This document shows positions 1-64,000 of a DNA stretch of 64,000 bases, one piece after another (within the stretch, counting starts at the first letter, position 1; each line of letters starts with the position of its first letter). This DNA comes from Taibaiella koreensis (lineage in GTDB: Bacteria > Bacteroidota > Bacteroidia > Chitinophagales > Chitinophagaceae). The position numbers and the translations under genes are program-made. The notes under the pieces were generated by a model. The model was not told the origin of the DNA. It saw nothing but the letters and a program-made list of their open reading frames with translations, and did not search any database. The DNA is taken from positions 434,001-498,000 of the forward strand of contig NZ_QVNU01000002.1 in assembly GCF_003545715.1 (NCBI RefSeq), given 5' to 3'.

Positions 1-56
1 GGCAGGAGGGAACACAACGCTTGCCCGGTACAATTCATTTATATCAATACGAAAAG

Positions 57-3000
57 ATGATCCGGAATTTATTGATCTTCTCCATGAAGAACCGCTGGGT
101 AGTGGTAGGACTGGCCATTGCGCTCATGGGGATCGGGTACTGGTGCTTCACCCAGCTTAAAATAGAAGCCTATCCCGATATCGCCGACACCAACGTGATC
201 GTGGTGGCGCAGTATCCCGGCCGTGCCTCCGAAGAGGTAGAGCAACAGGTGACCGTGCCTATAGAAAGGGCGCTGCAGAATACGCCCAATGTAATGGATC
301 GGCGCAGCCGTACCATCTTTGGGCTGAGCGTGGTGCAGCTAACTTTTAAAGACGGTACGGATGATTATTTTGCCCGGCAACAGGTAATGGAACGCTTACA
401 GACGGCCGAGCTGCCCGATGGCGTAGCGCCCGAACTAGCGCCTTTGTCCACAGCCGTCGGCGAGATCCTGCGCTATGTAGTGGAAGCGCCACCCACCTAC
501 AGCCCCACCCAGCTGCGCGACCTGCAGGACTGGGTAATCAAGCCGCATATACTGGAGGTACCGGGTGTAGCCGATGTAACTACTTTCGGCGGACCGCTCA
601 AGCAATTCCATATCCTCACCTCTCCCGATCAGCTGCGTAAATACAGTCTCGATATCGCCGACCTCGAAAAAGCGGTACAGGAGAACAACCAGAATACCGG
701 CGGTAACATTATCGACCGCGGGGGACAAGGCTTTGCCGTACGCGGCCTGGGTGCGCTCAAAAAGGAAAGCGATATCGAAAGCATTGTGCTGAAATCGGTG
801 AACGGTATCCCCGTATACCTGCGCGATGTGGCCACGGTAGAAATTGAACCCCCGCCCCCCAGCGGTGTGATGGGCTATACCATAAAGGACGAAGGGATCA
901 ATGTAACCGGCGGTGTGGAAGGGATCATCCTCATGCGCCGCTACGAGAATCCTACCGACGTACTGAAATTGCTGAAAGAAAAGCTTGCCGATATTAAGGA
1001 AAATGAGCTGCCCGAAGGCGTGAAGGTGCGTCTGCTCTACGACCGCAGCTTCCTCATCGACCATTCGCTACACACCGTAGGCGAAACCCTGCTCGAAGGC
1101 GTGAGCATCGTGATCATCCTGCTCATCTTTTTCTTTGGCAGCGTGCGCAGCGCGCTGGTGGTGGCCCTTACCATTCCCTTTGCCCTGCTGTTTGCCTTTA
1201 TCCTGATGCAGATCGCGCATATTCCTGCTAACCTGCTGTCACTGGGCGCGATCGACTTCGGTATTATCGTGGACGGCGCCTGCGTGATGACGGAGCACCT
1301 GATACGAAAATACCGGACGGCCACCGTTGCCGAAAAGAAGGAGGGTATTGTCAAGATCACCTTGCTGGCCGCCCAGGAAGTGGGCCGCGAGATCTTCTTT
1401 TCGGTGGCCATCATTATCCTGGCCTATATGCCTATCCTGCTCATGACCCGTGTTGAGGGCAAGCTGTTCTCACCTATGGCCCTTACACTGGCCTTTGCGG
1501 TGATCGGCAGTATGATCGCCGCGCTCACCTTTATACCAGTGCTCATCTCCTTTGCTTACCGCAAGGCCTTGGCCAATCCGGAAAAGCCGATGAAGGAACC
1601 GAAGAATATCATCCTGAATTTTATGGAGCGCTCCTACGGCAAGACCCTTGCCTGGATCATGCGCCGGCCCAAGGGCGTGGTCTTCGCCGGCTTCGCGCTG
1701 GTGATCCTCCTGGTGCTGCTGGGTGGCAAGCTGGGCAGCGAGTTCCTGCCTACGCTTGATGAAGGGTCGATCTTTCTGCGCGGCAATTTCCCTGCGGGTG
1801 TAACCATACAGGAGAATGCCAGGAATGCGCCTAAGATCAGGGAGATCATTGCCAAGTATCCGCAGATCGCCTTCGTGATCACGCAAAGCGGCCGTAACGA
1901 TGATGGTACCGACCCCTTCCCGGCCAACCGTAACGAGATACTCGTGGGCCTTAAAGACTATAGCCTGTGGAGCGATACCATTGCCAAAAAAGACCTGGTA
2001 CAGCAGATCAAAACCGACCTGCAGCGGCAATTGCCTGCCGTGCAGTTCTCCTCGGGCCAGCCTATCATCGACCAGGTAATGGAGATCGTGAACGGCAGCG
2101 CCGCCGATCTGGCCATCTCGGTAGTAGGCGACGACCTGGGTATGATGCGGGAGAAAGCCTATAAGATCGCCGATATCGTGTCGAAGACCGAAGGCGCCGA
2201 TGCCGTGAACATAGAACAGGAAGGTCCCCAGGAGCAATTGTCGATCAATATTAACCGGCAGAACGCTGCGCGCTTTGGTATCAATGTGGCCGATATCCAG
2301 AACATGATCGAAGCAGCCATTGGTGGTAAGGCCGTATCGGTGCTGTACGATGGCACCAAGCGCTATGATATCGTAGTGCGTTACCTGCCGCAATACCGCA
2401 ACAATATCGACGTGATCCGCAACCTGCAGGTAACTTCCGCCTCCGGCGCCCTGGTGCCGATGAGCGAGCTGGCCGATATCAGCTACGTGGAAGGCCAGAC
2501 GAATATCTACCACTATGGCAGCAAGCGTATGATCACCGTGCGCACCAACGTGCGCGGCCGCGACCAGAGCGGCTTCGTAAAAGAGGTGCAGGAAAAAATA
2601 GGCAAGGCCGTGCAGGTACCCAAGGGCTACAGCATTATGTACGGCGGCCAGTACGAAAACCTGGAACGTGCGGGCAAGCAGCTCGCCTTTACGATACCGC
2701 TGACCATCGTGATGGTGTTCCTGCTGCTGTTCGCGCTGTTCCGGCAATTGAAGCATACCCTGGTGACCATGAGCTGTATCCTGTTTGCCCTTGCCGGCGG
2801 TATCGTAGCCCTGTTGCTGCGTGGCTACTATTTCAATGTGTCGGGCGGTGTAGGCTTTGTGAGCATCTTCGGCATCAGTGTGATGGCCGGCGTGCTCATT
2901 GTTTCGGCCTTCCGGCGATTGATGTACCGCGATCATGGCCTGCGGGCCAAGGAAGTGGAGCATACTGCGCAGGAACAGCTGCGGGCACTGCTCTCCATCC

Positions 3001-3194
3001 TCATCGTAGCGATCATTGGCCTGTTCCCGGCAGCCTTCTCTTCCGGTATAGGCTCCGATGTGCAGCGACCGCTGGCCACCGTGATCATCGGCGGCCTCAC
3101 CAGTACGCTGATCTTTGCCCCGATATTATTACCCCCTTTATTTTTCCTGGTCAACAAAGGGAAACGGGAAGATAAGCCGGCCAACGAACATTAA
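57..3194 (+). CDS. CzcA/CusA-type RND heavy-metal efflux permease
   Basis: Inner-membrane proton-driven pump of the HME-RND family, which exports metal cations with a periplasmic adaptor and an outer-membrane channel. About 1045 residues, the normal length. The N-terminus (MIRNLLIFSMKNRWVVV) and first membrane helix are typical. The helix-4 motif GAIDFGIIVDGA places D400, D406 and E413 where CzcA has its proton-relay acidic residues. Two large periplasmic regions and a second membrane half follow. I chose the ATG at 57 because it gives the family N-terminus. A TTG at 21 sits behind an AGGAGGG and the frame stays open to the window edge, so an upstream start is possible. The adaptor gene is not in the window and probably lies to the left. 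The metal is not decidable from the sequence. Confidence 0.93.
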   Translation: MIRNLLIFSMKNRWVVVGLAIALMGIGYWCFTQLKIEAYPDIADTNVIVVAQYPGRASEEVEQQVTVPIERALQNTPNVMDRRSRTIFGLSVVQLTFKDGTDDYFARQQVMERLQTAELPDGVAPELAPLSTAVGEILRYVVEAPPTYSPTQLRDLQDWVIKPHILEVPGVADVTTFGGPLKQFHILTSPDQLRKYSLDIADLEKAVQENNQNTGGNIIDRGGQGFAVRGLGALKKESDIESIVLKSVNGIPVYLRDVATVEIEPPPPSGVMGYTIKDEGINVTGGVEGIILMRRYENPTDVLKLLKEKLADIKENELPEGVKVRLLYDRSFLIDHSLHTVGETLLEGVSIVIILLIFFFGSVRSALVVALTIPFALLFAFILMQIAHIPANLLSLGAIDFGIIVDGACVMTEHLIRKYRTATVAEKKEGIVKITLLAAQEVGREIFFSVAIIILAYMPILLMTRVEGKLFSPMALTLAFAVIGSMIAALTFIPVLISFAYRKALANPEKPMKEPKNIILNFMERSYGKTLAWIMRRPKGVVFAGFALVILLVLLGGKLGSEFLPTLDEGSIFLRGNFPAGVTIQENARNAPKIREIIAKYPQIAFVITQSGRNDDGTDPFPANRNEILVGLKDYSLWSDTIAKKDLVQQIKTDLQRQLPAVQFSSGQPIIDQVMEIVNGSAADLAISVVGDDLGMMREKAYKIADIVSKTEGADAVNIEQEGPQEQLSININRQNAARFGINVADIQNMIEAAIGGKAVSVLYDGTKRYDIVVRYLPQYRNNIDVIRNLQVTSASGALVPMSELADISYVEGQTNIYHYGSKRMITVRTNVRGRDQSGFVKEVQEKIGKAVQVPKGYSIMYGGQYENLERAGKQLAFTIPLTIVMVFLLLFALFRQLKHTLVTMSCILFALAGGIVALLLRGYYFNVSGGVGFVSIFGISVMAGVLIVSAFRRLMYRDHGLRAKEVEHTAQEQLRALLSILIVAIIGLFPAAFSSGIGSDVQRPLATVIIGGLTSTLIFAPILLPPLFFLVNKGKREDKPANEH

Positions 3195-3416
3195 ACCATA
3201 GTCGATCCCCGGGCCTGACGGGGAGGTGAGGGCCTTGTGGCTCAGAACCGGTACGCGGGCCTGGGAATCGTTTTAAATAGCCGGCTTATGCCGTGCATCA
3301 ATAAGCACAGCAACAGGGAACATACGGCCGGCAATTATTGCTAATATTATCATCAGGGCGACAGAGCGAGAAGACGGGCAATCTTCTTTACAACGGGAAC
3401 CCCGATATGGGTAAGT

Positions 3417-3446
3417 TTTGCCCCCTCAAATATTTTTCTATCTTTG
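3417..3446 (+). promoter_or_regulatory. Bacteroidota-type promoter of the NlpC/P60 gene
   Basis: TTTG (3417-3420) and TATCTTTG (3439-3446) are separated by 18 bp, close to the Bacteroidota -33/-7 consensus. The ATG at 3464 lies 17 bp downstream, giving a very short leader. Confidence 0.65.
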
Positions 3447-3463
3447 CCCAAATTCATGCCGAA

Positions 3464-4093
3464 ATGAAGCAGACAACTACTATCTTATCGACATGCATCG
3501 CATTGATTTTCATGGCATCCTGTGCTGCGCCCAAGCCAATGGGCTCGACGGCCAGGAACACTGCGAAACCCGAATTTATTGACGGGATCACGGTTGCCGG
3601 CGGTAGCAGCAATGTTAAACTTACTCAAAAGAAGCAGGTCTATCGCAAGATCGGCTCTATACCTGAGGAGCTGGAGACAGCAGACCAGCCCAGCCTTTCC
3701 CGGAGCAGTATCCAGGAGGGGAAGAAAAGGAATAAATCCCTGTATACCTTTATTGAAGAGTGGTATGGCACACCTTACCGTTTTGGCGGTACCAGCAAAA
3801 CAGGCATCGATTGTTCGGCCTTTACACGGCAGCTGTACGAAGATGTCTATAGCCTGGATATCCTGCGCACCTCTATCGAGCAATTTGCCAGCACCCTGTA
3901 TGTGCGCAAGGAGCAATTGAAGGAAGGCGACCTGGTCTTCTTCAAGATCCACGGAAAGCGTATCTCGCATGTAGGCGTGTATTTGTACGATGGTAAATTT
4001 GTACATGCCTCCGTAAGCCAGGGCGTAGTGATCAGCGACCTTGCCGATACGTATTGGATGCGCTATTATGCGGGCGCCGGTCGTATGGGTTAA
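3464..4093 (+). CDS. C40 (NlpC/P60) peptidase lipoprotein
   Basis: Probable murein endopeptidase of 209 residues, cutting peptide stems of peptidoglycan. A signal peptide ends in the lipobox MASC with C20, so the protein should be a lipoprotein. The NlpC/P60 domain fills the C-terminal half: catalytic C117 in GIDCSAF, H169 in ISHVGV and H181 in FVHAS form the expected Cys-His-His triad. The start at 3464 places the signal peptide correctly; an in-frame extension back to 3338 would put 42 unrelated residues in front of it. It stands alone, with its own promoter just upstream and the tRNA promoter just downstream. Confidence 0.92.
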   Translation: MKQTTTILSTCIALIFMASCAAPKPMGSTARNTAKPEFIDGITVAGGSSNVKLTQKKQVYRKIGSIPEELETADQPSLSRSSIQEGKKRNKSLYTFIEEWYGTPYRFGGTSKTGIDCSAFTRQLYEDVYSLDILRTSIEQFASTLYVRKEQLKEGDLVFFKIHGKRISHVGVYLYDGKFVHASVSQGVVISDLADTYWMRYYAGAGRMG

Positions 4094-4148
4094 GCAGGGC
4101 TGGCGTAGATATGCCAAAAAAAATTCTTTAAATTTTCTGTTGTGTTTT

Positions 4149-4179
4149 TTTGGTGGATTTGAAAAAGTGATTACCTTTG
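4149..4179 (+). promoter_or_regulatory. promoter of the tRNA-Gly/tRNA-Leu unit
   Basis: TTTG at 4149-4152, 19 bp, then TACCTTTG at 4172-4179: a full match to the Bacteroidota housekeeping promoter. Transcription should start near 4186, about 40 bp before tRNA-Gly. Confidence 0.75.
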
Positions 4180-4224
4180 CAATCCCAAAGCGGAACAAAC
4201 ACAGTAACAGTTCTTTAAACGAAT

Positions 4225-4300
4225 GCAGAAGTAGCTCAGCTGGTAGAGCACAACCTTGCCAAGGTTGGGGTCGCGGGTTCGAATCTCGTCTTCTGCTCCA
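4225..4300 (+). tRNA. tRNA-Gly (GCC)
   Basis: 76-nt cloverleaf. Acceptor arms GCAGAAG and CTTCTGC pair fully, followed by T and an encoded CCA. The anticodon loop TTGCCAA between CAACC and GGTTG gives anticodon GCC. The T-arm has GGTTCGAATC. Confidence 0.97.
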
Positions 4301-4303
4301 CAG

Positions 4304-4342
4304 AAAATTCCAGACTCCTAACAGAGTTTGGAATTTTTTTTT
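4304..4342 (+). terminator. intrinsic terminator after tRNA-Gly
   Basis: A 14-bp stem (4304-4317 with 4324-4337, one G-U pair) and a T-run. It lies between the two tRNAs, so tRNA-Leu depends on read-through or on its own promoter. Another short palindrome (ATCATTGT/ACAATGAT, 4343-4366) follows it. Confidence 0.75.
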
Positions 4343-4371
4343 ATCATTGTATTTCAGAAACAATGATGGCC

Positions 4372-4457
4372 GCCCTGGTGGTGAAATTGGTAGACACGCG
4401 GGACTTAAAATCCCGTTGCCAGCAATGGCAGTGCGGGTTCAAGTCCCGCCTGGGGCA
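4372..4457 (+). tRNA. tRNA-Leu (UAA), integration target
   Basis: 86-nt class II tRNA with a long variable arm (TTGCCAGCAATGGCAGT). The anticodon loop CTTAAAA gives UAA. Acceptor GCCCTGG pairs with CTGGGGC (two G-U type pairs); CCA is not encoded, since the discriminator A4457 is followed by CAA. The last six bases of the gene are the start of the 17-bp attachment repeat of the island, and the tRNA is kept intact at this end. Confidence 0.96.
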
Positions 4458-5962
4458 CAAACGGGAGTCACACCCGAAATTTGAAGAGGTTTCTCATAGT
4501 CGAGAAGCCTCTTTTCCTTTAACAGCGCGGCTTTCGGCTGAAACATTTCCAAAAGGTAGGGTGTTCTATAGACACCATCCTGATACCTTAAATCCGACTT
4601 GAACACCGCCTTAATGAAAACCTGCTTTTGTGTAATTGTAGCCATATTATAAATGGCCTTAATGTCGGAAAGCTTAGGCAATTGTTCTTCGTACAACTTC
4701 CAATATTCACGCCGATCTTCCTGCAATGTTTCTTTCTCGTATTTCAGGGCGCTTTCACTTCTCTTAAGCTTACCATGCCACTTTTGATATGTTTCCGGGT
4801 TGATGGCATTGTTGATATACTTTTCCTCTAAGCTTTCCAGTTTGTCTGTAACGGAATCCAAATCATAAAGCACGGACGAGAGGCGGACAGATTTAAGCTT
4901 TACTTCTTCTTTCATCTGCCTGTCTGCCGACTGCCGCAGATAATCCAAATACACAGGATCAAGGCTTAAATTATCCAGCAGGTCATCAAATTGTTTATGC
5001 AGCTTAATCGCAGATAAATTGAATTTCAGATGGTCCATGCATTTATAATACCAGTAATAGTTTTTCTTGCCTTTGCTGTTCCCTGCCGTAAGGGATTTGC
5101 CACAGAAACATTTTAGGACACCGCGTAAAGGCACAGCTTCGTTTTGTACCGTATGAGGCTGCTTGATAACGCCCAAGCGCACCTGAATATCCCAGAAATC
5201 CCCTGTGGAAATCAAAGGGTCGTGAATGCCGGGTATTACCTTTTCGGGGGAATACTTATAAGCAGGTACGCGGACAAGGCCAGCATAAACCGGGTTGGTC
5301 AGTACACGGGTGATCGCACTATTTCCCCTTAAAGGAAAACCATTGCTTACGGCATAGTCTGAAATCGCCTTAAGTGGCGCACCCTGTAGGTACATTTCAA
5401 ATACACGGCGGACAACTGGCCCCTTCTCCTTATCAATGATGATAAAGGGTTTGTTGTAAATATCACGGGTATTCAGGTAGCCGGTAGGTGCTTTTGACAC
5501 ATACCGGCCACTGGATAAAGCTTCGTGCATCCCAAACAAAGTACGGTCACGAATAACCCTTAGTTCAAACTCTGCGTTTACAAGCATGTCGGCGCGTTGC
5601 TTGAAATAGAAAGGGCTATCGTAATCAATGCTCATTTGTTCAAAGACAGAAACAATGATGATCCGGTATTTCTTTTCAATCATTTCGATTTTGTTCAGCC
5701 CTGCCGCAGCGTTACGGCTAAAACGGTCGTATTTGATTACGATAAGGTAATCAACATCCCTGTAGGATGTACGCATGAAATCTTCCAGCTTTTGCCATGC
5801 CTTACGGTCAAAATCCTTTGCGGATTTCTCATCGGTAAAAATGCTGTGTAAATGGAGGTTGTGGCGTTCGCAGTATTCACGAATGTATTTTTCCTGACCG
5901 GAAATAGAAAAGTTACTCTGATCCTTATCCGATATACGGATATAGCCAATTGCTTTTTTCAT
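4439..5962 (-). CDS. large serine recombinase (site-specific integrase)
   Basis: 507 residues as integrated. The N-terminal resolvase domain has the catalytic serine S11 in GYIRISDKDQ with R9, and the IVIKYDRFSRN segment. A recombinase domain follows (KAPTGYLNT, AITRVLTNPVYAGLV), then a zinc-ribbon-like CFCGKSL...YYKC and a coiled coil (about 330-440). It should cut at the tRNA-Leu site and exchange strands with the element circle. The gene lies against attL and its last codons (VCAPGGT) run through the attachment core into tRNA-Leu, so the C-terminus is partly host DNA. In the circle the same frame would continue for 28 other residues from 32210 down to 32123. It overlaps the small upstream gene by ATGA. 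Confidence 0.93.
   Translation of the reverse strand: MKKAIGYIRISDKDQSNFSISGQEKYIREYCERHNLHLHSIFTDEKSAKDFDRKAWQKLEDFMRTSYRDVDYLIVIKYDRFSRNAAAGLNKIEMIEKKYRIIIVSVFEQMSIDYDSPFYFKQRADMLVNAEFELRVIRDRTLFGMHEALSSGRYVSKAPTGYLNTRDIYNKPFIIIDKEKGPVVRRVFEMYLQGAPLKAISDYAVSNGFPLRGNSAITRVLTNPVYAGLVRVPAYKYSPEKVIPGIHDPLISTGDFWDIQVRLGVIKQPHTVQNEAVPLRGVLKCFCGKSLTAGNSKGKKNYYWYYKCMDHLKFNLSAIKLHKQFDDLLDNLSLDPVYLDYLRQSADRQMKEEVKLKSVRLSSVLYDLDSVTDKLESLEEKYINNAINPETYQKWHGKLKRSESALKYEKETLQEDRREYWKLYEEQLPKLSDIKAIYNMATITQKQVFIKAVFKSDLRYQDGVYRTPYLLEMFQPKAALLKEKRLLDYEKPLQISGVTPVCAPGGT
4452..4468. repeat. attL core of element 1
   Basis: GGGGCACAAACGGGAGT, identical to 32211-32227. It overlaps the acceptor stem of tRNA-Leu and the last codons of the recombinase gene on the other strand. 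Confidence 0.88.
4484..4515 (+). terminator. element-supplied terminator for tRNA-Leu
   Basis: Stem AAGAGGTTTCTC / GAGAAGCCTCTT with a 6-nt loop, then TT. It starts 27 bp after the tRNA and lies inside the 3' coding end of the recombinase on the opposite strand. It can replace the host terminator displaced by integration. Confidence 0.65.
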
Positions 5963-6102
5963 TGTACGATGTTTTTTACAAAAATTCGTGCCAACAAATC
6001 CAGCAATGCTTTTTCGTCCGGTTTCAGATCGGGGGAAGCTGTACCCCTGTTTCGGGAGAACGAGTGATTATTCTCCTGCTTGTCGTTAGGTATTGTCGGC
6101 AT
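5959..6102 (-). CDS. 47-residue protein coupled to the recombinase
   Basis: A short ORF starting MPTIPNDKQENNHSF and ending LLDLLARIFVKNIVQ. Its TGA overlaps the recombinase ATG (ATGA at 5959-5962), which suggests translational coupling. The N-terminal half is polar; the C-terminal half is a likely amphipathic helix. From memory, small ORFs of this shape often precede recombinases in Bacteroidota elements, perhaps as accessory factors. No function is assigned. Confidence 0.7.
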   Translation of the reverse strand: MPTIPNDKQENNHSFSRNRGTASPDLKPDEKALLDLLARIFVKNIVQ

Positions 6103-6152
6103 GCAAATGTAGAGGCTTTTTAAATATCAAGAAATCATTTTCCTAACCAGCA

Positions 6153-6821
6153 CTAAATTTCCCTGTCTATCTCACCATCTTCCAGCGACAGGCCGGGGTC
6201 AGATGGTGTTATAATATCATCACGGGTCAGGCTGAATCGTGTCACCCGATCATTCCGTGTCAGCTCTTCCTTTGTTGGTTCTTTTCCCGGTGTCGTTTCT
6301 TTGGTTTCCCGCGCTTCAATTTCCTTTTGTCCTGCGGACGGTAAGCTACGTGGGTCACCAAAATAGTTCTCTATCGACTCCCGGTTAATCTCCCTTTCCT
6401 GCCCCAGCTTTTCAGGGAACTTTTTATCAAAGGCTTCATGCGCCCGCTTGGCCCTTTGGTCTTCCGGCAGCTGGCCGAAATCATCCTTGTCGATAATATT
6501 ACGGTAAATGCCACTCTCCTGCCGGTCGGACATATACAAATCATAGTCCTGCCTGCCGGGGTCTTCATAGCCATACTTACAGCCGATTTGCAATGCCCTT
6601 TCCTTAAAGTCAGCATCAATACGACGCATATCAGTTTCAACGCTTACAGACACATTGCGCGAATAGGGTGTATTGGGAATATACTTTGGATATTTCAATG
6701 CGTGATAGGCGTGTATATTATCATGGTATTCCCTCGAAAGGCGCATGTAATCCAGCCAGCTATCAGGGCCGCAGCGTTCCATATACAGTTTCATGAACTC
6801 TGGAACCGGCTTGTCTGCCAT
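6153..6821 (-). CDS. hypothetical protein of the mobilization block
   Basis: 222 residues, not recognised. Soluble and highly charged, with a Pro/Glu/Thr-rich low-complexity tract (about 165-190) and an acidic C-terminus ending EDGEIDREI. No signal peptide or membrane segment. It is the third gene downstream of the coupling ATPase in the same orientation, 40 bp after the 130-residue gene, so it is probably part of the mobilization operon. The position suggests an accessory role in DNA processing, but nothing in the protein shows it. Confidence 0.75.
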   Translation of the reverse strand: MADKPVPEFMKLYMERCGPDSWLDYMRLSREYHDNIHAYHALKYPKYIPNTPYSRNVSVSVETDMRRIDADFKERALQIGCKYGYEDPGRQDYDLYMSDRQESGIYRNIIDKDDFGQLPEDQRAKRAHEAFDKKFPEKLGQEREINRESIENYFGDPRSLPSAGQKEIEARETKETTPGKEPTKEELTRNDRVTRFSLTRDDIITPSDPGLSLEDGEIDREI

Positions 6822-6861
6822 AAAATAGAATTTAGAGTGTTAGTGTATTTCTTTTCTGTTA

Positions 6862-7254
6862 TTAAGAATTCAGGCTTACATCAATGCTGTTGACGATAGG
6901 CCTGTCCGGTTCAATGGCGTTGTACCTACTATCTACACATTGCAGCAGCCGTACCTGTTGGCCCATGATCTTGTTGAATACCGCCGAAAGGTTTATTCCC
7001 GTAAGGGTAGCGCCATGCGTAGTGAATAGCAGTGTTACCTTGTCTTCTTCGGCGATATATTCCCCACTAATTAGGTAAGCATAGTTCAGGAACAGCTTAC
7101 GGCCATCCGGCCAGCCAAAGCAGATGTGCCTCACATTGCCATAGGATGGATAGTAAATATCATCATCCCGAGGACCTGCTTCCGGCTCGTAGCCGGCTGC
7201 CGTTGGCTCGTTCTGCCGCATCTCATCGACTTTCAGGGTAAAGCGTTGCGTCAT
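6862..7254 (-). CDS. hypothetical protein coupled to the relaxase
   Basis: 130 residues, not recognised. The start codon overlaps the relaxase stop (ATGA, 7251-7254), a sign of translational coupling and of matched expression with the relaxase. The middle (IYYPSYGNVRHICFGWPDGRKLFLNYAYLISGEY) and the hydrophobic VTLLFTTHGATLTGI segment suggest a small globular beta-rich domain. No catalytic motif is visible. Confidence 0.8.
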   Translation of the reverse strand: MTQRFTLKVDEMRQNEPTAAGYEPEAGPRDDDIYYPSYGNVRHICFGWPDGRKLFLNYAYLISGEYIAEEDKVTLLFTTHGATLTGINLSAVFNKIMGQQVRLLQCVDSRYNAIEPDRPIVNSIDVSLNS

Positions 7255-10034
7255 AGCGTTGGCTCATAAGGGTCAGGGTAATTGCGTTCCGGTTCTTTCT
7301 GCTTGTCCATAGCCGGAGCAGGTAACACATGTGTTTGCTTTTGCAGGTGATGTACATGGTGGGTATGGTCTGGCTTTTCCACCAGTTCCAGCGCCGAACG
7401 GCGGTCGCCCATATCAGACACATGGGACAACAAGGCAGCTTTGTCATCCGTATAAATGTGGACAGATTCCCGCGCCCGACTGACCGATACATAGAACTGC
7501 TTGGCATCGGTGGCACCGAAGGACGGCGAACCCGCAGCGATAAAGGCAACATCCACAGTCTTGCCCTGTGAGGCATGAGAGGTAATGCAATGCGCATGGG
7601 TAATATGGCCGAAGCCAGTATTGTTGATACTGTATTCCGCATTGCTGATACTGTTGCGCAGCTTGATTTCTCCGTCCCGGCTGATTGAAGTGACCTGATA
7701 GGTCTGGCCGTTGCTTAATCCTTTCCCGGCATTGTCGAAGCCGTTTTTGGTCACACGTAGCTTATCACCTTTGGCAATGGCTATTTCCTTTAACCGGAAT
7801 ACGTCTAAGCGATCACCGGCCTGTGGCGGCATTGGCAAAATTTCCCCACCAGTATTTTGCAGCAATACCGCCTTTTCTGTAGCCTCGGCTATCTTCCATT
7901 TACTGCCACGCGGGAATTGCTTCATGTTCTGGTTGAACTGTACCCACTGGCCGGGCTGGTAGTTGCGCCAGTCGTTCTTTTCCGCAACGGTCAGGTTTTC
8001 ATTGACCAACGACAAAGCCGGGATCTCCTTCTTTCCAATATATCCGGCCTCTTTCAGCTTTTCCCGCACGGCCTTTGTCACATCCTCGCCTTGGGCGTGC
8101 GTAGGCGATATTATCAATGCACTCTTGCCAAGACTAAAAGCCGCCACATAATCAACCACAAGGCTTTCGCTGATATGTTCCGGGGCGACCTCACGGATAG
8201 CGCCCATACCGTCCAGCTTGTCAAAGCTCTCCTTTACCTGCCCTTTGGATAAACCTTCGACCACCTCTTTATAGACCGCATTCTTTTGCCTGTGAATCTG
8301 GCTGACTTCTGCGGTACGGATACCGGCAACAGTATTCAGGACGCGCAGGGCATCGCCACGGCTAACGCTGCTATGCTGGCGCGTATCACCTAAAAGGATA
8401 AGGCGTGCCTGTTTTTCATGAGCCAAACTGATAAGCCCGGTCATATCCTTTGTGCCGAGCAGCCCGGCTTCATCCACGATCAACACCTGCCCTTTCAGTT
8501 TTTCCTGCATGGCTTTATCAGCCAATAGACGGGCAACCGTATCAGCTTTGTCAAAACCTTCCTGCCGCAGCACAGAACGTGAAGCCTGTGCCGTAGGTGC
8601 AACCAGCATGGTTTCCTTGCCAGTCTTGTTGATCTTGGCGACCAGCTCTTTGAGCAGTGTGGTTTTGCCGCTACCCGCCGCACCGCGCACGATAGAAACC
8701 CGGTCTGTATTGGTCAGCAGGTAACGGGTGGCTTCTGCCTGTTGCCCTGTCAACGCCAGATCGGGAGCCTGATGATACAAAGGCACCATCTTACCCCGGC
8801 CAGCTTGTGCAAGGGCAACCATGCGCTTTTCTTCGGCCAGCACTTCCTTTGTCGTGCAGACCATCCGGCCGCGTTCCTCAATACGGATAAGGCGGCTATC
8901 GTTGTGCAGGCAGGTTTCTATGTCAGCCAGTGAAGTGCCTTTCATACCGATGCTATGCAGGTAAGCCCGTTCCAGCAGCTTGCCTTGTTCTACGACCGAA
9001 GCCCGTTCAAAACTATGACCGATTGCAAAGTCTACACATTGTTGCGCTGTAAGGCTCGGCGCGTCATTACGTTCAGGAGCATAACGAATTACAAGGCTGT
9101 TTTTGGCTTGGGTTATTTCCGGTTCCAATACACCCGTAATGCCTACCGCCTCCCTGCCCTTTACATCCAGTTCATGTATCTGCCTGCGCCAGTCCGCTTT
9201 CAGTTCGGCCATGCCCATACCCTTATCTTTAGCCGCACGGGTACGTGCCCCCAAGCCGTCAAGCTGCTTTGCATCAGTGATACCTTTTTCCTGTGCCACC
9301 TTATTGATTGCATTGGTGCGTTTGGAGAACAGGTCGATATATTTCTGATCGACCCCTTCAATCTCGAAGGACTTGCCTGTGCGCCTGATCTGGTACCCGG
9401 CATCAATCAGCTTATCTGAAAGCGTTTTGTAGAACGCGCTTTGGTAAAGCGGCATCTTCCGATTGATCTCTTTAAACTGCGCCGCCCTGATCTGCTGCTC
9501 GGCCTCGTCATAGGTCACGTTGAAAATATACTGGTGGGCGTGCAGGTGTGGGTCAGGAGCAAAGCCCGGTGTCGGTCTGGAAGTTTGGTGGACAATATCC
9601 ACGAACAGCAGCTCCCCGGTCTGTCTATCGAAGTCCTTGCCGCCTTTCCTTACCCTTACCCGCGCATCAGCCTCGACCTGCTGCATGGTGGCGGCCACGC
9701 TCTCGCGGAATGCCTTTAAGATATGATCGTCACCGGACAGAGCATGAAGGATGGAAACAGACTTCGGAACACTGAACACCAGATCATAACCCGTCGTGCG
9801 CACAGAGCTGGTTCGGGGTGTAAGCCGTTCACCCGTTACGGGGTGCTTGTTATCGCAGAGCGCAAAGAACTGTTCCTTAGTGGCCCTTCCAGACAGGCCG
9901 AGGCGGTAGGCCAGTCGGCCACCGAAGTCACCGCCGATCTCAACTTCGTCAAGGTAATAATCCCCCTTGACCAGAGCCTGTGAATAGTAGCTCTTGGCCT
10001 GACCCGAAGATGTGCTTTGTATCATTCTAATCAT
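7251..10034 (-). CDS. MobF-family relaxase-helicase (TrwC/TraI-like)
   Basis: 927 residues. The N-terminal TrwC relaxase domain has a tyrosine pair in AKSYYSQAL and the metal triad HLHAH (H163, H165, H167). A C-terminal RecD-like helicase has Walker A GAAGSGKTT near residue 455 and Walker B VLIVDEAGLLG. MobF enzymes nick oriT, stay bound to the 5' end and unwind the strand for transfer. I chose the start at 10034 (MIRMIQSTSSGQAKSYYS), which matches the short family N-terminus; the longer frame from 10109 would read through an inverted repeat that looks like oriT. It lies downstream of the coupling ATPase and membrane protein and overlaps the next gene by 4 bp. Confidence 0.94.
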   Translation of the reverse strand: MIRMIQSTSSGQAKSYYSQALVKGDYYLDEVEIGGDFGGRLAYRLGLSGRATKEQFFALCDNKHPVTGERLTPRTSSVRTTGYDLVFSVPKSVSILHALSGDDHILKAFRESVAATMQQVEADARVRVRKGGKDFDRQTGELLFVDIVHQTSRPTPGFAPDPHLHAHQYIFNVTYDEAEQQIRAAQFKEINRKMPLYQSAFYKTLSDKLIDAGYQIRRTGKSFEIEGVDQKYIDLFSKRTNAINKVAQEKGITDAKQLDGLGARTRAAKDKGMGMAELKADWRRQIHELDVKGREAVGITGVLEPEITQAKNSLVIRYAPERNDAPSLTAQQCVDFAIGHSFERASVVEQGKLLERAYLHSIGMKGTSLADIETCLHNDSRLIRIEERGRMVCTTKEVLAEEKRMVALAQAGRGKMVPLYHQAPDLALTGQQAEATRYLLTNTDRVSIVRGAAGSGKTTLLKELVAKINKTGKETMLVAPTAQASRSVLRQEGFDKADTVARLLADKAMQEKLKGQVLIVDEAGLLGTKDMTGLISLAHEKQARLILLGDTRQHSSVSRGDALRVLNTVAGIRTAEVSQIHRQKNAVYKEVVEGLSKGQVKESFDKLDGMGAIREVAPEHISESLVVDYVAAFSLGKSALIISPTHAQGEDVTKAVREKLKEAGYIGKKEIPALSLVNENLTVAEKNDWRNYQPGQWVQFNQNMKQFPRGSKWKIAEATEKAVLLQNTGGEILPMPPQAGDRLDVFRLKEIAIAKGDKLRVTKNGFDNAGKGLSNGQTYQVTSISRDGEIKLRNSISNAEYSINNTGFGHITHAHCITSHASQGKTVDVAFIAAGSPSFGATDAKQFYVSVSRARESVHIYTDDKAALLSHVSDMGDRRSALELVEKPDHTHHVHHLQKQTHVLPAPAMDKQKEPERNYPDPYEPTL

Positions 10035-10062
10035 GGGAAAACAGATAATGTGTTTGCTAATG

Positions 10063-10126
10063 ACCGTGGGATAAACCGGCGTTTGTTCATGCCTGTGGAT
10101 GGCGAACAACGCCGGTTATCCACGGT
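10063..10126. other. candidate oriT: long inverted repeat upstream of the relaxase
   Basis: A 26-nt left arm (10063-10088) and a 23-nt right arm (10104-10126) are reverse complements except for three single-base bulges, with a 15-nt loop. It lies 29 bp upstream of the chosen relaxase start, a common place for the origin of MobF systems. The nic site cannot be read from sequence alone. Confidence 0.6.
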
Positions 10127-10183
10127 ATTTAATTTTGACCGAAGAACTGCCCTTTAAAAAAATCTATTGGTTCAGGCATCTTC

Positions 10184-10205
10184 CCGAACGACAGCTGTCG
10201 TTCGG
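10184..10205. repeat. perfect 22-bp palindrome
   Basis: A fully symmetrical sequence with no spacer (half-site CCGAACGACAG), one base from the stop codon of the membrane-protein gene and 58 bp from the candidate oriT. No T-run follows on either strand, so it looks more like a protein-binding site than a terminator. Confidence 0.7.
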
Positions 10206-10206
10206 A

Positions 10207-10980
10207 TTAGGCAACGAGAGCAGCATCGTCATCTTCGTCATCATTGCCGCTAAGCTTGTCGATGCGGTTGTTCAGTTCTTCACGCAGTTCTTTTAAGGAA
10301 GGCTTCTTTGTAAAGCGGGTACGGAAGCCGGTCGATGACGTTTCGTCATGGATGAAGTCACGGGAGAAGTCACGGTTAACGATCATCTCATCGATCATAT
10401 CCAGTACAAACTCATCCCCCTGCTTATAGGCAATATCATAATGCTGGTGGTAGATAATGGCTGTTAATACCAACATACCGCCCATAAGGAATTGTGCCAT
10501 CAGGAGCAGCAGGACACCGGCAGCAAGGATAAGCAGCGGTTCCAACAAGATTTCAATCTTGCGGTAATTGGTGGAATCGTCCGCCTGTTTAACCGACTTA
10601 AAGAACGGGAACACATCACCGGCGGAAAGGCTGTAACGGGAGAAATCGAACTCAGAGGCAGGGCGGCAGGTTTCTTTGTAACGCTTATGGGCGAACCAGA
10701 TAAACAGGCCTGCGAACAGGTACATCGACCAGAAGGACTTCATGGTTTCGCCCCAGTCCTGCCCAGAGGTAAAGTGCAGCACCGTTGGCACCAGCAACAG
10801 TACGACAGCAAGTTTGACCGCGTGGCTAAGGCTAAAATAGCGTTCGCCCATATTGCGGCGCAGGAACACTTCAACCAGCAGCATCGGGTAAGATGAAATG
10901 CTAAGGAAGAAGTCCTGAAGCTTTTCAGTCAATGGGTTTTTGCGGCCTACTACTGTTTTGTAATACAGATGTTTTTTCAT
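10207..10980 (-). CDS. membrane protein of the mobilization block
   Basis: 257 residues, not assigned to a family. Hydrophobic helices near residues 55-70 (VKLAVVLLLVPTVLHF) and 85-97, and a long hydrophobic stretch near 145-175 (LLLILAAGVLLLLMAQFLMGGMLVLTAII), then a charged cytosolic tail ending in an Asp-rich run (NDDEDDDAAL). It lies between the coupling ATPase, which has no membrane helices of its own, and the relaxase. It could supply the membrane anchor for that ATPase; this is inference from position. Confidence 0.8.
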   Translation of the reverse strand: MKKHLYYKTVVGRKNPLTEKLQDFFLSISSYPMLLVEVFLRRNMGERYFSLSHAVKLAVVLLLVPTVLHFTSGQDWGETMKSFWSMYLFAGLFIWFAHKRYKETCRPASEFDFSRYSLSAGDVFPFFKSVKQADDSTNYRKIEILLEPLLILAAGVLLLLMAQFLMGGMLVLTAIIYHQHYDIAYKQGDEFVLDMIDEMIVNRDFSRDFIHDETSSTGFRTRFTKKPSLKELREELNNRIDKLSGNDDEDDDAALVA

Positions 10981-11007
10981 TGTTTTTAAAATTTAAACGG
11001 TTTAGAA

Positions 11008-12495
11008 TTAAGAATTGAATTTTGATGGAGTGAACTTCTGGTCAAATACGATGTAGCGATGCGAGAAGCCATTAGAGAACTTCATGCCTTGAACATGGAT
11101 GTAACCGCTTACTTTGAAATTATTGGAAGGGCCGCCGCCTTTAAGTCCGGCAAACTGTTCCGGCCTGATAGTCTGGGTAAGCTTAGTGGTCTGGGTTAAT
11201 GACTCGCTTACCTTTCCTTGTACCGAACTGGTGGTTTGAGATTGGTCGGTTTCATACGATTGGCCGATCAGCTGCGAGGCCCATGTATTGGTTTCGATAT
11301 CGGTGTTGTACAGGAACAGCTTGGTACCCATCGTGGCAAGGAACCCCTTCACACGGTATTCTGATTTCGCCCCGCCTATATTAGCGTGGTAACCGTTTAA
11401 TGACTGCGATAGGTACAGGGTACATACGCGGCTCGATCTCGCAGTTGCCTGAAATTCAGCGTCTTGTTCATGAATGAACAAATGACTCTCATCGGCGTAC
11501 AGGAATACCGGCATACCGTTCTCGCTGATGTTCCTTTTTTCCATCGCCCGCTGCCAGATATACTTAAACATGATCTGTATATCCTGCCCCACCTTGTGAA
11601 AAAGTTTTACGGGGATATTGAGCAGGATAATCTTACCCTTTGTGTAGCAGTCCTCTGGGGTGACAGTTGTCTTGGTGCAGAACAATGTATAAAAAGGGTC
11701 GCGCAGCAGGTTAATCAGGAAGCTGGTCAGCGACATGGAAATGATCGAACGGGTGCGTTCATTAAGCTTACGGTATTGTTGCGTGAAAAAGTTTTCAACA
11801 ATAGTGTAAGTGCGGGCTTCTGGCACATCTTCAAAAAGCGCTTCATTATACACATCATCGGCAAGGCCATCGAGGAAGCGTTCACCGATGTCACTGCGCC
11901 ATTTGTCGATCTTAGCCTGTATATTATCCTGTGCGGCCGCCATAGCTTTTTCAAAGGCGCTATCCTTCGATTTATCAGGAACAGAATTGGCTATCTCATA
12001 GAGAAGTGGCACCGTAACTTTATTGTAGGCAAACAGGGAAAGGTCGATGCAGGAGGCAATCAGCAGGTTCAGACTTTCTTCCCAGAAGCGGTCGTCAGAT
12101 TTTCCGCCACCCTTCTCATCGCGTGAACGGATGACAACGCGCAGCACTTCAACCAAATTAGCTGTAAAGGTCTTATCGCTGTCACGGGTAGATTCGTATT
12201 CTAAGAAATTGAAATACTCTTTCCCGCCCGGTTCAATCACCACCAAATCCTTACTGCGCCCGGTCAGGCGGCAGTACTCGATGAAGTCGTTCTTATCGGT
12301 TGGTTTTGCAGTAAGTATTAAGCCACCGCAACCTACTGACATTAAGCGACTTAGGAGAAAGAAGCCTGCACCCGTGGTTTTACCACTTCCGGTACTTCCG
12401 AATACCTGACAGCCCATTACCGCGTGGCGGAAGGTATAGGCTGTATTATCTTCCCCACCGAAATTGAACAGCGTGGTTTCCATATCAAATTGCAT
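11008..12495 (-). CDS. VirD4/TraG-like type IV coupling ATPase
   Basis: 495 residues. Walker A GSTGSGKTT lies at residues 33-41 and the Walker B region reads MPVFLYADESHLF, with a TraG/TraD-type C-terminal part (ARSSRVCTLYLSQSLNGY). Coupling proteins link the relaxase-DNA complex to the secretion channel and pump DNA with ATP. Unlike typical VirD4, it has no N-terminal transmembrane region: the nucleotide fold begins almost at once. It is transcribed with the membrane protein and relaxase downstream and starts 7 bp after the 77-residue gene. Confidence 0.9.
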   Translation of the reverse strand: MQFDMETTLFNFGGEDNTAYTFRHAVMGCQVFGSTGSGKTTGAGFFLLSRLMSVGCGGLILTAKPTDKNDFIEYCRLTGRSKDLVVIEPGGKEYFNFLEYESTRDSDKTFTANLVEVLRVVIRSRDEKGGGKSDDRFWEESLNLLIASCIDLSLFAYNKVTVPLLYEIANSVPDKSKDSAFEKAMAAAQDNIQAKIDKWRSDIGERFLDGLADDVYNEALFEDVPEARTYTIVENFFTQQYRKLNERTRSIISMSLTSFLINLLRDPFYTLFCTKTTVTPEDCYTKGKIILLNIPVKLFHKVGQDIQIMFKYIWQRAMEKRNISENGMPVFLYADESHLFIHEQDAEFQATARSSRVCTLYLSQSLNGYHANIGGAKSEYRVKGFLATMGTKLFLYNTDIETNTWASQLIGQSYETDQSQTTSSVQGKVSESLTQTTKLTQTIRPEQFAGLKGGGPSNNFKVSGYIHVQGMKFSNGFSHRYIVFDQKFTPSKFNS

Positions 12496-12501
12496 AGTTG
12501 G

Positions 12502-12735
12502 TTATTTTGGATTGTTAGTGTTGTTGATTTCGTCACTGGTGCAGTCGTTCCAGTAAAAGCGCATCATTGCGTACTGCTCCTGCTCTTTGCGGTAAGCAGT
12601 CGTGCCGATATAGGCATCTTCCATTTGTTGTTCCATATAGGAAAGCTGCGCCCTGATCGCAATAACCTGTGCGGCGATTGCCTGAAAGTTGGCGTTACGT
12701 TCTTCTTCGTAAGCAGTAATTGCGGTGTTGCTCAT
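12502..12735 (-). CDS. small helical protein upstream of the coupling ATPase
   Basis: 77 residues, not recognised. It is almost entirely helical (EEERNANFQAIAAQVIAIRAQLSYMEQQMEDAY), which suggests a short coiled coil. It ends 7 bp before the ATPase start, so the two are probably cotranscribed. A role as a mobilization accessory or DNA-binding factor is possible but not shown by any motif. Confidence 0.7.
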   Translation of the reverse strand: MSNTAITAYEEERNANFQAIAAQVIAIRAQLSYMEQQMEDAYIGTTAYRKEQEQYAMMRFYWNDCTSDEINNTNNPK

Positions 12736-12781
12736 TTCTTTTGTATTTAAAGGGTAAGGAGTACAGCGTAAGCACGGGGGC

Positions 12782-12904
12782 TTACTTCTTTTTCGGTTTT
12801 GGCTTCGGGCGGCAAACGATTGGCGGCTTTATCTTCATAAGATTGCGTTTTACTGATGGGCATACGGCGGCCCTGTACGGCTTCTTATCGAAACCGGTCG
12901 CCAT
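12782..12904 (-). CDS. possible 40-residue basic protein
   Basis: A short ORF (MATGFDKKPYRAAVCPSVKR and a tail PKPKPKKK) fills most of the gap between the 151- and 77-residue genes, in the same direction. It is very basic with two cysteines. The operon position supports it; the short length makes it uncertain. The rest of this 300-bp gap holds an inverted repeat at 12945-12980 (ATAAAGGTG / CACCTTTAT). Confidence 0.35.
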   Translation of the reverse strand: MATGFDKKPYRAAVCPSVKRNLMKIKPPIVCRPKPKPKKK

Positions 12905-13035
12905 TAAATGGCCTGTGATTGTGTAATGATCTTAGGGAGGAATAATAAAGGTGCCAGCGCTGTAAAATTTACACCTTTATCAGTCATTGATAGTTGGCGG
13001 CAAAAGAAGACGCATTAAGCCTGCCGCCAGAGGCA

Positions 13036-13491
13036 TTAATCCAAAATGCTGCTTGGCTTGTCGGTAGTGCCTTTGGCAGCGCGGCGAAGCGCGTCCGCTT
13101 CTTTCTGCGCCTCTATACGCGCTTTGTAGACCTCCCCTGCCATGCGTTGGTGTTCATCCAGCTTGGCGCATTTTTTCAGACGCGCCTCTATAGCAGAGCT
13201 ATCACCACCTTTTCTTGCTTTCATAGCGATGCGAAAGGCAGCACCGAGTTCTGCACAGTAGACCTTGTGGGCTTTGTCTTTGGCCTTTTTATAGTTCTCC
13301 TGTGCTTTGATGCGGCCAGCGTTCCATTGGCGCAACGCCTCTTCCTCGTCGTCTGCGCCTTTATAGGTTTTCCATACCGCTTTAAGCTCAGCGCAGTAGG
13401 CTTTGTACGCAATGTCCTTTGCCATCAGGTAATTCTCTTGCGCGGTGGCGCGATCAGCTTGCCAATTGTTCATTTTTCCATCCATATTCAA
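13036..13491 (-). CDS. helical protein with an internal tandem repeat
   Basis: 151 residues, not recognised. Two copies of a unit of about 45 residues follow each other: W-x-A-x-R-x-x-A-Q-E-N-Y-x-x-A-K-D-x-A-x-K-x-Y-C-A-E-L appears from about residue 10 and again from about residue 55. A third, degenerate helical segment follows (KKCAKLDEHQRMAGEVYKARIEAQKEA). The protein is soluble, lysine-rich and probably all-alpha. It is the first gene of the leftward mobilization block, beside an AT-rich promoter region at 13492-13679. Confidence 0.75.
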   Translation of the reverse strand: MNMDGKMNNWQADRATAQENYLMAKDIAYKAYCAELKAVWKTYKGADDEEEALRQWNAGRIKAQENYKKAKDKAHKVYCAELGAAFRIAMKARKGGDSSAIEARLKKCAKLDEHQRMAGEVYKARIEAQKEADALRRAAKGTTDKPSSILD

Positions 13492-13640
13492 ATATTTATA
13501 GAGTGCAAATTATAGGCACATTTAACCAAAACGAACGCCTGCTCTTCTATAAAATGAAACATAGATTGTTTGAGTGAATAAAATTGAATTAGCTACTTAA
13601 TGAATGTGATTATCAGTAAAATATATGAAATTATTTTTTC

Positions 13641-13648
13641 TAACTTTG
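13641..13648 (+). promoter_or_regulatory. -7 element upstream of the two unknown cargo genes
   Basis: TAACTTTG matches the Bacteroidota -7 box 32 bp before the ATG at 13680. No clear -33 TTG is seen at the expected distance. Confidence 0.4.
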
Positions 13649-13679
13649 TTTCATTAAATGAATTTTTTTTCTTTGTAAA

Positions 13680-14519
13680 ATGCCACGAAATAAAACCACA
13701 ATACAGCTTACAGGTGAAGAACAGGGGTATCTAAATTCCCTTATAGACCTTTATTTCCAGAAATACTCACCAGAACCAAGGATTCCCGCCTTGATAGAGC
13801 AAAGGGCAGCCTATGTTTTTGAGATAGCGAAGGGAACGGGCTTATACAAGTATAAAACACATAAAATGGTTTCGATAGAATCATTATCGAAATTCATAGC
13901 AAGGTTGGAAATTGCGATTGAAAATTTTCCGAATATGAAAGGAGAGATAAATAATATGATTGAGTATTGTAAAAACCTAATCGCAGCTTTTAAAAGTAAA
14001 TCTGATAACACCGGACAGGCGCTTAAAAAGTCGGTTACATCTTATCATTCTCTTTTGGGAGAATACCGCATCTATTACAAAATAGACCACACCGCCCTAG
14101 AAAGTGAGTTAAGGATGGACAGGCTTTTTATAGAAGAAAATACAAAAGGAAAGATTACTGCAAAGTTGCTTCATGAGGTCAATAATGAAATGCAGGTATG
14201 GGAAGGAAATGTACTTGTTAGCGAAACTACACACGCTATATTCATTTCCTTAAGCGGCCCGGCTGGTAAGAATATAAGTTCAATATTTCTAGTTATTAGC
14301 GTTCCTCCAGGGCACATCAAATGGCAAATTACAACAGGCATTTTATCCGGCATTAAGGATTCCTATGATGGGCTTATAGGGTTATTAGTTGTTATTGCAA
14401 AAGGGAAAACTTTTAATGAGAAACAGCATTCTATTAATGGTTTTATTAACACCTACATGGCTTCCAGCTATATAGAATCTCCCACTTATGCAGACATTAT
14501 GAAATATTTATTGACATAG
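13680..14519 (+). CDS. unknown AT-rich cargo protein A
   Basis: 279 residues, not recognised. The N-terminal half is helical and charged (MPRNKTTIQLTGEEQGY; SLSKFIARLEIAIENFPNMK). The C-terminal half has hydrophobic strands (AIFISLSGPAGKNISSIFLVIS; GLIGLLVVIAKGK). No signal peptide and no catalytic motif that I can name. It is AT-rich compared with the mobilization genes, faces the other way, and is followed 53 bp later by a second unknown gene. The pair looks like a separately acquired two-gene module. Confidence 0.8.
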   Translation: MPRNKTTIQLTGEEQGYLNSLIDLYFQKYSPEPRIPALIEQRAAYVFEIAKGTGLYKYKTHKMVSIESLSKFIARLEIAIENFPNMKGEINNMIEYCKNLIAAFKSKSDNTGQALKKSVTSYHSLLGEYRIYYKIDHTALESELRMDRLFIEENTKGKITAKLLHEVNNEMQVWEGNVLVSETTHAIFISLSGPAGKNISSIFLVISVPPGHIKWQITTGILSGIKDSYDGLIGLLVVIAKGKTFNEKQHSINGFINTYMASSYIESPTYADIMKYLLT

Positions 14520-14572
14520 TGCGGAAAATGCCGTACTAATTTTGATTAGCAATTTGATTTAGGGGGGCAACA

Positions 14573-15346
14573 GTGACCAATAGTTCTGCAATTGACAAAC
14601 GATTGGCAATGTACCACGAGCATGTCTCGACTAATTATACTCCTAGCAAAAGAAGCTATATCGTTGAGCGAATGTATAAAGATACCCACAGCAATATTTT
14701 TGATGTCTATAGTAATGAGCAATTTTTGGGCCTCTTAAATACAATGAATTTAATGATTGTCAAAGATGCGCAAAGATTAGATCACGCCGATTGGCGATGC
14801 TTACTCGTTGATAAGTTTCGTAGAACTGGTCACTATATTTCTATTATGAATGTTGTCCTTAACAAAATGATTAAGAATGATAATAAATCAGGGGCAGATA
14901 GCTCTTCGGCAGTAAGCAAATATTTTAAAGAGACAGATAAGTTTATTCAGTCTGTTCATACGGAGTATGAATCAAACCAGAACAGAAAACAAATACTGGA
15001 TTATTTTATGAATTCTGTTCAGGCTATAACTGCCCTCGAAAGCGATCCACGTTGGTCTGAATTACAAAACGTACTTCCATACAGAGGCAATTTCCTCCAT
15101 ATTTCCCAGAAGGTCGGCAAGCATTACGCATCGGTAGCCATTACTCCGGATGATCCAAAAGAAGCGATTGTATTACTTTCAGATAATGATGATCGTTCCA
15201 GACCTCTTTTTAAAGAATACGGCGGTGAAATAAGTGCTGAAACCTATGTTCGTGAGTTCTATGGCAATGACGGTATTTACGCTAAGCACTACCGACAATT
15301 TTTAGATATGAAGGAGAGATACCCTAATCAGGCATGTACGCTCTAG
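14573..15346 (+). CDS. unknown AT-rich cargo protein B
   Basis: 257 residues, not recognised. GTG start at 14573 behind AGGGGGG at good spacing; an ATG at 14609 is the alternative. Mostly helical in the first 150 residues, then a likely alpha/beta part (HYASVAITPDDPKEAIVLLSDNDDRSRPLFKEYGGEIS). Soluble. It follows gene A in the same direction, probably as one transcript, and converges on radC 23 bp away. Position in a cargo slot of an element that carries other defence genes makes an immunity role possible, but nothing in the protein proves it. Confidence 0.8.
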   Translation: MTNSSAIDKRLAMYHEHVSTNYTPSKRSYIVERMYKDTHSNIFDVYSNEQFLGLLNTMNLMIVKDAQRLDHADWRCLLVDKFRRTGHYISIMNVVLNKMIKNDNKSGADSSSAVSKYFKETDKFIQSVHTEYESNQNRKQILDYFMNSVQAITALESDPRWSELQNVLPYRGNFLHISQKVGKHYASVAITPDDPKEAIVLLSDNDDRSRPLFKEYGGEISAETYVREFYGNDGIYAKHYRQFLDMKERYPNQACTL

Positions 15347-15369
15347 ATGTAAAATAAAACGGTTTTTGC

Positions 15370-15843
15370 TTAAGGCATTAGTCCGTCATCTGCGAAAGAC
15401 TTATAGCCCTGTCCTGTAACAATCAAATGATCCACTACACCTATATCTAATAACCTTCCAGCATTAACTACCTTTCGCGTTAGTTCCAGATCGGCCCTGC
15501 TTGGTTCAAGATTACCTGATGGGTGGTTGTGCGCCAGAATAAGCTTGCTGGCCTTACCCTTTAACGCCGTGGCAAATATCAGCTTAGGGTCGGCGATACA
15601 GGAGGTCATGCCCCCTGTACCGATTTCCGCAACACCTAAACATCTGTTGGCATTATTAAGCAGCAATATCTTGAACTGCTCTTGGAGGTCGATTTTGTTC
15701 TCGTCCCAAGACTGCAATAGTATCTGGTAGGCCGTCTTTGAGTCTGACACCCTTGGTCTGTCTGTTGCTTTAATTTTGCTGCGGTAGATCAATTCAACTT
15801 CCGACACCTTGAACTGCTGCAATGTTTCATTAGATACGATCAT
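15370..15843 (-). CDS. RadC-like JAB-domain protein
   Basis: 157 residues covering the RadC/JAB (MPN+) domain without the usual N-terminal helix-hairpin-helix. The metal motif is intact: AHNHPSGNLEPSRAD has the H-x-H and the downstream Asp, and a Glu (GVAEIG) lies in the expected earlier position. Such short RadC proteins are frequent on mobile elements, where their role is unclear. It is cotranscribed with the primase-like gene: the upstream stop and this ATG share one base (TAATG). Confidence 0.9.
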   Translation of the reverse strand: MIVSNETLQQFKVSEVELIYRSKIKATDRPRVSDSKTAYQILLQSWDENKIDLQEQFKILLLNNANRCLGVAEIGTGGMTSCIADPKLIFATALKGKASKLILAHNHPSGNLEPSRADLELTRKVVNAGRLLDIGVVDHLIVTGQGYKSFADDGLMP

Positions 15844-16772
15844 TACTTGCCTTCCGCTATGCTGATAAAATGAGCATTTACATCATATGCTGATATGTAG
15901 CGTCCATTTTGCGGGAAGTGCTTCACATGCTCTTGTGTACTGCACATAAAGGCATAATTCTTCGTAGCCTGTTTCCCGATCTCTCCATTGTCAAACCATG
16001 TACAAATAAAGGCAGGCCCAAAGCTTCGGATATAGTTTGCCGACTGGTCAAGCAGGCGATAATCATGCAGGATAATAACTTCGCTATCGGCGAATAGCTT
16101 TCCATTAATCCGCAGGGCCGTAAGATAGTCGAAGCTGTCCTTGAATACATGGATAAGCTTTGGCTTATCTGCATTTCTAATGTGGCCCGGCTTAGTTTGG
16201 GCATTAGGCTTGATAACCGTAATACCCGGTATACCAATAAAACCGTTGATATGCTGTGACTGCATGGCATAGCCCTCACAGATGGTTTTCATGCCCAGGG
16301 CGTAGACTTCCTTTCTGCCCTTGCCCTTGGCATAGCCGATCTCAACAAAGTGCTTACGGGCCAGTTTCAGCGAAATATAATGCTGTTCCAAGTAGCGTAT
16401 CAACCCTGCACTTGTAACGGGAGCCTTGTACTTGAATAAGATTATATCGTCCGGCGCATCCGGCAGGTCGATACCTTCCAGCATGGAAGGATAACCGATA
16501 TTAGCCTTGAGCCAATCAATAGCATCGACATGGGAACACGGCAGGTCATCCAGCTTCAAATACGCTTTCAGGAAATCAACAGGATTGCCACTGATACCGG
16601 TTTCGCTGTCGAACCATATGTTCAGCTCGGTATTGATATGCAGGGTAAGCCGCTTGTCCTTATGGAATGGTGACGGATAGATGTAAAGCGGGCTTTGTTC
16701 CTGAACGGCGTGCAGGCCAAGTTTAGCCAGAATTGCAGGCATGGGAATTGTATTGGCGTATTCTATGTTCAT
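15843..16772 (-). CDS. primase-like protein (CHC2-like fold plus Toprim-like region)
   Basis: 309 residues. The N-terminal part (YIYPSPFHKDKRLTLHIN...NIWFDSETGISGNPVDFLKAY) follows the CHC2 primase zinc-finger layout but lacks its cysteines, so it probably does not bind zinc. The later part (HVFKDSFDYLTALRINGKLF...VIILHDYRLLDQSANYI...TWFDNGEIGKQA) resembles the Toprim-like region of element-encoded primases in Bacteroidota. It may help replicate the transferred strand, or may be a degenerate relative. It is translationally coupled to radC and follows the excisionase-like gene after 61 bp. Confidence 0.8.
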   Translation of the reverse strand: MNIEYANTIPMPAILAKLGLHAVQEQSPLYIYPSPFHKDKRLTLHINTELNIWFDSETGISGNPVDFLKAYLKLDDLPCSHVDAIDWLKANIGYPSMLEGIDLPDAPDDIILFKYKAPVTSAGLIRYLEQHYISLKLARKHFVEIGYAKGKGRKEVYALGMKTICEGYAMQSQHINGFIGIPGITVIKPNAQTKPGHIRNADKPKLIHVFKDSFDYLTALRINGKLFADSEVIILHDYRLLDQSANYIRSFGPAFICTWFDNGEIGKQATKNYAFMCSTQEHVKHFPQNGRYISAYDVNAHFISIAEGK

Positions 16773-16833
16773 AGAATTTCCTCTCTGAAAATTTGATTTT
16801 ATTGGAATAAAGAAGGAGCGTGGGAGTGCGGTT

Positions 16834-17127
16834 CTATAAGTCCGGGTTTATTTGCAGGTCTGCAAAGCGGTTGATACTGGAAAGGCGATACCGAACCGCA
16901 TTGACATACCGGATAGGCTGTAAGTCATATCGCTTGGTATAATCCCATGTTGCCAGTGTCCCCGGCTCGAAGCCGGTATATGCGGCCGCCTCAACCCTTG
17001 TAAGCAGTGGGTCGAAGCGGCAAGGGCAATGCAGGCAGGCTTGTTTCTCTTTATTGTAATCGCTGGACTGAATAGAACGGTCCAGACGGCTAAGTAATGA
17101 CAGGAGCACTTCTTGTTTATTACGCAT
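16834..17127 (-). CDS. excisionase-like helix-turn-helix protein
   Basis: 97 residues. The central LTRVEAAAYTGFEPGTLATWD is the pattern of the winged helix-turn-helix of excisionase/MerR-like proteins, followed by the wing-like NAVRYRLSSINRFADL. A C-x-x-C-x-C set (ACLHCPCRF) precedes it. It probably binds DNA and could direct excision of the element or control the primase-radC genes downstream. Its name is by pattern only. Confidence 0.75.
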   Translation of the reverse strand: MRNKQEVLLSLLSRLDRSIQSSDYNKEKQACLHCPCRFDPLLTRVEAAAYTGFEPGTLATWDYTKRYDLQPIRYVNAVRYRLSSINRFADLQINPDL

Positions 17128-17353
17128 GAATAACCTTCTTTCCGTAACTAACGAAGTATTGGGGAGGACGGATTACATAGCGCAACACGTGCCATAATGC
17201 TAAGGGTTTCTAATTATGTCTAAGCCAATACATACCCTTAAATGCGAAAAGATGGGAAAGCTATAATTGCGCGTGGATAAAGCAAACGAAAGTAAGGCAA
17301 ACGTACATTCAGCTTTATATAAGTACGCTTGCAACAAGAGGAGAACCGAAGCA

Positions 17354-17539
17354 ATGAAAAACAGCGTTACCGATGAAATGCTGGAACAGGCTTACATCAT
17401 CATGGCAAAGATCATCCGCGATCACGGCGAGAAATATCTGCCGATATTTAATCGCCTGCACCAAGAGCGTGAGGCGCGGAAAGCAAAGCAAGACCTAAAG
17501 GATATTGCTTTACAAATCGCCGGAGATATGCAACGATAA
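17354..17539 (+). CDS. small helical protein upstream of the tyrosine recombinase
   Basis: 61 residues from the ATG at 17354 (MKNSVTDEMLEQAY). A TTG 87 bp further upstream keeps the frame open, but the added residues look unstructured. The protein is helical and charged (REARKAKQDLKDIALQIAGDMQR). Function unknown. It points towards the recombinase gene 250 bp downstream. The gap 17540-17790 holds short inverted repeats (for example GTGACCGTCCCTGTCAC) that may be recombinase binding sites. Confidence 0.55.
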   Translation: MKNSVTDEMLEQAYIIMAKIIRDHGEKYLPIFNRLHQEREARKAKQDLKDIALQIAGDMQR

Positions 17540-17790
17540 TTGTATAATAGCTCGTCACATTTTTTACTTTAAAGTTTGGCACATCAAAATTTACCAAGCA
17601 AAATAAGAAATTGAAAAAGCTGATTTATTGGCGCATCAGGGGTTATATGTGACCGTCCCTGTCACCGCCACCGTTTAGGTTCGATTAGCTTCTATGTCCT
17701 TGTATGCACATAGATATTCTTCCGAAATACCACCTGAACAGAAAAGAATAATAGGTAAGCGTCACATCATTTGTCAGATGAGGCGTTACA

Positions 17791-19074
17791 TTGACCTATC
17801 TTTTATGCCGCAATGGAAACTTTCATTATAACCGTGCTGTTCCTACAATTTACCGCGATCTCGACCCGAGAAAAAACGTCAGGTTCTCCCTAAATACGAC
17901 CAACCGCAAAGAAGCTTTACGCAAAGCGATCATGGCAGATGAACAGGTGGAGGAATACTGGCGAAGCCTTATTTCCAGTTCACAAAAATATGAAGAAGCC
18001 AGTTTTGGCAAAATCGTTCATACGGCCCGCCAAATGGGATTTCGCTATCAACCCATGTCTGCCGTGGTTAACTTACCTCTGCCTGAACTGGTTGACCGCA
18101 TCATGGCGTTACAGGATGGTACAGCGAAACAGGTTGAGGCAGCTTTAGGCAGTAAGGAAGAAAAAGGAATACTTATTTCCGAGGCACAGGAAAAATACTG
18201 GGAACTCGCGCGACACAAAACGATCGATAAGTCTGCTAACCAGATTCGCAAATGGCGCAATCCGCGCATAAAAGCGATCAAAAACTTTATTACTGTTACC
18301 AAAATCAAGGAACTGCAAAAGGTAGGCCGCGATCATACACTAGCCTTTCAGGATTGGTGGATTGACCGTATCGAAAACGAAGGAGTGAAACCAAGCACTG
18401 CAAATAAAGACTTCGTTCACGTAAAAGACTTTCTGAATACAGTTAGCAAGCATTTTAAGCTAGATTTAAAGCTCCAATACCTTTTTGAAGGAATACTGCT
18501 TAAAGAAGATACAGAGCAGACCCGCTTGCCTTTTACTTCCGAACAAATCATTGAAATACTTGAAAGCGATAAGTTTAAAGAGGCTGATCCAGATGTGCGT
18601 TGGCTAGCTACTGCTATGGCGGGAACCGGCTCAAGGAACACCGAGATCATTGGTTTATTACCAGAGGATATTAGGTTACAAAACAAAGTGCCTCATATCG
18701 CAATTATTGGGCGGAAAGGCAAGAAGTTGAAAACAGTCCACAGTAAACGCATTATTCCGCTTACGGGTTACGCCTTAGAAGCTTTTAAAGCAAGACCAGA
18801 AGGCTTTCCCAACCATCGTGAGCATCCTGATTTGTTGACAAATAAAATGAACAGGTTTCTGCGAGAGAATGGATTCTTTCCCACGGAAAACCATTCGGCT
18901 TATTCCTTGCGCCACAGTTTCCAAGACCGGCTTTCGGAAGTGGACGCGCCTGATAGGGTACAGGCCGAGCTTATGGGTCACCGTTTCCCCCGCGAGAAAT
19001 ACGGCAATGGTCCAAGTCTGGAAAAGAAACTAGAATGGATGGAGAAAATATGTTTGAAAAATCCCACAATATAA
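17791..19074 (+). CDS. tyrosine recombinase (phage-integrase family)
   Basis: 427 residues, TTG start at 17791; the family-like N-terminus MTYLLCRNGNFHYNRAVP supports it. An N-terminal arm (DUF6538-like) and SAM-like core-binding domain lead to the catalytic domain: R in GTGSRNTEIIGL, YSLRHSF for the H-x-x-R box with Tyr in place of the first His, H in LMGHRF, and Tyr in EKYGNG. It cuts and joins DNA through the tyrosine. It is a second, unrelated recombinase in the same island and sits directly before the Gabija pair, so this stretch may be a nested insertion. No flanking att repeat was found. Confidence 0.92.
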   Translation: MTYLLCRNGNFHYNRAVPTIYRDLDPRKNVRFSLNTTNRKEALRKAIMADEQVEEYWRSLISSSQKYEEASFGKIVHTARQMGFRYQPMSAVVNLPLPELVDRIMALQDGTAKQVEAALGSKEEKGILISEAQEKYWELARHKTIDKSANQIRKWRNPRIKAIKNFITVTKIKELQKVGRDHTLAFQDWWIDRIENEGVKPSTANKDFVHVKDFLNTVSKHFKLDLKLQYLFEGILLKEDTEQTRLPFTSEQIIEILESDKFKEADPDVRWLATAMAGTGSRNTEIIGLLPEDIRLQNKVPHIAIIGRKGKKLKTVHSKRIIPLTGYALEAFKARPEGFPNHREHPDLLTNKMNRFLRENGFFPTENHSAYSLRHSFQDRLSEVDAPDRVQAELMGHRFPREKYGNGPSLEKKLEWMEKICLKNPTI

Positions 19075-19149
19075 TATGCAATACATCTTTATCTGTTTTA
19101 AGAAATTATATTATACTTTGCAATTATTACTATTAAACCCGGACATGAA

Positions 19150-21153
19150 ATGTACCTTGAAAAATTAATAATCAAAAAGTTTAGATCAATTGATGAGTTG
19201 GAAGTTCATTTCAACAAAGGATTAAACATTATTATCGGTGAAAATAATTCTGGTAAAACAGCAATTATTGACGCACTTCGTATTGGACTTGGGCATGGGA
19301 AACAATGGAAAGATATTGGTATTAGAAATGAAGAGGATTTTTTCATTGATGTAAATGATATTGATTGCACTTATCATCCGATTGAATTCGATTTTTATTT
19401 TAAAATTGAAGCTCCAGAAGATGCAGTCATCTTCAATAGTATGCTATATCAAGATCCAGCAGATGCCAGTCTGCAAAATATTCAAATGCATTTTCGATAT
19501 ATTTTGGAAGACACTCCTACCGGTGCGAAAAGGATGCGTTGGAATAGTTGGGGTGGAGCGATAGAAGGGCAAGCGATAGATCCCAATGAGGCTCAACAGA
19601 TTTACTATACCTATTTAGCCCCTCTCCGAAATGCGGAGCAAGAACTAAAGCCGTATGCAAAAGATAATAAGATTAGTTCCCTATTTCGTGATCTGACTAA
19701 ATATAAAACAACCGACGCTAACGGAAATGAAGTTGTAAAAACGCTTGATGAAGCAGCCAAATTATCTTTGGCACAAAAATTAGAAGCTGTAGTTCAGGAC
19801 GATGATTGGAAAGGCCTTATTGAAACGGGGACGGCATATATAAATGAGCACTTAAAGGAGGCGGACGTTAGAAATAAGAATTCTAATATTCATCTACGAT
19901 TGCTTGAATACAAGTATGAAAATGTAATAAAGGGTATTGTCACCCGAAAACCAGTTTTTCCAACTAACTTGATTACGCCAGCCTCAGCACATAAGCAGCG
20001 ATATTTTGATGTCAGTCAAAACGGTCTTGGAGAAAATAATCTAGTTTATGCTTCTTCCGTTTTGGGTGATTTGAAAAATAGAAGGGCTGAAAGGAAAGAG
20101 CATTTCTATTCCTTGTTAATAGAAGAGCCCGAGGCGCATTTACATCCTCAAAGGCAGAATACTTTCTTTAATTATTTAAACAACCTTCGAGAACTCAATT
20201 TGCAGATATTTATAACATCTCATTCGCCAACTCTAACTGCAAAATCAGACCTTGACAATATTATCATAATTCAACGACAGCCTAACGTAAAACGACCGTT
20301 TACTATTAAGAATTCTGACTTAACAACAGAGAATAAGGCTTATTTGCGCAAATTTCTGGATGTTACTAAATCTCAGCTTTTTTTCTCCAATGGAGTAATT
20401 TTAGTTGAAGGTATTTCTGAGGCATTACTTGTGCCAGTTTTTGCAGATATGATGGGGAACCAATATAATATTGACCAAAATGGCATAGAGATTGTAAACA
20501 TCAATGGGGTTGCTTTTGAAGCTTTTGCACGATTATATAATTCTGTACAAAATGATAAACGGCTTCCGAGTAGATGTTCGATCCTTACTGACAACGATAA
20601 GGGAATCCTTAGCCCAAAAGACTTTGTAAACGAAGCACAAGGCATAGATAGAATTACTGCCAAATCAATATTCAGCAAATTGCAAAATGACGATGTTGTT
20701 GACACAAGCAACCGTATATTGGTCGATGCTGGTTACAATTTTAATGATGCAGCGTTAAATCAACACGCTAATTTTATTAGCCAGACGGTCAATTCAAAAC
20801 GCGACCAAATTTCCACCCGTGCAGGAATAGCGGCCGGCCTACAAAGTGGAAATCTAAGAGCCAAATTCGCAGAGTATACTTTTGAATATGAATTAATGAT
20901 CGCAAGCGAAATCAATTATCGCTTAATGATGGCTATTTATAAAAAGATGCATCCGCATACTAGATTTCTAGATGGCAGTCAAAGCATTAAAATGAGAGCT
21001 TTGGAGTTTGTCGCAAAGCTAGATATCAATAAGGATAAGTCAGGGTTTTCTGAAAGGCTTGCAAGAATACTAGATCAACGGATAGGCAGAACTAATTTCG
21101 TTGTTCCTAATTATATACAAGAAGCTGTTCGTTGGGTAATTGAAGCCATTTAA
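19150..21153 (+). CDS. gajA: GajA-like OLD-family ATPase/Toprim endonuclease (Gabija)
   Basis: 667 residues. The N-terminal SMC-like ATPase has Walker A GENNSGKT at 30-37 and the late Walker B LLIEEPEAHLHPQ near 325-337. The C-terminal Toprim part has ILVEGISEALL near 417 and the D-x-D of ILTDNDKG near 478. OLD proteins paired with a UvrD-like helicase are class 2, which is the Gabija antiphage system; GajA is the DNA-nicking subunit and assembles with GajB. The helicase gene follows immediately. It is longer than the type GajA (about 580 residues), so some divergence is expected. AT-rich compared with the mobilization genes. Confidence 0.88.
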   Translation: MYLEKLIIKKFRSIDELEVHFNKGLNIIIGENNSGKTAIIDALRIGLGHGKQWKDIGIRNEEDFFIDVNDIDCTYHPIEFDFYFKIEAPEDAVIFNSMLYQDPADASLQNIQMHFRYILEDTPTGAKRMRWNSWGGAIEGQAIDPNEAQQIYYTYLAPLRNAEQELKPYAKDNKISSLFRDLTKYKTTDANGNEVVKTLDEAAKLSLAQKLEAVVQDDDWKGLIETGTAYINEHLKEADVRNKNSNIHLRLLEYKYENVIKGIVTRKPVFPTNLITPASAHKQRYFDVSQNGLGENNLVYASSVLGDLKNRRAERKEHFYSLLIEEPEAHLHPQRQNTFFNYLNNLRELNLQIFITSHSPTLTAKSDLDNIIIIQRQPNVKRPFTIKNSDLTTENKAYLRKFLDVTKSQLFFSNGVILVEGISEALLVPVFADMMGNQYNIDQNGIEIVNINGVAFEAFARLYNSVQNDKRLPSRCSILTDNDKGILSPKDFVNEAQGIDRITAKSIFSKLQNDDVVDTSNRILVDAGYNFNDAALNQHANFISQTVNSKRDQISTRAGIAAGLQSGNLRAKFAEYTFEYELMIASEINYRLMMAIYKKMHPHTRFLDGSQSIKMRALEFVAKLDINKDKSGFSERLARILDQRIGRTNFVVPNYIQEAVRWVIEAI

Positions 21154-21154
21154 A

Positions 21155-22960
21155 ATGTACGAAACACTTTCATTAAAACAGAGGAGAATATTACACTACA
21201 ATAAAGGGCGTGTTGTCGTTAAAGCATGTCCAGGAAGTGGAAAGACTTTCTCAGTTGCGGCCAGAATATCAAATCTTTTACGAGAAAATGACTTTCAAAA
21301 TAATGGTGTTGCCGCAATGTCATTTACAAATGTTGCGTGCGATGAAATTAAGGATAAACTGGAAAACAAATTTTCTCTTGCTTTACCACTACAGTACCCC
21401 CATTTTCTTGGAACTATAGATAAGTTCATAAATACATTCATTTTCCTTCCTCATGGCCATCTTATAATGGGATGTAACAAACGGCCTGAGTTAGTTGGAA
21501 AACCCCATAGAAACTGGACAATCGGAAAGGGTGATAAAACGTACAAATTTTTCAATGGGAAGCTTAATTGTACAGATGCAAATCCCGAAGGATATTTTGA
21601 CTGTGTATCGTTCGACATAAACGATGAGCTTTGTTTGCTTGTACCTGCCCAAGAACTCCACTTTAGTCTGAAGAAAGATAGATACTACAAAAAGGATGGC
21701 AACCCACGAAAGGAAATTCAGGAATTAATTAATGCAAAATGGAAGAATTTCAAGCTGGGGTATGCAAATCAATCCGATGCAAATTATATTGCTCTAAAAG
21801 TTCTTGAACAATATCCTTTAATCGCAAAAGCTTTATCAAAAAAATTTGAATACTTTATAATTGACGAGGCACAAGATACTGACGCTATTCAGATGCGAAT
21901 TATCGAGATTCTTTCTGAGGCTGGTGCCAATAATATAATGCTTATTGGAGACCGTGACCAATCAATATTTGAATGGAATAATGCTGATCCAGCTTTATTT
22001 GATGCTAAATACAATGAATGGGAAAAAATTGAGCTTGACGAAAATTGGAGGAGTTCGCAGAAAATATGCAACTTTACTCGTGCGCTCTCAACTTTTGAAA
22101 GATCATTTGCTGTTGCACGTGATGTAAAAAACTATGCCTTTGCACCCCTAATATGTGGTTACGACAAAGATAATATTGGATCAATGGTCCCAATATTTCA
22201 AGAGTTCTTTGCTAATTGTGAACAGAATGGCATTTCTGTTAATAAAACAAGTGTCGCAATATTATACCGGGGAAAGGCTATGGCTAAATATATAGATGCC
22301 TCTGTTTCCAGAAACAACAACTATGCCAACCCTTGGTTGCCGCATCAATATCATGTGAAAGATTTAATTCACGGCAAATTACTTCAAGAGATAGGCGATT
22401 TTAAAAGTGGTTATCATCTCTTAGAAAAAGCATTTCATGAACTTGAACAAAAAGCCAACAACCCCTCCTTTCATTGTAGTCAAGAGTTTATTAAGCAATG
22501 TGTTCAAACTGAAAATTTCATTGATTACAGACAAAGAGTTTTTGATTTTATAAAAATATTGCCTCCCGCTTCAGGGCAACGACTCAATGTATGGATAGAG
22601 ATTGCTAACAAAAGTCTGTCCTATAACGGGTACCAGATTGTTCTAAATACAGAGCGAAGGAATTCAAATATACCTATCTCAGAAATTATTAAAGATGATA
22701 ATCAAATCAGAGATCATCTTCCGTTCTATCAAGGGACAATCCATTCGGTTAAAGGGAAAACATATGATGCAGTTATGCTAATGCTTGATAAAAGGGCTGG
22801 AACCCATTCTAACTATATTACAATGCTAAAGAAAGGGCCAAAGGTAGAAGAAGCAGAAGAGTTAAGGAATGTGTATGTTGGCCTTACACGGCCAAGAAAA
22901 ATTCTTTTTCTAGCAGTGCCAAAAGAAGATATGGGAGTTTGGTCCGAACATCTTAGTTAA
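21155..22960 (+). CDS. gajB: GajB-like UvrD/Rep-type helicase (Gabija)
   Basis: 601 residues from the ATG at 21155, one base after the gajA stop; a TTG at 21140 would overlap gajA. Superfamily 1A helicase motifs are in order: KACPGSGKT (23-31), MSFTNVACDEI, FIIDEAQDTDAIQM, GDRDQSIFEWNNA, GTIHSVKGKTYDAVML and VGLTRPRKILFLAV. In Gabija, GajB binds GajA and is thought to sense or process DNA ends and nucleotides during phage infection. It is longer than the type GajB (about 490 residues). Cotranscription with gajA is very likely. Confidence 0.88.
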   Translation: MYETLSLKQRRILHYNKGRVVVKACPGSGKTFSVAARISNLLRENDFQNNGVAAMSFTNVACDEIKDKLENKFSLALPLQYPHFLGTIDKFINTFIFLPHGHLIMGCNKRPELVGKPHRNWTIGKGDKTYKFFNGKLNCTDANPEGYFDCVSFDINDELCLLVPAQELHFSLKKDRYYKKDGNPRKEIQELINAKWKNFKLGYANQSDANYIALKVLEQYPLIAKALSKKFEYFIIDEAQDTDAIQMRIIEILSEAGANNIMLIGDRDQSIFEWNNADPALFDAKYNEWEKIELDENWRSSQKICNFTRALSTFERSFAVARDVKNYAFAPLICGYDKDNIGSMVPIFQEFFANCEQNGISVNKTSVAILYRGKAMAKYIDASVSRNNNYANPWLPHQYHVKDLIHGKLLQEIGDFKSGYHLLEKAFHELEQKANNPSFHCSQEFIKQCVQTENFIDYRQRVFDFIKILPPASGQRLNVWIEIANKSLSYNGYQIVLNTERRNSNIPISEIIKDDNQIRDHLPFYQGTIHSVKGKTYDAVMLMLDKRAGTHSNYITMLKKGPKVEEAEELRNVYVGLTRPRKILFLAVPKEDMGVWSEHLS

Positions 22961-23071
22961 CGCTATATGGATTGATATCTATCGTCATAGATAAATTCTC
23001 TTTTTTCCCCAGAAAGCATACTTTCCTACTAAGTGTTATCGCGCATTTTTTACAACTGCGGAGATAATAAA

Positions 23072-23476
23072 ATGATGCTATTGACCGAAGAACATCGAAA
23101 GAAACTTAATGAAAACGGCCAGCCAGAAAACAGGGATAAAGATCATGCACCAGTGGTAAAATTATTCTTGCCCGGCACGGGCTGCACATGGCTGCTAAGT
23201 GAACTGGACTATGAAGACCCGGACATTGCCTTTGGCCTTTGCGATCTTGGAATGGGTTTCCCGGAGCTGGGCACAGTACGGGTTTCCGAATTACAATCGG
23301 TAAAAGCAGGGGGTATTTTCAGCGTAGAACGTGATCTTTACTTTGAAGCTGAATACCCAATGAGCGTTTATGCCTTTGCTGCCAATGCTGCGGATATGAT
23401 TGTAACAGAGGATTCACCTTTGCAAATAGCAGCACAAGAATTAAAGAAAGAAAAGCTACCGCATTTAAAACAGTAA
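23072..23476 (+). CDS. DUF2958 domain protein
   Basis: 134 residues from MMLLTEEHRKKLNENGQ, the usual DUF2958 opening. The core reads PVVKLFLPGTGCTWLLSELDYEDPDIAFGLCDLGMGFPELGTVRVSEL. DUF2958 proteins are common on conjugative and mobilizable elements; their function is not known. The base composition is again like the mobilization genes, so it probably belongs to the element backbone and marks the right side of the int/Gabija insert. A strong terminator follows. Confidence 0.88.
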   Translation: MMLLTEEHRKKLNENGQPENRDKDHAPVVKLFLPGTGCTWLLSELDYEDPDIAFGLCDLGMGFPELGTVRVSELQSVKAGGIFSVERDLYFEAEYPMSVYAFAANAADMIVTEDSPLQIAAQELKKEKLPHLKQ

Positions 23477-23479
23477 CGA

Positions 23480-23510
23480 AAAGGCCGCCATCACTGGCGG
23501 CCTTTGTTGT
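23480..23510. terminator. bidirectional terminator between convergent genes
   Basis: Perfect 10-bp stem AAAGGCCGCC / GGCGGCCTTT with a 6-nt loop, then TGTTGT on the + strand. It separates the DUF2958 gene from the leftward lipoprotein gene. Confidence 0.75.
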
Positions 23511-23530
23511 ATTGATCGGTTACCACGAGC

Positions 23531-24106
23531 TTATTCAATCAGCACTGAAAATACGGTTGCCTCGCCTACATAGTAATAAAGCTTTTCAGCTTTCTTACCC
23601 CCAACATTAAGCACTTCTGTAATGGTATCGGCTTGGTTGTTCTGCGCCGATTCCGCAACGATGCCGTTGCCATCGCACAGGCGTATTTGTGTTCCTTGGT
23701 TGGCCTGTGAAATCTGTGCCTTGATGGTCACTTTGTTTATTGCTGGCAGCTTGCTTACATCGCCGATCAATACCCCATGAATAACAGTACCGTGCCAGAA
23801 ATTGCTTCCAGTGCTGAAACTATCCGTGCCAGTTGGAACACATGGCTTCCAAGTACCATCAGGGTTCAAAATGCTTCCGGGTATGTTTAGCGTATAGGTA
23901 TAATTTACACCGTTCACGTTCTGGATTGCCGCTTTAGGTTGCAGGACTGAAAAATCACAGTTCACCGGAAGGGTTGTAGCGGTATTGTTCCCGTTATTGT
24001 TATTGCCGTTGTTATTGTTATCTGGTGCCGGATTGTCTTTACCACAGGAGAACAGGCAGGCAACAAGGGCGATTATGCCGGAAAGGAAAATTGTATTGTG
24101 TTTCAT
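23531..24106 (-). CDS. secreted lipoprotein with Asn-rich linker
   Basis: 191 residues from the ATG at 24106, which gives a clean signal peptide ending LFSC (C21). An Asn/Gly-rich linker (about 27-45) follows, then a beta-rich domain with no motif I recognise (VNCDFSVLQPKAAIQNVNGVNYTYTLNIPG; GTQIRLCDGNGIVAES). Probably surface-exposed. Last gene of the leftward secreted-protein cluster 30115-23531. Confidence 0.82.
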   Translation of the reverse strand: MKHNTIFLSGIIALVACLFSCGKDNPAPDNNNNGNNNNGNNTATTLPVNCDFSVLQPKAAIQNVNGVNYTYTLNIPGSILNPDGTWKPCVPTGTDSFSTGSNFWHGTVIHGVLIGDVSKLPAINKVTIKAQISQANQGTQIRLCDGNGIVAESAQNNQADTITEVLNVGGKKAEKLYYYVGEATVFSVLIE

Positions 24107-24111
24107 AAGGG

Positions 24112-24633
24112 TTAGATTTTTTTGGTTATAAATATGGCCGGGGTATCGTTGATCCCGTGGTATTGGCATTTTTTGTTGGCTTCCATTACGAAATACTTCT
24201 TCGCGCTGGATTCAACGCCATTCACAGCGGGTTTCAGATCATGATCGCTTACGATCACATATATGATCCCGGCGTTATCATACATTTCATAAGCACATCC
24301 GGCAGTGCCGCACCAGCTACGTGACCGCAGCTGAACACCGATACCGAGTACACCATCCCCATTGAGGTCAATCAGGGCAATATCAACTTCCGGGTAAGCA
24401 ACATCTTCTTCTGTCAGCACACTTTGGATGAAATCATATAACGTGATTCCCCTGCGTGTAGTAATCAGTTTGGAAGCGTCTTTCAGGCTTTGCGGTGCTT
24501 TCGTCCAGTTCGTCCAGATAAACTTTGGTGAAGTGCCTTTAGTAACAGGGATATTACCGAAGCCCTGTGCATTACCGCAAAACGAGGCAAGCATAAGCAT
24601 TGCCGCAGTTGCGGCAGTAAGGAATAGTTTCAT
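24112..24633 (-). CDS. secreted hypothetical protein
   Basis: 173 residues with a signal peptide (MKLFLTAATAAMLMLASFCGNAQ). The segment VDIALIDLNGDGVLGIGVQLRSRSWCGTAGCAYEMY holds an EF-hand-like D-L-N-G-D-G and a C-x-x-x-x-C. Not assigned to a named family. It ends 5 bp before the start of the downstream lipoprotein, so the two are cotranscribed and both products are exported. Confidence 0.82.
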   Translation of the reverse strand: MKLFLTAATAAMLMLASFCGNAQGFGNIPVTKGTSPKFIWTNWTKAPQSLKDASKLITTRRGITLYDFIQSVLTEEDVAYPEVDIALIDLNGDGVLGIGVQLRSRSWCGTAGCAYEMYDNAGIIYVIVSDHDLKPAVNGVESSAKKYFVMEANKKCQYHGINDTPAIFITKKI

Positions 24634-24657
24634 GTTCTTTGTAGAATGGGTTTAATG

Positions 24658-25143
24658 TTATTGAACTAAGACGGCTTGGCAATCATCGGTGCAATCAGTA
24701 GTGAAAGACCCGGTAAAAGTCCGGCCATCTTCCCCGGTAAAGGTGTAGTCGTACTGCTGCCCTTTATCGATACTGATTTGCGCGACACCTGATGCACCGC
24801 ATTCCGGCTGGCTGTTGTAATACTGCAATATCTGCGCCCAGCCGGAATAGCTTTCTTCCTTGCCTGTCTTGTGCCTTACCATGCTGGTAATGGTCAGCTT
24901 TCCGGCCTTGTAGTCTTGGTTAAGCCAGAACATGACGGGCTTATCCACGGAAGGCACAAAGCCATTACCGCCGGACTTAATACCGCATTGGTCTTCTTTT
25001 TTGCAGCCCGTCAGCGATGTAAGCAACAAGTAGCCAGCAGCAAGGGTTAAGAGTTTCGGCCTAAAGCCGTAAATGGGAATTGTGGCGCGTGTACACGCAG
25101 GGGAAAGCGCAGGCTTCCCAGAGGGGTGTTTCCTTTTAAACAT
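24658..25143 (-). CDS. lipoprotein with a long N-terminal region
   Basis: 161 residues. A lipobox LTGC (C47) follows the hydrophobic stretch LLTLAAGYLLLTS; the 30 residues before it are unusually long for a signal peptide, and the true start may be an unusual codon nearer the hydrophobic part. The mature domain has four cysteines and a segment YDYTFTGEDGRTFTGSFTTDCTDDC. Function unknown. 24 bp upstream of the next gene in the cluster. Confidence 0.72.
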   Translation of the reverse strand: MFKRKHPSGKPALSPACTRATIPIYGFRPKLLTLAAGYLLLTSLTGCKKEDQCGIKSGGNGFVPSVDKPVMFWLNQDYKAGKLTITSMVRHKTGKEESYSGWAQILQYYNSQPECGASGVAQISIDKGQQYDYTFTGEDGRTFTGSFTTDCTDDCQAVLVQ

Positions 25144-25306
25144 TTTGCGAGTTTTGAAGAGAGCAGGACGTATATAAAAGAAGGCGTGAACATCATCACC
25201 CCTCTTCAGGCACTCGCGATGCCCATCCGGAAATGATTAGTCCACGCCTATGATGGCGCGTCCTTACATCATTTTTCCCGGATTAAAGTTTGCGAGTTTT
25301 GAAGAG
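25144..25306. repeat. 18-bp direct repeats with an inverted partial copy
   Basis: TTTGCGAGTTTTGAAGAG occurs identically at 25144-25161 and 25289-25306; a partial inverted copy (CCCTCTTCA..ACTCGC) lies between at 25198-25219. The first copy starts one base before the ATG of the lipoprotein gene on the other strand. The rest of the 840-bp gap (to 25983) has a GGTGC TTT GCACC hairpin near 25455 and AT-rich DNA but no gene I can support. Confidence 0.65.
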
Positions 25307-25983
25307 GGAAAAAGCTGTAGTCGCTTTTTGTTATGTGGTGTTACTTGCTTTTATTATTTATGCCATGTTCTTTGTTAAGCAGCAAATTTACAATTTGCTT
25401 TAGTGTAAAACAAAATATATGGGCAATCCCTTCGGGTCAGGCTGCTATATGGGTTCGGTGCTTTGCACCCGCGGTTTAATCGGCGACATTGCACATCCCT
25501 ATTGCGTTTCCATTGTTACTATTCCAGCCATTTGACGCAGCAAAGATAACCTGCGTCCGTTGCAGCCTGCAAGGTCGGCGCGTAGCTTTAAGGCTACGCT
25601 TGCGGGTTTTGGCAAAATAATCTCCACCCCTTTTTTATCCGGCTCTCGCCGGTGCGTGTTTATGGGGTAGTATTTTTTTTCCAAAAACCTTGCCTGCTAC
25701 ACCGTTCGCTGGCTACGTGCGGCTTATCAAAAGGCAGGAGATAGCTTCTGCCGATCTGTTAATCGCAAATCATTTAAGAATAGGAAGAAAATGTGCTCAA
25801 AAAAGCGAAGATTGGATTGAATATTTTCTTACTTTTGTGGAATACGGCCCAAGATGGGATTAAAAAAAAATCCACAAATTTTCATTTTTGGGGGCGCGAA
25901 GGTAAAGCTTCTGTTTTAATTTTCCAAATAAATTAACGGCTTCTCTAAATTGAAAATGATGGATTTCAATAAACCATCATTTT

Positions 25984-26178
25984 ATGGGTAGAAAGCAATT
26001 CCTCGACAGTTTTTTCAGAATCATTACATTCTTAATGCCAAGTCTAATGATGGTTAAATCCATGATAGACAAAAAATTTCAGAATATTACATCTGAAATT
26101 TTGGTGCTTGTTATAATAGCAATAATTGGCTCTTTCCTGATTGGATTTAAAATAGGCGGACGAAAGGAAGACGGGTAA
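25984..26178 (+). CDS. possible small membrane protein
   Basis: 64 residues with two hydrophobic stretches: FFRIITFLMPSLMMVKSMI and ILVLVIIAIIGSFLIGFKIGG. It ends in a charged tail (GRKEDG). A perfect 10-bp inverted repeat (AAAATGATGG / CCATCATTTT, 25953-25983) ends at the base before its ATG and could hide or regulate the start. It is the only rightward gene in this stretch. Small size and isolation keep confidence moderate. Confidence 0.4.
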   Translation: MGRKQFLDSFFRIITFLMPSLMMVKSMIDKKFQNITSEILVLVIIAIIGSFLIGFKIGGRKEDG

Positions 26179-26198
26179 CCGCCACTGGCACGGCACTT

Positions 26199-26651
26199 TT
26201 AATGTTGTGTAAATGAAATCGCGCTGATCGTTTTTTCAAAAGACGCAAAATCTTTCTGATCCACACGGACAACCCATTTCGCCGAACAGCTCTTCGGTTC
26301 TATGATGGTAAACCAATCAGCCGCGATATATTTTCTTTTCGCTCTGTAGAAGGTAACGACATTGCCGTTATAAGTTTTCACAAAGTTACTGTCGGCAATA
26401 CGTATATAACTGCTGTCGAACATAGGTGAAAATTCGGTCAGTGACATGCTATATTTGTTCGTCCTGTTTTCGATAATTTTCCCGCAGGCTTCCTTTGCCT
26501 TTCCATCATCATCATGACGCTTGTACCGGGGTAAGTCTTTAAACCTATATTCATTTCCCGGAGCCTGCATCGTACAACCACTATTACAGATATTGGTCAC
26601 AGCGATATCCTGTGTTGCAAACAGGCATAAAAATAAAAGATATTTTATCAT
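26199..26651 (-). CDS. small exported protein after the RHS-core gene
   Basis: 150 residues with a short signal-like N-terminus (MIKYLLFLCLFATQDIAV) and four or five cysteines. Not recognised. Its start overlaps the stop of the RHS-core gene by 4 bp, so expression is coupled. In polymorphic toxin loci an overlapping small downstream gene is often the immunity protein; an exported immunity protein would fit an exported toxin. This is inference from layout only. Confidence 0.75.
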   Translation of the reverse strand: MIKYLLFLCLFATQDIAVTNICNSGCTMQAPGNEYRFKDLPRYKRHDDDGKAKEACGKIIENRTNKYSMSLTEFSPMFDSSYIRIADSNFVKTYNGNVVTFYRAKRKYIAADWFTIIEPKSCSAKWVVRVDQKDFASFEKTISAISFTQH

Positions 26652-27652
26652 GGCATTTGCGTTACTCCAGTTAGGTTTTCTTTTATCACCCCTTTCTTAG
26701 TTCCAGTCATTTGATATGTTTCCTGAATGATAACGGGTTTTCCGTTTGATGCATTCATTCTCGTTTCTTTTTGTTCTGTAGTTTTATCACCTGTCGGATT
26801 AATTCTTGTATCAGGAGAGATCATGACCTTTCCATCCATCACGCTTTTTTGACGAGTAGAACCATTATACTTGTTTTCTGCATCAATTGAGGAATTATGT
26901 GCGTCCAGTTCACCCATGCCGTTCGCCTGTTTTTGGAATTGCTCATTAGCTTCATGAATAAGCTTGCCATTGCCTGAAAGCGCCGTGGGTGAGCCACTGA
27001 TATTGTCAATATTATCGTATTGCTCGACATCACCGATATCAATCTGCCCGGTCTTGAAATTGCCGACATTGACCTCATCGCTATTCCTGACAATGCCTAT
27101 TGTCGTTTTCCCTGTTTCAAGGCTTGTAATCGGCAGGAAGGCATCGATTGCCGCCTGTTGTTGCGTCGAAACCGTACCAGAGAAAGAAGCGTTAGGGGTC
27201 ATGACAATTGAGCCACTGGAATTGGGAGCTACGGTGTAGGAACCACCGACTGCGCTTTGCATTCGTTGAACCGTTGCATTCACATCGGCGGCATCACCGT
27301 GAAAGATAAGTTCGGCCCCATCAGGGTCAACAAACAAGATTGGGTTATTGGCACAATACGCGTAAGGACTAATGCTCGGGTATTTAGCGGCTAGCGGGTC
27401 AATTTGCAGCCAGCGGCTTATGATTTCGGGCGGCATCGCAGCGGCGGTTATTTCTTGATCGGGCGCAAACCCCACAATCTGCCCGCTGTTGATATTATAG
27501 ATGATATTGCCGACTTGTTCGGTGGAGTCCTGATCGAATATTTCGACATACTTTCCTTTGCTAAGGGTCAGCACTTCTTTATTGCCATCCCCGGCAAAAG
27601 CCAGTCCGTTTAATAGGGTAAAGGCAAGGCCCATTGTTATAAAGCGATGCAT
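26648..27652 (-). CDS. orphan RHS-core protein with putative HExxE C-terminal domain
   Basis: 334 residues. A signal peptide (MHRFITMGLAFTLLNGLAFA) is followed after about 60 residues by the RHS-associated core end, RWLQIDPLAAKYPSISPYAYCANNP...VDPDG (80-112). No YD repeats are present, so this is only the junction end of an RHS protein fused to a signal peptide. The C-terminal 220 residues hold LIHEANEQ (H233, E234, E237) with H252 and E259 later, a layout that could bind zinc as a metallopeptidase. It may be a secreted toxin tip or a domesticated fragment. It overlaps the next gene by 4 bp. Confidence 0.8.
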   Translation of the reverse strand: MHRFITMGLAFTLLNGLAFAGDGNKEVLTLSKGKYVEIFDQDSTEQVGNIIYNINSGQIVGFAPDQEITAAAMPPEIISRWLQIDPLAAKYPSISPYAYCANNPILFVDPDGAELIFHGDAADVNATVQRMQSAVGGSYTVAPNSSGSIVMTPNASFSGTVSTQQQAAIDAFLPITSLETGKTTIGIVRNSDEVNVGNFKTGQIDIGDVEQYDNIDNISGSPTALSGNGKLIHEANEQFQKQANGMGELDAHNSSIDAENKYNGSTRQKSVMDGKVMISPDTRINPTGDKTTEQKETRMNASNGKPVIIQETYQMTGTKKGVIKENLTGVTQMP

Positions 27653-27666
27653 AGGTGTTTGGGTGT

Positions 27667-28767
27667 TTACTCGGTGAAATTAGTGATTTTTTTATTTGAA
27701 TATTTGTTTTGCTGCGACTTCAATTCTGCCAGCCATTCCAGATACATTTTTACCGGCATACGCCTGTATCCTAACCTATGGATTTTTGTTACCAGATCAT
27801 TCATACGGACGTAATCGGCTTTAGCGTTTGTATCTCGGGCAATATAGGCTTTGAAATCAGTAATCCCGGAGGCTTTCATATTGCTGGAAAATTGCCGTTC
27901 ATAGACTTTAGATTGTAGCAATAGGGCGTTAATATGATCAGGGAAGTATTTCAGGGCTGTGATACAGCATTGCAACATAAAACTATCCGTTCCCAGCCCT
28001 TTCAATACTTCGTAGCCTTGTGCAAGATCAACAAGGCACATGGCTATGCTTTGTCTATCGCCAATCGTGTCCATGTAAATGCCGTTTTGAATGGCGTTCA
28101 GATGCACATAGCCAGAAGCCATGACCCATGCGTCTATCGGGAACTGACCGCTTGTAAGCTCGGTGTTATACCAGCCATCTTGCTCGGAAAGCAGCTTTAG
28201 ATAAATATGGTTCGGAGCCAGCGACAGCCATGCCTTTGCCCCTAATTCATGGGCAATCATTTTGTACAGATAGGGCATAGAATGGCAGTTGCCTTTGTGC
28301 GTTTCCAGCAAGGTCGCCACAAACATATCTGCCCAATTGGTTGAACCGTCAAAATCTGAAAAATTGTATCTGTAAGGCTGATGGTATAATATTTTGCCGT
28401 CCACGGTCGCAAGTGCTACGCTATCGGTCATAAGTCGGAAGATAGCGGCATAAATGCCTACCGTTGCGCTGTCTTTGAAATGATAATTGATCGGATTGGC
28501 AGCAAGAACGGACCTTGCCAGCCCGGCCAGCTTCTTTATTTCGGCATCATAAGCGGGATATGATATGCCGCCGCCGAAATAGGCATTCTCAACCGCATAG
28601 ACCGCATCCTTGAAATTATAATCATGCTTTTCAAGCATTGTATTCAGGCGATTAAAGGCTGTTTGATAATCTGCCTTTATAGCCAGACTGTCCCGGTACG
28701 CCGCCGCCTGAAAGCCAAGCAACAGAACAAAGACGCTAAAGATAAAGCCTGATTTAATTAGCCCCAT
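27667..28767 (-). CDS. exported transglutaminase-like protein 2
   Basis: 366 residues with a signal peptide (MGLIKSGFIFSVFVLLLGFQAAA). The core GNCHSMPYLYKMIAHELGAKAW...PNHIYLK shows C161 and H187 as a transglutaminase/papain-like Cys-His pair. It is a paralogue of the gene just upstream: both have the same C-to-H spacing of 26 residues and shared blocks (VENAYFG..., YRYNFSDFDGSTNW, IDAWVMASGYVHLNAI). The start overlaps the upstream gene by 14 bp. Substrate unknown; a protein cross-linker, protease or peptidoglycan enzyme are all possible. Confidence 0.82.
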   Translation of the reverse strand: MGLIKSGFIFSVFVLLLGFQAAAYRDSLAIKADYQTAFNRLNTMLEKHDYNFKDAVYAVENAYFGGGISYPAYDAEIKKLAGLARSVLAANPINYHFKDSATVGIYAAIFRLMTDSVALATVDGKILYHQPYRYNFSDFDGSTNWADMFVATLLETHKGNCHSMPYLYKMIAHELGAKAWLSLAPNHIYLKLLSEQDGWYNTELTSGQFPIDAWVMASGYVHLNAIQNGIYMDTIGDRQSIAMCLVDLAQGYEVLKGLGTDSFMLQCCITALKYFPDHINALLLQSKVYERQFSSNMKASGITDFKAYIARDTNAKADYVRMNDLVTKIHRLGYRRMPVKMYLEWLAELKSQQNKYSNKKITNFTE

Positions 28768-30115
28768 TGGATAAAGTCGGTTTATGCGTTTTCTGATAGT
28801 GCAGGAATAATTCGTAATCCTGTTTCCTTTTTTGCTCGTCAGCAGATTTCAGCCAGTCTTCATATTCTTCGGCGTGCATTTCTGCATATCCGGCGTTATC
28901 AAGATCGGCATAAGATGCAAGCATAGCATCGTGGAGTTTCTTCATGTTCGGAATACGCAAAACCTGTTCCTTTGGCATACCACCTAACTGCGCAAGGCTT
29001 TGCTTGAACATATCCGTGATATAGTTCGCTTTCATAGCCATTGCATGGGCATCGTTCGGATAATATTTTTGCGCCGTTTCGATACAGCGGCCCACGAAAT
29101 AATCCGACCCGAATTTGCGCATGTAGCCCGCCGCCAGATCGCCTATAAGAAAGGCAATCTGCTGTTGCAAGCCCACGGTATCAAGATAGATGTGACTGCG
29201 AAGTGCCGAAGCCTTGATATAGCCGCTTGCCAGAACAAACGCATCGGTTGTTATATGCCCGTTGGTCAATTCCACATTTTTAAATGTGCTGCCGCTTTGA
29301 TACTTGGCAAAGCAATGCGAAGGGCCGAAACTCATATAAGCCTTTGCGCCGAATTCTTCGGCCAGTATATTGAACAGCAGCGGCATGGAATGACATTGCC
29401 CATAGCCTGTATTTAGCAGCTTCGTGACGAACATTTTCGTCCAGTCTTCACGGCCATAGAAATCGTCAAAGTCATAATGGAGCGGTGTGCTTGTCGCTTT
29501 CTTTCCGGTTCGAGGGTCGGTGATCGTCAGCGGTTCGCTCAAAAGACGAAACAGCATGTAATTTTTAGCTTCATTCCCCGTATCTGCTTTATCCTGCCTC
29601 ATTTTCTGCCGGGCAAACTCAACAAGATTGCGGATACGCTGATCGTATGCGGCATAATTCATCTTGTTATCGAACCATGCATTTTCGACGATGAAAACAG
29701 CCTGCTTCAGACTGGCAGGCTGTTGGCCCGTCAGCATATTGTTTAGCTGATTATATGCCTGTACATAGGCAGCAGCTTCGGGATTGCCCGGAAGTGTAGC
29801 AGCAGCATAACCGCTGCCAGTTTTGGGGCCAAATGCGTCTGCAATTTCATCCAGAATTTGTTGTTTTTGCAAAGCCTCTTGCCGTTGCTCTTGTTCCAGC
29901 CTGCGGCGGTCAGCTTCATAAATAGCCATTGCGTCCGGTTGCTTGTTTTGAAAAGCTGGGCTGGTTGAGGGAGTGCCAGAATTAAATCGCACAACATTGG
30001 CAGGCTGAATTGTCGCAGGTTGCGGCTCTTGTGGTAATTGCGGCATTTGCCAGCTCTGGGCGAGAGCAGCCGAAGAAAAGAAAATGCCGAAAGCCAACGA
30101 AAACAGTGTTCGCAT
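28754..30115 (-). CDS. exported transglutaminase-like protein 1
   Basis: 453 residues from the ATG at 30115, which gives a clean signal peptide (MRTLFSLAFGIFFSSAALAQ); a start at 30181 would add 22 residues. A Pro/Gln-rich region and a Glu/Gln-rich coiled segment (EADRRRLEQEQRQEALQKQQ) precede the catalytic part with GQCHSMPLLFNILAEEFGAKAY and C241/H267. Paralogue of the downstream gene, with an extra N-terminal domain. First gene of the leftward secreted-protein cluster. The 320 bp between it and the divergent nuclease gene at 30438 are AT-rich and should contain both promoters, but no consensus box is clear. Confidence 0.82.
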   Translation of the reverse strand: MRTLFSLAFGIFFSSAALAQSWQMPQLPQEPQPATIQPANVVRFNSGTPSTSPAFQNKQPDAMAIYEADRRRLEQEQRQEALQKQQILDEIADAFGPKTGSGYAAATLPGNPEAAAYVQAYNQLNNMLTGQQPASLKQAVFIVENAWFDNKMNYAAYDQRIRNLVEFARQKMRQDKADTGNEAKNYMLFRLLSEPLTITDPRTGKKATSTPLHYDFDDFYGREDWTKMFVTKLLNTGYGQCHSMPLLFNILAEEFGAKAYMSFGPSHCFAKYQSGSTFKNVELTNGHITTDAFVLASGYIKASALRSHIYLDTVGLQQQIAFLIGDLAAGYMRKFGSDYFVGRCIETAQKYYPNDAHAMAMKANYITDMFKQSLAQLGGMPKEQVLRIPNMKKLHDAMLASYADLDNAGYAEMHAEEYEDWLKSADEQKRKQDYELFLHYQKTHKPTLSNGAN

Positions 30116-30437
30116 TGGTTGATAGTGTTTTAGGTTTGGTGAGGCTAAGGTAAATATTTTATTTTCAAATAAATGCTTCATTCTTATATCGAAGCGCTTG
30201 CTACCGTGAGGACGACCTCTAAGCCAGCAGACCCTAAATAATCGTATTGTAAAGTATCTGGAAAAGCTTATTTTTGAGAAAGCGGTGACATAACTAATGT
30301 TTATGACTGGAGTGTTTTAAACATTTCAAAAATGTAAATCATTTACTATCAATGATATAATAACCAATAATCGGCAATAGCAAAAAAAACGAGGACTCGC
30401 TAATAAGTAAAAATAAAATTAATAAGGGCAGTGTGAC

Positions 30438-32042
30438 ATGACTAAAATACCAGAACAGGAAAAATATAATAGCTTCTTACTTGAGATATTGGGTGAAAGG
30501 CTCTTTGAATCAGGCAAAGAGCTTAACAGACTCTTGGCTGAAAAGTTTTCGATATCCGATAGCAATGCTAGAAAAATCGTGAGTCGGGCTTCTGCTTCAG
30601 ATACAATTAAATCGTCTAAGCCCTATACATTCGGTAATAGACAGTATGTTTATTTATTGCCTGATGTAGAACTAACATCCAGCAGAATAAAAACGATCTG
30701 CCAAAAACACCGTCCTCCAATCTACCGCCTTATGAATTATATGGACAATAACGGCGGTATTGTTTCATATTATGAGGCTTTAAAACTCACAGCTTCGCCA
30801 GAAGAAACATCGTCAACAAAAGTTCAATCTTTAAGGGATATCATAAAAATCCTTACTAAAATGAACATTGTGTATGAAAAGGCAGATAGCAATAACGTCA
30901 ATTATATTTTAAATAAAGCTGATGGAGCAGCATTGCCAGAGACAATGGAATTATCGTTGATGAATCAACAATATTCAAAAATGGTTTTGGACTGTTCTTT
31001 TATTCCTGATATCTTAAAGTGGTTGTACAATACAAATATAATTGGAACATCACAAAATATTTATAGGAACAAGAAGACTCCTTCGGTAGGTGCCAAGCAT
31101 AATAATTTACTTTGGGATGCATTTGGCTATACAAAAGCAACAGGTATAAATCCCACAGTGGCGGTGAAAGCCGACACGCTAGAAAAGCAAACCTTAGTTG
31201 TACTGGATGTCGTTCTTGCAACTGAATATAGCCAAGACAATTTAGACGGATTTTTATCGAGGGTTCAGATAAATAAGCACTCTGTAATTCAACACAATCG
31301 AAAAATATTGCCTATCATAATCTACAAAGAATGTTCAGATCTTGTTTTAAATAAAATCGGAAAACTGGGCTTTATTGCGTTTGATATCGGTTCCATTTTC
31401 GGAACGAGAATTTACTCTGTAATACAAGAGTTAAACGAAATTAATAATCTCTCTAATGTAGATAATATTGACGAGGCAGTAGAATCAATCCTAAACACAA
31501 TTCGAGAGTCGGGCCAAGAAGATGCACTGAAGGATTTAAAAGGTGTCCTATTTGAAGCCTTAATGTATCCTATACTTTCACACTTATATCCAAATGCCAG
31601 TATGGAGCGAGGACGCACTCTATCAATGCAACTGGATGGGAAGAAGGTTTACTATGAATATGATTATATAATAGACTCCAGCAACCCTGCTGAAGTAGTC
31701 ATTGTAGAGCTAAAAGGCTACACTTCTGCATCAGTAATCAATCTAGGCGATGCAAATACAAAAGCCACATTAAAATGGTTCTTCAGAAAGACATTTCCGT
31801 TTGCCCAACAATACATTAAGGAAAGCATGTTTATTCAAAAGCCGATTAAAGCTACCTTTATAACATCAGCCAATTTTTGGGATGACGGCAAGGCTTTCAT
31901 TGAACAAATGAATAAAAGCAAGCTTAAACCATCGAAACTAAATGCCGGCTATGCTCATAACGATCTACTTGAATTATTAGAAGCTAGCGGATTCAATAAA
32001 GAGAAGGATATAATCAAAAAATTCTACGTAAAAAACGATTGA
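30438..32042 (+). CDS. putative PD-(D/E)xK nuclease, likely defence protein
   Basis: 534 residues, not assigned to a named family. The N-terminus looks like winged helix-turn-helix segments (LNRLLAEKFSISDSNARKIVSRA; an ISYYEAL-type second copy further on). The C-terminal part has E373 in LFEALMYP, D409 in YEYDYII and E424-x-K426 in VVIVELKGY: the order and spacing of a PD-(D/E)xK nuclease core. It is AT-rich, faces away from the secreted cluster and is the last gene before the right end of element 1, a usual place for defence cargo. A single-protein restriction or abortive-infection role is inferred. Confidence 0.7.
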   Translation: MTKIPEQEKYNSFLLEILGERLFESGKELNRLLAEKFSISDSNARKIVSRASASDTIKSSKPYTFGNRQYVYLLPDVELTSSRIKTICQKHRPPIYRLMNYMDNNGGIVSYYEALKLTASPEETSSTKVQSLRDIIKILTKMNIVYEKADSNNVNYILNKADGAALPETMELSLMNQQYSKMVLDCSFIPDILKWLYNTNIIGTSQNIYRNKKTPSVGAKHNNLLWDAFGYTKATGINPTVAVKADTLEKQTLVVLDVVLATEYSQDNLDGFLSRVQINKHSVIQHNRKILPIIIYKECSDLVLNKIGKLGFIAFDIGSIFGTRIYSVIQELNEINNLSNVDNIDEAVESILNTIRESGQEDALKDLKGVLFEALMYPILSHLYPNASMERGRTLSMQLDGKKVYYEYDYIIDSSNPAEVVIVELKGYTSASVINLGDANTKATLKWFFRKTFPFAQQYIKESMFIQKPIKATFITSANFWDDGKAFIEQMNKSKLKPSKLNAGYAHNDLLELLEASGFNKEKDIIKKFYVKND

Positions 32043-32187
32043 TGAAGATTTGATACGCTTATCGAACAACGATCATTCATATTGATGATTTGATTATTTA
32101 TTTTGATTGTATTTAAGCTCAATTATTTAATAATTTCACTTACAATCAACAATATTCTTTCTAATTCTTGCATAGAATTATCCCCAA

Positions 32188-32240
32188 AGTGTTCAAGTAC
32201 GCTCCCATGAGGGGCACAAACGGGAGTGTACTTGAACACT
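32188..32240. repeat. attR of element 1 with long inverted flanks
   Basis: The 17-bp core (32211-32227) lies inside a 19-bp inverted repeat: 32188-32206 and 32222-32240 are reverse complements with one mismatch, around a 15-bp centre. The left arm belongs to element 1 and the outer right arm to element 2. Serine recombinases bind such half-sites on each side of the crossover. Confidence 0.82.
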
Positions 32241-32250
32241 CAAAAACTAC

Positions 32251-32285
32251 AACAGGCTTCTCGATGGAGGAGCCTGTTTTGTTTT
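32251..32285 (+). terminator. terminator at the left end of element 2
   Basis: Stem AACAGGC / GCCTGTT extended by TCTC/GAGGA-type pairs, followed by TTGTTTTT. It lies 24 bp after the attachment core, at the same place as the terminator at 4484 behind attL. The rest of 32286-32514 has no supported gene. Confidence 0.65.
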
Positions 32286-32514
32286 TATTATATCTAGAGA
32301 CAAAGTGTAACACGCTAGCGCGTCCGCCGGCAGGGGGGAAGTTCTGAGAAATTTATTCCCATTTAATTTATTCAAAAGTGAAAGATTTAAATTCTTACCT
32401 TGAGAAGCAGCTTTTGACAATCCATCATACTCAAAGATAGACTGAGAAATTACTGGTTCATCTTTTTGATACGTCCTTTTAATTGGTAAAATACCGTTTA
32501 AAATCACAAGCAAT

Positions 32515-34377
32515 ATGATCCCGTCTAACATTCAATCTTCGCATATTATACAGGCTATCGAATTGGTCAACGAACAAGGATACAATTCACGTAGAGAAGC
32601 TAAAGATTACAATTTGTACTTTGATAGGAGAATTTATCCGCCAAAAATAATTATCTCTTACGCAAATATTTTTGCCAATGGTACGCAGTGGCCAGCATCA
32701 TCTTTTAGTGGCGGAACTGAAACTAATGATTTTCTGATTAAAAGAGGATTTCCGATTCTTTGCAACGAACGTAAAAATCCTGAAGGCTTTTTTACAAATG
32801 AAGAGTTACTGTTCTTTGATCACTGTGTGAATACTCCATACGATCATAATGACCCTATATCGAGGAATGCTGGTGATTTTATCGCGCAATATATCTGGGA
32901 ACGATCAAAAGCTTGGGCTGACCGTATAACACACATAAAAGACTTTAAAAGAAAAGGCCGCGTAAGTTGGAACGAACAGCGGAATAATAGCACCAAACAA
33001 GCCTTCAAAGCTTATTCCTGGTATCGTCTCCATCATAACGTTTATCATCATGAAAAAGTATTTTACACTGTTGGTGTCGATGGCCCACCTTTGCACGGCT
33101 TTGTGCATTCACGCTTACTAATTAAGCTCGATTGCTACAGGTCGAAAATGACTATAGAGGAACAAGAGGTGTTCGATGATTTATTAAGTACTAGAAATAT
33201 TAAGAAGCAGTTTATTGAATTGAATAATAAATTGCAGTGGGAGGAAATTATTATTCTTTCAAAACAATATATTGACAGTACTTTCGATGTTTATCTGGAG
33301 GCAATTCAAGTAGTAAGAAACCGTACTCCTGAAATGGCTGCTCGAATTACTTGGAATTCACGGGAATGGGTTAAGCCTTCAGGCAGATCAGGAAAATCCA
33401 TCAGCAGAGCAGACACCCAAGAGAAGCGATACGGCTATACTCCAGAAGAATGGCTTTTTGATTTTGATAAAGTTCTCGATGATTTTCATTACGCTAGGAT
33501 GGAGGCCGTAAATGCAGATCACCATATTGGTGAAACATATAACCTTACTTTATTTGCACATGAATCTATAGAAGGACAATGGTTCTGGATTGCAAGAATT
33601 CAGAACGCCTATGTGATTGATTCTGAAATATCCGAACAAATAAGCCGCCGATATAGGAGTGAAAAATGGCTGGAGGAACAGAACAGCCAATTGGACGCAT
33701 TCTCTGACGTAGGAAGCACTCATTATATGCAAACGAGAGACTCTAAACGTTTCAATGTCCGATTTCGTCCGGAAGATGTAGTCTTGTATAATTACGAACC
33801 TTTTAGAGACACCGACAAAATCCCATCTAATCACTATAATCTTCCTTTGTTAAAAAAACTACCAGAATTCAAGGCCTTGTCAAACGATGATGAAAAAGTG
33901 ACAACCATTATATATGGAAGCGAGATGGAAGACCAGCCTTTGAAAACAATAACGAGAAATTATACTCACCACTTAACTGAACTTGAGAACGTTCATCGCA
34001 AGGTTCAAACTGGGTATGCTAAATACCTGCGAGAACAAATATCCTCTGGACACAAAATATTTACGGAAAGTTATAAAATACGAGATAAGACACGCATCGA
34101 TATATTAGAGCTAACAAACGATGGGAAACACATATTTTACGAGGTTAAAACTTATCCTAATTGCCGATATTCGATTCGGGTGGCAGTCGGACAATTATTG
34201 GAGTATGCCTATTTTCCGGATGGATGCTTAACTAACGAATTTGTTATTGTTTCCCACCTTCCTGCAGGGGAAATAGAACTGAAATACCTAAACCATTTAT
34301 CAAAAAAATTAGGTGTTATCATTCGCTATGTTTGTTATGATCATCATAATCATCAGGTCATACCTAACAGTTATTGA
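32515..34377 (+). CDS. putative McrA-like/DUF3883-like restriction protein
   Basis: 620 residues. The N-terminus (IIQAIELVNEQGYNSRREAKDYNLYFDRRIYPPKIIISYA) matches the pattern of the ScoMcrA-type N-terminal head domain found in modification-dependent restriction enzymes. The C-terminus has D529 in RIDILEL, E543-V-K545 in FYEVKTY and Q560 in VGQLLEY, fitting a PD-(D/E)xK/DUF3883-like nuclease. A substrate-recognition middle region is not recognised. Probably degrades foreign DNA, perhaps modified DNA. AT-rich, alone, and the only gene of element 2. Confidence 0.75.
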   Translation: MIPSNIQSSHIIQAIELVNEQGYNSRREAKDYNLYFDRRIYPPKIIISYANIFANGTQWPASSFSGGTETNDFLIKRGFPILCNERKNPEGFFTNEELLFFDHCVNTPYDHNDPISRNAGDFIAQYIWERSKAWADRITHIKDFKRKGRVSWNEQRNNSTKQAFKAYSWYRLHHNVYHHEKVFYTVGVDGPPLHGFVHSRLLIKLDCYRSKMTIEEQEVFDDLLSTRNIKKQFIELNNKLQWEEIIILSKQYIDSTFDVYLEAIQVVRNRTPEMAARITWNSREWVKPSGRSGKSISRADTQEKRYGYTPEEWLFDFDKVLDDFHYARMEAVNADHHIGETYNLTLFAHESIEGQWFWIARIQNAYVIDSEISEQISRRYRSEKWLEEQNSQLDAFSDVGSTHYMQTRDSKRFNVRFRPEDVVLYNYEPFRDTDKIPSNHYNLPLLKKLPEFKALSNDDEKVTTIIYGSEMEDQPLKTITRNYTHHLTELENVHRKVQTGYAKYLREQISSGHKIFTESYKIRDKTRIDILELTNDGKHIFYEVKTYPNCRYSIRVAVGQLLEYAYFPDGCLTNEFVIVSHLPAGEIELKYLNHLSKKLGVIIRYVCYDHHNHQVIPNSY

Positions 34378-34537
34378 TTGTGCTTGAGTCGTTTAAACAA
34401 AATTTTTTGCCTTCAACCATTAATTAGCTTATACAGAGCTTTAAGAAAACAAAAATCAAAAAGACTACATAATCTGATTGATAATCAATAGCAATCGTTC
34501 CAAATCCTGATGGAAATTACAATAAAGTGTTTAACTA

Positions 34538-34556
34538 CACTCCCTTCAGGGGCACA
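34538..34556. repeat. third attachment-like site (outer end of element 2)
   Basis: CTCCCTTCAGGGGCACACA: the GGGGCACA equals the tRNA-Leu end, and the preceding arm (AGTGTTTAACTACACTCCC from 34526) matches the arm of attR of element 1 at 15 of 19 positions. It is followed at once by the tRNA terminator. Confidence 0.7.
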
Positions 34557-34562
34557 CATTAC

Positions 34563-34591
34563 AGCCGATCCTCCCGGGTCGGCTTTCTTTT
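34563..34591 (+). terminator. original tRNA-Leu terminator, displaced 30 kb
   Basis: Stem AGCCGATCC / GGGTCGGCT (one G-U pair), 4-nt loop, then TTCTTTTTC. It stands 7 bp after GGGGCACA, where the tRNA-Leu terminator would lie if both elements were removed. The rest of 34592-34779 has no supported gene and should hold the nadC promoter. Confidence 0.65.
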
Positions 34592-34779
34592 TCACGACAA
34601 CAGCCCCACAACATTTACTGTCCTATATCCGGTAATGGATTTTATTAACGCTTGAGGCAAAGTTCTTACCACCTCACATAGCCTGTCAGATAGATGCGCT
34701 GAGCTTGGGAATATCTCCAATGCTTATTTGGTGTTAAGCCTGTATTTACCGAATTTTACGTCCTTAAATACAAGACCCA

Positions 34780-35619
34780 TTGACAACACAGGAATTCATT
34801 GCCGCAGCATTGCTGGAAGATGTGGGCAGCGGCGATTACTCTACGCTGGCCTCCATACCGGCGGGCGCAAAAGGGAAGGCGGTTCTTAAAATTAAGGAAG
34901 ACGGCATTCTGGCTGGTATGCAGGTGGCGCAGGATATCTTTTATCATCTGGAAAAAGAGGCCCAATTCACCCTTTACAAAAAAGACGGAGATGCGGTGCG
35001 CCATGGCGAAACAGCGTTTACCGTTGAGGCCAGTGTGCATACCATACTGAAAGCCGAGCGGCTGGTGCTCAACTGCATGCAGCGCATGAGCGGCATTGCA
35101 ACCCTTACCAACAGGTATGTCGATAAAATAAAGGGTTATAAAACCAGGATACTCGATACCCGGAAGACCACCCCGCTGTTCCGCGCATTTGAGAAGCAGG
35201 CCGTACGCATTGGCGGCGGGTACAATCTCCGCATGGGACTGTACGATATGATCATGCTCAAGGACAACCACATAGATTTTTGCGGGGGCATTGAGCTGGC
35301 CATACAGAAGACCAATGAATACCTGGCGGCCAACAACCTCAATCTGAAAATAGAGGTAGAGACCCGTAACCTGGATGATGTGCGCCGTGTGCTGACAACA
35401 GGCAATGTGCACCGCATTATGCTCGACAATTACTCGCCGGAACTACTGGAAGAGGCTATTGAAATGATAGGCGGCAGGTACGAGACCGAAGCATCGGGCG
35501 GTATCAACCTTGATAACATCGTATCTTATGCACGCACGGGTGTCGATTATGTATCGTGCGGCGCTATCACCAATCAAGCGGTGAGCATGGACCTGAGTTT
35601 AAAGGCACAACTGGCATGA
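34780..35619 (+). CDS. nadC: nicotinate-nucleotide pyrophosphorylase (carboxylating)
   Basis: 279 residues, full length. Converts quinolinate and PRPP to nicotinate mononucleotide, CO2 and pyrophosphate in de novo NAD synthesis. Signature LDTRKTTPLFRAFEKQAVRIGGGYNLR followed by LYDMIMLKDNH holds the quinolinate/PRPP-binding Arg and Lys residues; EVETRNLDD and MLDNYSP are also typical. The start is TTG at 34780: an in-frame TAA lies 13 bp upstream and the next ATG would remove the N-terminal domain. Part of the native chromosome right of the island. Confidence 0.97.
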   Translation: MTTQEFIAAALLEDVGSGDYSTLASIPAGAKGKAVLKIKEDGILAGMQVAQDIFYHLEKEAQFTLYKKDGDAVRHGETAFTVEASVHTILKAERLVLNCMQRMSGIATLTNRYVDKIKGYKTRILDTRKTTPLFRAFEKQAVRIGGGYNLRMGLYDMIMLKDNHIDFCGGIELAIQKTNEYLAANNLNLKIEVETRNLDDVRRVLTTGNVHRIMLDNYSPELLEEAIEMIGGRYETEASGGINLDNIVSYARTGVDYVSCGAITNQAVSMDLSLKAQLA

Positions 35620-35733
35620 CGAAGATGCACCTTTTTGTATTCATCAGCAACCTGAAACCAGGTGTGACAGGTAGAAGGAAATAAAGAACGCATTTGGAAG
35701 AAACGGAATAGCACATTAAGTCTTCCTATTATG

Positions 35734-37521
35734 TTATTTCTTTTTGCTGATCAAGTCTTTTGCAAAACCCATTTCTGCATCATCGCCGCGCAGGTATTGC
35801 GCTATAGTGGGTTGTAAGGGGTAGTCAGGGATCACGCCATGACCAAAAGGCACGGACTCGTCCGGCGTATTCAATACAAATTTTAGTAAGGGTATGCCAA
35901 TCCGGAGTTGTGAGTTGGGCAGTTTTAATACAATCCGGTTGCCGCTTGTATTGCCATAATAGCCACCGCCGGTTTCTTCGCCAATAAAAATGGCTTTTGT
36001 ATAATTTTTTGCCAGTGTGGCAAATTCAGCCCCTCCAGAATAAGTTAAGCCGCTCGTCAGTATATAAAGGTCCCCGGTGTATGGATTCGTCTGTGGCTTT
36101 TCGTGTTCTTCTATTCCGGGCTTTCTCAGTATGCTTCCATCTTTATCAAGGTAATGTTCGCCTTTCAGCATTTTCTCCAGCTTCTGCCAGTCGAACTTAT
36201 AATCCGAATTGTTATAAAATGAATAGCTGAAAGACGAGGCCTGGACATATCTATACTTGGTATAATCCTTGCTGATCAGGAACGAAAGCAAATAATCTTC
36301 AAAGCCTTCGTCTCCCCCGCCATTATTCCGGATATCAATAATGAGATGGGTTACACCTTGTTGTCTTATCTGTGCAAAGGCATCTTTTACAAATTGGTGA
36401 AATTCCATTTTAACAGCATCATACTCATCGCTTGCAAACGAGTTAAAGGTAAGGATAGCGCTGTGCGCGGTACTGTCAAACTTAAGGCTCGCAGGCACGG
36501 TGTACGTCGCATTGGGTATGTTGCCAACCGTTTCACGATAGCTTTTAGCAAACGAGTTGTAAGTAACAGATGGAATACCTGAGAAAACCTGCTTTTGCCC
36601 CGTAGATGGGTCACTTACTTCGATGGTAAAATGACCCACTGTCGGAAAACTGTAGGCGTAATAGGTCGACAATTTGCCGTTCTCTTCTATCCATCTGTAT
36701 TTGCTGGTCATGTTAAATCCGTCCGATGGCTCCAGGCTCAAAAACCGCTTCATGATCTCGTCCATCGGGACACCATTGATCCTGGACAACACAAGCCCTT
36801 TTACTTTTATAGCGCCCAGGTCATTAATGATATACGGCAGGCTATTCAAAAACTTAATATGGAAAGGGAAATATGTAGCGCTAAATACCATAAAAGCCGA
36901 TGCCTGGTCACCCAACCTGGTGTAAGTATGGCCTTCCCTGGTGGATGCAACAACCGGGGCTATAATATTGTAATAGCGCAACGCATTCATGCCGTCTCTT
37001 ATCAGCGCCCGCCGGGCATTGCATATACTGTCAAAAGCCGGTCTTGAATTATACCAGTAAAGGCCGGTATGGGCTTCTTTCAATGAGGACACCATTAAGT
37101 CAAAGTCCTGATATAATTTAGCCTTACTCAACCTGATTAGCCTGGTTTTTTCAATTTTATAAAGCAGGAGCTGCCAGCGCTTATCTTTTCTCAGTGTGAT
37201 CAGATCCTTATCAGTAGTTAATAAGGTATATCTAAAGAAGCTTACGCCAACGATCGTTTTAAGACTTTTGAAAGCACTGTCCGGCTCCATAGCCAGGGCC
37301 CAGGAGCAGGCCTCGTTATAAACGTCGGACGGGTCTGGTTCCGTGACCGATCTGTTGGCGGCGGAATAAGCAATAGCCGCATTCCTGTAATCCTTTGCAT
37401 CATACAACTTTTTTGCCTTATCAACAGACTCGCTGTAAGTTGGGGACTGGGCACTGGCCAGACCCCCCCTTAAAATGAATAGAAGGAAAAACAGAATTGG
37501 ATTGAAGGCAGCTCTTTTCAT
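35734..37521 (-). CDS. exported S41-family peptidase
   Basis: 595 residues. Signal peptide (MKRAAFNPILFFLLFILRGGLASAQ), a TPR-like helical part with YDAKDYRNAAIAYSAANR, a middle region, and a C-terminal S41 (tail-specific protease type) domain with LIIDIRNNGGGDEG, the nucleophile region LTSGLTYSGGAEF and FIGEETGGG. Such proteins cut periplasmic or surface proteins; the substrate is unknown. Single gene; the AraC-type regulator gene lies 93 bp upstream in the same direction. Confidence 0.9.
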   Translation of the reverse strand: MKRAAFNPILFFLLFILRGGLASAQSPTYSESVDKAKKLYDAKDYRNAAIAYSAANRSVTEPDPSDVYNEACSWALAMEPDSAFKSLKTIVGVSFFRYTLLTTDKDLITLRKDKRWQLLLYKIEKTRLIRLSKAKLYQDFDLMVSSLKEAHTGLYWYNSRPAFDSICNARRALIRDGMNALRYYNIIAPVVASTREGHTYTRLGDQASAFMVFSATYFPFHIKFLNSLPYIINDLGAIKVKGLVLSRINGVPMDEIMKRFLSLEPSDGFNMTSKYRWIEENGKLSTYYAYSFPTVGHFTIEVSDPSTGQKQVFSGIPSVTYNSFAKSYRETVGNIPNATYTVPASLKFDSTAHSAILTFNSFASDEYDAVKMEFHQFVKDAFAQIRQQGVTHLIIDIRNNGGGDEGFEDYLLSFLISKDYTKYRYVQASSFSYSFYNNSDYKFDWQKLEKMLKGEHYLDKDGSILRKPGIEEHEKPQTNPYTGDLYILTSGLTYSGGAEFATLAKNYTKAIFIGEETGGGYYGNTSGNRIVLKLPNSQLRIGIPLLKFVLNTPDESVPFGHGVIPDYPLQPTIAQYLRGDDAEMGFAKDLISKKK

Positions 37522-37614
37522 TTACAGTAGGCCTGATGGTTTGGCTATGCCTGCAAATGTATGTGCATTACCAAAAGAATAATTGAATGTAATTAGCCTT
37601 TAGCAGTGGGCAAA

Positions 37615-38412
37615 TCAGATTTTACGAAAGTCTTTGGGGAGAAAACCTGTACAGGATTTGAAGGAGCGCGTGAAGTGTGCCTGGTCGGCAAACCCGCAGG
37701 CATAGGCAATCTCGGTAAGCGATAATGAGCTTGCTTTTATCAGGTTGATCGACTTCTCAATTCTGATGGACTTAAGATAGCTGCTTAACGTAGCACTAAA
37801 ATACTGCGGAAAATAGCGGGAAATCGTTACAGGATGAACCCCCGCTTTAAGCGCAAGGTCATGCAATTCAAAAGGCGTATCCCATTCGTCGTTAAGTATT
37901 TCTTTCAGCCGCAGCGTCCACCCGGGCAACCTGCTATTTTTCCTGTCAGCGTTCATTGGGTGGAACAATTCGTAGAGCAGCAATTGTAACGATGCCTGAC
38001 CGTAGTCGACCCTATTATGAATTTCATGATACAGTTTAAGCAGCGTAAACTTGGTTTTACGATTTTGAAGCAGTCGTTCCAATAACATGTCTTCAGTTAA
38101 TTCCATTGCCTGTAATAGGCTCCGTTTTAGATCCAGATTGATCTTTTTTGTACCGGCGGCATAGTCGTTGCAACGGTGCATTTCGCCGGCTGGAATAAAC
38201 TTTATATCACCGGGGACTCTTTTGTAGTGTTTCCCTAAAAGATCTTCCTTGTGGATGCCGTTGATAAGAAAACTGATACTGGCATTTTCATGACTATGCC
38301 ATTCTTCAAAAATTTTGTCATCAGCATACTCCGTCAATGCAACCAAACCGCCGCCTATTGCTTTTGAAACGGAGGTGTTTCCCAGGAACGTTTTTGAAGG
38401 TATTTTTTTCAT
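37615..38412 (-). CDS. AraC-family transcriptional regulator
   Basis: 265 residues from MKKIPSKTF (an ATG two codons earlier is possible). The N-terminus is a cupin-like sensor (HSHE-type segment EEWHSHENASISFLINGIH...VPGDIKFIPAGEMHRCNDYA). The C-terminus has the double helix-turn-helix: ELHDLALKAGVHPVTISRYFPQYF and SLTEIAYACGFADQAHFTRSFKSCTG. Ligand unknown; it may regulate the adjacent S41 peptidase gene. Confidence 0.92.
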   Translation of the reverse strand: MKKIPSKTFLGNTSVSKAIGGGLVALTEYADDKIFEEWHSHENASISFLINGIHKEDLLGKHYKRVPGDIKFIPAGEMHRCNDYAAGTKKINLDLKRSLLQAMELTEDMLLERLLQNRKTKFTLLKLYHEIHNRVDYGQASLQLLLYELFHPMNADRKNSRLPGWTLRLKEILNDEWDTPFELHDLALKAGVHPVTISRYFPQYFSATLSSYLKSIRIEKSINLIKASSLSLTEIAYACGFADQAHFTRSFKSCTGFLPKDFRKI

Positions 38413-38625
38413 TGGCATTCATTCATATTGCGTTCTAAATTACTTTTTATTTTACGAATCATTACCTTAAACACCCGAAGGCTTAATATAGGTCGAACAA
38501 ATCCGATTTTCTATTAAGAACTTTCAGTGAGTAGTTGGAAGACAATCTTCCGTCATCTGTATCTTTTTTTGTGTTTTTCCGGTGATCATGCTACCTTTTT
38601 ATACACTTACTTAAAACGGCACGCA

Positions 38626-39132
38626 ATGACGAGACAATCAGAGGACCCCATCACCAGTCTGTACAGAGACAGCTTCCCCGACTTTGCGCGGATGATCCGG
38701 CGCATGGGTGGAAGTCTCGAAGAAGCGAAAGACGCCTTTCACGACGCTTTGCTGATCTATATAGAGAGAGAAAGGGCTAGGAAGCTGAACCTTCATTCTT
38801 CGCCAAAGGCTTACCTGCTGGGCACGGCCAGGATATGCTGGCTACATACGCGGGGCAAGGTACCCATATCGGAACTGCCTGAAGGATACGAAGCGGCGGA
38901 GCCGGAAGATACAAACGAAGAAGAAAGGGAGCAGAGCCTCCTGGAATCCCTGGTGAGAAGCGGGAAAAAATGCATGGACCTTCTGAAGGCATTCTATTAT
39001 GACCATTGCTCCATGCAGGACATCGCCAACCGTTTTGGCTTCAATGGAAGACGGTCGGCTACGGTCCAAAAATACAAATGCCTGGAGAAGGTCAGGGAGG
39101 CAATAAAAACCACACAAGCTTATGCGCAGTGA
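38626..39132 (+). CDS. ECF-like RNA polymerase sigma factor
   Basis: 168 residues from the ATG at 38626; an in-frame start at 38527 would add residues unlike the family. Region 2 is seen in LYRDSFPDFARMIRRMGGSLEEAKDAFHDALLIYI and region 4 in CMDLLKAFYYDHCSMQDIANRFGFNGRRSATVQKYKCLEKVR. It should direct RNA polymerase to a small regulon. It overlaps the next gene by 11 bp, which in turn overlaps clpP, so all three are one coupled unit. Confidence 0.85.
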   Translation: MTRQSEDPITSLYRDSFPDFARMIRRMGGSLEEAKDAFHDALLIYIERERARKLNLHSSPKAYLLGTARICWLHTRGKVPISELPEGYEAAEPEDTNEEEREQSLLESLVRSGKKCMDLLKAFYYDHCSMQDIANRFGFNGRRSATVQKYKCLEKVREAIKTTQAYAQ

Positions 39133-39373
39133 ACTGAACGAGGTATACCTGATCGACCAATACCTGCTCGGCCGGCTTAGCAAAGAAGAAGAACAGGTGT
39201 TTGAGGCCAGCCTCCTGCTGGATGAAGCCATCGCAGAAAAACTGGAAGCACAGCGCACGGCGCACCGGCTGATCCGTCGCTACGCCCTGAAGGAGGAGCG
39301 ACGGCGGCTCGAAGAAATATATCAACTGCTGCTGGACGAGCCCGATTTTGCCCATAAAATTAAAACCATATGA
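39122..39373 (+). CDS. small anti-sigma-like protein
   Basis: 83 residues. IDQYLLGRLSKEEEQVFEASLLLDEAIAEKLEAQR follows the pattern of the N-terminal region of Bacteroidota anti-sigma factors. There is no transmembrane helix or sensor domain, so it would be a cytosolic mini anti-sigma. It overlaps the sigma gene by 11 bp and the ClpP gene by 4 bp (ATGA). The role as sigma inhibitor is inferred. Confidence 0.7.
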   Translation: MRSELNEVYLIDQYLLGRLSKEEEQVFEASLLLDEAIAEKLEAQRTAHRLIRRYALKEERRRLEEIYQLLLDEPDFAHKIKTI

Positions 39374-40035
39374 TTATCCCAACCGTCATCGACAGCGCAA
39401 CCAGGGGCGCCTACGATATCTATAGTCTGCTGTTGAAAGAGCGGATCGTCTACCTTGGAACGGCCATAGAAGAAAACGTCGCCAACCTGATCGTAGCACA
39501 GCTGCTGTACCTCGATAGCGAGAACCACAATCCCATCATGCTCTACCTGAACAGCCCGGGAGGGATAGTCTATGGTGGCCTTGCTATATACGATACCATG
39601 CTCAAGCTGAAGTCGCCGGTAGCCACGGTAGCCGTGGGCTTCTGCGGCAGCATGAGCACCTTCCTGCTAACGGCGGGACAGAAAGGACAGCGCTATGCCC
39701 TGCCCCACGCGACAATCCACATGCACCCCACCGGCGGCGGCGCAAAGGGATATACGGAAGATGTACGCATCGCGTATAAGGAGCAGGAACGGTTGCAGAA
39801 CCAGATCTTCTACCTGATGGGAAAATTCTCCGGCCGCACACTGGAAGAGATAGAAGAGTTGTTCCGCCGCGACCGGTTCATGAACTCCGTGGAGGCCCTG
39901 CATTATGGCTTTATCGATGAGGTGCTGGGAGATACCGGCGACCTTATCGCACTGGACGAGATGCAGACCAAAATTCATTTTCAGGCGCCGGTGAAGGATC
40001 GGGAAGCCATCGGGTTCAAGCAGCATCCGGCATAA
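39370..40035 (+). CDS. clpP: ClpP-family serine protease
   Basis: 221 residues. The catalytic triad is present with family spacing: S94 in GFCGSMST, H119 in IHMHPTGG and D168 in RRDRFMNSVEALHYGFIDEV. ClpP forms two stacked heptameric rings that degrade unfolded or tagged proteins delivered by ClpX/ClpA-type ATPases. Housekeeping clpP is usually beside clpX; here it is coupled to a sigma factor and an anti-sigma-like gene, so it is probably an extra, dedicated ClpP. The C-terminal tail (HFQAPVKDREAIGFKQHPA) is specific to this copy. Confidence 0.92.
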   Translation: MIIPTVIDSATRGAYDIYSLLLKERIVYLGTAIEENVANLIVAQLLYLDSENHNPIMLYLNSPGGIVYGGLAIYDTMLKLKSPVATVAVGFCGSMSTFLLTAGQKGQRYALPHATIHMHPTGGGAKGYTEDVRIAYKEQERLQNQIFYLMGKFSGRTLEEIEELFRRDRFMNSVEALHYGFIDEVLGDTGDLIALDEMQTKIHFQAPVKDREAIGFKQHPA

Positions 40036-40280
40036 GCTGCCGGATGTCAAGGGAGATTTTGGGGGATTAAATTATTTTAGAAGCCGCCTCCCGGAGTATT
40101 TTGAGCGGAAGGATCATTGACTTCTATCCAAAGCGCTTCTTCTATCGGGCTGTGTAACTTCACCGATAATCAGTTAAGCTTTCTCTAATTCCTGATGGGA
40201 ATCAACCTCAAAGCATTCAACTACGAAGCGGAGGATTGTTTAAAGCTAGAATTTATTTATTTTCCCCCAAAAAGACTGCT

Positions 40281-40922
40281 ATGAAACGTTCCTCACGCGC
40301 TGAACATATCCTGGCTCAAATCGATGCCAAAACGAAGCTGGGAGACTTGCGGAAGATTGCCAATGATATCAAAAAAGATCACGAGCTGGCGATGGAACTA
40401 TGGTCAACCAAAAAGTTTTTGCCCAGGCAATTGGCCCTATTGATTATGGACAATAAGCTTCTTTCCCAGGATTTGATTAACAATCTTGACAAGGATATAC
40501 AGACTCATCCATTGAATGAGAGAAATCAGCTAACAGATTGGCTAATGGCCAATCAGCTTGCCAAGAGCAAAAAGGCAGTTACATTGATTCTGTCTTGGGA
40601 AAATAGTACTTCTAAGCTTCAGAGACGGATATTCTGGTATTATCAAGGTCGCTTACGATGGATGGGGCAAACGCCTCCTCCAAATAATGAAGCGTTATTG
40701 TCTACAATTGAAAGCCAAATTGAAAACGAAGAACCGGAAGTCCAATGGGCAATGAATTTTGTTGCAGGGTGGATTGGGGTTTATGACAAAAAGTGGCGAA
40801 ATCGTTGTATTGCACTCGGAGAAAAAACAGGTCTTTACAAAGGCAAGATGGTATCAAAAGGATGTACTCCGGAATACTTACCCGAGTTCATTACCATTGA
40901 AAGCAGCAAGCGAAACTTGTAA
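40281..40922 (+). CDS. DNA alkylation repair protein (AlkD-like HEAT repeats)
   Basis: 213 residues from MKRSSRAEHILAQIDA. Helical-repeat protein in the AlkD superfamily layout (LGDLRKIANDIKKDHELAMELWSTKKFLPRQLALLIMD; EVQWAMNFVAGWIGVYDKKWRNRCIALGEKTGLY). AlkD enzymes remove alkylated bases without flipping them; some family members are not glycosylases, so the exact activity is open. Single gene. The 245 bp before it show no clear consensus promoter. Confidence 0.85.
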   Translation: MKRSSRAEHILAQIDAKTKLGDLRKIANDIKKDHELAMELWSTKKFLPRQLALLIMDNKLLSQDLINNLDKDIQTHPLNERNQLTDWLMANQLAKSKKAVTLILSWENSTSKLQRRIFWYYQGRLRWMGQTPPPNNEALLSTIESQIENEEPEVQWAMNFVAGWIGVYDKKWRNRCIALGEKTGLYKGKMVSKGCTPEYLPEFITIESSKRNL

Positions 40923-40981
40923 GACATACAACTATTATTCAGACAGCTTATACACCTGCAAGCAGGAGTAGCATTCTGCTT

Positions 40982-41569
40982 TTAATGAAACTTCTCGCCC
41001 TTAGCCAGCATTTCCAGGATAATGCTCATACGCCTTTCCCGGGTCTCCGGCTTTTTGGCGGTCTGAAGCCGCCAGGTGATCGCATATTTGTTGGCCTTGT
41101 TCAGCGAGTCAAAAAAAGCTTTTGCCTTTTCATTTTTTCCAAGGCGTTTGAGAAAATCGTCGGGGATTGTCGCATTGGAGGGTGAATCGTATGCAGCTGC
41201 CAGTCGCCCGTCTTTCTTTGCGTCTTCAAAGGCCTTCAATCCCGGAGCTTTCATTCTCTTTTCACTGGCAAGCCGTTCAAAATGTTCGATGTTTCGTTTC
41301 GACCACATGCTTCGTGCCCGGCGTGGTGTGAATTTCTGGATCCAGGAATCGCTGTCAACTTTCTTCTTTTGTCCGTCGATCCAGCCATAACAGAGTGCTT
41401 CATCAAGCGCTTCCGCGTAAGTAACGGATTTCTCACCCGATTCTTTGTTGAAGATGCGCAGCCAGATACCATCCGGCTCCGCATGATTTTTAGCAAGCCA
41501 TTTTGCCCAGGCACTTGCGGATGCAAATGATTGGGTGGGTACATCTTTCTTATTTTCCAGAGCACTCAT
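40982..41569 (-). CDS. YdeI/OmpD-associated family protein
   Basis: 195 residues. The family signature is in SVTYAEALDEALCYGWIDGQKKKVDSDSWIQKFTPRRARSMWSKRNIEHFERL. YdeI-like proteins are linked to stress and bacteriocin or peptide tolerance in some bacteria; the biochemical role is not known. Single gene, convergent with the alkylation-repair gene. The 313 bp between its start and the MITE at 41883 contain no gene I can support. Confidence 0.9.
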   Translation of the reverse strand: MSALENKKDVPTQSFASASAWAKWLAKNHAEPDGIWLRIFNKESGEKSVTYAEALDEALCYGWIDGQKKKVDSDSWIQKFTPRRARSMWSKRNIEHFERLASEKRMKAPGLKAFEDAKKDGRLAAAYDSPSNATIPDDFLKRLGKNEKAKAFFDSLNKANKYAITWRLQTAKKPETRERRMSIILEMLAKGEKFH

Positions 41570-41882
41570 ATAAATTTGTCTGTTTAAAGCAGGGCAGCCG
41601 ATACTAATTTACGGAAATGTTTTGATCGGGGTAGATAGCCCATCGGGACACCATAGCATAAGAGAAGGGGCCTACACTATCATAGCAGGTCTACAATCTC
41701 AGAGCGGGCCGCAGCAACGAAGAGCACGCTATGATACGCCGGGATTTCTTTCATCCAACTGTATGGCAAGAACAGGCAATACTTGTGCCATTGCCTAAAG
41801 CCAGGGCACGAGCAATGGCATAAATCCGACTGTAGTCTTGCTCCCCCGGATCAGCCGCAACCAAGCCTATTGATGCTAAAGA

Positions 41883-42017
41883 ATGAGGCCGTCGCAAAAG
41901 GTTTCAGGCCTGCCACATCGAGAGACTCGAAATGTGAACAGGCCTGAGATATAATTTTGGCCGTATTTCGACTGCGCCTCAATACGACAAAAATTACCCC
42001 TCTTGAAACAGCCTCAT
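41883..42017. repeat. 135-bp MITE-like element 1
   Basis: Imperfect 19-bp terminal inverted repeats (ATGAGGC..GT..CAA.AGG at 41883-41901 and its complement at 41999-42017). Inside is a second inverted pair, CAGGCCTG twice around a CGAG..CTCG hairpin, and CGTATTTCGACTGCGCCTCAATACG. No coding capacity. It ends 14 bp from the stop codon of the SDR gene. Similar GAGGCTGT-ended repeats are known to me from other Bacteroidota genomes. Confidence 0.75.
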
Positions 42018-42031
42018 CGCTTTGTACTTCC

Positions 42032-42784
42032 TTACAGGGAGCGCAATCCTCCGTCGACCAATAATTCGGCGCCCACCATAAAGGCAGACTCCGGTGATGA
42101 AAGATATAATGCCGCCGCCGCAATTTCTTCCGGTTTACCTACACGTTTGATGGGCGTAAATTCGGCCATGCCAGCTTTAAAAGCATCTGCTTCTTCCTGT
42201 GTAGCCGTTACCTGAGCAAATACATTTGTGTCAACAGGCCCGGGTGTTATTACATTTACCCGAATGCCACGGGGCAGTAATTCTGCCGAAAAGCTTCTGC
42301 CCAAAGAACGTATCGCCGCTTTGGTTGCCGCATAGGAAGCATGGTTAGGAATGCCCTTTTCGTTTACAACAGATGATAACAGCACAACGGCTGCGCCATC
42401 ATTCAGGTAAGGCAAGGCCTTTTGAACTGTAAAGAAGGTCCCCTTGAAGTTAACGTTGCTTTGCTTGTCAAACATTTCCTCCGTGAAGTCGGCCAATGGT
42501 CCCAGGACATATACGGCTGCGTTAGCAATCAAAACATCTATCCGCCCGAATTTTTCTTCGACGGTAAAATAAAGACGATCAAGATCAGCAAGGTTGGCCG
42601 AGTCGCTTTGAATCCCAATGGCGCCGCTACCTATTTCTGCCACGGCTTTGTCCAGATTTTCCTTGTTACGGCCGGTAATAGCCACTTTCGCGCCCTGGGC
42701 TGCAAACAGCTTAGCTGTTGCCAATCCTATTCCGGCACTGCCGCCGGTGATGACGGCTACTTTGTTCTCTAATTTTAACGACAT
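42032..42784 (-). CDS. SDR-family oxidoreductase
   Basis: 250 residues, classical short-chain dehydrogenase. NAD(P) motif TGGSAGIG at 14-21, NAA..V at 88-92, catalytic Ser in VVLLSSVV and the Y-x-x-x-K in ASYAATKAA; the C-terminus LLVDGGLRSL is typical. Oxidises or reduces an alcohol/carbonyl substrate that cannot be named. Single gene, with the MITE immediately downstream. Confidence 0.93.
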   Translation of the reverse strand: MSLKLENKVAVITGGSAGIGLATAKLFAAQGAKVAITGRNKENLDKAVAEIGSGAIGIQSDSANLADLDRLYFTVEEKFGRIDVLIANAAVYVLGPLADFTEEMFDKQSNVNFKGTFFTVQKALPYLNDGAAVVLLSSVVNEKGIPNHASYAATKAAIRSLGRSFSAELLPRGIRVNVITPGPVDTNVFAQVTATQEEADAFKAGMAEFTPIKRVGKPEEIAAAALYLSSPESAFMVGAELLVDGGLRSL

Positions 42785-42881
42785 GTTCTTTGCCTGTTTT
42801 ATGATGTAAATAAAGAGGCAAAGCTACCCGGGTGGCCATTATCAGAAGATAAACCAGTTTACGGAATTAAGTGAATGTAGA

Positions 42882-43462
42882 TTAACTTCTCAGGCTTTTA
42901 CTGCGAATTTTAGAAAGGAATTGTGTGGTCATGCCTAAATAAGAAGCCAATGCATATTGTGGCACACGGTTGGCAATGTTGTCGTATCGTTCCATGAAAC
43001 TAAGGTATCGCTGTTCCGCATTTTGAATTAAATTGGACATCACCCGGCGCTGCTGAAAGGCAGCGGACCTTTCCGCCATTATCCGGAAAAAAGTTTCGTA
43101 AACATGCCCGGCAGCTTTCAGCTTTACTTCGTTTCATAGTGGATCTGCAATACAATGCTATCCTCCAGTGCCACCACAAACATGGTAGCAGGCTGTTGTA
43201 GGATATAGCTGTTATAGTCCGATATCCACCAGTCCTCTATACCAAACTGAATGGTATGTTCTATACCTTCTTCATCCACTACATAAGAGCGGAAGGCGCC
43301 CTTGACAACGTAGGATCGGTATTTTGCAATAGATTCGGGAAGAATGATAAATTGTTTCTTTTTTACCCTTTTCTCCTTGAAACAGGAAAGAAATACATCC
43401 AGCTCTTCGTCTGAAAACCGCACTCTTTTTGAAATATGTTCCCTCAATTGCTCCATGGCCAT
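42882..43462 (-). pseudogene. Crp/Fnr-family regulator, frameshifted
   Basis: Two fragments of one gene: the cyclic-nucleotide-binding-like N-terminal part (MAMEQLREHISKRVRFSDEELDVF...DSIVLQIHYETK) ends at 43124. In the next frame the expected continuation is readable at once (EVKLKAAGHVYETFFRIMAERSAAFQQRR when translated across), joining the C-terminal part with the helix-turn-helix-like VPQYALASYLGMTTQFLSKIRSK. A one-base deletion near 43127 explains it. Otherwise intact, so it is a recent mutation or a sequencing error. Confidence 0.85.
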
Positions 43463-43674
43463 GATGTAAACTGGAAGATAATGCAAAGTGGAGAAGCGAA
43501 AGGCTGTCCCATCTCCCATAAGAAGTAAGGACTAAATTAAGATTTATCTGCAACTTGTATTTCGTTATTCGTCGTTTACGTTTCGCAAAGGTCTGGACGT
43601 AATGCCGGCAGCACTGCTGGTTTTCTAAATAATTCCAAGAAAACACCCACGGGGACGGGTATTAGCTGCGATAG

Positions 43675-44151
43675 TCAGGGCTCAACGATTACGCCCTCCA
43701 CGAGGATACTATCGGATGGAACCAAATCCCTATAAAACCACGTAGGCTCCAGTGCATACTTTCCTTTACCATTAGACAGTGTGCTTACCTTGATGGTGGT
43801 TGTATTATACATCGGATCAACATTGTAAGTAGCACCATTGTAATCAACATAAACATTGCACATTTTAGGTCCGGAGCCAACATAATCCACCTTGTAAGTC
43901 CCGGAATGCGGTAAACTGCCCATTTGAAAAGCGAAAGACAGCCCACTCTCTGATAATGGCAAGGAAATTACACGTAATTCAGTAAGTATAGGAGCCGAGT
44001 TTACGACGATGTTGCTATAGGCAATAGTATCGCTATTGACCGTCCAATAAGAGTAGACGGCATCTGTGGGGAGTTGATTGTCTTTCTTGCTACAGCTAAG
44101 AAATACGGTAATCATAGCTAGTATTCCCAAAAGAGAGGTGATTCGTTTCAT
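43675..44151 (-). CDS. lipoprotein of unknown function
   Basis: 158 residues from the ATG at 44151, which gives a signal peptide with lipobox FLSC (C20); a start at 44211 would add unrelated residues. The mature part is beta-rich (TDAVYSYWTVNSDTIAYSNIVVNSA) and typical of Bacteroidota surface lipoproteins. No family named. The 388 bp between it and the divergent oxidoreductase gene contain a -7-like TACATTTG at 44515 for the rightward gene and nothing else supported. Confidence 0.82.
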   Translation of the reverse strand: MKRITSLLGILAMITVFLSCSKKDNQLPTDAVYSYWTVNSDTIAYSNIVVNSAPILTELRVISLPLSESGLSFAFQMGSLPHSGTYKVDYVGSGPKMCNVYVDYNGATYNVDPMYNTTTIKVSTLSNGKGKYALEPTWFYRDLVPSDSILVEGVIVEP

Positions 44152-44539
44152 GTCGTAACAGCGGTTAAAAGATTTTGTGGTGGTTGATGAGAAAATTACA
44201 AAATATTTCAATAGATAGATTCACCACCTGAATATTGGCTTAGCTATCCGGATTTGTATGCAGTATTTTCTTGACCCTTGCTCCGAAAAAATGTAACGGG
44301 TACGATGTGCCTTTCGCAGATATCATGTGATCCATAGACAGATCGGGCCAGGCTTTTGCCGCTATACCTGCTGGCGTGCCCTCGCGTGTGCCCTTTCGCA
44401 CGATACACTTATTCTTTTGGGCTTGGCATAAGGAACACCCCTCAAAAAGAGCTACCGCCTCACACAGTTAGCGTTTGTCTATACAACCATAGACATGAAG
44501 ACATCCGCATTTACTACATTTGAGGCTTATATAGTTTAG

Positions 44540-45562
44540 ATGAAAAAAATAGGTTTCTTGTCCTTTGGACATTGGGCCAGCCATCCGGCGTACAGCACCA
44601 AAGCGGCGAGCGATACTTTGCTGCAGTCTATTGAGCTGGCCGTAGCGGCTGAAGAATTGGGCATCGATGGCGCTTATTTCCGGGTGCATCATTTTGCCCG
44701 ACAGCTGGCATCCCCCTTCCCTTTATTGGCGGCCATTGGCGCCAGGACAAGCAAGATCGAGATCGGTACGGGCGTGATCGATATGCGGTACGAAAACCCC
44801 TTGTATATGGCCGAAGACGCCGGTGCTGCCGATATCATTTCGCGCGGACGGCTGCAGCTGGGTATCAGCAGGGGCTCGCCCGAACAGGTGATCGAGGGCT
44901 GGCGCTATTTTGGCTACGAACCGGCTGCCGGGGAAACCGATGCCGATATGGGCCGCCGCAAAGGACTGGAATTTTTTGAGCAATTGAAAGGACAGGGCTT
45001 TGCGCAGCCTAATCCCAATCCCATGTTCCCCAATCCACCCGGACTTCTACGCCTGGAACCTTTTTCCCAGGGTTTGCGTGAACGTATCTGGTGGGGCTCG
45101 GCCTCCGATGCTACGGCAATATGGGCCGGCCAGGTAGGCATGAACCTGCAGAGCTCCACGCTGAAATTTGATGAGAGCGGCAAACCCTTTCATGTGCAGC
45201 AGGCCGAACAGATCCGCTTGTTTAGACAAGCCTGGAAAGAAGCGGGACACCAGCATGAGCCCAGGGTTTCGGTAAGCCGGTCCATCTTTGCGCTGGTCAA
45301 CGACCAGGACCGGCGCTATTTTGGACAGGAGGCCGATCGCAGCGACCAGGTGGGCGTACTGGAGGGAAACCGGCAGGCCATTTTTGGTCGGAGCTACGCC
45401 GCTGCGCCGGATCAGCTTATCGAAGAGCTGGCCAAAGACGAGGCGATACAGGAGGCGGATACCGTGCTGCTGACAATCCCCAATACTTTGGGTGTGGATT
45501 ATAACGTGCACGTGCTTTCTGCAATATTGGAACATGTAGCGCCCGGGCTGGGCTGGCGGTAA
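44540..45562 (+). CDS. LLM-class flavin-dependent monooxygenase/oxidoreductase
   Basis: 340 residues, bacterial-luciferase-like TIM barrel. Typical segments: ELAVAAEELGIDGAYFRVHHFARQ, LAAIGARTSKIEIGTGVIDMRYENPLYMAEDAGAADIISRGRLQLGISRGSP. Uses reduced flavin on an unknown substrate. The FAD-dependent gene follows after 13 bp and may act with it. Confidence 0.92.
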   Translation: MKKIGFLSFGHWASHPAYSTKAASDTLLQSIELAVAAEELGIDGAYFRVHHFARQLASPFPLLAAIGARTSKIEIGTGVIDMRYENPLYMAEDAGAADIISRGRLQLGISRGSPEQVIEGWRYFGYEPAAGETDADMGRRKGLEFFEQLKGQGFAQPNPNPMFPNPPGLLRLEPFSQGLRERIWWGSASDATAIWAGQVGMNLQSSTLKFDESGKPFHVQQAEQIRLFRQAWKEAGHQHEPRVSVSRSIFALVNDQDRRYFGQEADRSDQVGVLEGNRQAIFGRSYAAAPDQLIEELAKDEAIQEADTVLLTIPNTLGVDYNVHVLSAILEHVAPGLGWR

Positions 45563-45575
45563 ACAGAAATGATCG

Positions 45576-46658
45576 ATGGTCAGCAAAATCAGGTACAAAA
45601 CAAAAATCGCGGTTATCGGCGCGGGACAAGCGGGACTATCTGCTGCCTATCATTTGAAGAAACAGGGTTTGAACATTGGGGCCGATTTCATCGTTCTCGA
45701 CGAAGCGCCACGACCCGGTGGCGCCTGGCAGTACCGTTGGCCTTCGCTTACGCTGAGCACGGTCAACAGGATCCACGATCTGCCCGGCTTGTCTTTCGAA
45801 GAAACGCTTGGGACGCATGATACGGCCGTACAGGCCAATGCTGCCGTACCGTATTACTACGATGTGTACGAAAAGAAATTTGGTATCCAGGTCTACCGGC
45901 CGTTAAAGGTCGAGCAGGTCTATCTTCATCAGGAACGGTTTTATATTGATTCGGCCCGGACTTTATTTTCTGCCGCAGGCATCATCAATGCGACCGGCAC
46001 CTGGGAGAATCCTTATATCCCCGAATACCCGGGCGCCCGTCTTTTCCAGGGGGAGCAATTGCATACCCGGGACTTTAAAACGGCCGATCATTTTAAAGGC
46101 AAGCATGTGATCGTCGTAGGCGCCGGGATTTCTGCCATCCAGTTGCTGGACCAGATCTCCAAGGTCACAACCACCACCTGGGTTACCCGCCGGCCGCCCG
46201 AATTCAGGCAAGGACCTTTTGACGATATGGCCGGCCATAATGCGGTGGCGATGGTAGAAGAAAGGGTAAGGCAAGGCCTGCCGCCTTTATCGGTGGTTTC
46301 GGTCACAGGACTACCTCTTTCACCCGAAGTCCTGGATATGAAAGCGAGAGGCGTGCTCAACCGGCTTCCCATGTTCAGCGAGATCACCAGGGAGGGTGTG
46401 AAATGGGAAGATGGCAGAGAAGAGAAAGCAGATGTCATCTTGTGGAATACGGGTTTTAAAAGCGCCCTGGAACATTTAAAACCGGTACTACCGAGGGAAG
46501 AAGGCGGCGGTATCCTGATGGCCGGAAGACTGGCCACCGAGGTCGCCAGGGAGCCCCGCATTCACCTGGCGGGCTATGGCCCTTCGGCCTCTACCATTGG
46601 CGCCAATCGTGCCGGCGCGGCCGCGGCCAGGGAACTGATGATTACGCTGGGAATGTAA
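45576..46658 (+). CDS. FAD-dependent NAD(P)-binding oxidoreductase (FMO-like)
   Basis: 360 residues. FAD-binding GAGQAGLSAAYHL near the N-terminus, then the NADPH-binding GAGISAIQLLDQIS in the middle, and a C-terminal ATG-like GYGPSASTIGANRAG. The layout is that of flavoprotein monooxygenases of the FMO/Baeyer-Villiger group, but the diagnostic fingerprint between the two nucleotide motifs is not clear. Cotranscribed with the LLM-type oxidoreductase; together they may oxidise one compound. Confidence 0.9.
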   Translation: MVSKIRYKTKIAVIGAGQAGLSAAYHLKKQGLNIGADFIVLDEAPRPGGAWQYRWPSLTLSTVNRIHDLPGLSFEETLGTHDTAVQANAAVPYYYDVYEKKFGIQVYRPLKVEQVYLHQERFYIDSARTLFSAAGIINATGTWENPYIPEYPGARLFQGEQLHTRDFKTADHFKGKHVIVVGAGISAIQLLDQISKVTTTTWVTRRPPEFRQGPFDDMAGHNAVAMVEERVRQGLPPLSVVSVTGLPLSPEVLDMKARGVLNRLPMFSEITREGVKWEDGREEKADVILWNTGFKSALEHLKPVLPREEGGGILMAGRLATEVAREPRIHLAGYGPSASTIGANRAGAAAARELMITLGM

Positions 46659-46723
46659 CAAGGCTATAACGGGGATAGCTGTTCTGCGCTGCCTTCTTCC
46701 GCCAGAGCGGCGCTGCCCATTGC

Positions 46724-47701
46724 TTATCTTAACCTTTTCAATCTTTCCTTCAGATTATCTACATATATAGTTTTACTACCTGGCGATAATTGCGAGCGCC
46801 CGACCAAATCTATTACCTGTTGTTCTCTAAGCATAAAATCATCCAGTATCCTGGCTACTCTTTTTTTAAGAACACCAAGCCGCTTCCCTAATTCAAGGAA
46901 ATCAGCGCTGCCATAATAACCATAGGCCTCATAGAAAGGAGAATGCATACTCCCCTCGTATAGATCCAATGCTGTATCTGATTCCTGTGGCGTGTGAAGA
47001 ACTGTGCTCATAAGATCATAAGCAGGCGTTAGCTGATATTCTCCGGAATCAGTGCGGATGAGCGAAAAGTTCTTTAAGTGCGCATCTCCATTAGAGATGA
47101 TATAATTAAAAGCTACCAGCCGGAAAAACTGTTCCAAAGCGGGGAGCGCGGCTGCAACATACTTCCTTATTAATATGCCTATCTCTTCGTAGCTGCCCTC
47201 GTATTTATAGGCTTCACCGTGTGTATCGCTGGTCTTGTTTAAAAGCTGTGTAAAATCTTCCTGCTGATACTTGCCACCATCGGCTTTTACATCAAATCTA
47301 CGGGTGATATAGGCTACTTGTCCATCTTTAAAGGCAATAAGCGCGTTGGCTGCCGTAGTGATGTTAAATACCTGTGCTGCAATTTGCATCGTCAGGTGCT
47401 CATTTTCGGGAACATCGTCAATGGCGGCTAATTGTCTCGATGGGGGAACCGGCTTTAAAATATATTGTCCTTTTTCGTCTGTTAACAGCAAGCGATTGGC
47501 ATCCAGGCGAAGTGAGTATTTCAATTGCACCCCGGAAATGGATAAATGCTTCGTGTGCTTCTGGTACCCGGCAAGATTTGTATCCCTGGGAGCATCGAAA
47601 TCAAGCACTGCAGGGACCTTTGCGCCGTTAAATAGCTCCTTCCTGCATTTTAAGCAATACACCCCGCCTTTATCCGTATAGCACCCTGAACAGCTCATCA
47701 T
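46724..47701 (-). CDS. hipT: HipT-like serine/threonine kinase toxin
   Basis: 325 residues, the kinase core of HipA without its N-terminal lobe. The Gly-rich loop reads HLSISGVQLKYSL with S54-I55-S56, the same S-I-S autophosphorylation motif as E. coli HipT. Catalytic NGDAHLKNFSL and the metal-binding YDLMST follow. A C-x-x-C pair of zinc-ribbon type (CSGCY...YCLKC) opens the protein. HipT phosphorylates a tRNA synthetase and stops growth. The gene overlaps hipS by 32 bp. Confidence 0.9.
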   Translation of the reverse strand: MMSCSGCYTDKGGVYCLKCRKELFNGAKVPAVLDFDAPRDTNLAGYQKHTKHLSISGVQLKYSLRLDANRLLLTDEKGQYILKPVPPSRQLAAIDDVPENEHLTMQIAAQVFNITTAANALIAFKDGQVAYITRRFDVKADGGKYQQEDFTQLLNKTSDTHGEAYKYEGSYEEIGILIRKYVAAALPALEQFFRLVAFNYIISNGDAHLKNFSLIRTDSGEYQLTPAYDLMSTVLHTPQESDTALDLYEGSMHSPFYEAYGYYGSADFLELGKRLGVLKKRVARILDDFMLREQQVIDLVGRSQLSPGSKTIYVDNLKERLKRLR

Positions 47702-48017
47702 TTTCGGGTTTTACGGTAATAGCACCTATGGTGTCATCACCTGCAGTTAACAGAAGTCTTGTAAAATGATCCCTTTCGTCTATTTGGTAGGCCCTGCACT
47801 GTATGTCTTTGTTGACGCCTTCAGAAAGCAGGCCGAAAAAAAAGGAAAATAATTTTTCAGAATAATGTTCCTGCTGCGACTTCGGAAGGGATAGACTGAC
47901 AGGAGGCCTGGCTTCGTTAAAGAAGTACGCATCGTTGTATTGAAACCTGAAATGCCCCAGCTCATTTTTAACGATATAACCTGCCAGCTCACCATTATTG
48001 TATACCAATCCTCTCAT
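47670..48017 (-). CDS. hipS: HipS-like small antitoxin (HipA N-terminal lobe)
   Basis: 115 residues matching only the HipA N-terminal domain (GELAGYIVKNELGHFRFQYNDAYF...PVSLSLPKSQQEHYSEKLFSFFFGLLSEG). In HipBST systems this separate lobe is the antitoxin that neutralises HipT. It lies between hipB (4-bp ATGA overlap) and hipT (32-bp overlap), the canonical HipBST order. Confidence 0.9.
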   Translation of the reverse strand: MRGLVYNNGELAGYIVKNELGHFRFQYNDAYFFNEARPPVSLSLPKSQQEHYSEKLFSFFFGLLSEGVNKDIQCRAYQIDERDHFTRLLLTAGDDTIGAITVKPENDELFRVLYG

Positions 48018-48226
48018 TGTCGTATTTGTTTGATGCCAATAGTTAATTCCAACCCGAGAACATTCATTACCTTTTGTAAGGTATTCAGGGAGGGATTCCC
48101 TTTCCCGTTTTCAATCATATAAACCGTTCTGATGGCAACACCTGCCATCTCCGCCAGATCAGCTTGATTTAGCGCAAGCTTTTCTCTCCTTAAAGAGATC
48201 GCTAATCCTATTTCCTTTTCGCACAT
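48014..48226 (-). CDS. hipB: HipB-like helix-turn-helix repressor
   Basis: 70 residues, Xre-type: LRREKLALNQADLAEMAGVAIRTVYMIENGKGNPSLNTLQKVMNVLGLEL. Probably represses its own operon through the palindrome just upstream and helps hold HipT inactive. First gene of the three-gene hip operon. Confidence 0.92.
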   Translation of the reverse strand: MCEKEIGLAISLRREKLALNQADLAEMAGVAIRTVYMIENGKGNPSLNTLQKVMNVLGLELTIGIKQIRQ

Positions 48227-48236
48227 CAGCGTTATA

Positions 48237-48306
48237 ATACCGATTTTAGGTAAAATTAGTAAATTTTTTCAAGCAATAGATAAAATCGGCAATATAATGC
48301 CGATTT
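48237..48306 (-). promoter_or_regulatory. hip operator region
   Basis: A palindrome with 9-bp arms (AAATCGGCA 48283-48291, TGCCGATTT 48298-48306) and a further half-site ACCGATTTTA at 48239, which is 13 bp from the hipB start. Three copies of a CCGATTT-type half-site suit a HipB dimer and repression. Confidence 0.7.
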
Positions 48307-48469
48307 ATTTCTTCAGATCTCTCCATTCTCAAAAAATATCATTTTCAGCAGTATACTACCGAAAACATTCTCTATTGGCGCTTGCGATATGTCCACACGA
48401 TAGAAGACAAGCTAAACGACAGCATTTTTTATATATTGAACAGATTCTAAGAAATAAAAAATGTTAACG

Positions 48470-48605
48470 GACTATCCCCATATAGGAAACAAAATAATCT
48501 CCGGTCCTTGAGCACGTCGAAAGGACAGCTATAAATGGTGCTCCGACGGGCTCAGCCACCGTTATCAAGACAAATTTGACTCATGTTTCCTATATCGGGA
48601 TAGTC
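48470..48605. repeat. 136-bp MITE-like element 2
   Basis: 22-bp terminal inverted repeats with one mismatch (48470-48491, 48584-48605), starting GACTATCCC. The interior has a further inverted segment (CCTTGAGCACGTCGAAAGG / GGTGCTCCGACGGG). No coding capacity. A different family from the element at 41883. Confidence 0.82.
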
Positions 48606-48614
48606 AGTAAATCT

Positions 48615-48653
48615 AAAATACCCAAAGCTCTTCTTAAGCGCTTTGGGTATTTT
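48615..48653. terminator. terminator after the Cys-rich protein gene
   Basis: Perfect 14-bp stem AAAATACCCAAAGC / GCTTTGGGTATTTT with an 11-nt loop and A/T ends on both strands. It follows the leftward gene 48690-49184 and lies just outside the MITE. Confidence 0.75.
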
Positions 48654-48689
48654 CCTGCCGGATAGGTTCTTTTTACTATTCGCTTTTGC

Positions 48690-49184
48690 TTAATGGCAAT
48701 TGCATACCGGCGTATCGGCAGCGGCGTTGTGCGCCAGCAATACATACAGGGCAGCCAGGTCTTCAGAGCTGACATGTTCTGAACGCAACATGGATTCGTT
48801 CATAAAGGGCAGCACAAAATCATGCGACCATGTAGCACATTTCTTGCCGATAAGAGGCAAGGTAAGGCAAAGGCCAACACGCAGCGAGAAGCTCACCCTG
48901 GGGCCGGTGGTTAGATTGCTGACACAGATCTCTATGGAAGGGCCCAGCTTGATCGGCAGGTTCCAGTTGAAGCAGGCATTGGAGTTAATATTGAATGTCT
49001 TGGAATAGCTGCCGAAGGGCGACTGAAGGTTAAGCTGCAGTATTACGATACCGCCGCTGGCCGAGGCATTGACACACAGGCTGAAGCCCATGAGGTTGGG
49101 CGTACACCAATTAACGGAGGACAGTACAGATTCATAATCGGTGTGTACACTGCCATTCTGGGCTAGCGTGAGATTCTGATTCAT
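48690..49184 (-). CDS. Cys-rich protein of unknown function
   Basis: 164 residues, not recognised. No clear signal peptide. Seven to nine cysteines in a beta-rich body (WCTPNLMGFSLCVNASASGGIVILQLNLQSPFGSYSKTFNINSNACFNWNLPIKLGPSIEICVSNL) and a C-terminus ending TPVCNCH. A helical segment VSSEDLAALYVLLAHNA comes before the end. Its leader CCAAACTATTTTTATG is almost the same as that of the lanthipeptide-like gene at 56235. It is divergent from the two-component operon at 49486. Confidence 0.8.
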   Translation of the reverse strand: MNQNLTLAQNGSVHTDYESVLSSVNWCTPNLMGFSLCVNASASGGIVILQLNLQSPFGSYSKTFNINSNACFNWNLPIKLGPSIEICVSNLTTGPRVSFSLRVGLCLTLPLIGKKCATWSHDFVLPFMNESMLRSEHVSSEDLAALYVLLAHNAAADTPVCNCH

Positions 49185-49418
49185 AAAAATAGTTTGGATG
49201 ATTTCCTACTCATAAGGCTTTTCGGAATGAGACCCCGTTTTTGCTGTTACGGCCAGTCCGTTTTTTAACCGTGGGTTCTGCTCCACGCCATTGCTGGGTT
49301 ACAAGCTTGCGGGGACAAAAGTCCATATCGGGGCCGTAGCAGACAAGATGAGAAATCCGGTTTTTAAAACAGGGTTTTTAGCGCTATACAGGAAAAACCC
49401 TGTTTTTCATGCTAACAT

Positions 49419-49449
49419 TTTGCTAGTGGCAGTCAGACAGTTACCTTTG
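49419..49449 (+). promoter_or_regulatory. consensus promoter of the two-component operon
   Basis: TTTG (49419-49422), exactly 19 bp, TACCTTTG (49442-49449): a full Bacteroidota consensus. The first ATG (49486) is 36 bp downstream. The rest of 49185-49418 has no supported gene. Confidence 0.75.
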
Positions 49450-49485
49450 AAATCCTTCGCATCAAACCATAAAGCAAGCAATTCA

Positions 49486-50025
49486 ATGGACAACACGACA
49501 ACGCAAACGAAAATCGTTTTGCAATTATCTGCCACAGACAATAAACCCATCAGCCTGCAGGAAGCCAGGAGCCGGCACCTGGAGTACCTCGAGCACGGAC
49601 CATACGTGTATACGCCTGTAGAAAAGAGCATGGCGGAAGAGCTGAAAGTACTCCACAGTTTCTCCATCAATCAGGACGACCTCGAGCTGCTCTATAAATA
49701 TGCGGAGCAAGGTATCCGCCTGCATTTTTGCCGCGAGGCCTCCGGCAACCTCAATATTATTGCTGCACCTATAGGTAAAAACGGCGAGCTGAACCTGGGC
49801 GACGCCGGTACCCAAAAGGCGCCCATCGTGAATACGCTGGAACCTTGCCCCAGTATCTGTGCACCGCTTTTCTCCGAGACCAGCCTGAATTGCTGGCCCG
49901 AAAATGAGAAATACTACTGGATGGATCCAAATGATATACAAGAGGATAAAATGTGGTTCTGCAAAGGGGCCGAAGGCAGAAAAGAATATGTAGACCGCCC
50001 GGAAAGCGCGCCCATAGCACCTTAA
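49486..50025 (+). CDS. hypothetical protein, first gene of the two-component operon
   Basis: 179 residues from the ATG at 49486, which agrees with the consensus promoter; a longer frame from 49291 would cross that promoter. Not recognised. Soluble, with a helical N-terminal half (ISLQEARSRHLEYLEHGPYVYTPVEKSMAEELKVLHSF) and several cysteines in the C-terminal half (LEPCPSICAPLFSETSLNCWPEN). It is 20 bp upstream of the membrane protein gene in the same direction. Confidence 0.78.
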   Translation: MDNTTTQTKIVLQLSATDNKPISLQEARSRHLEYLEHGPYVYTPVEKSMAEELKVLHSFSINQDDLELLYKYAEQGIRLHFCREASGNLNIIAAPIGKNGELNLGDAGTQKAPIVNTLEPCPSICAPLFSETSLNCWPENEKYYWMDPNDIQEDKMWFCKGAEGRKEYVDRPESAPIAP

Positions 50026-50045
50026 CACCAGGATCAAGCCTGCCT

Positions 50046-50684
50046 ATGTTCCCGCTGCATTATGTGATCTATGTCGTTATCATCGGCGCCGCCTTTACTA
50101 CGGGCCTTTACAGGCTCAGGCGGCAAAGAACCATCCAACCTGTTGTATGGTTACTGGGGATTACCGCCTGCAGCGAAATATTGTGTAAGGCGCTTGCGCT
50201 TACCATTCATAACAACATTCCTGTTTATCATGTGTACCAGCCCATACAGCTGACCTTATGGGCTGTTTTTTTTTACCGGAATATGCGATCGGGATGGCGG
50301 AAAACCGTAGTACCATTGTGGCTCCTGTTGTTCTTGTTCTCGATCCTGAATACGCTGGTCATTCAGCCGGTAACGGTATTCCCCGGCAACTTTACCAAGC
50401 TCGAAAGCGTGGTGGTCATGTTCTGGTCCTTTTGTCTTTTTTCCGAGCTCCTGGACTTGCCTGCCCGGGAAAATATTTTTCTGAAAAGCAGCTTTATTGT
50501 CTGTATCGCGGTCATGTGGTTCAACCTGGTTTCCTATCTGTTCTTTGGATTGTTTAACGATTATGTCTCTGCGCCGCGAATGCTCCGGTCCGTATGGGGC
50601 ATTCACCTGTTCTCCAATTATACTTACTATAGCCTGCTATGGGTAGCCATGTTATTAAAAGCCGAAACGCCAGCCTATGAATAA
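50046..50684 (+). CDS. integral membrane protein upstream of a histidine kinase
   Basis: 212 residues from MFPLHYVIYVVIIG. About six or seven hydrophobic segments (for example VVPLWLLLFLFSILNTLVI; SSFIVCIAVMWFNLVSYLFFGLF) and almost no soluble part. It overlaps the kinase gene by 8 bp. It may be the sensor that the short, single-helix kinase lacks; this is inferred from layout. Confidence 0.85.
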   Translation: MFPLHYVIYVVIIGAAFTTGLYRLRRQRTIQPVVWLLGITACSEILCKALALTIHNNIPVYHVYQPIQLTLWAVFFYRNMRSGWRKTVVPLWLLLFLFSILNTLVIQPVTVFPGNFTKLESVVVMFWSFCLFSELLDLPARENIFLKSSFIVCIAVMWFNLVSYLFFGLFNDYVSAPRMLRSVWGIHLFSNYTYYSLLWVAMLLKAETPAYE

Positions 50685-51438
50685 TAGTGACCAGATCATC
50701 AGTATCCTGTCTTTCGCCCTGTTTGTCACCCTGCTGTTTATCTTTTCGATATCGCTGGCTGTTCGCTACCGCAAACGGAAGAAAGAAAATGAGCTTTTAA
50801 AAACGAGCTACCTGCTGGAGATCCGGAATGTTCATTTGGAGATCAAGGAGGACATCCTGCACCATGTGAGCCGGGAGCTGCACGATAACCTCGGGCAGAT
50901 CGCCTCTCTGATCAAGATCAACCTGAACACGATCAATACAACGCTCTTGCCGCAGGAGACAGAGGACAAGATTGAAGAGACCCGGAAGCTGATGCGACGG
51001 CTTACCCGCGACATCAAGATACTGTCTGTAGGCATACACAAACTAAGCCCCGATCAATCCTTTCTTGAAGTAGCCCGGAATGAGATTGCACAGCTCAACA
51101 AAACCGGCCTCATTGCCGCAACGCTTCTGGTCTCCAACGATTTCGTCGAGCCGCAACAGGAAAAAAGCCTGATGATATTCCGGATGATGCAGGAAGCGAT
51201 CAACAATATCATCAAGCATAGCCAGGCAACAGCATTGGACGCCCGTTTTTGTTACAGGAATGGCGCCTCCATAATCGAGCTGCAGGATAACGGTATCGGC
51301 TTCGACATCAATCAGCCGACATCCGGCGATGGCTCCGGTCTCAGCAACCTGCGCCACAGGGCCCGCCTGATCAATGCAGAGCTTAAGATCGCCAGCAAAA
51401 AAGCAGCAGGTACCACCGTAACCATTACTTTCACCTAA
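50677..51438 (+). CDS. sensor histidine kinase (NarL/HisKA_3 type)
   Basis: 253 residues: one N-terminal transmembrane helix (ILSFALFVTLLFIFSISLAV), the HisKA_3 helix with H69 in SRELHDNLGQIASLIKINL, and an HATPase domain with QEAINNIIKHSQA and ELQDNGIGFD. No extracellular sensor of its own. It phosphorylates the LuxR-type regulator encoded 23 bp downstream. Its start lies inside the end of the membrane-protein gene. Confidence 0.93.
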   Translation: MNNSDQIISILSFALFVTLLFIFSISLAVRYRKRKKENELLKTSYLLEIRNVHLEIKEDILHHVSRELHDNLGQIASLIKINLNTINTTLLPQETEDKIEETRKLMRRLTRDIKILSVGIHKLSPDQSFLEVARNEIAQLNKTGLIAATLLVSNDFVEPQQEKSLMIFRMMQEAINNIIKHSQATALDARFCYRNGASIIELQDNGIGFDINQPTSGDGSGLSNLRHRARLINAELKIASKKAAGTTVTITFT

Positions 51439-51461
51439 TCCTACAACATTACTAAGACGCC

Positions 51462-52109
51462 ATGCTCCATATAGGCCTTGTAGACGACCATACGCTTTTT
51501 CGCAAAGGCATCATCTCTTTGATAGAAATGGCCTGTACCCAGCCCGTACAGATCCTGTTTGAAGCTGCTAACGGGCTGGAGCTGCAAGCACTGATCGGCT
51601 CCGCCACGGCACCGGATATTATCATTATGGACATTAACATGCCGGACATGAATGGCTTCGATAGCGTGCTCTGGCTCAAAGAGACCTATCCTGCCGTACC
51701 GGTGCTTGTCCTTACTATGATGGATAAGGAAGAGTACATCATCAGGATGCTGAAAATGGGCATTAAAGGGTATCTGAGCAAAGACGTCGAACCCAAAGAG
51801 CTCGGCGAAGCGATACATGCCGTATCCAATAACGGCTATTACTATACCGACTTCATTACAGGTAAGCTCATCAGCACCCTGCAGCAATATGATGAGCATG
51901 GAAGAAGCCTGTCGCCCTTAAACGAGCGGGAGACCGAGTTCCTGCGCCTGGCCTGCAGCGAATATACCTATTATGAGATCGCAGCCCTCATGCATCTCAG
52001 CCCCAAAACCGTAGATGGTTACCGCAAGGCTTTGTTTGAAAAATTATCGGTCAAAAACAGGGTTGGTCTTGCCTTATATGCCGTGAAGCATGATATCGTG
52101 AAGCTGTAG
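51462..52109 (+). CDS. NarL/LuxR-type response regulator
   Basis: 215 residues. Receiver domain with the phospho-acceptor D57 in IIIMDINMPDMNGF and K in LSKDVEP; C-terminal LuxR-type helix-turn-helix LNERETEFLRLACSEYTYYEIAALMHLSPKTVDGYRKALFEKL. Partner of the kinase just upstream. Targets unknown; the divergent Cys-rich gene 48690 is a candidate. Confidence 0.94.
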   Translation: MLHIGLVDDHTLFRKGIISLIEMACTQPVQILFEAANGLELQALIGSATAPDIIIMDINMPDMNGFDSVLWLKETYPAVPVLVLTMMDKEEYIIRMLKMGIKGYLSKDVEPKELGEAIHAVSNNGYYYTDFITGKLISTLQQYDEHGRSLSPLNERETEFLRLACSEYTYYEIAALMHLSPKTVDGYRKALFEKLSVKNRVGLALYAVKHDIVKL

Positions 52110-52150
52110 CGCCGATGGGCTTTTAAAAGACCGACGATGTTCGCTGACCC

Positions 52151-52187
52151 TTTCAACAAATTAAATTGGCCTTTTCAACAAATTAAA
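52151..52187. promoter_or_regulatory. direct-repeat operator of the SDR/MBL/AraC operon
   Basis: TTTCAACAAATTAAA is repeated exactly at 52151-52165 and 52173-52187, a 22-bp period, 44 bp before the first gene of the operon. Two repeats on the same face of the helix suit a two-domain AraC-type protein such as the one encoded at 55130. Confidence 0.55.
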
Positions 52188-52230
52188 ACTGCCATTCATT
52201 GCTGAAATTTGCCCTATCAAATTTTAGACA

Positions 52231-53259
52231 ATGGAACAGAAAGAAACCGTTCTGGTAACCGGAGGCTCAGGCTTTATCGCCTCTTATTGTATCATTGCTT
52301 TACTCCGCAATGGTTATAAAGTAAAAGCAACGCTGCGCTCGCTTAAAAAGGCGGACCTGGTAAAGCAAATGCTGCAGGAAGGCGGTATCCGGTCTTTCGA
52401 AGATCTGTCCTTTGCCGAAGCCGATCTTCAGAACGAGGCCAGCTGGGAAAAAGCCGTTGAAGGCTGCCGGTATGTGATCCACGTTGCTTCACCCACACCT
52501 CATACGGATGCCACAACGGAAGATGATTTTGTAATCCCGGCGAGAAACGGCGTGCTCTTTGTCTTGCGCGCCGCAAAAAAAGCCGGCGTAAAACGAGTAG
52601 TGCTCACTTCCGCCTTTGGCGCTGTAGGTTTTGGCACTATAAAAAAGACGCCTTATACAGAAGAAGATTGGACCGTGCTGAACGATACCGTATTTCCTTA
52701 TCAAAAGTCAAAGACCATTTCGGAACAGGCCGCCTGGGACTTCATCCGGCATGAAGGCGGGGGTATGGAGCTTGCCGTGGTCAATCCCACCGGCGTTCTG
52801 GGCCCCGTCCTGTCTGATGATTTTTCGCATTCGATTCAAAATATGAAGCAAATGCTGAACGGTGATATGAAAGCCTGCCCGAAGATTATTTCGGGCTATG
52901 TAGATGTACGCGATGTGGCCGATCTGCACTTTAAAACAATGACGATGCCGCAGGCAAAGGGGCAACGTTTTATCGCCGTCGCCGGCGAAGGTTTCTCGCT
53001 CCTGGATATCGCCAATGTATTACGTAAAAACCTGGGTGACAAGGCAGCTAAAGCGCCTGCCAAAGAATTGCCAAGCTGGCTCATTAAACTGCTGGCTGTA
53101 TTTAACCCCAAGCTGAAAGCGGTAGCCCCTTATTTAGGCATGGTAAAAAGAGCAAGCAACGAAAAAGCTATTAGCATGCTGGGGTGGAAACCCCGCACCA
53201 CCGAAGAAGCGATCGTGGCTACGGCAAATAGCCTGATCCAACTGGGCATTGTACGCTAA
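52231..53259 (+). CDS. NAD(P)-dependent aldehyde/flavonol reductase-like SDR
   Basis: 342 residues, extended SDR of the dihydroflavonol-4-reductase group. VTGGSGFIASY nucleotide motif; VIHVASPTPH; catalytic VVLTSAFGAVG and YQKSKTISEQAAWDF (Y-x-x-x-K). Probably reduces an aldehyde or ketone with NADPH. First gene of a rightward operon ending with an AraC regulator. Confidence 0.92.
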   Translation: MEQKETVLVTGGSGFIASYCIIALLRNGYKVKATLRSLKKADLVKQMLQEGGIRSFEDLSFAEADLQNEASWEKAVEGCRYVIHVASPTPHTDATTEDDFVIPARNGVLFVLRAAKKAGVKRVVLTSAFGAVGFGTIKKTPYTEEDWTVLNDTVFPYQKSKTISEQAAWDFIRHEGGGMELAVVNPTGVLGPVLSDDFSHSIQNMKQMLNGDMKACPKIISGYVDVRDVADLHFKTMTMPQAKGQRFIAVAGEGFSLLDIANVLRKNLGDKAAKAPAKELPSWLIKLLAVFNPKLKAVAPYLGMVKRASNEKAISMLGWKPRTTEEAIVATANSLIQLGIVR

Positions 53260-53338
53260 CAGGAAGGAAATATTCCCTATTTTCATCTTTGTAACGGGGG
53301 AATGGAAAGAGGCCGTCTAAATCAAATAATCCATACAA

Positions 53339-53995
53339 ATGAAAATAATTCTTACCGGCGCTACCGGATTAGTAGGAGAAGGCGTTTTGCTGGTCTGCCT
53401 GGAACATCCCCAGGTCACAGAGGTACTTATGATCAACAGGAGACCACTTGCCCTGAAACATGAAAAACTGAAAGAGCTGATCGTAAAAGATTTTTCGACG
53501 ATCGGCGACTATAAAGAACAACTGGACGGCTATGATGGCTGCTTCTTTTGTGCCGGCGTCAGCGCGGTTGGTGAAAATGAAGAATCATTTACCCGGAAAA
53601 CATTCGACTTTGTGGTTCCCTTTGCAGAAACCTTATCCCGGATCAATCCGGCAATGACCTTTATCTATGTCTCGGGAGCCCGTACCGACAGTACCGGACA
53701 GGGAAAGGCAATGTGGGCAAGGGTAAAAGGCCGAACCGAAAATGCTTTGCTGAAGCTGCCTTTCAAAGCCGTTTATCCTTTCCGCCCCGGCTTTATGAAG
53801 CCGGTAAAGGGACAAAAAAATGTCCGGTGGATCTACCGGGTGTTCGATGCTTTATCACCTTTATGGTACCTGACTTTCCCCAATTGGATCTGCACGATGG
53901 AAGAAGTGGGCCTGGCCATGATCCACTGTGTTTCCAGAGGATACAGCCAGCCGGTCCTGGAAGTGAGGGACATTAAAGCACAAGCTAAAAAATGA
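53339..53995 (+). CDS. NAD(P)-binding epimerase-like protein
   Basis: 218 residues. TGATGLVGEGVLL at the N-terminus is an atypical-SDR nucleotide motif; FIYVSGARTDSTGQGKAMWARVKGRTE follows the active-site strand, with no classical Y-x-x-x-K. Substrate unknown. It overlaps the next gene by 4 bp (ATGA), so it is cotranscribed with the metallohydrolase. Confidence 0.88.
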   Translation: MKIILTGATGLVGEGVLLVCLEHPQVTEVLMINRRPLALKHEKLKELIVKDFSTIGDYKEQLDGYDGCFFCAGVSAVGENEESFTRKTFDFVVPFAETLSRINPAMTFIYVSGARTDSTGQGKAMWARVKGRTENALLKLPFKAVYPFRPGFMKPVKGQKNVRWIYRVFDALSPLWYLTFPNWICTMEEVGLAMIHCVSRGYSQPVLEVRDIKAQAKK

Positions 53996-55122
53996 AACGG
54001 TTTCTAAAAATCCTTAAACGCACGATTATCGTTTTGTGCTCCCTGGTTGTGGTGCTGGCCATCGTTACCTATTTCTATATGAAACGGCCACAATTCGGCG
54101 CTTTACCCGAAGGGGAAAGGCTTGCCTTGGTAAAAAGATCGCCACATTATAAAGACGGGAAATTCAGAAACCTCGTAGAAAAACCCACGATCGCAGCGGG
54201 TTTCAGCTTCTGGGGTGAAATATGGAACTCTTTAACGAAAATCTATCCACATACGGAACCGGTCGACTCGCTGCCCTCTGTCAAAACAAATTTAAAAACC
54301 CTAGCGGCAGACAGCAATGTGCTGGTATGGTTTGGCCATTCCTCTTTCTTTTTACAGGTAGATGGCATAAAGATACTGGTCGATCCCGTCTTTTGCAGGA
54401 CAGCCTCGCCGCTACCCTGGGGTGTTAAGGCTTACAAAGGAAGCGATAGATACACTGCCGGCGATATGCCGCCGATAGATTATATGCTGCTATCGCACGA
54501 TCATTACGATCACCTCGATTACGAGACCGTAAAAGCATTGCGGCCCAAAGTAAAGTATGTGATTTGCGGGCTGGGCGCCGGCGCTCATTACGAAAGATGG
54601 GGCTATACGGCACAGCAGATCCTGGAAAAAGACTGGGGCGATACCGTGGCGGTGAAACCCGGTTTCAACATCTTTACCGAAAGCACGCACCACGGATCGG
54701 GGCGCGGCTTTACAAGCGACAAAAGCCTGTGGCTCTCGTTTTTCATACAATCGCCGGCACTGAATATTTATTACAGTGGTGATGGCGGCTACAGCGACCG
54801 GTTTAAAGATATTGCCGCGAAATACCCGGCTATCGACTGGGCCGTAATGGAATGCGGTCAGTACAATAAAGCCTGGCACAGCGTACATGAGCTGCCTGAA
54901 GAAGTAGCGCAGGCCACCCTGGAGCTGAAAGCGAAAAACCTCGTGCCCGTGCATCATTCCAAGTTCACGCTGGCCCGCCATCCCTGGAAGGAGCCGCTGG
55001 AGCAGATGACGGTATTGTCGCAAGCAAAGGCTTACCACCTTGCTACACCGATGATTGGTGAGGTGGTAAGGTTGAACGACAGCCTGCAGCAATTCACACA
55101 ATGGTGGAAAAAGACAAACTAG
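53992..55122 (+). CDS. MBL-fold metallohydrolase (NAPE-PLD/UlaG-like), membrane-anchored
   Basis: 376 residues. An N-terminal transmembrane helix (TIIVLCSLVVVLAIVTYFYM) anchors a metallo-beta-lactamase domain with WFGHSSFFLQVDG, LSHDHYDHLD (H-x-H-x-D-H), a TESTHHGSGRG segment and VPVHHSKF. The layout resembles NAPE-phospholipase D-like hydrolases. Substrate not known. It starts in the stop of the upstream gene; the AraC gene follows after 7 bp. Confidence 0.92.
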   Translation: MKRFLKILKRTIIVLCSLVVVLAIVTYFYMKRPQFGALPEGERLALVKRSPHYKDGKFRNLVEKPTIAAGFSFWGEIWNSLTKIYPHTEPVDSLPSVKTNLKTLAADSNVLVWFGHSSFFLQVDGIKILVDPVFCRTASPLPWGVKAYKGSDRYTAGDMPPIDYMLLSHDHYDHLDYETVKALRPKVKYVICGLGAGAHYERWGYTAQQILEKDWGDTVAVKPGFNIFTESTHHGSGRGFTSDKSLWLSFFIQSPALNIYYSGDGGYSDRFKDIAAKYPAIDWAVMECGQYNKAWHSVHELPEEVAQATLELKAKNLVPVHHSKFTLARHPWKEPLEQMTVLSQAKAYHLATPMIGEVVRLNDSLQQFTQWWKKTN

Positions 55123-55129
55123 CTAAGCC

Positions 55130-55909
55130 ATGAAAATAACGGAGATAAAATCCTGCTTTGTGGGTCCGATGATCTCGCCGGAGCAATTTATAGCCGAACA
55201 TTTCTTTTTGTTCCTGGCAAAAGGGATCATGAACGGCTATGACGGCAACAAGCATTATATACTCAAACCCGGAGAAAGCTGTATCGTCCGTAAAAACAGG
55301 CTGGCCCGGTACAACAAAGTAAAAGTGAACGATGCTTTTGAAAAAGTGATTATCTTCTTTGATGAAGCTTTCCTGAAAGACTTTCAGCGGACACATAGAA
55401 TATCTTTTGAGCAGCATCGATCTAAGGATGCCTTTATCCGGCTGAAAAGGGATAAGCTTATCGACAGCTTCCTGCTTTCCCTGGAACCCTATTATAACCC
55501 TTCAGGGAATATCAGCCCGGTATTTTCCGATTTAAAGCGGGAAGAGCTATTGCTCATCCTGCTGCAATTGCATCCCGGGCTATCGGACATATTGTTTGAC
55601 TTCGGCATTCCGGGACGTTTAGATCTCGAAGCGTTTATGCAGCAGCATTACAGGTTCAATGTAAGCATGGAACGTTTTGCCTTTCTTACAGGACGCAGCT
55701 TGTCGGCCTTTAAAAGGGATTTCAAAAAGCTATTTAATGAAACCCCCAATCGCTGGCTGATCCAAAGACGGCTGCAGGAAGCGCGGTTCCTGATCGAAGA
55801 AAAAAAGCAACGACCCACCGACATCTACCTTGATCTGGGCTTTGAAGACCTGTCTCATTTTTCTTTTGCATTCAAGAAAGCATTTGGGATTTCGGCGCGC
55901 GACCTGTAG
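55130..55909 (+). CDS. AraC-family transcriptional regulator
   Basis: 259 residues. N-terminal sensor part (FLFLAKGIMNGYDGNKHYILKPGESCIVRKNRLARYNK), C-terminal helix-turn-helix pair: MERFAFLTGRSLSAFKRDFKKLFNETPNRWL and DIYLDLGFEDLSHFSFAFKKAFGISARDL. Last gene of the 52231-55909 operon, and the natural candidate to bind the direct repeats at 52151. A perfect 11-bp hairpin (55973-55999) follows it. Confidence 0.92.
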   Translation: MKITEIKSCFVGPMISPEQFIAEHFFLFLAKGIMNGYDGNKHYILKPGESCIVRKNRLARYNKVKVNDAFEKVIIFFDEAFLKDFQRTHRISFEQHRSKDAFIRLKRDKLIDSFLLSLEPYYNPSGNISPVFSDLKREELLLILLQLHPGLSDILFDFGIPGRLDLEAFMQQHYRFNVSMERFAFLTGRSLSAFKRDFKKLFNETPNRWLIQRRLQEARFLIEEKKQRPTDIYLDLGFEDLSHFSFAFKKAFGISARDL

Positions 55910-56028
55910 GCCTGCTCCTTTCGTTATCCCTTGCGGCCAATATACCCGTTGGTGCAAAGTGGCGTCTAATGAATAGAGCCACTATAGCAGTGGCTCTATG
56001 GTAACCTAAAAGGATCTTTCGAAAAAGC

Positions 56029-56235
56029 TTAAGCGCAGCAATTGAAGGTGCAGGAATCGCAGGAATTGAAGATGGTGCATCTTACAGTACCTACGGTACC
56101 GGTAATGGGCCCGGGATCGGTAGGAGGGCAACCGATAGAAACGGGGCCGCCACCTTTAACCTGGTCACCCTTAAGGTCAACAATAATGTACTTCCGCAGC
56201 TTTAATGCCGGCAGGTTCAGCTTGGCTTTTTTCAT
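56029..56235 (-). CDS. class I lanthipeptide-like precursor, orphan
   Basis: 68 residues. The N-terminus KLNLPALKLRKYIIVDL follows the Bacteroidota class I lanthipeptide leader (K-L-x-L-x-x-L-x-L-x-K), as in pinensins. A GGG break and a Cys/Ser/Thr-rich end follow, with cysteines in CPPTDPG, VRCTIFNSCDSC and FNCCA. LanB/LanC-type enzymes would dehydrate Ser/Thr and form thioether rings. None of those enzymes, nor a transporter, is in this window. A -7-like TAAATTTG (56259-56266) lies 24 bp upstream. Confidence 0.75.
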   Translation of the reverse strand: MKKAKLNLPALKLRKYIIVDLKGDQVKGGGPVSIGCPPTDPGPITGTVGTVRCTIFNSCDSCTFNCCA

Positions 56236-56349
56236 AAATAGTTTGGTTTTTTGTCTTTCAAATTTACTTCATCAGCACAAATCCGGCGCCGGCCCGGACG
56301 TTACCTTCCGGTTAAAAGCATACAACCAGGGCTGCGGATGAACAGCCGC

Positions 56350-57114
56350 TCAATTCCATATCCCGTTTCTTTCGGTCAGAATGATGGGCTGGTCATCGGT
56401 AACGACGATAGTATGCTCGTGCTGGGCCATATAGCCGCCCTTGTTACCCACCATCGTCCAACCGTCGTTGCGCTCCACGGCATAGGTAGATGAGGTAGCG
56501 ATAAAGGTTTCTATGGCAACTACCGAATGCTTCGTAAACCGCCTGTGATCGTAACGGTTCCTGTAATTCATCAGCTCATCCGGCGCCTCATGAAGGCTGC
56601 GGCCGATCCCGTGGCCGCCCAGGTTCCTGATCACCTTATAGCCCTGCTTCCTCGCTTCTGTTTCCATCAGATAGCCTATGTCTGCTATTTTCACACCGCC
56701 CCTGATATTGCCGATGGCCTTGTGCAGGATATCCTTTGACGCATCGACTAGCTTTTGATGTTGGTTAACGTCTGCCCCCAGCACAAAAGAAGCGCCATTA
56801 TCGGCCCAGAACCCATCCAGTTCGGCAGAGACATCCACATTGATCAGATCGCCTTCTTTCAGCATACGACTTTTCCTTGGGATGCCATGGCAAAACTCTT
56901 CACCAACGCTGATGCAGGTCCAGCCCGGGAATTTATAGGTCAGGTACGGCGCCGATCTGGCGCCATAGCCTGACAATATCTTCGCGCCAAATTCATCCAG
57001 CTCCTTAGTGCTCATGCCCGGCTGCGCATAATTGACCATTTCTTTCAAGGTGCAGGCAACGGCTTCAGCCGCTTTTTGCATACCCAGTAACTCCGATTCC
57101 TTTGTTATTGACAT
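56350..57114 (-). CDS. map: methionine aminopeptidase, type I
   Basis: 254 residues, full length. Removes the initiator Met from new proteins with two metal ions. Ligand motifs: NVDVSAELDGFWADNGASF (two Asp), GGHGIGRSLHEAP (His), VAIETFIAT (Glu) and QHEHTIVV (Glu). Single gene, far from the ribosomal operon, so possibly a second copy. The 461 bp upstream contain a -7-like TAACTTTG (57214-57221) and an orphan 9-bp hairpin at 57336-57356. Confidence 0.96.
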   Translation of the reverse strand: MSITKESELLGMQKAAEAVACTLKEMVNYAQPGMSTKELDEFGAKILSGYGARSAPYLTYKFPGWTCISVGEEFCHGIPRKSRMLKEGDLINVDVSAELDGFWADNGASFVLGADVNQHQKLVDASKDILHKAIGNIRGGVKIADIGYLMETEARKQGYKVIRNLGGHGIGRSLHEAPDELMNYRNRYDHRRFTKHSVVAIETFIATSSTYAVERNDGWTMVGNKGGYMAQHEHTIVVTDDQPIILTERNGIWN

Positions 57115-57575
57115 ATCTTGCTTTTTCGCCGTTACAGCGTATGAATGTAATTGTTTCAGCCGGCTCCGGGGAATACGGCAGCATCTGGCCCCGCCACTGT
57201 GTCCAACCTATAACAAAGTTATGAAAATATCGCCGCGGCTTATTTGGAGCGGCACTATAGCAATGCGGTTTGAACATTTACCTGGATCAGGCCTGGTAAT
57301 AAATGACATTATGTCCCACCAGGCCTATATCTCCCAACCTGCTCTGGGAGCAGGTTTTGTGCTTTATTTCATCTTAATTATCTACCTATAGACACGGCTG
57401 GCAGGCAACAAATAGGATTTGTGAACAAATAATCCGACCTTTGTACGCAAGGCTGCCCCTTCTCTATATTGCTGATTCATCCTTTAGACACCCAGGCTTT
57501 TCTCCCGCCGGTATCCTCTATTTCCTGTCTCACTTATGCAACCGGAACGGCCTATTTATCACTTTAACTTACTTA

Positions 57576-58025
57576 ATGGGAAGATCACACGAAACGAGTG
57601 GCAAAAAAGAAATTGCCAAAAAGAAAAAAGAAAAGCAAAAAGCCAAAGCCGAAAAAAAAGAATTACGGCAATCTAACACCAGCAAGGGCAAAGACCTTGA
57701 AGATATGATGGCTTACGTAGATGAGAACGGAAATCTCTCTACCCAACCACCGGATCCGCGCCGGAAGAAAGAAATCAAACCGGAAGACATATCGCTTTCT
57801 GCTTCAGGAAACAATGACCGGGAGCCAACCGAAAGACAAGGTACCGTAACCTTCTTCGATCTGGTGAAAGGATTTGGCTTTATTAAAGATGCGGATACTT
57901 CCGACAGCTTTTTTGTACACAACAGCGACCTTTCTTCGCCGGTCAAGGAAAACGACAAGGTGGTTTTTGAAGTAGCCAGAGGACAAAAAGGAATGAAAGC
58001 GATCCTGGTACGAAAGCTGGGCTAA
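57576..58025 (+). CDS. cold-shock-domain protein with Lys-rich N-terminus
   Basis: 149 residues from MGRSHETSGKK; an in-frame upstream extension is not family-like. A Lys/Glu-rich segment (KKEIAKKKKEKQKAKAEKKE) and linker precede one cold-shock domain (GTVTFFDLVKGFGFIKDADTSDSFFVHNSDL) with both RNA-binding motifs. Binds single-stranded RNA/DNA; the basic tail probably strengthens it. Convergent with the second cold-shock gene. Confidence 0.9.
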   Translation: MGRSHETSGKKEIAKKKKEKQKAKAEKKELRQSNTSKGKDLEDMMAYVDENGNLSTQPPDPRRKKEIKPEDISLSASGNNDREPTERQGTVTFFDLVKGFGFIKDADTSDSFFVHNSDLSSPVKENDKVVFEVARGQKGMKAILVRKLG

Positions 58026-58187
58026 TGCTTTCTTTACGGCAGCAGGCACATGGATAACGGAGACTTTTTCTATAAGCATAAACCGGTAAGGTAACATCCC
58101 TTCTATTTTCTATGCCTTAAAGGTTAGTCATCGGAAGTCGGGCTTTCGGGAATCGTATGACACCGGAACCGGAGATACCAAAAAATA

Positions 58188-58213
58188 AAAAGCATGCCAA
58201 AAGGCATGCTTTT
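58188..58213. terminator. bidirectional terminator between cold-shock genes
   Basis: Perfect 11-bp stem AAAAGCATGCC / GGCATGCTTTT with an AAAA loop; T-runs on both strands. Separates the convergent genes ending at 58025 and 58240. Confidence 0.85.
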
Positions 58214-58239
58214 CTCAATTAACATATCAGTATCAGTAG

Positions 58240-58434
58240 TTAGATTACCCTTACATTAACTGCATTTGGCCCTTTCTGTCCGTCTCTTAAATCATAAGAT
58301 ACCCTGTCATTCTCACGGATGCTCTGTGACAACAGACCAGAAACGTGAACAAAAAGATCGGCTCCGCCATTAGCAGGTGTGATGAAACCAAATCCCTTAG
58401 TTTCGTTGAAGAATTTTACTGTTCCTTCTTGCAT
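58240..58434 (-). CDS. cspA: CspA-family cold-shock protein
   Basis: 64 residues from MQEGTVKFFNETKGFGFI, the canonical start; the second RNP motif is DLFVHVSGL. RNA chaperone acting in the cytoplasm. A -7 box TATCTTTG (58464-58471, minus strand) lies 30 bp upstream, giving a short leader. A longer frame into the desaturase gene is not used. Confidence 0.96.
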   Translation of the reverse strand: MQEGTVKFFNETKGFGFITPANGGADLFVHVSGLLSQSIRENDRVSYDLRDGQKGPNAVNVRVI

Positions 58435-58504
58435 TAGATTAAATTGAAAAAATGAATAAAGAACAAAGATACAAAAAATATTAGAAATATTTGTAAAACT
58501 TTCC

Positions 58505-59281
58505 TTATGCCTGCAATAATTGCTGCGGTTCCGGGCCGGGCCTCGATACCCGCTTATCGGAAACGATCCGGAGGATGCCCAGCCAGTTGAAAAAGCGAAT
58601 GACCTGGTAGGTGGGGTCAAATTCAAACCGTTTCATCGCCATATTGACCCTGGAGGGGAACTTATGATGGTTGTTGTGGTACGATTCGCCTAAAAAGAAA
58701 ATATCTACCCGCATCAGGTTTTCTGAATGATTATTGACTTCAAAATTCCGGTATCCCCTTCTGTGGGCATTCCAATTGACAATAGCGCCCTGAACAGCGC
58801 CCATGGCCGCATGCACCGGCAGCAATAAATAAAACCATGCGGAAGGAGCAAATGCAATATAGAATGCGATATAGGCGCCTATCCATGCAAATCTTGAAAT
58901 GGGATGGCTGGCAATAAGATCAAAAGTCCTCCAGTCCGGTACATTTTTACTAAACCGTGCCTCTATGGGCATTTTATCGCGTAAGACGCCGAGGATAAAG
59001 TCCCTGGTGCGCCACATCATGGTAAATACGTTGCGGGAGAATGCGGGAGAATGCGGATCGTCTTCTGTATCGGTATAGGCGTGGTGCATCCTGTGCACGA
59101 TGGCATAAGCTCTGGGGCTAATGTAAGAGGCGCCCTGGGCGACATAGCAAAAGATAAAGAAGAAACGCTCCCAAAAGGTAGACATGCGGAAACTGCCATG
59201 CGCAGCATATCGATGCAGGAAAAAAGTCTGGCTGAACAAGCACAGGTACCAGTGCGCAATAAAGAAAGCAATCACGATCAT
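58505..59281 (-). CDS. membrane acyl-CoA/fatty-acid desaturase
   Basis: 258 residues with all three di-iron His boxes: HRYAAH (23-28), HRMHH (63-67) and YHNNHH near 205. Several membrane segments (for example WIGAYIAFYIAFAPSAWFYLLLPVHAAM). Introduces a cis double bond into acyl chains, adjusting membrane fluidity, which fits the nearby cold-shock genes. The 337 bp before the next gene (59282-59618) hold no gene and should contain both divergent promoters. Confidence 0.93.
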   Translation of the reverse strand: MIVIAFFIAHWYLCLFSQTFFLHRYAAHGSFRMSTFWERFFFIFCYVAQGASYISPRAYAIVHRMHHAYTDTEDDPHSPAFSRNVFTMMWRTRDFILGVLRDKMPIEARFSKNVPDWRTFDLIASHPISRFAWIGAYIAFYIAFAPSAWFYLLLPVHAAMGAVQGAIVNWNAHRRGYRNFEVNNHSENLMRVDIFFLGESYHNNHHKFPSRVNMAMKRFEFDPTYQVIRFFNWLGILRIVSDKRVSRPGPEPQQLLQA

Positions 59282-59618
59282 ATAGCGGGCAATTGATTAA
59301 GATATTAGAACGGGATCAATTGCACATGACAGCGAATGAATGCTGAAAAGAGAAAGAGAAGAAGTCCTGTAGTGCAATTATAACGTAAAGACCGGAAAGA
59401 TGTTGCGCCCTGGCCATTGTTTTATCTTAAATAAAATCACATCGCCGATTCCGCTACTGCATTAAACCCGTATTAACAGCCAGGGACAACTGTCCGCGGT
59501 TTTTACGGGCATACATTATTTCTCTTTCTCAGCATGATTATATTTAAAGTTTTGATTTTATTTGTCAAAGCTTTTGTAAAGCACAAATACCAAACCATGC
59601 TTACCCAAACACACCAAC

Positions 59619-60359
59619 ATGTTCTCCGCACTGATATTAGATGATGAAGCACCCGCCCGTAAATTCCTGCATGGGCTGCTTGCCGAGCACTGTACGCAAC
59701 TGAGCGCCTTTTTTCTTGCCGGAGATATACCTACGGCCGCCCGCCTGCTGCAGGAAAACGAGATCGACATTTTATTTCTCGATGTAAACCTCGGCACTGA
59801 GACCGGATTTGATCTGCTGCAGCAAGGTACGGGCAGGCACCAGGCATTGATCTTTGTAACAGCCCACGAAGAATTCAGCCTTAAAGCGATTAAGGCCCGG
59901 GCTATAGACTACCTGCTTAAACCCATTGATATCGACGAGCTGTTACTCGCGGTAGATAAAGCAACCGGCTTCCTCAAAAGCACGCGGCCGGCGCCGGTAG
60001 CGCAAACCCCGGCTTCCGATACCGGTAAGCAGCAGGTTATCGTCAACCACGATGACGGCTTTGAATTGTTTGACCAGTCCCGCATTCTTTTTGCGGAAGC
60101 AGAGGGAAGCTACACCGCATTCTATCTTGAAGGTGCGCAGAAGATCATTGCATCCAGGCAGTTGGGATCTTACGAGACACTGTTGGCTTCCCCGTTCTTT
60201 TTTCGCTCTCATAAGTCCTATATTATCAACCTCAGGCATCTGAAAGGCTATTCGTCTAAAAACGGGTATACGGCCCTGCTCTCTGAGGGTTACGAGGTTC
60301 CCGTCAGCCGCAGAAAGCTATCCTTGTTCCTGGAGTTGTCCAAAAAGCTGGGTTCTTGA
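59619..60359 (+). CDS. LytTR-family response regulator
   Basis: 246 residues. Receiver domain with D55 in ILFLDVNLGTETGFDLL and K in YLLKPIDIDELL; C-terminal LytTR DNA-binding domain (ILFAEAEGSYTAFYL...RSHKSYIINLRHLKGY...YEVPVSRRKL). Binds tandem repeats on one face of DNA. The kinase follows with a 4-bp overlap. The boxes at 63256-63303 are the likely target. Confidence 0.94.
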   Translation: MFSALILDDEAPARKFLHGLLAEHCTQLSAFFLAGDIPTAARLLQENEIDILFLDVNLGTETGFDLLQQGTGRHQALIFVTAHEEFSLKAIKARAIDYLLKPIDIDELLLAVDKATGFLKSTRPAPVAQTPASDTGKQQVIVNHDDGFELFDQSRILFAEAEGSYTAFYLEGAQKIIASRQLGSYETLLASPFFFRSHKSYIINLRHLKGYSSKNGYTALLSEGYEVPVSRRKLSLFLELSKKLGS

Positions 60360-63256
60360 AACGGTTTTTCATTGTCTTGCTTTGTGTATTGCTGACCGGC
60401 TTTGCTCCGGCGCAGCCGGGTACCTATATCCGTTATGGGGCGGCAGACGGCCTCAGTGGCAATTATATTTATGATGTGGTGCAGGACAAGGAAGGCTTTC
60501 TGTGGATCAGCTCCAATACAGGTGTGTACCGCTTCGACGGTACTCATTTCCGCCAGTTCCATACCAAGGACGGGTTGCCGGATAACGAAGTATTGGAGAT
60601 CTGCATCGATAAATATGGCCGGGTATGGTTCTGTTGCTTTAACGGAAGGATCGGCTACTACGATAAAGGCCGCTTCTTCCATCCCGGCAATACCCCTGCG
60701 CTTGCCGGGATACGGCTTATGAATTATTCCCCCCGCTTTTACGAGGGCCGCAACAACATCAATCATGTGCTGGGAATAGGCGGGAACTATGCACAGCTGA
60801 AGGTAAATGCCGACAGCATTTTATCCTGCAAAGTAATGCCTTATAAAGCGAGTGTTTACTGGGAAGACGGTATGGATAGCTATTACCTTATGGATAGCTT
60901 TATTTATAAGAACGGACGACGCTTATTCCAGCTCAGGGAAGGACTCGGTTCGGGTACGGTGGTTGCCAGGGGGAATGCCTGCTATTACCTGCAGTCGACG
61001 GGACTCTTCCGCTTCAGAGAAGGCAGGGAACAGCTGTTGTTTACCTGGAAGGATAAGCTGGATCCCTGGAAGCTGGAAGTACAATCTCCCGGGCGTTTCT
61101 TTATTACCTGCAACAACGGCAAGGTGATCGCACTGCGGGAACAAAACGGCGTGGTCGTCTCATCGCGGGTCTTCACCGATGTATATTCGCCGGGGCGCGC
61201 CTGGGCCGATAAAGACGGGGGCATCTGGATCACTTCGCTGGCCGACGGATTGTATTACTATCCCGGCAATAAGGGCAATGCCCGGGCAACCCGGTTCTCG
61301 CCACAATGGCCGGGAAAGGTGATTACAGACATGGAAGTCTGCGGCACACAGCTCGTAACCGGCTTTGAGAATGGCAGCGTCGCCTGCTTCAGCAAAGAGC
61401 TGCGCCTGGATACGGTGTTGCACCACTCTACCAATACGGCGATGATGGTCAAAAATGTATATTACGACAGCAATCTCGGAAAGGTTATCGTTTCCGGCGG
61501 CAGTATCCTGGTATGGCGGGCGGGCGATAACAACACCTTCCGGCCGGTAAAGGTCGCCTCTTCCCTTCATCCCATGATATGTCCTATGAAGGATGCAGAA
61601 ATAACGGCTACCGGAAAGCTTTACCTGAATAGTATCCGGTACCTCCTGGCCGTCGATATTGCTGCCGGGCGGCTGTTGGTCGATTCCCTCTTCACAAGCC
61701 TCAGCCGGAAATATGCGATATGCCCCGATATCGCACCGGGTAAGGTGTGGTACAGCGATATCGACGGATTGCATTGGCTATACCAGGGGCGCCCCCGGCT
61801 GCTGTCGTCTTCCAATCCTTTTTTCCATCAGCGTATCACAGATATCAAAATGCCGGGACCCAATCTCCTGGTGCTCACAACCGAAAGTGAAGGTGTAGCC
61901 ATCGCCGATACCCTGGGTAAGGTACGGCAGCTCATCGAGCCCAAGGCATTGCATTGGGGCGCCGTAAGCAGGACCAAAATGTATGGCGACGAGCTATGGC
62001 TTGCGGGAGAAGCCGGGATAGGCATGTTTCGCCGTAAAGGAGACCGGTACAGACCTGTACTTTGGGTCAATAAGAATAATGGCCTCCTGTCGGACAATGT
62101 GCTGTCCTTTTGCCGGGACAAGGATTTTCTCTATGCTGTAACAGCAGAGGGACTACAAAAGCTGGACATCGGCTCGCTGACACAGCAACCGGATAAGCCG
62201 CGGCTGCTGATCCATTCGGTCCAGAATAAAACGCAGATCTGGCGCAATCCCACGGGCACGATCAATCTTCCCGGGGAAAGTAAGGAGATAAGACTGGAAT
62301 GCAGCGCTATAGCCTTCGGGAACACAGCGCCGGTAACCTTTGCCTATTGCTTTGAGGGCTCCGACAATTTTATCGAAACATCCGGTCCCTTTTTTTCCAT
62401 TCCCCTGGGTTTCGAAGGGCATAAAAAGCTATATCTCCGCTGCCGCAAGGGAAACAGCGCATGGTCGGAAGAAAAAATCCTGCTCTTGCAGATACCCATT
62501 CCTTTTTTCCAGCGATGGCCGGTAAGCCTGGCTTTGCTGTTGTGCGCCCTGGCGCTAATATTGCTTATCAGTAATTATCTTGCCGCCAGGTTGCGAAAAA
62601 GGCAGCTCAATGAACGGGATATGAAGCTGCAGGTAGTCCTGCTCAAGCTGCGTGCACTGCAAGGTATGATGAATCCGCATTTTGTATTCAATGCGCTCAA
62701 CTCCATTCAAAGCTATATCAACGAGCACGACCGGTACCTGGCCAATAAATACCTGTCCAAATTTTCGAAGCTCATGCGGGGCAGCCTGAACAGCAGTCAG
62801 GAAACCAGGAGCGTCCTGGCGAAAGAGCTGGAATACATCAGCAATTACCTGGACCTGGAGCAATTACGATTTGATGGCAGACTAAGCTATACGTTCGACA
62901 TAGGACCGGGTGTCAATGCCGATACAATACTGGTACCTGTAATGCTCCTGCAGCCTTTAGCGGAGAATGCCGTTATTCACGGTGTAATGGCCGGGAAAAA
63001 GCCGGTAATGATCACCATTTCCTGTACCATCGATGGCGGTAACTTACTGGTATGCGTGAAGGATAACGGTCCCGGGCTCAACAGCACCCGCACAGTGGAG
63101 AAAACGCATAAGAGCCTAGGGCTGGATATGATCCGGAACAGGCTGCAGCTGCTAAGCGAGATGCAGGGAAAAGAGTATAGCTTCCGGCTGACGGATAACC
63201 CTGACGGGCCCGGTGCGGCGGCCACATTAAGGCTGGCCCTTGAATACCTGTCCTGA
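60356..63256 (+). CDS. propeller-type sensor histidine kinase (LytS-like)
   Basis: 966 residues, TTG start at 60356 overlapping the regulator stop (TTGA). Signal peptide (MKRFFIVLLCVLLTGFAPAQP), two-component-regulator propeller repeats (GLSGNYIYDVVQDKEGFLWISSNTGVYRFDG; DGLPDNEVLEICIDKYGRVWF), a Y_Y_Y-like domain, one membrane helix near 722-745, then a His_kinase domain with H775 in MMNPHFVFNALNSI and HATPase motifs LQPLAENAVIHG and DNGPGLN. The periplasmic propellers sense an unknown signal. Confidence 0.94.
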   Translation: MKRFFIVLLCVLLTGFAPAQPGTYIRYGAADGLSGNYIYDVVQDKEGFLWISSNTGVYRFDGTHFRQFHTKDGLPDNEVLEICIDKYGRVWFCCFNGRIGYYDKGRFFHPGNTPALAGIRLMNYSPRFYEGRNNINHVLGIGGNYAQLKVNADSILSCKVMPYKASVYWEDGMDSYYLMDSFIYKNGRRLFQLREGLGSGTVVARGNACYYLQSTGLFRFREGREQLLFTWKDKLDPWKLEVQSPGRFFITCNNGKVIALREQNGVVVSSRVFTDVYSPGRAWADKDGGIWITSLADGLYYYPGNKGNARATRFSPQWPGKVITDMEVCGTQLVTGFENGSVACFSKELRLDTVLHHSTNTAMMVKNVYYDSNLGKVIVSGGSILVWRAGDNNTFRPVKVASSLHPMICPMKDAEITATGKLYLNSIRYLLAVDIAAGRLLVDSLFTSLSRKYAICPDIAPGKVWYSDIDGLHWLYQGRPRLLSSSNPFFHQRITDIKMPGPNLLVLTTESEGVAIADTLGKVRQLIEPKALHWGAVSRTKMYGDELWLAGEAGIGMFRRKGDRYRPVLWVNKNNGLLSDNVLSFCRDKDFLYAVTAEGLQKLDIGSLTQQPDKPRLLIHSVQNKTQIWRNPTGTINLPGESKEIRLECSAIAFGNTAPVTFAYCFEGSDNFIETSGPFFSIPLGFEGHKKLYLRCRKGNSAWSEEKILLLQIPIPFFQRWPVSLALLLCALALILLISNYLAARLRKRQLNERDMKLQVVLLKLRALQGMMNPHFVFNALNSIQSYINEHDRYLANKYLSKFSKLMRGSLNSSQETRSVLAKELEYISNYLDLEQLRFDGRLSYTFDIGPGVNADTILVPVMLLQPLAENAVIHGVMAGKKPVMITISCTIDGGNLLVCVKDNGPGLNSTRTVEKTHKSLGLDMIRNRLQLLSEMQGKEYSFRLTDNPDGPGAAATLRLALEYLS

Positions 63257-63303
63257 CCGTTTAACAATTATACCCTACCGTTCCTGTATTGCAGGCTGCC
63301 GTT
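63256..63303 (+). promoter_or_regulatory. three LytTR-like boxes at 21-bp period
   Basis: ACCGTT at 63256-63261, ACCGTT at 63277-63282 and GCCGTT at 63298-63303. The spacing is exactly 21 bp both times. LytTR proteins bind such repeats. The region also has a palindrome GTTCAACAATTGAAC (63301-63315). The ATG of the next gene is 68 bp downstream. Confidence 0.65.
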
Positions 63304-63370
63304 CAACAATTGAACACAGGAAGGTGATCCGGCCATGTTAGTTTTAGCCCAAACTAAACATTTAAAACAC

Positions 63371-64000
63371 ATGGCTAATCAAAACTTACTCCATTGGAAA
63401 ACCCATTTCAAACAGGCTATGGCGGCAGCATTACTGTCCTCCGCGGGCTTTGGCGCCTTCGCTCAGTCTTATGACTGGGTAATACAACCGGCGACCCGCA
63501 TTCAATTTTCCGGAGGCAATGGCGTCGCCTCTGCTATGCCGACATTAGGTTGTCTCGGTACCCAGACTGCCCAGGTGATCTCTACTTCATCGGGAAGCGA
63601 CCCGGCCTTTGCCTTTGTCCCCAACTGCGGCACCTACAATCTTTCCGGTACGAGTGTGGCCGGCAAGGGCTACCGGAACGTGTTTCCGATACCCGGCCTT
63701 TGTAAGAAATTCTATGCCGTAGAATGGTACCTGAACCATTTCCCGGCAAACAGCCGGCTCGTGCTCAGGAAGCTGGATGCCACCAACCCTGCTGCTGTCG
63801 TGGAAACGGATAGCGTCGACCTGTTTTCGGAGCAATCGGACGACCAGCATTCCAATACCGTGGCGATCGCCCCGCTGAGAACCGACGGGACCAGGCTTGT
63901 CTATTTTTACGATGCAAAAAACAATGCGCTCAAATCGGTTACCATTTCTGCAACCGGTGGTATAGGCGCCGTACAGCACCTGCGTTATATCACACTGGGC
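63371..64000 (+). CDS. secreted protein, partial (runs off the window)
   Basis: 210 codons from the ATG at 63371 to the window edge without a stop. A signal peptide ends AFAQ (cleavage near residue 32). The mature part starts SYDWVIQPATRIQFSGG and is beta-rich with three cysteines. No family named from this piece. It follows the LytTR/propeller-kinase operon in the same direction, with three LytTR-like boxes between, so it is a likely target of that system. Confidence 0.8.
   Translation, partial: MANQNLLHWKTHFKQAMAAALLSSAGFGAFAQSYDWVIQPATRIQFSGGNGVASAMPTLGCLGTQTAQVISTSSGSDPAFAFVPNCGTYNLSGTSVAGKGYRNVFPIPGLCKKFYAVEWYLNHFPANSRLVLRKLDATNPAAVVETDSVDLFSEQSDDQHSNTVAIAPLRTDGTRLVYFYDAKNNALKSVTISATGGIGAVQHLRYITLG

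Follow-up and report, generated by a model that had tools for sequence, protein, structure and literature searches.

We show from sequence comparison that integration of a mobile element in Taibaiella koreensis exchanges a conserved C-terminal tail of the element's integrase for host-encoded residues and leaves all recognised domains of the enzyme in place, and that much of the clade to which the integrase belongs has a conserved hydrophobic tail at this position. The window (the whole analysed stretch of 64,000 nucleotides) contains the following features.

4372..4458, forward strand: tRNA-Leu(taa), the integration target (ARAGORN)
4437..4440, forward strand: GTTC of the T-loop, the attB-type zinc-ribbon motif position in attL (rule as described in PMC3783163)
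4439..5962, reverse strand: large serine integrase (LSR), integrated short form, 507 aa (ORF; Pfam Resolvase PF00239 and Recombinase PF07508)
4452..4468, forward strand: attL copy of the 17-bp core, overlapping the 3' end of the tRNA and the integrase frame
4469..32210: element A, integrative and mobilizable-looking, about 27.8 kb with one core (two cores in the window and a joined site in G001)
7251..10109, reverse strand: TrwC-type relaxase/helicase of element A (Pfam PF08751)
11008..12495, reverse strand: coupling-protein-like ATPase (TraG-D_C) of element A (Pfam PF12696)
32123..32210, reverse strand: C-terminal tail codons of the circular form only, stop TAA included
32188..32206: P arm, a 19-nt inverted repeat, 95% complementary with 32222-32240
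32211..32227, forward strand: right-end copy of the core (A/B junction)
32228..34548 (about): probable element B, in tandem, without an integrase and with one 620-aa ORF (32515-34377); core remnant at 34549, flank as in G003

The integrase frame crosses the 17-bp core (GGGGCACAAACGGGAGT, whose only two copies in the window are at 4452-4468 and 32211-32227) into tRNA-Leu and stops after 507 aa, with the end ...VCAPGGT, of which the last three residues are host-encoded. When the core is joined to position 32210 and below, the frame yields a 532-aa integrase ending ...MQELERILLIVSEIIK; this modelled-circle protein ends ...VCAPHGSVLEHFGDNSMQELERILLIVSEIIK before a stop at 32123-32125, its last residues being EIIK and its final residue K. 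All circular forms discussed here, including the 532-aa integrase of the window element, are modelled from sequence. A sequence-only reading had proposed that the frame runs through the core into tRNA-Leu to a stop at 4439 with the end CAPGGT, that the circularised frame stays open to a TAA at 32123, and that the tail is exchanged for three host-encoded residues (507 versus about 532 aa). These proposals were borne out, the C-terminus differing between the modelled circle and the integrated form. By chance, an open run of 27–28 codons occurs in 16% of shuffled right ends and at 39% of randomly chosen window positions, and the open run in the window alone proves nothing. Because a single open run is so common by chance, the question had to be settled on relatives, and it is the relatives that carry the case.

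The resolvase catalytic and recombinase domains of the window integrase (PF00239 and PF07508) occupy residues 4–262, all upstream of the core. Pfam was run on seven window proteins and PADLOC on six. Residue S11, which we take to be the catalytic serine, is invariant across 16 aligned integrase sequences.

The ends of element A are supported by the tRNA-core-downstream junction of G001, a genome of the same genus (loci L094/L101). There, a tRNA-Gly/tRNA-Leu pair is followed by the core and then by sequence resembling the right flank; the tRNA and core directly abut sequence that matches the window from 32228 (93% over 61 bp), and the empty-site test was positive. The closest by flank among three same-genus genomes is G003 (97%), which carries another flank after the same tRNA, and a G003-like flank in the window sits after a partial core at 34549. 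This partial core and the flank that follows it thus indicate a probable second, integrase-less element B in tandem, and the sequence to the right of 32227 is probably not simply host. In its simplest reading, the locus consists of tRNA-Leu, then element A (27.8 kb), element B (about 2.3 kb) and host, and the integrase of element A may mobilise element B in trans. An unintegrated site, first suggested by the symmetric attP-like site at 32188-32239, was rejected, as the partial core at 34549 makes this site the A/B junction. Element A carries both the relaxase (TrwC) and the coupling protein (TraG-D_C) that characterise integrative mobilizable or conjugative elements.

Serine integrases are described as having a zinc-ribbon motif that is 5 bp nearer the centre in attB than in attP (PMC3783163, in the portion consulted). 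The window shows this LSR attP/attB spacing: GTTC-N3-TCCC in the T-loop of the tRNA has GTTC-N8-TCCC as its right-end counterpart, where the P-arm GTTC at 32191-32194 is displaced outward by 5 bp relative to the T-loop GTTC of attB. In the first 15 sequences, a plain direct-repeat search found a 17-bp core at the RNA gene only in the window and in G257. Since cores are short in most other elements, we turned to the zinc-ribbon spacing rule and took decoy spacings as the control; the spacing score sets the right ends without using the tail. Among 40 elements and 25 scanned spacings, spacing 8 was best in 13, compared to 1.6 expected, and the mean score at spacing 8 was 20.6 compared to 16.0–17.1 at all other spacings. 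This result supports a serine-integrase reaction at the T-loop.

We examined the 78 integrases with DNA in hand, a subset of the search matches, and classed an integrase as RNA-adjacent when the 3' end of a tRNA or tmRNA gene was at most 160 bp from the end of the protein match. RNA-adjacent integrases numbered 65 of 78, and the frame was open to the end of the RNA gene in 65 of 65, compared to 11 of 130 for the other two frames at the same loci (60 bp of the coding match are counted in this stretch). Where the match and the RNA gene are separated by 30 bp or more, the integrase frame was open in 32 of 32 cases and the other frames in 4 of 32 and 5 of 32. The target RNAs were tRNA-Leu, Arg, Asn, Ser, Met, Glu, Val, Asp, Cys, Pro and Ala, plus tmRNA. 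For counts of the frame phase relative to the T-loop the integrases were split by eye into two clades, and the phase was nearly constant within each, one phase being shared by 35 of 36 members of the window's clade and another by 27 of 29 members of a distant clade. Among the 13 integrases left out, L016 lies just beyond the 160-bp limit and reads into its tRNA, and the frames of L012 and L023 stop short of an RNA gene 220–380 bp away.

Right ends were accepted for 17 of 46 sequences, and the joined proteins carry a mostly hydrophobic tail, for example IEHLIPILTFFENIK (G632), FEHLKGILSIVDAIRKQFY (G934) and VESLERFLQFISTIKVA (G414), with a length of 14–29 residues from the E anchor in 16 of the 17. 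Four of the accepted ends rest on direct repeats of 17–18 bp (the window, G257, G870 and G883) and seven more on sites where spacing 8 leads (G073, G632, G848, G837, G934, G1107 and G1112a), narrowly so in G1107 (19.5 to 19.0). Six weaker sites, where spacing 8 does not lead, were accepted partly after the tail had been seen (G017a, G017b, G414, G825, G1105 and G1119, the last with a 42-bp repeat alongside). Two further spacing-8 leaders were not accepted and showed no such tail: G032, with a frame without a stop in the stretch read, and G044, a member of the distant clade whose two best sites are nearly tied. In all, 29 of the 46 sequences yielded no accepted right end. The length of the contig or stretch was limiting in some of them (G032, G092, G418, G258 and L103); in G052, G011, G416 and G395 no right end was found within 90–100 kb; G438, G842 and G1121 have no adjacent RNA gene; and in the other 17 there was no accepted right end in 47–60 kb.

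In a leave-one-out test, the tail scores of the 13 spacing-8 leaders were compared with those of 2,487 decoy GTTC sites. Nine of the 13 reached p < 0.02, and the failures were the window (p = 0.19), G870 (0.99, with the anchor out of frame), G032 (0.40) and G044 (0.22, with the second-best site used). These tests depend on one another, so their combined Fisher value, 1e-13, serves only as an indication. The window segment compared with 32 other tails was equalled by only 9 of 5,000 shuffles; against viral tails alone its shuffle p was 0.21, and against its sister on the tree, G870, 301 of 5,000 shuffles scored as high. The shuffle test against viral tails gave p < 0.05 for 13 of the 17 joined tails, and G870 (p = 0.67), G883 (0.11) and G848 (0.18) were also no better than shuffles. 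The joined tails begin with E-H/P because the search motif demands it; the residues that follow are free of this constraint.

A scan of viral contigs gave 80 loci, of which 28 (L202–L229, at least 27% identity) form the close clade. In 20 of these 28 loci, representing 17 distinct viral integrases, the tail is contiguous with the rest of the gene and no RNA gene lies within 1 kb of the 3' end; one of the 20, L205, is on a contig that ends 56 bp after the gene, so that its surroundings cannot be judged. Ten loci were tested with PHROGs, and five of them (L203, L206, L214, L221 and L224) have phage families on the 3' side. Among the other close-clade loci, L207, L208, L219 and L228 run to the contig end in frames resembling an antisense RNA gene, L229 ends beside tRNA-His, L225 runs off its contig, and L209 and L226 have no such tail. 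The joined and contiguous tails agree, as in FLQFISTIKVA of G414 and FLKFISSIKVA of L224. That homologues should keep a tail was the test set by the sequence-only reading itself, and many of them do, for example the joined G414 (...VESLERFLQFISTIKVA) and the contiguous viral L224 (...IEHLTPFLKFISSIKVA).

The tail codons evolve as protein, judging from dN/dS values of 0.37, 0.23 and 0.25 for G848/G837/G825 (29 codons) and 0.23, 0.18 and 0.10 for L214/L227/L215 (16 codons). In an AlphaFold model of the viral form L202 (pTM 0.41), a helix at 512–521 with pLDDT of about 75–83 forms in the tail and is preceded by a linker at 495–510 with pLDDT below 50. The model, which represents this relative and not the window protein, matches LSR folds (best match the SPbeta integrase 9dxh, E 1.1e-18) and has the long helices, at 338–385 and 391–415, of a coiled-coil LSR.

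The distant clade (e.g., L017–L019, L021, L022 and L024–L030, and the viral L282–L290) likewise reads into tRNA or tmRNA genes. The tail is a feature of the window's clade: the free-looking viral members L283, L287 and L290 of the distant clade are without it, and a like tail was absent in ten loci read from the distant-clade viral scan. Searches of phage and plasmid collections returned relatives only below 60% identity, with the matches listed at 30% or less, and a scan of genome contigs returned one relative, L103, at 45%.

The tails differ in how they end. Compared with the ssrA-like -A(A) end that removal of a tag would predict for the free form, the 17 distinct viral relatives have A as the last residue in 15 and G in 2 (A or G in 17 of 17), often as FAA, FVA or KVA, compared to K in the window and to a background of 16% A and 3.5% G in 200 ORFs. 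The tmRNA tags from the relatives' genomes end AMAA or ALAA. On the tree, the A/G end requires at least 4 changes, so it is not one inherited block; it is nevertheless clustered (shuffled mean 11.3), and a binomial p of 1e-10 therefore overstates the case. The last residues of joined elements with conjugation genes (by Pfam) are K in the window, K in G848, S in G017b, L in G883, Y in G934 and A in G073, and of the two phage-like joined elements G414 ends in A and G870 in V. The idea of a general degron was rejected, as the tails of the relaxase- or TraG-bearing window element, G848, G017b, G883 and G934 do not end in A, though that of G073 does. The sequence-only reading put forward that the tail may switch the enzyme between integration and excision or control its stability; both roles are hypothetical, and a stability role is suggested by the A/G ends in the viral relatives only.

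These observations lead us to propose that element A is specific for tRNA-Leu and carries attP inside its own LSR gene, between the zinc-ribbon/coiled-coil part and the C-terminal tail. The free form would encode the 532-aa integrase with the tail, and insertion would fuse the integrase gene to the antisense strand of the tRNA, three host-encoded residues replacing the tail. The long protein made from the incoming circle presumably performs the attP x attB integration, and the chromosomal copy would yield only the tail-less protein, with the recognised catalytic and DNA-binding parts kept. Less surely, the tail could lower the stability of the integrase in the free state or direct it to another protein contact, and in phage members, with their A/AA end, it may also act as a degron like that of tmRNA. 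How much integrase there is, or how active it is, would thus be tied to the integration state of the element. We consider this explanation as a whole, with attP inside the element's own LSR gene and control of the integrase by integration state through the tail, to be probable. Such control is the best-supported function that we can infer for the tail; in the phages it probably acts through stability, and in the window's element it may act by stability or contact. Because the window tail lacks an A end, a role in contact or activity is for element A just as plausible as a degron. A broader reading, quite possible though short of probable, is that the whole bacterial LSR clade reads its own integration state through the C-terminus: the tail of the circle would limit or redirect the enzyme (in phages by mimicking the tmRNA tag of the host), and the tail would be deleted when the element recombines at a tRNA or tmRNA gene, leaving a stable or excision-ready integrase, with no extra gene involved.

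The conservation of the tail at the protein level, seen in the leave-one-out score and dN/dS, would also suit a suicide-like switch, in which the tail is needed for synapsis or activity, the integrated copy is crippled and excision requires a partner, an RDF or an intact integrase supplied in trans. In archaea, integrases whose own gene contains att are said to be disabled when they integrate (PMC8371274, in part), and the authors of the Dehalococcoides study suggested, in the text accessible to us, that DsiB may reach full function only in the circular form (PMC3146451). However, the recognised domains precede the core, the L202 tail comes after a low-confidence linker, and the distant clade has an equal layout with no tail in three free-looking forms, which makes this alternative rather unlikely, though credible. 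It could also be that the extra residues are a functionless by-product of a compact module in which attP came to lie tight against the int 3' end. A single open run as long as this is common by chance, and the P arm bound by the integrase shares its DNA with the first tail residues, so that part of the conservation (E-H/P) is driven by the DNA and was forced by the motif. We regard such a by-product as improbable, given that conservation extends past the motif with dN/dS of 0.10–0.37 (on few codons), that similar tails occur in contiguous viral genes, and that the tail scores stand out against decoys.

A core of 17 bp inside a tRNA gene is typical of tyrosine integrases, and element A contains a tyrosine recombinase with a Phage_integrase domain (Pfam). 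If this internal enzyme (17794-19074) moved the element, the serine integrase frame over the core would be incidental, and the tRNA sites described in the accessible portion of PMC9262239 agree with the tyrosine-integrase habit. The serine integrase nevertheless abuts attL, as in all 65 RNA-adjacent integrases, the tyrosine recombinase gene is mid-element, and the att sites obey the serine-integrase 5-bp rule, so we see very little room for this explanation.

To our knowledge, an integration-dependent C-terminal swap is not known for SPbeta SprA/YokA, A118 (LI) or Bxb1. These integrases have the same domains and fold as the enzyme proposed here to be switched by its tail, and the same 5-bp attP/attB spacing rule (PMC3783163, in part). 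The closest precedent appears to be DsiB of the Dehalococcoides ssrA islands, as far as the consulted text of PMC3146451 goes: as here, the 3' end of a serine recombinase gene always overlaps attL at an RNA gene, the stop codon lies only outside the island, and the authors raised the idea of a full-length protein on the circle only. The C-termini of DsiB are reported there as divergent, whereas the tail described here is conserved in both joined and contiguous viral forms, and the two systems are likened by layout and not by sequence kinship. Among the open-access literature matches listed, as far as their text was available, no serine integrase was reported to lose a conserved tail when its element integrates.

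The integration-dependent immunity known from mycobacteriophages (PMC9262239, PMC8092301, both in part) shares an attP in a coding gene, the removal of a C-terminal tag by integration in a tRNA gene and, in many cases, ssrA-like -AA ends. There, it is the repressor that is split, and the integrase is a tyrosine enzyme that often has its own tag, whereas here the serine integrase itself is split, the window attP lying inside the integrase gene and not in a repressor. The archaeal suicidal tyrosine integrases of the SSV/pTN3/pT26-2 type, as presented in the sections available of PMC8371274, likewise have att in the integrase gene, which is broken by integration, but they are cut into an N-terminal part and a C-terminal catalytic part. 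The enzyme of element A is a serine integrase with its Pfam domains before the core; the recognised domains stay intact and only the tail is swapped. Self-disrupting integrases are called exclusive to archaea in that review (PMC8371274, in part).

If the proposal holds, the element senses its own integration directly and without a dedicated gene, and self-splitting integrases, called archaea-exclusive in what was available of PMC8371274, would extend to bacterial serine integrases. Where integrases of this clade have been annotated from prophages or integrated elements, their C-terminus would be encoded by the host and the native tail would be missing, a point of importance for the mining of such enzymes as genome-engineering tools. 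With two natural forms of the same protein, the control of serine-integrase directionality would also become testable.

Several minor observations accompany these results. In attL of relatives (e.g., G073, G052 and G418), the element end mirrors the T-stem of the tRNA or tmRNA across the crossover, as judged by eye; in G073 the mirror reads TCCGGTCA-N8-TGACCGGA, and the letters vary with the target RNA. Element B (about 2.3 kb) has attP-like arms on either side. Two chromosomal integrases, G842 (L160) and G1121 (L166), are without an adjacent RNA gene; G842 has a contiguous tail-like end, ILGHLQGIFALLNKN, and may be an unintegrated or rearranged copy. The tyrosine recombinase of element A (17794-19074, forward strand; DUF6538 and Phage_integrase by Pfam) lies mid-element, distant from both ends. 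A Gabija-like defence pair at 19150-22960 on the forward strand forms cargo of element A (PADLOC; GajA, E 4.1e-157; GajB, E 1.4e-196).
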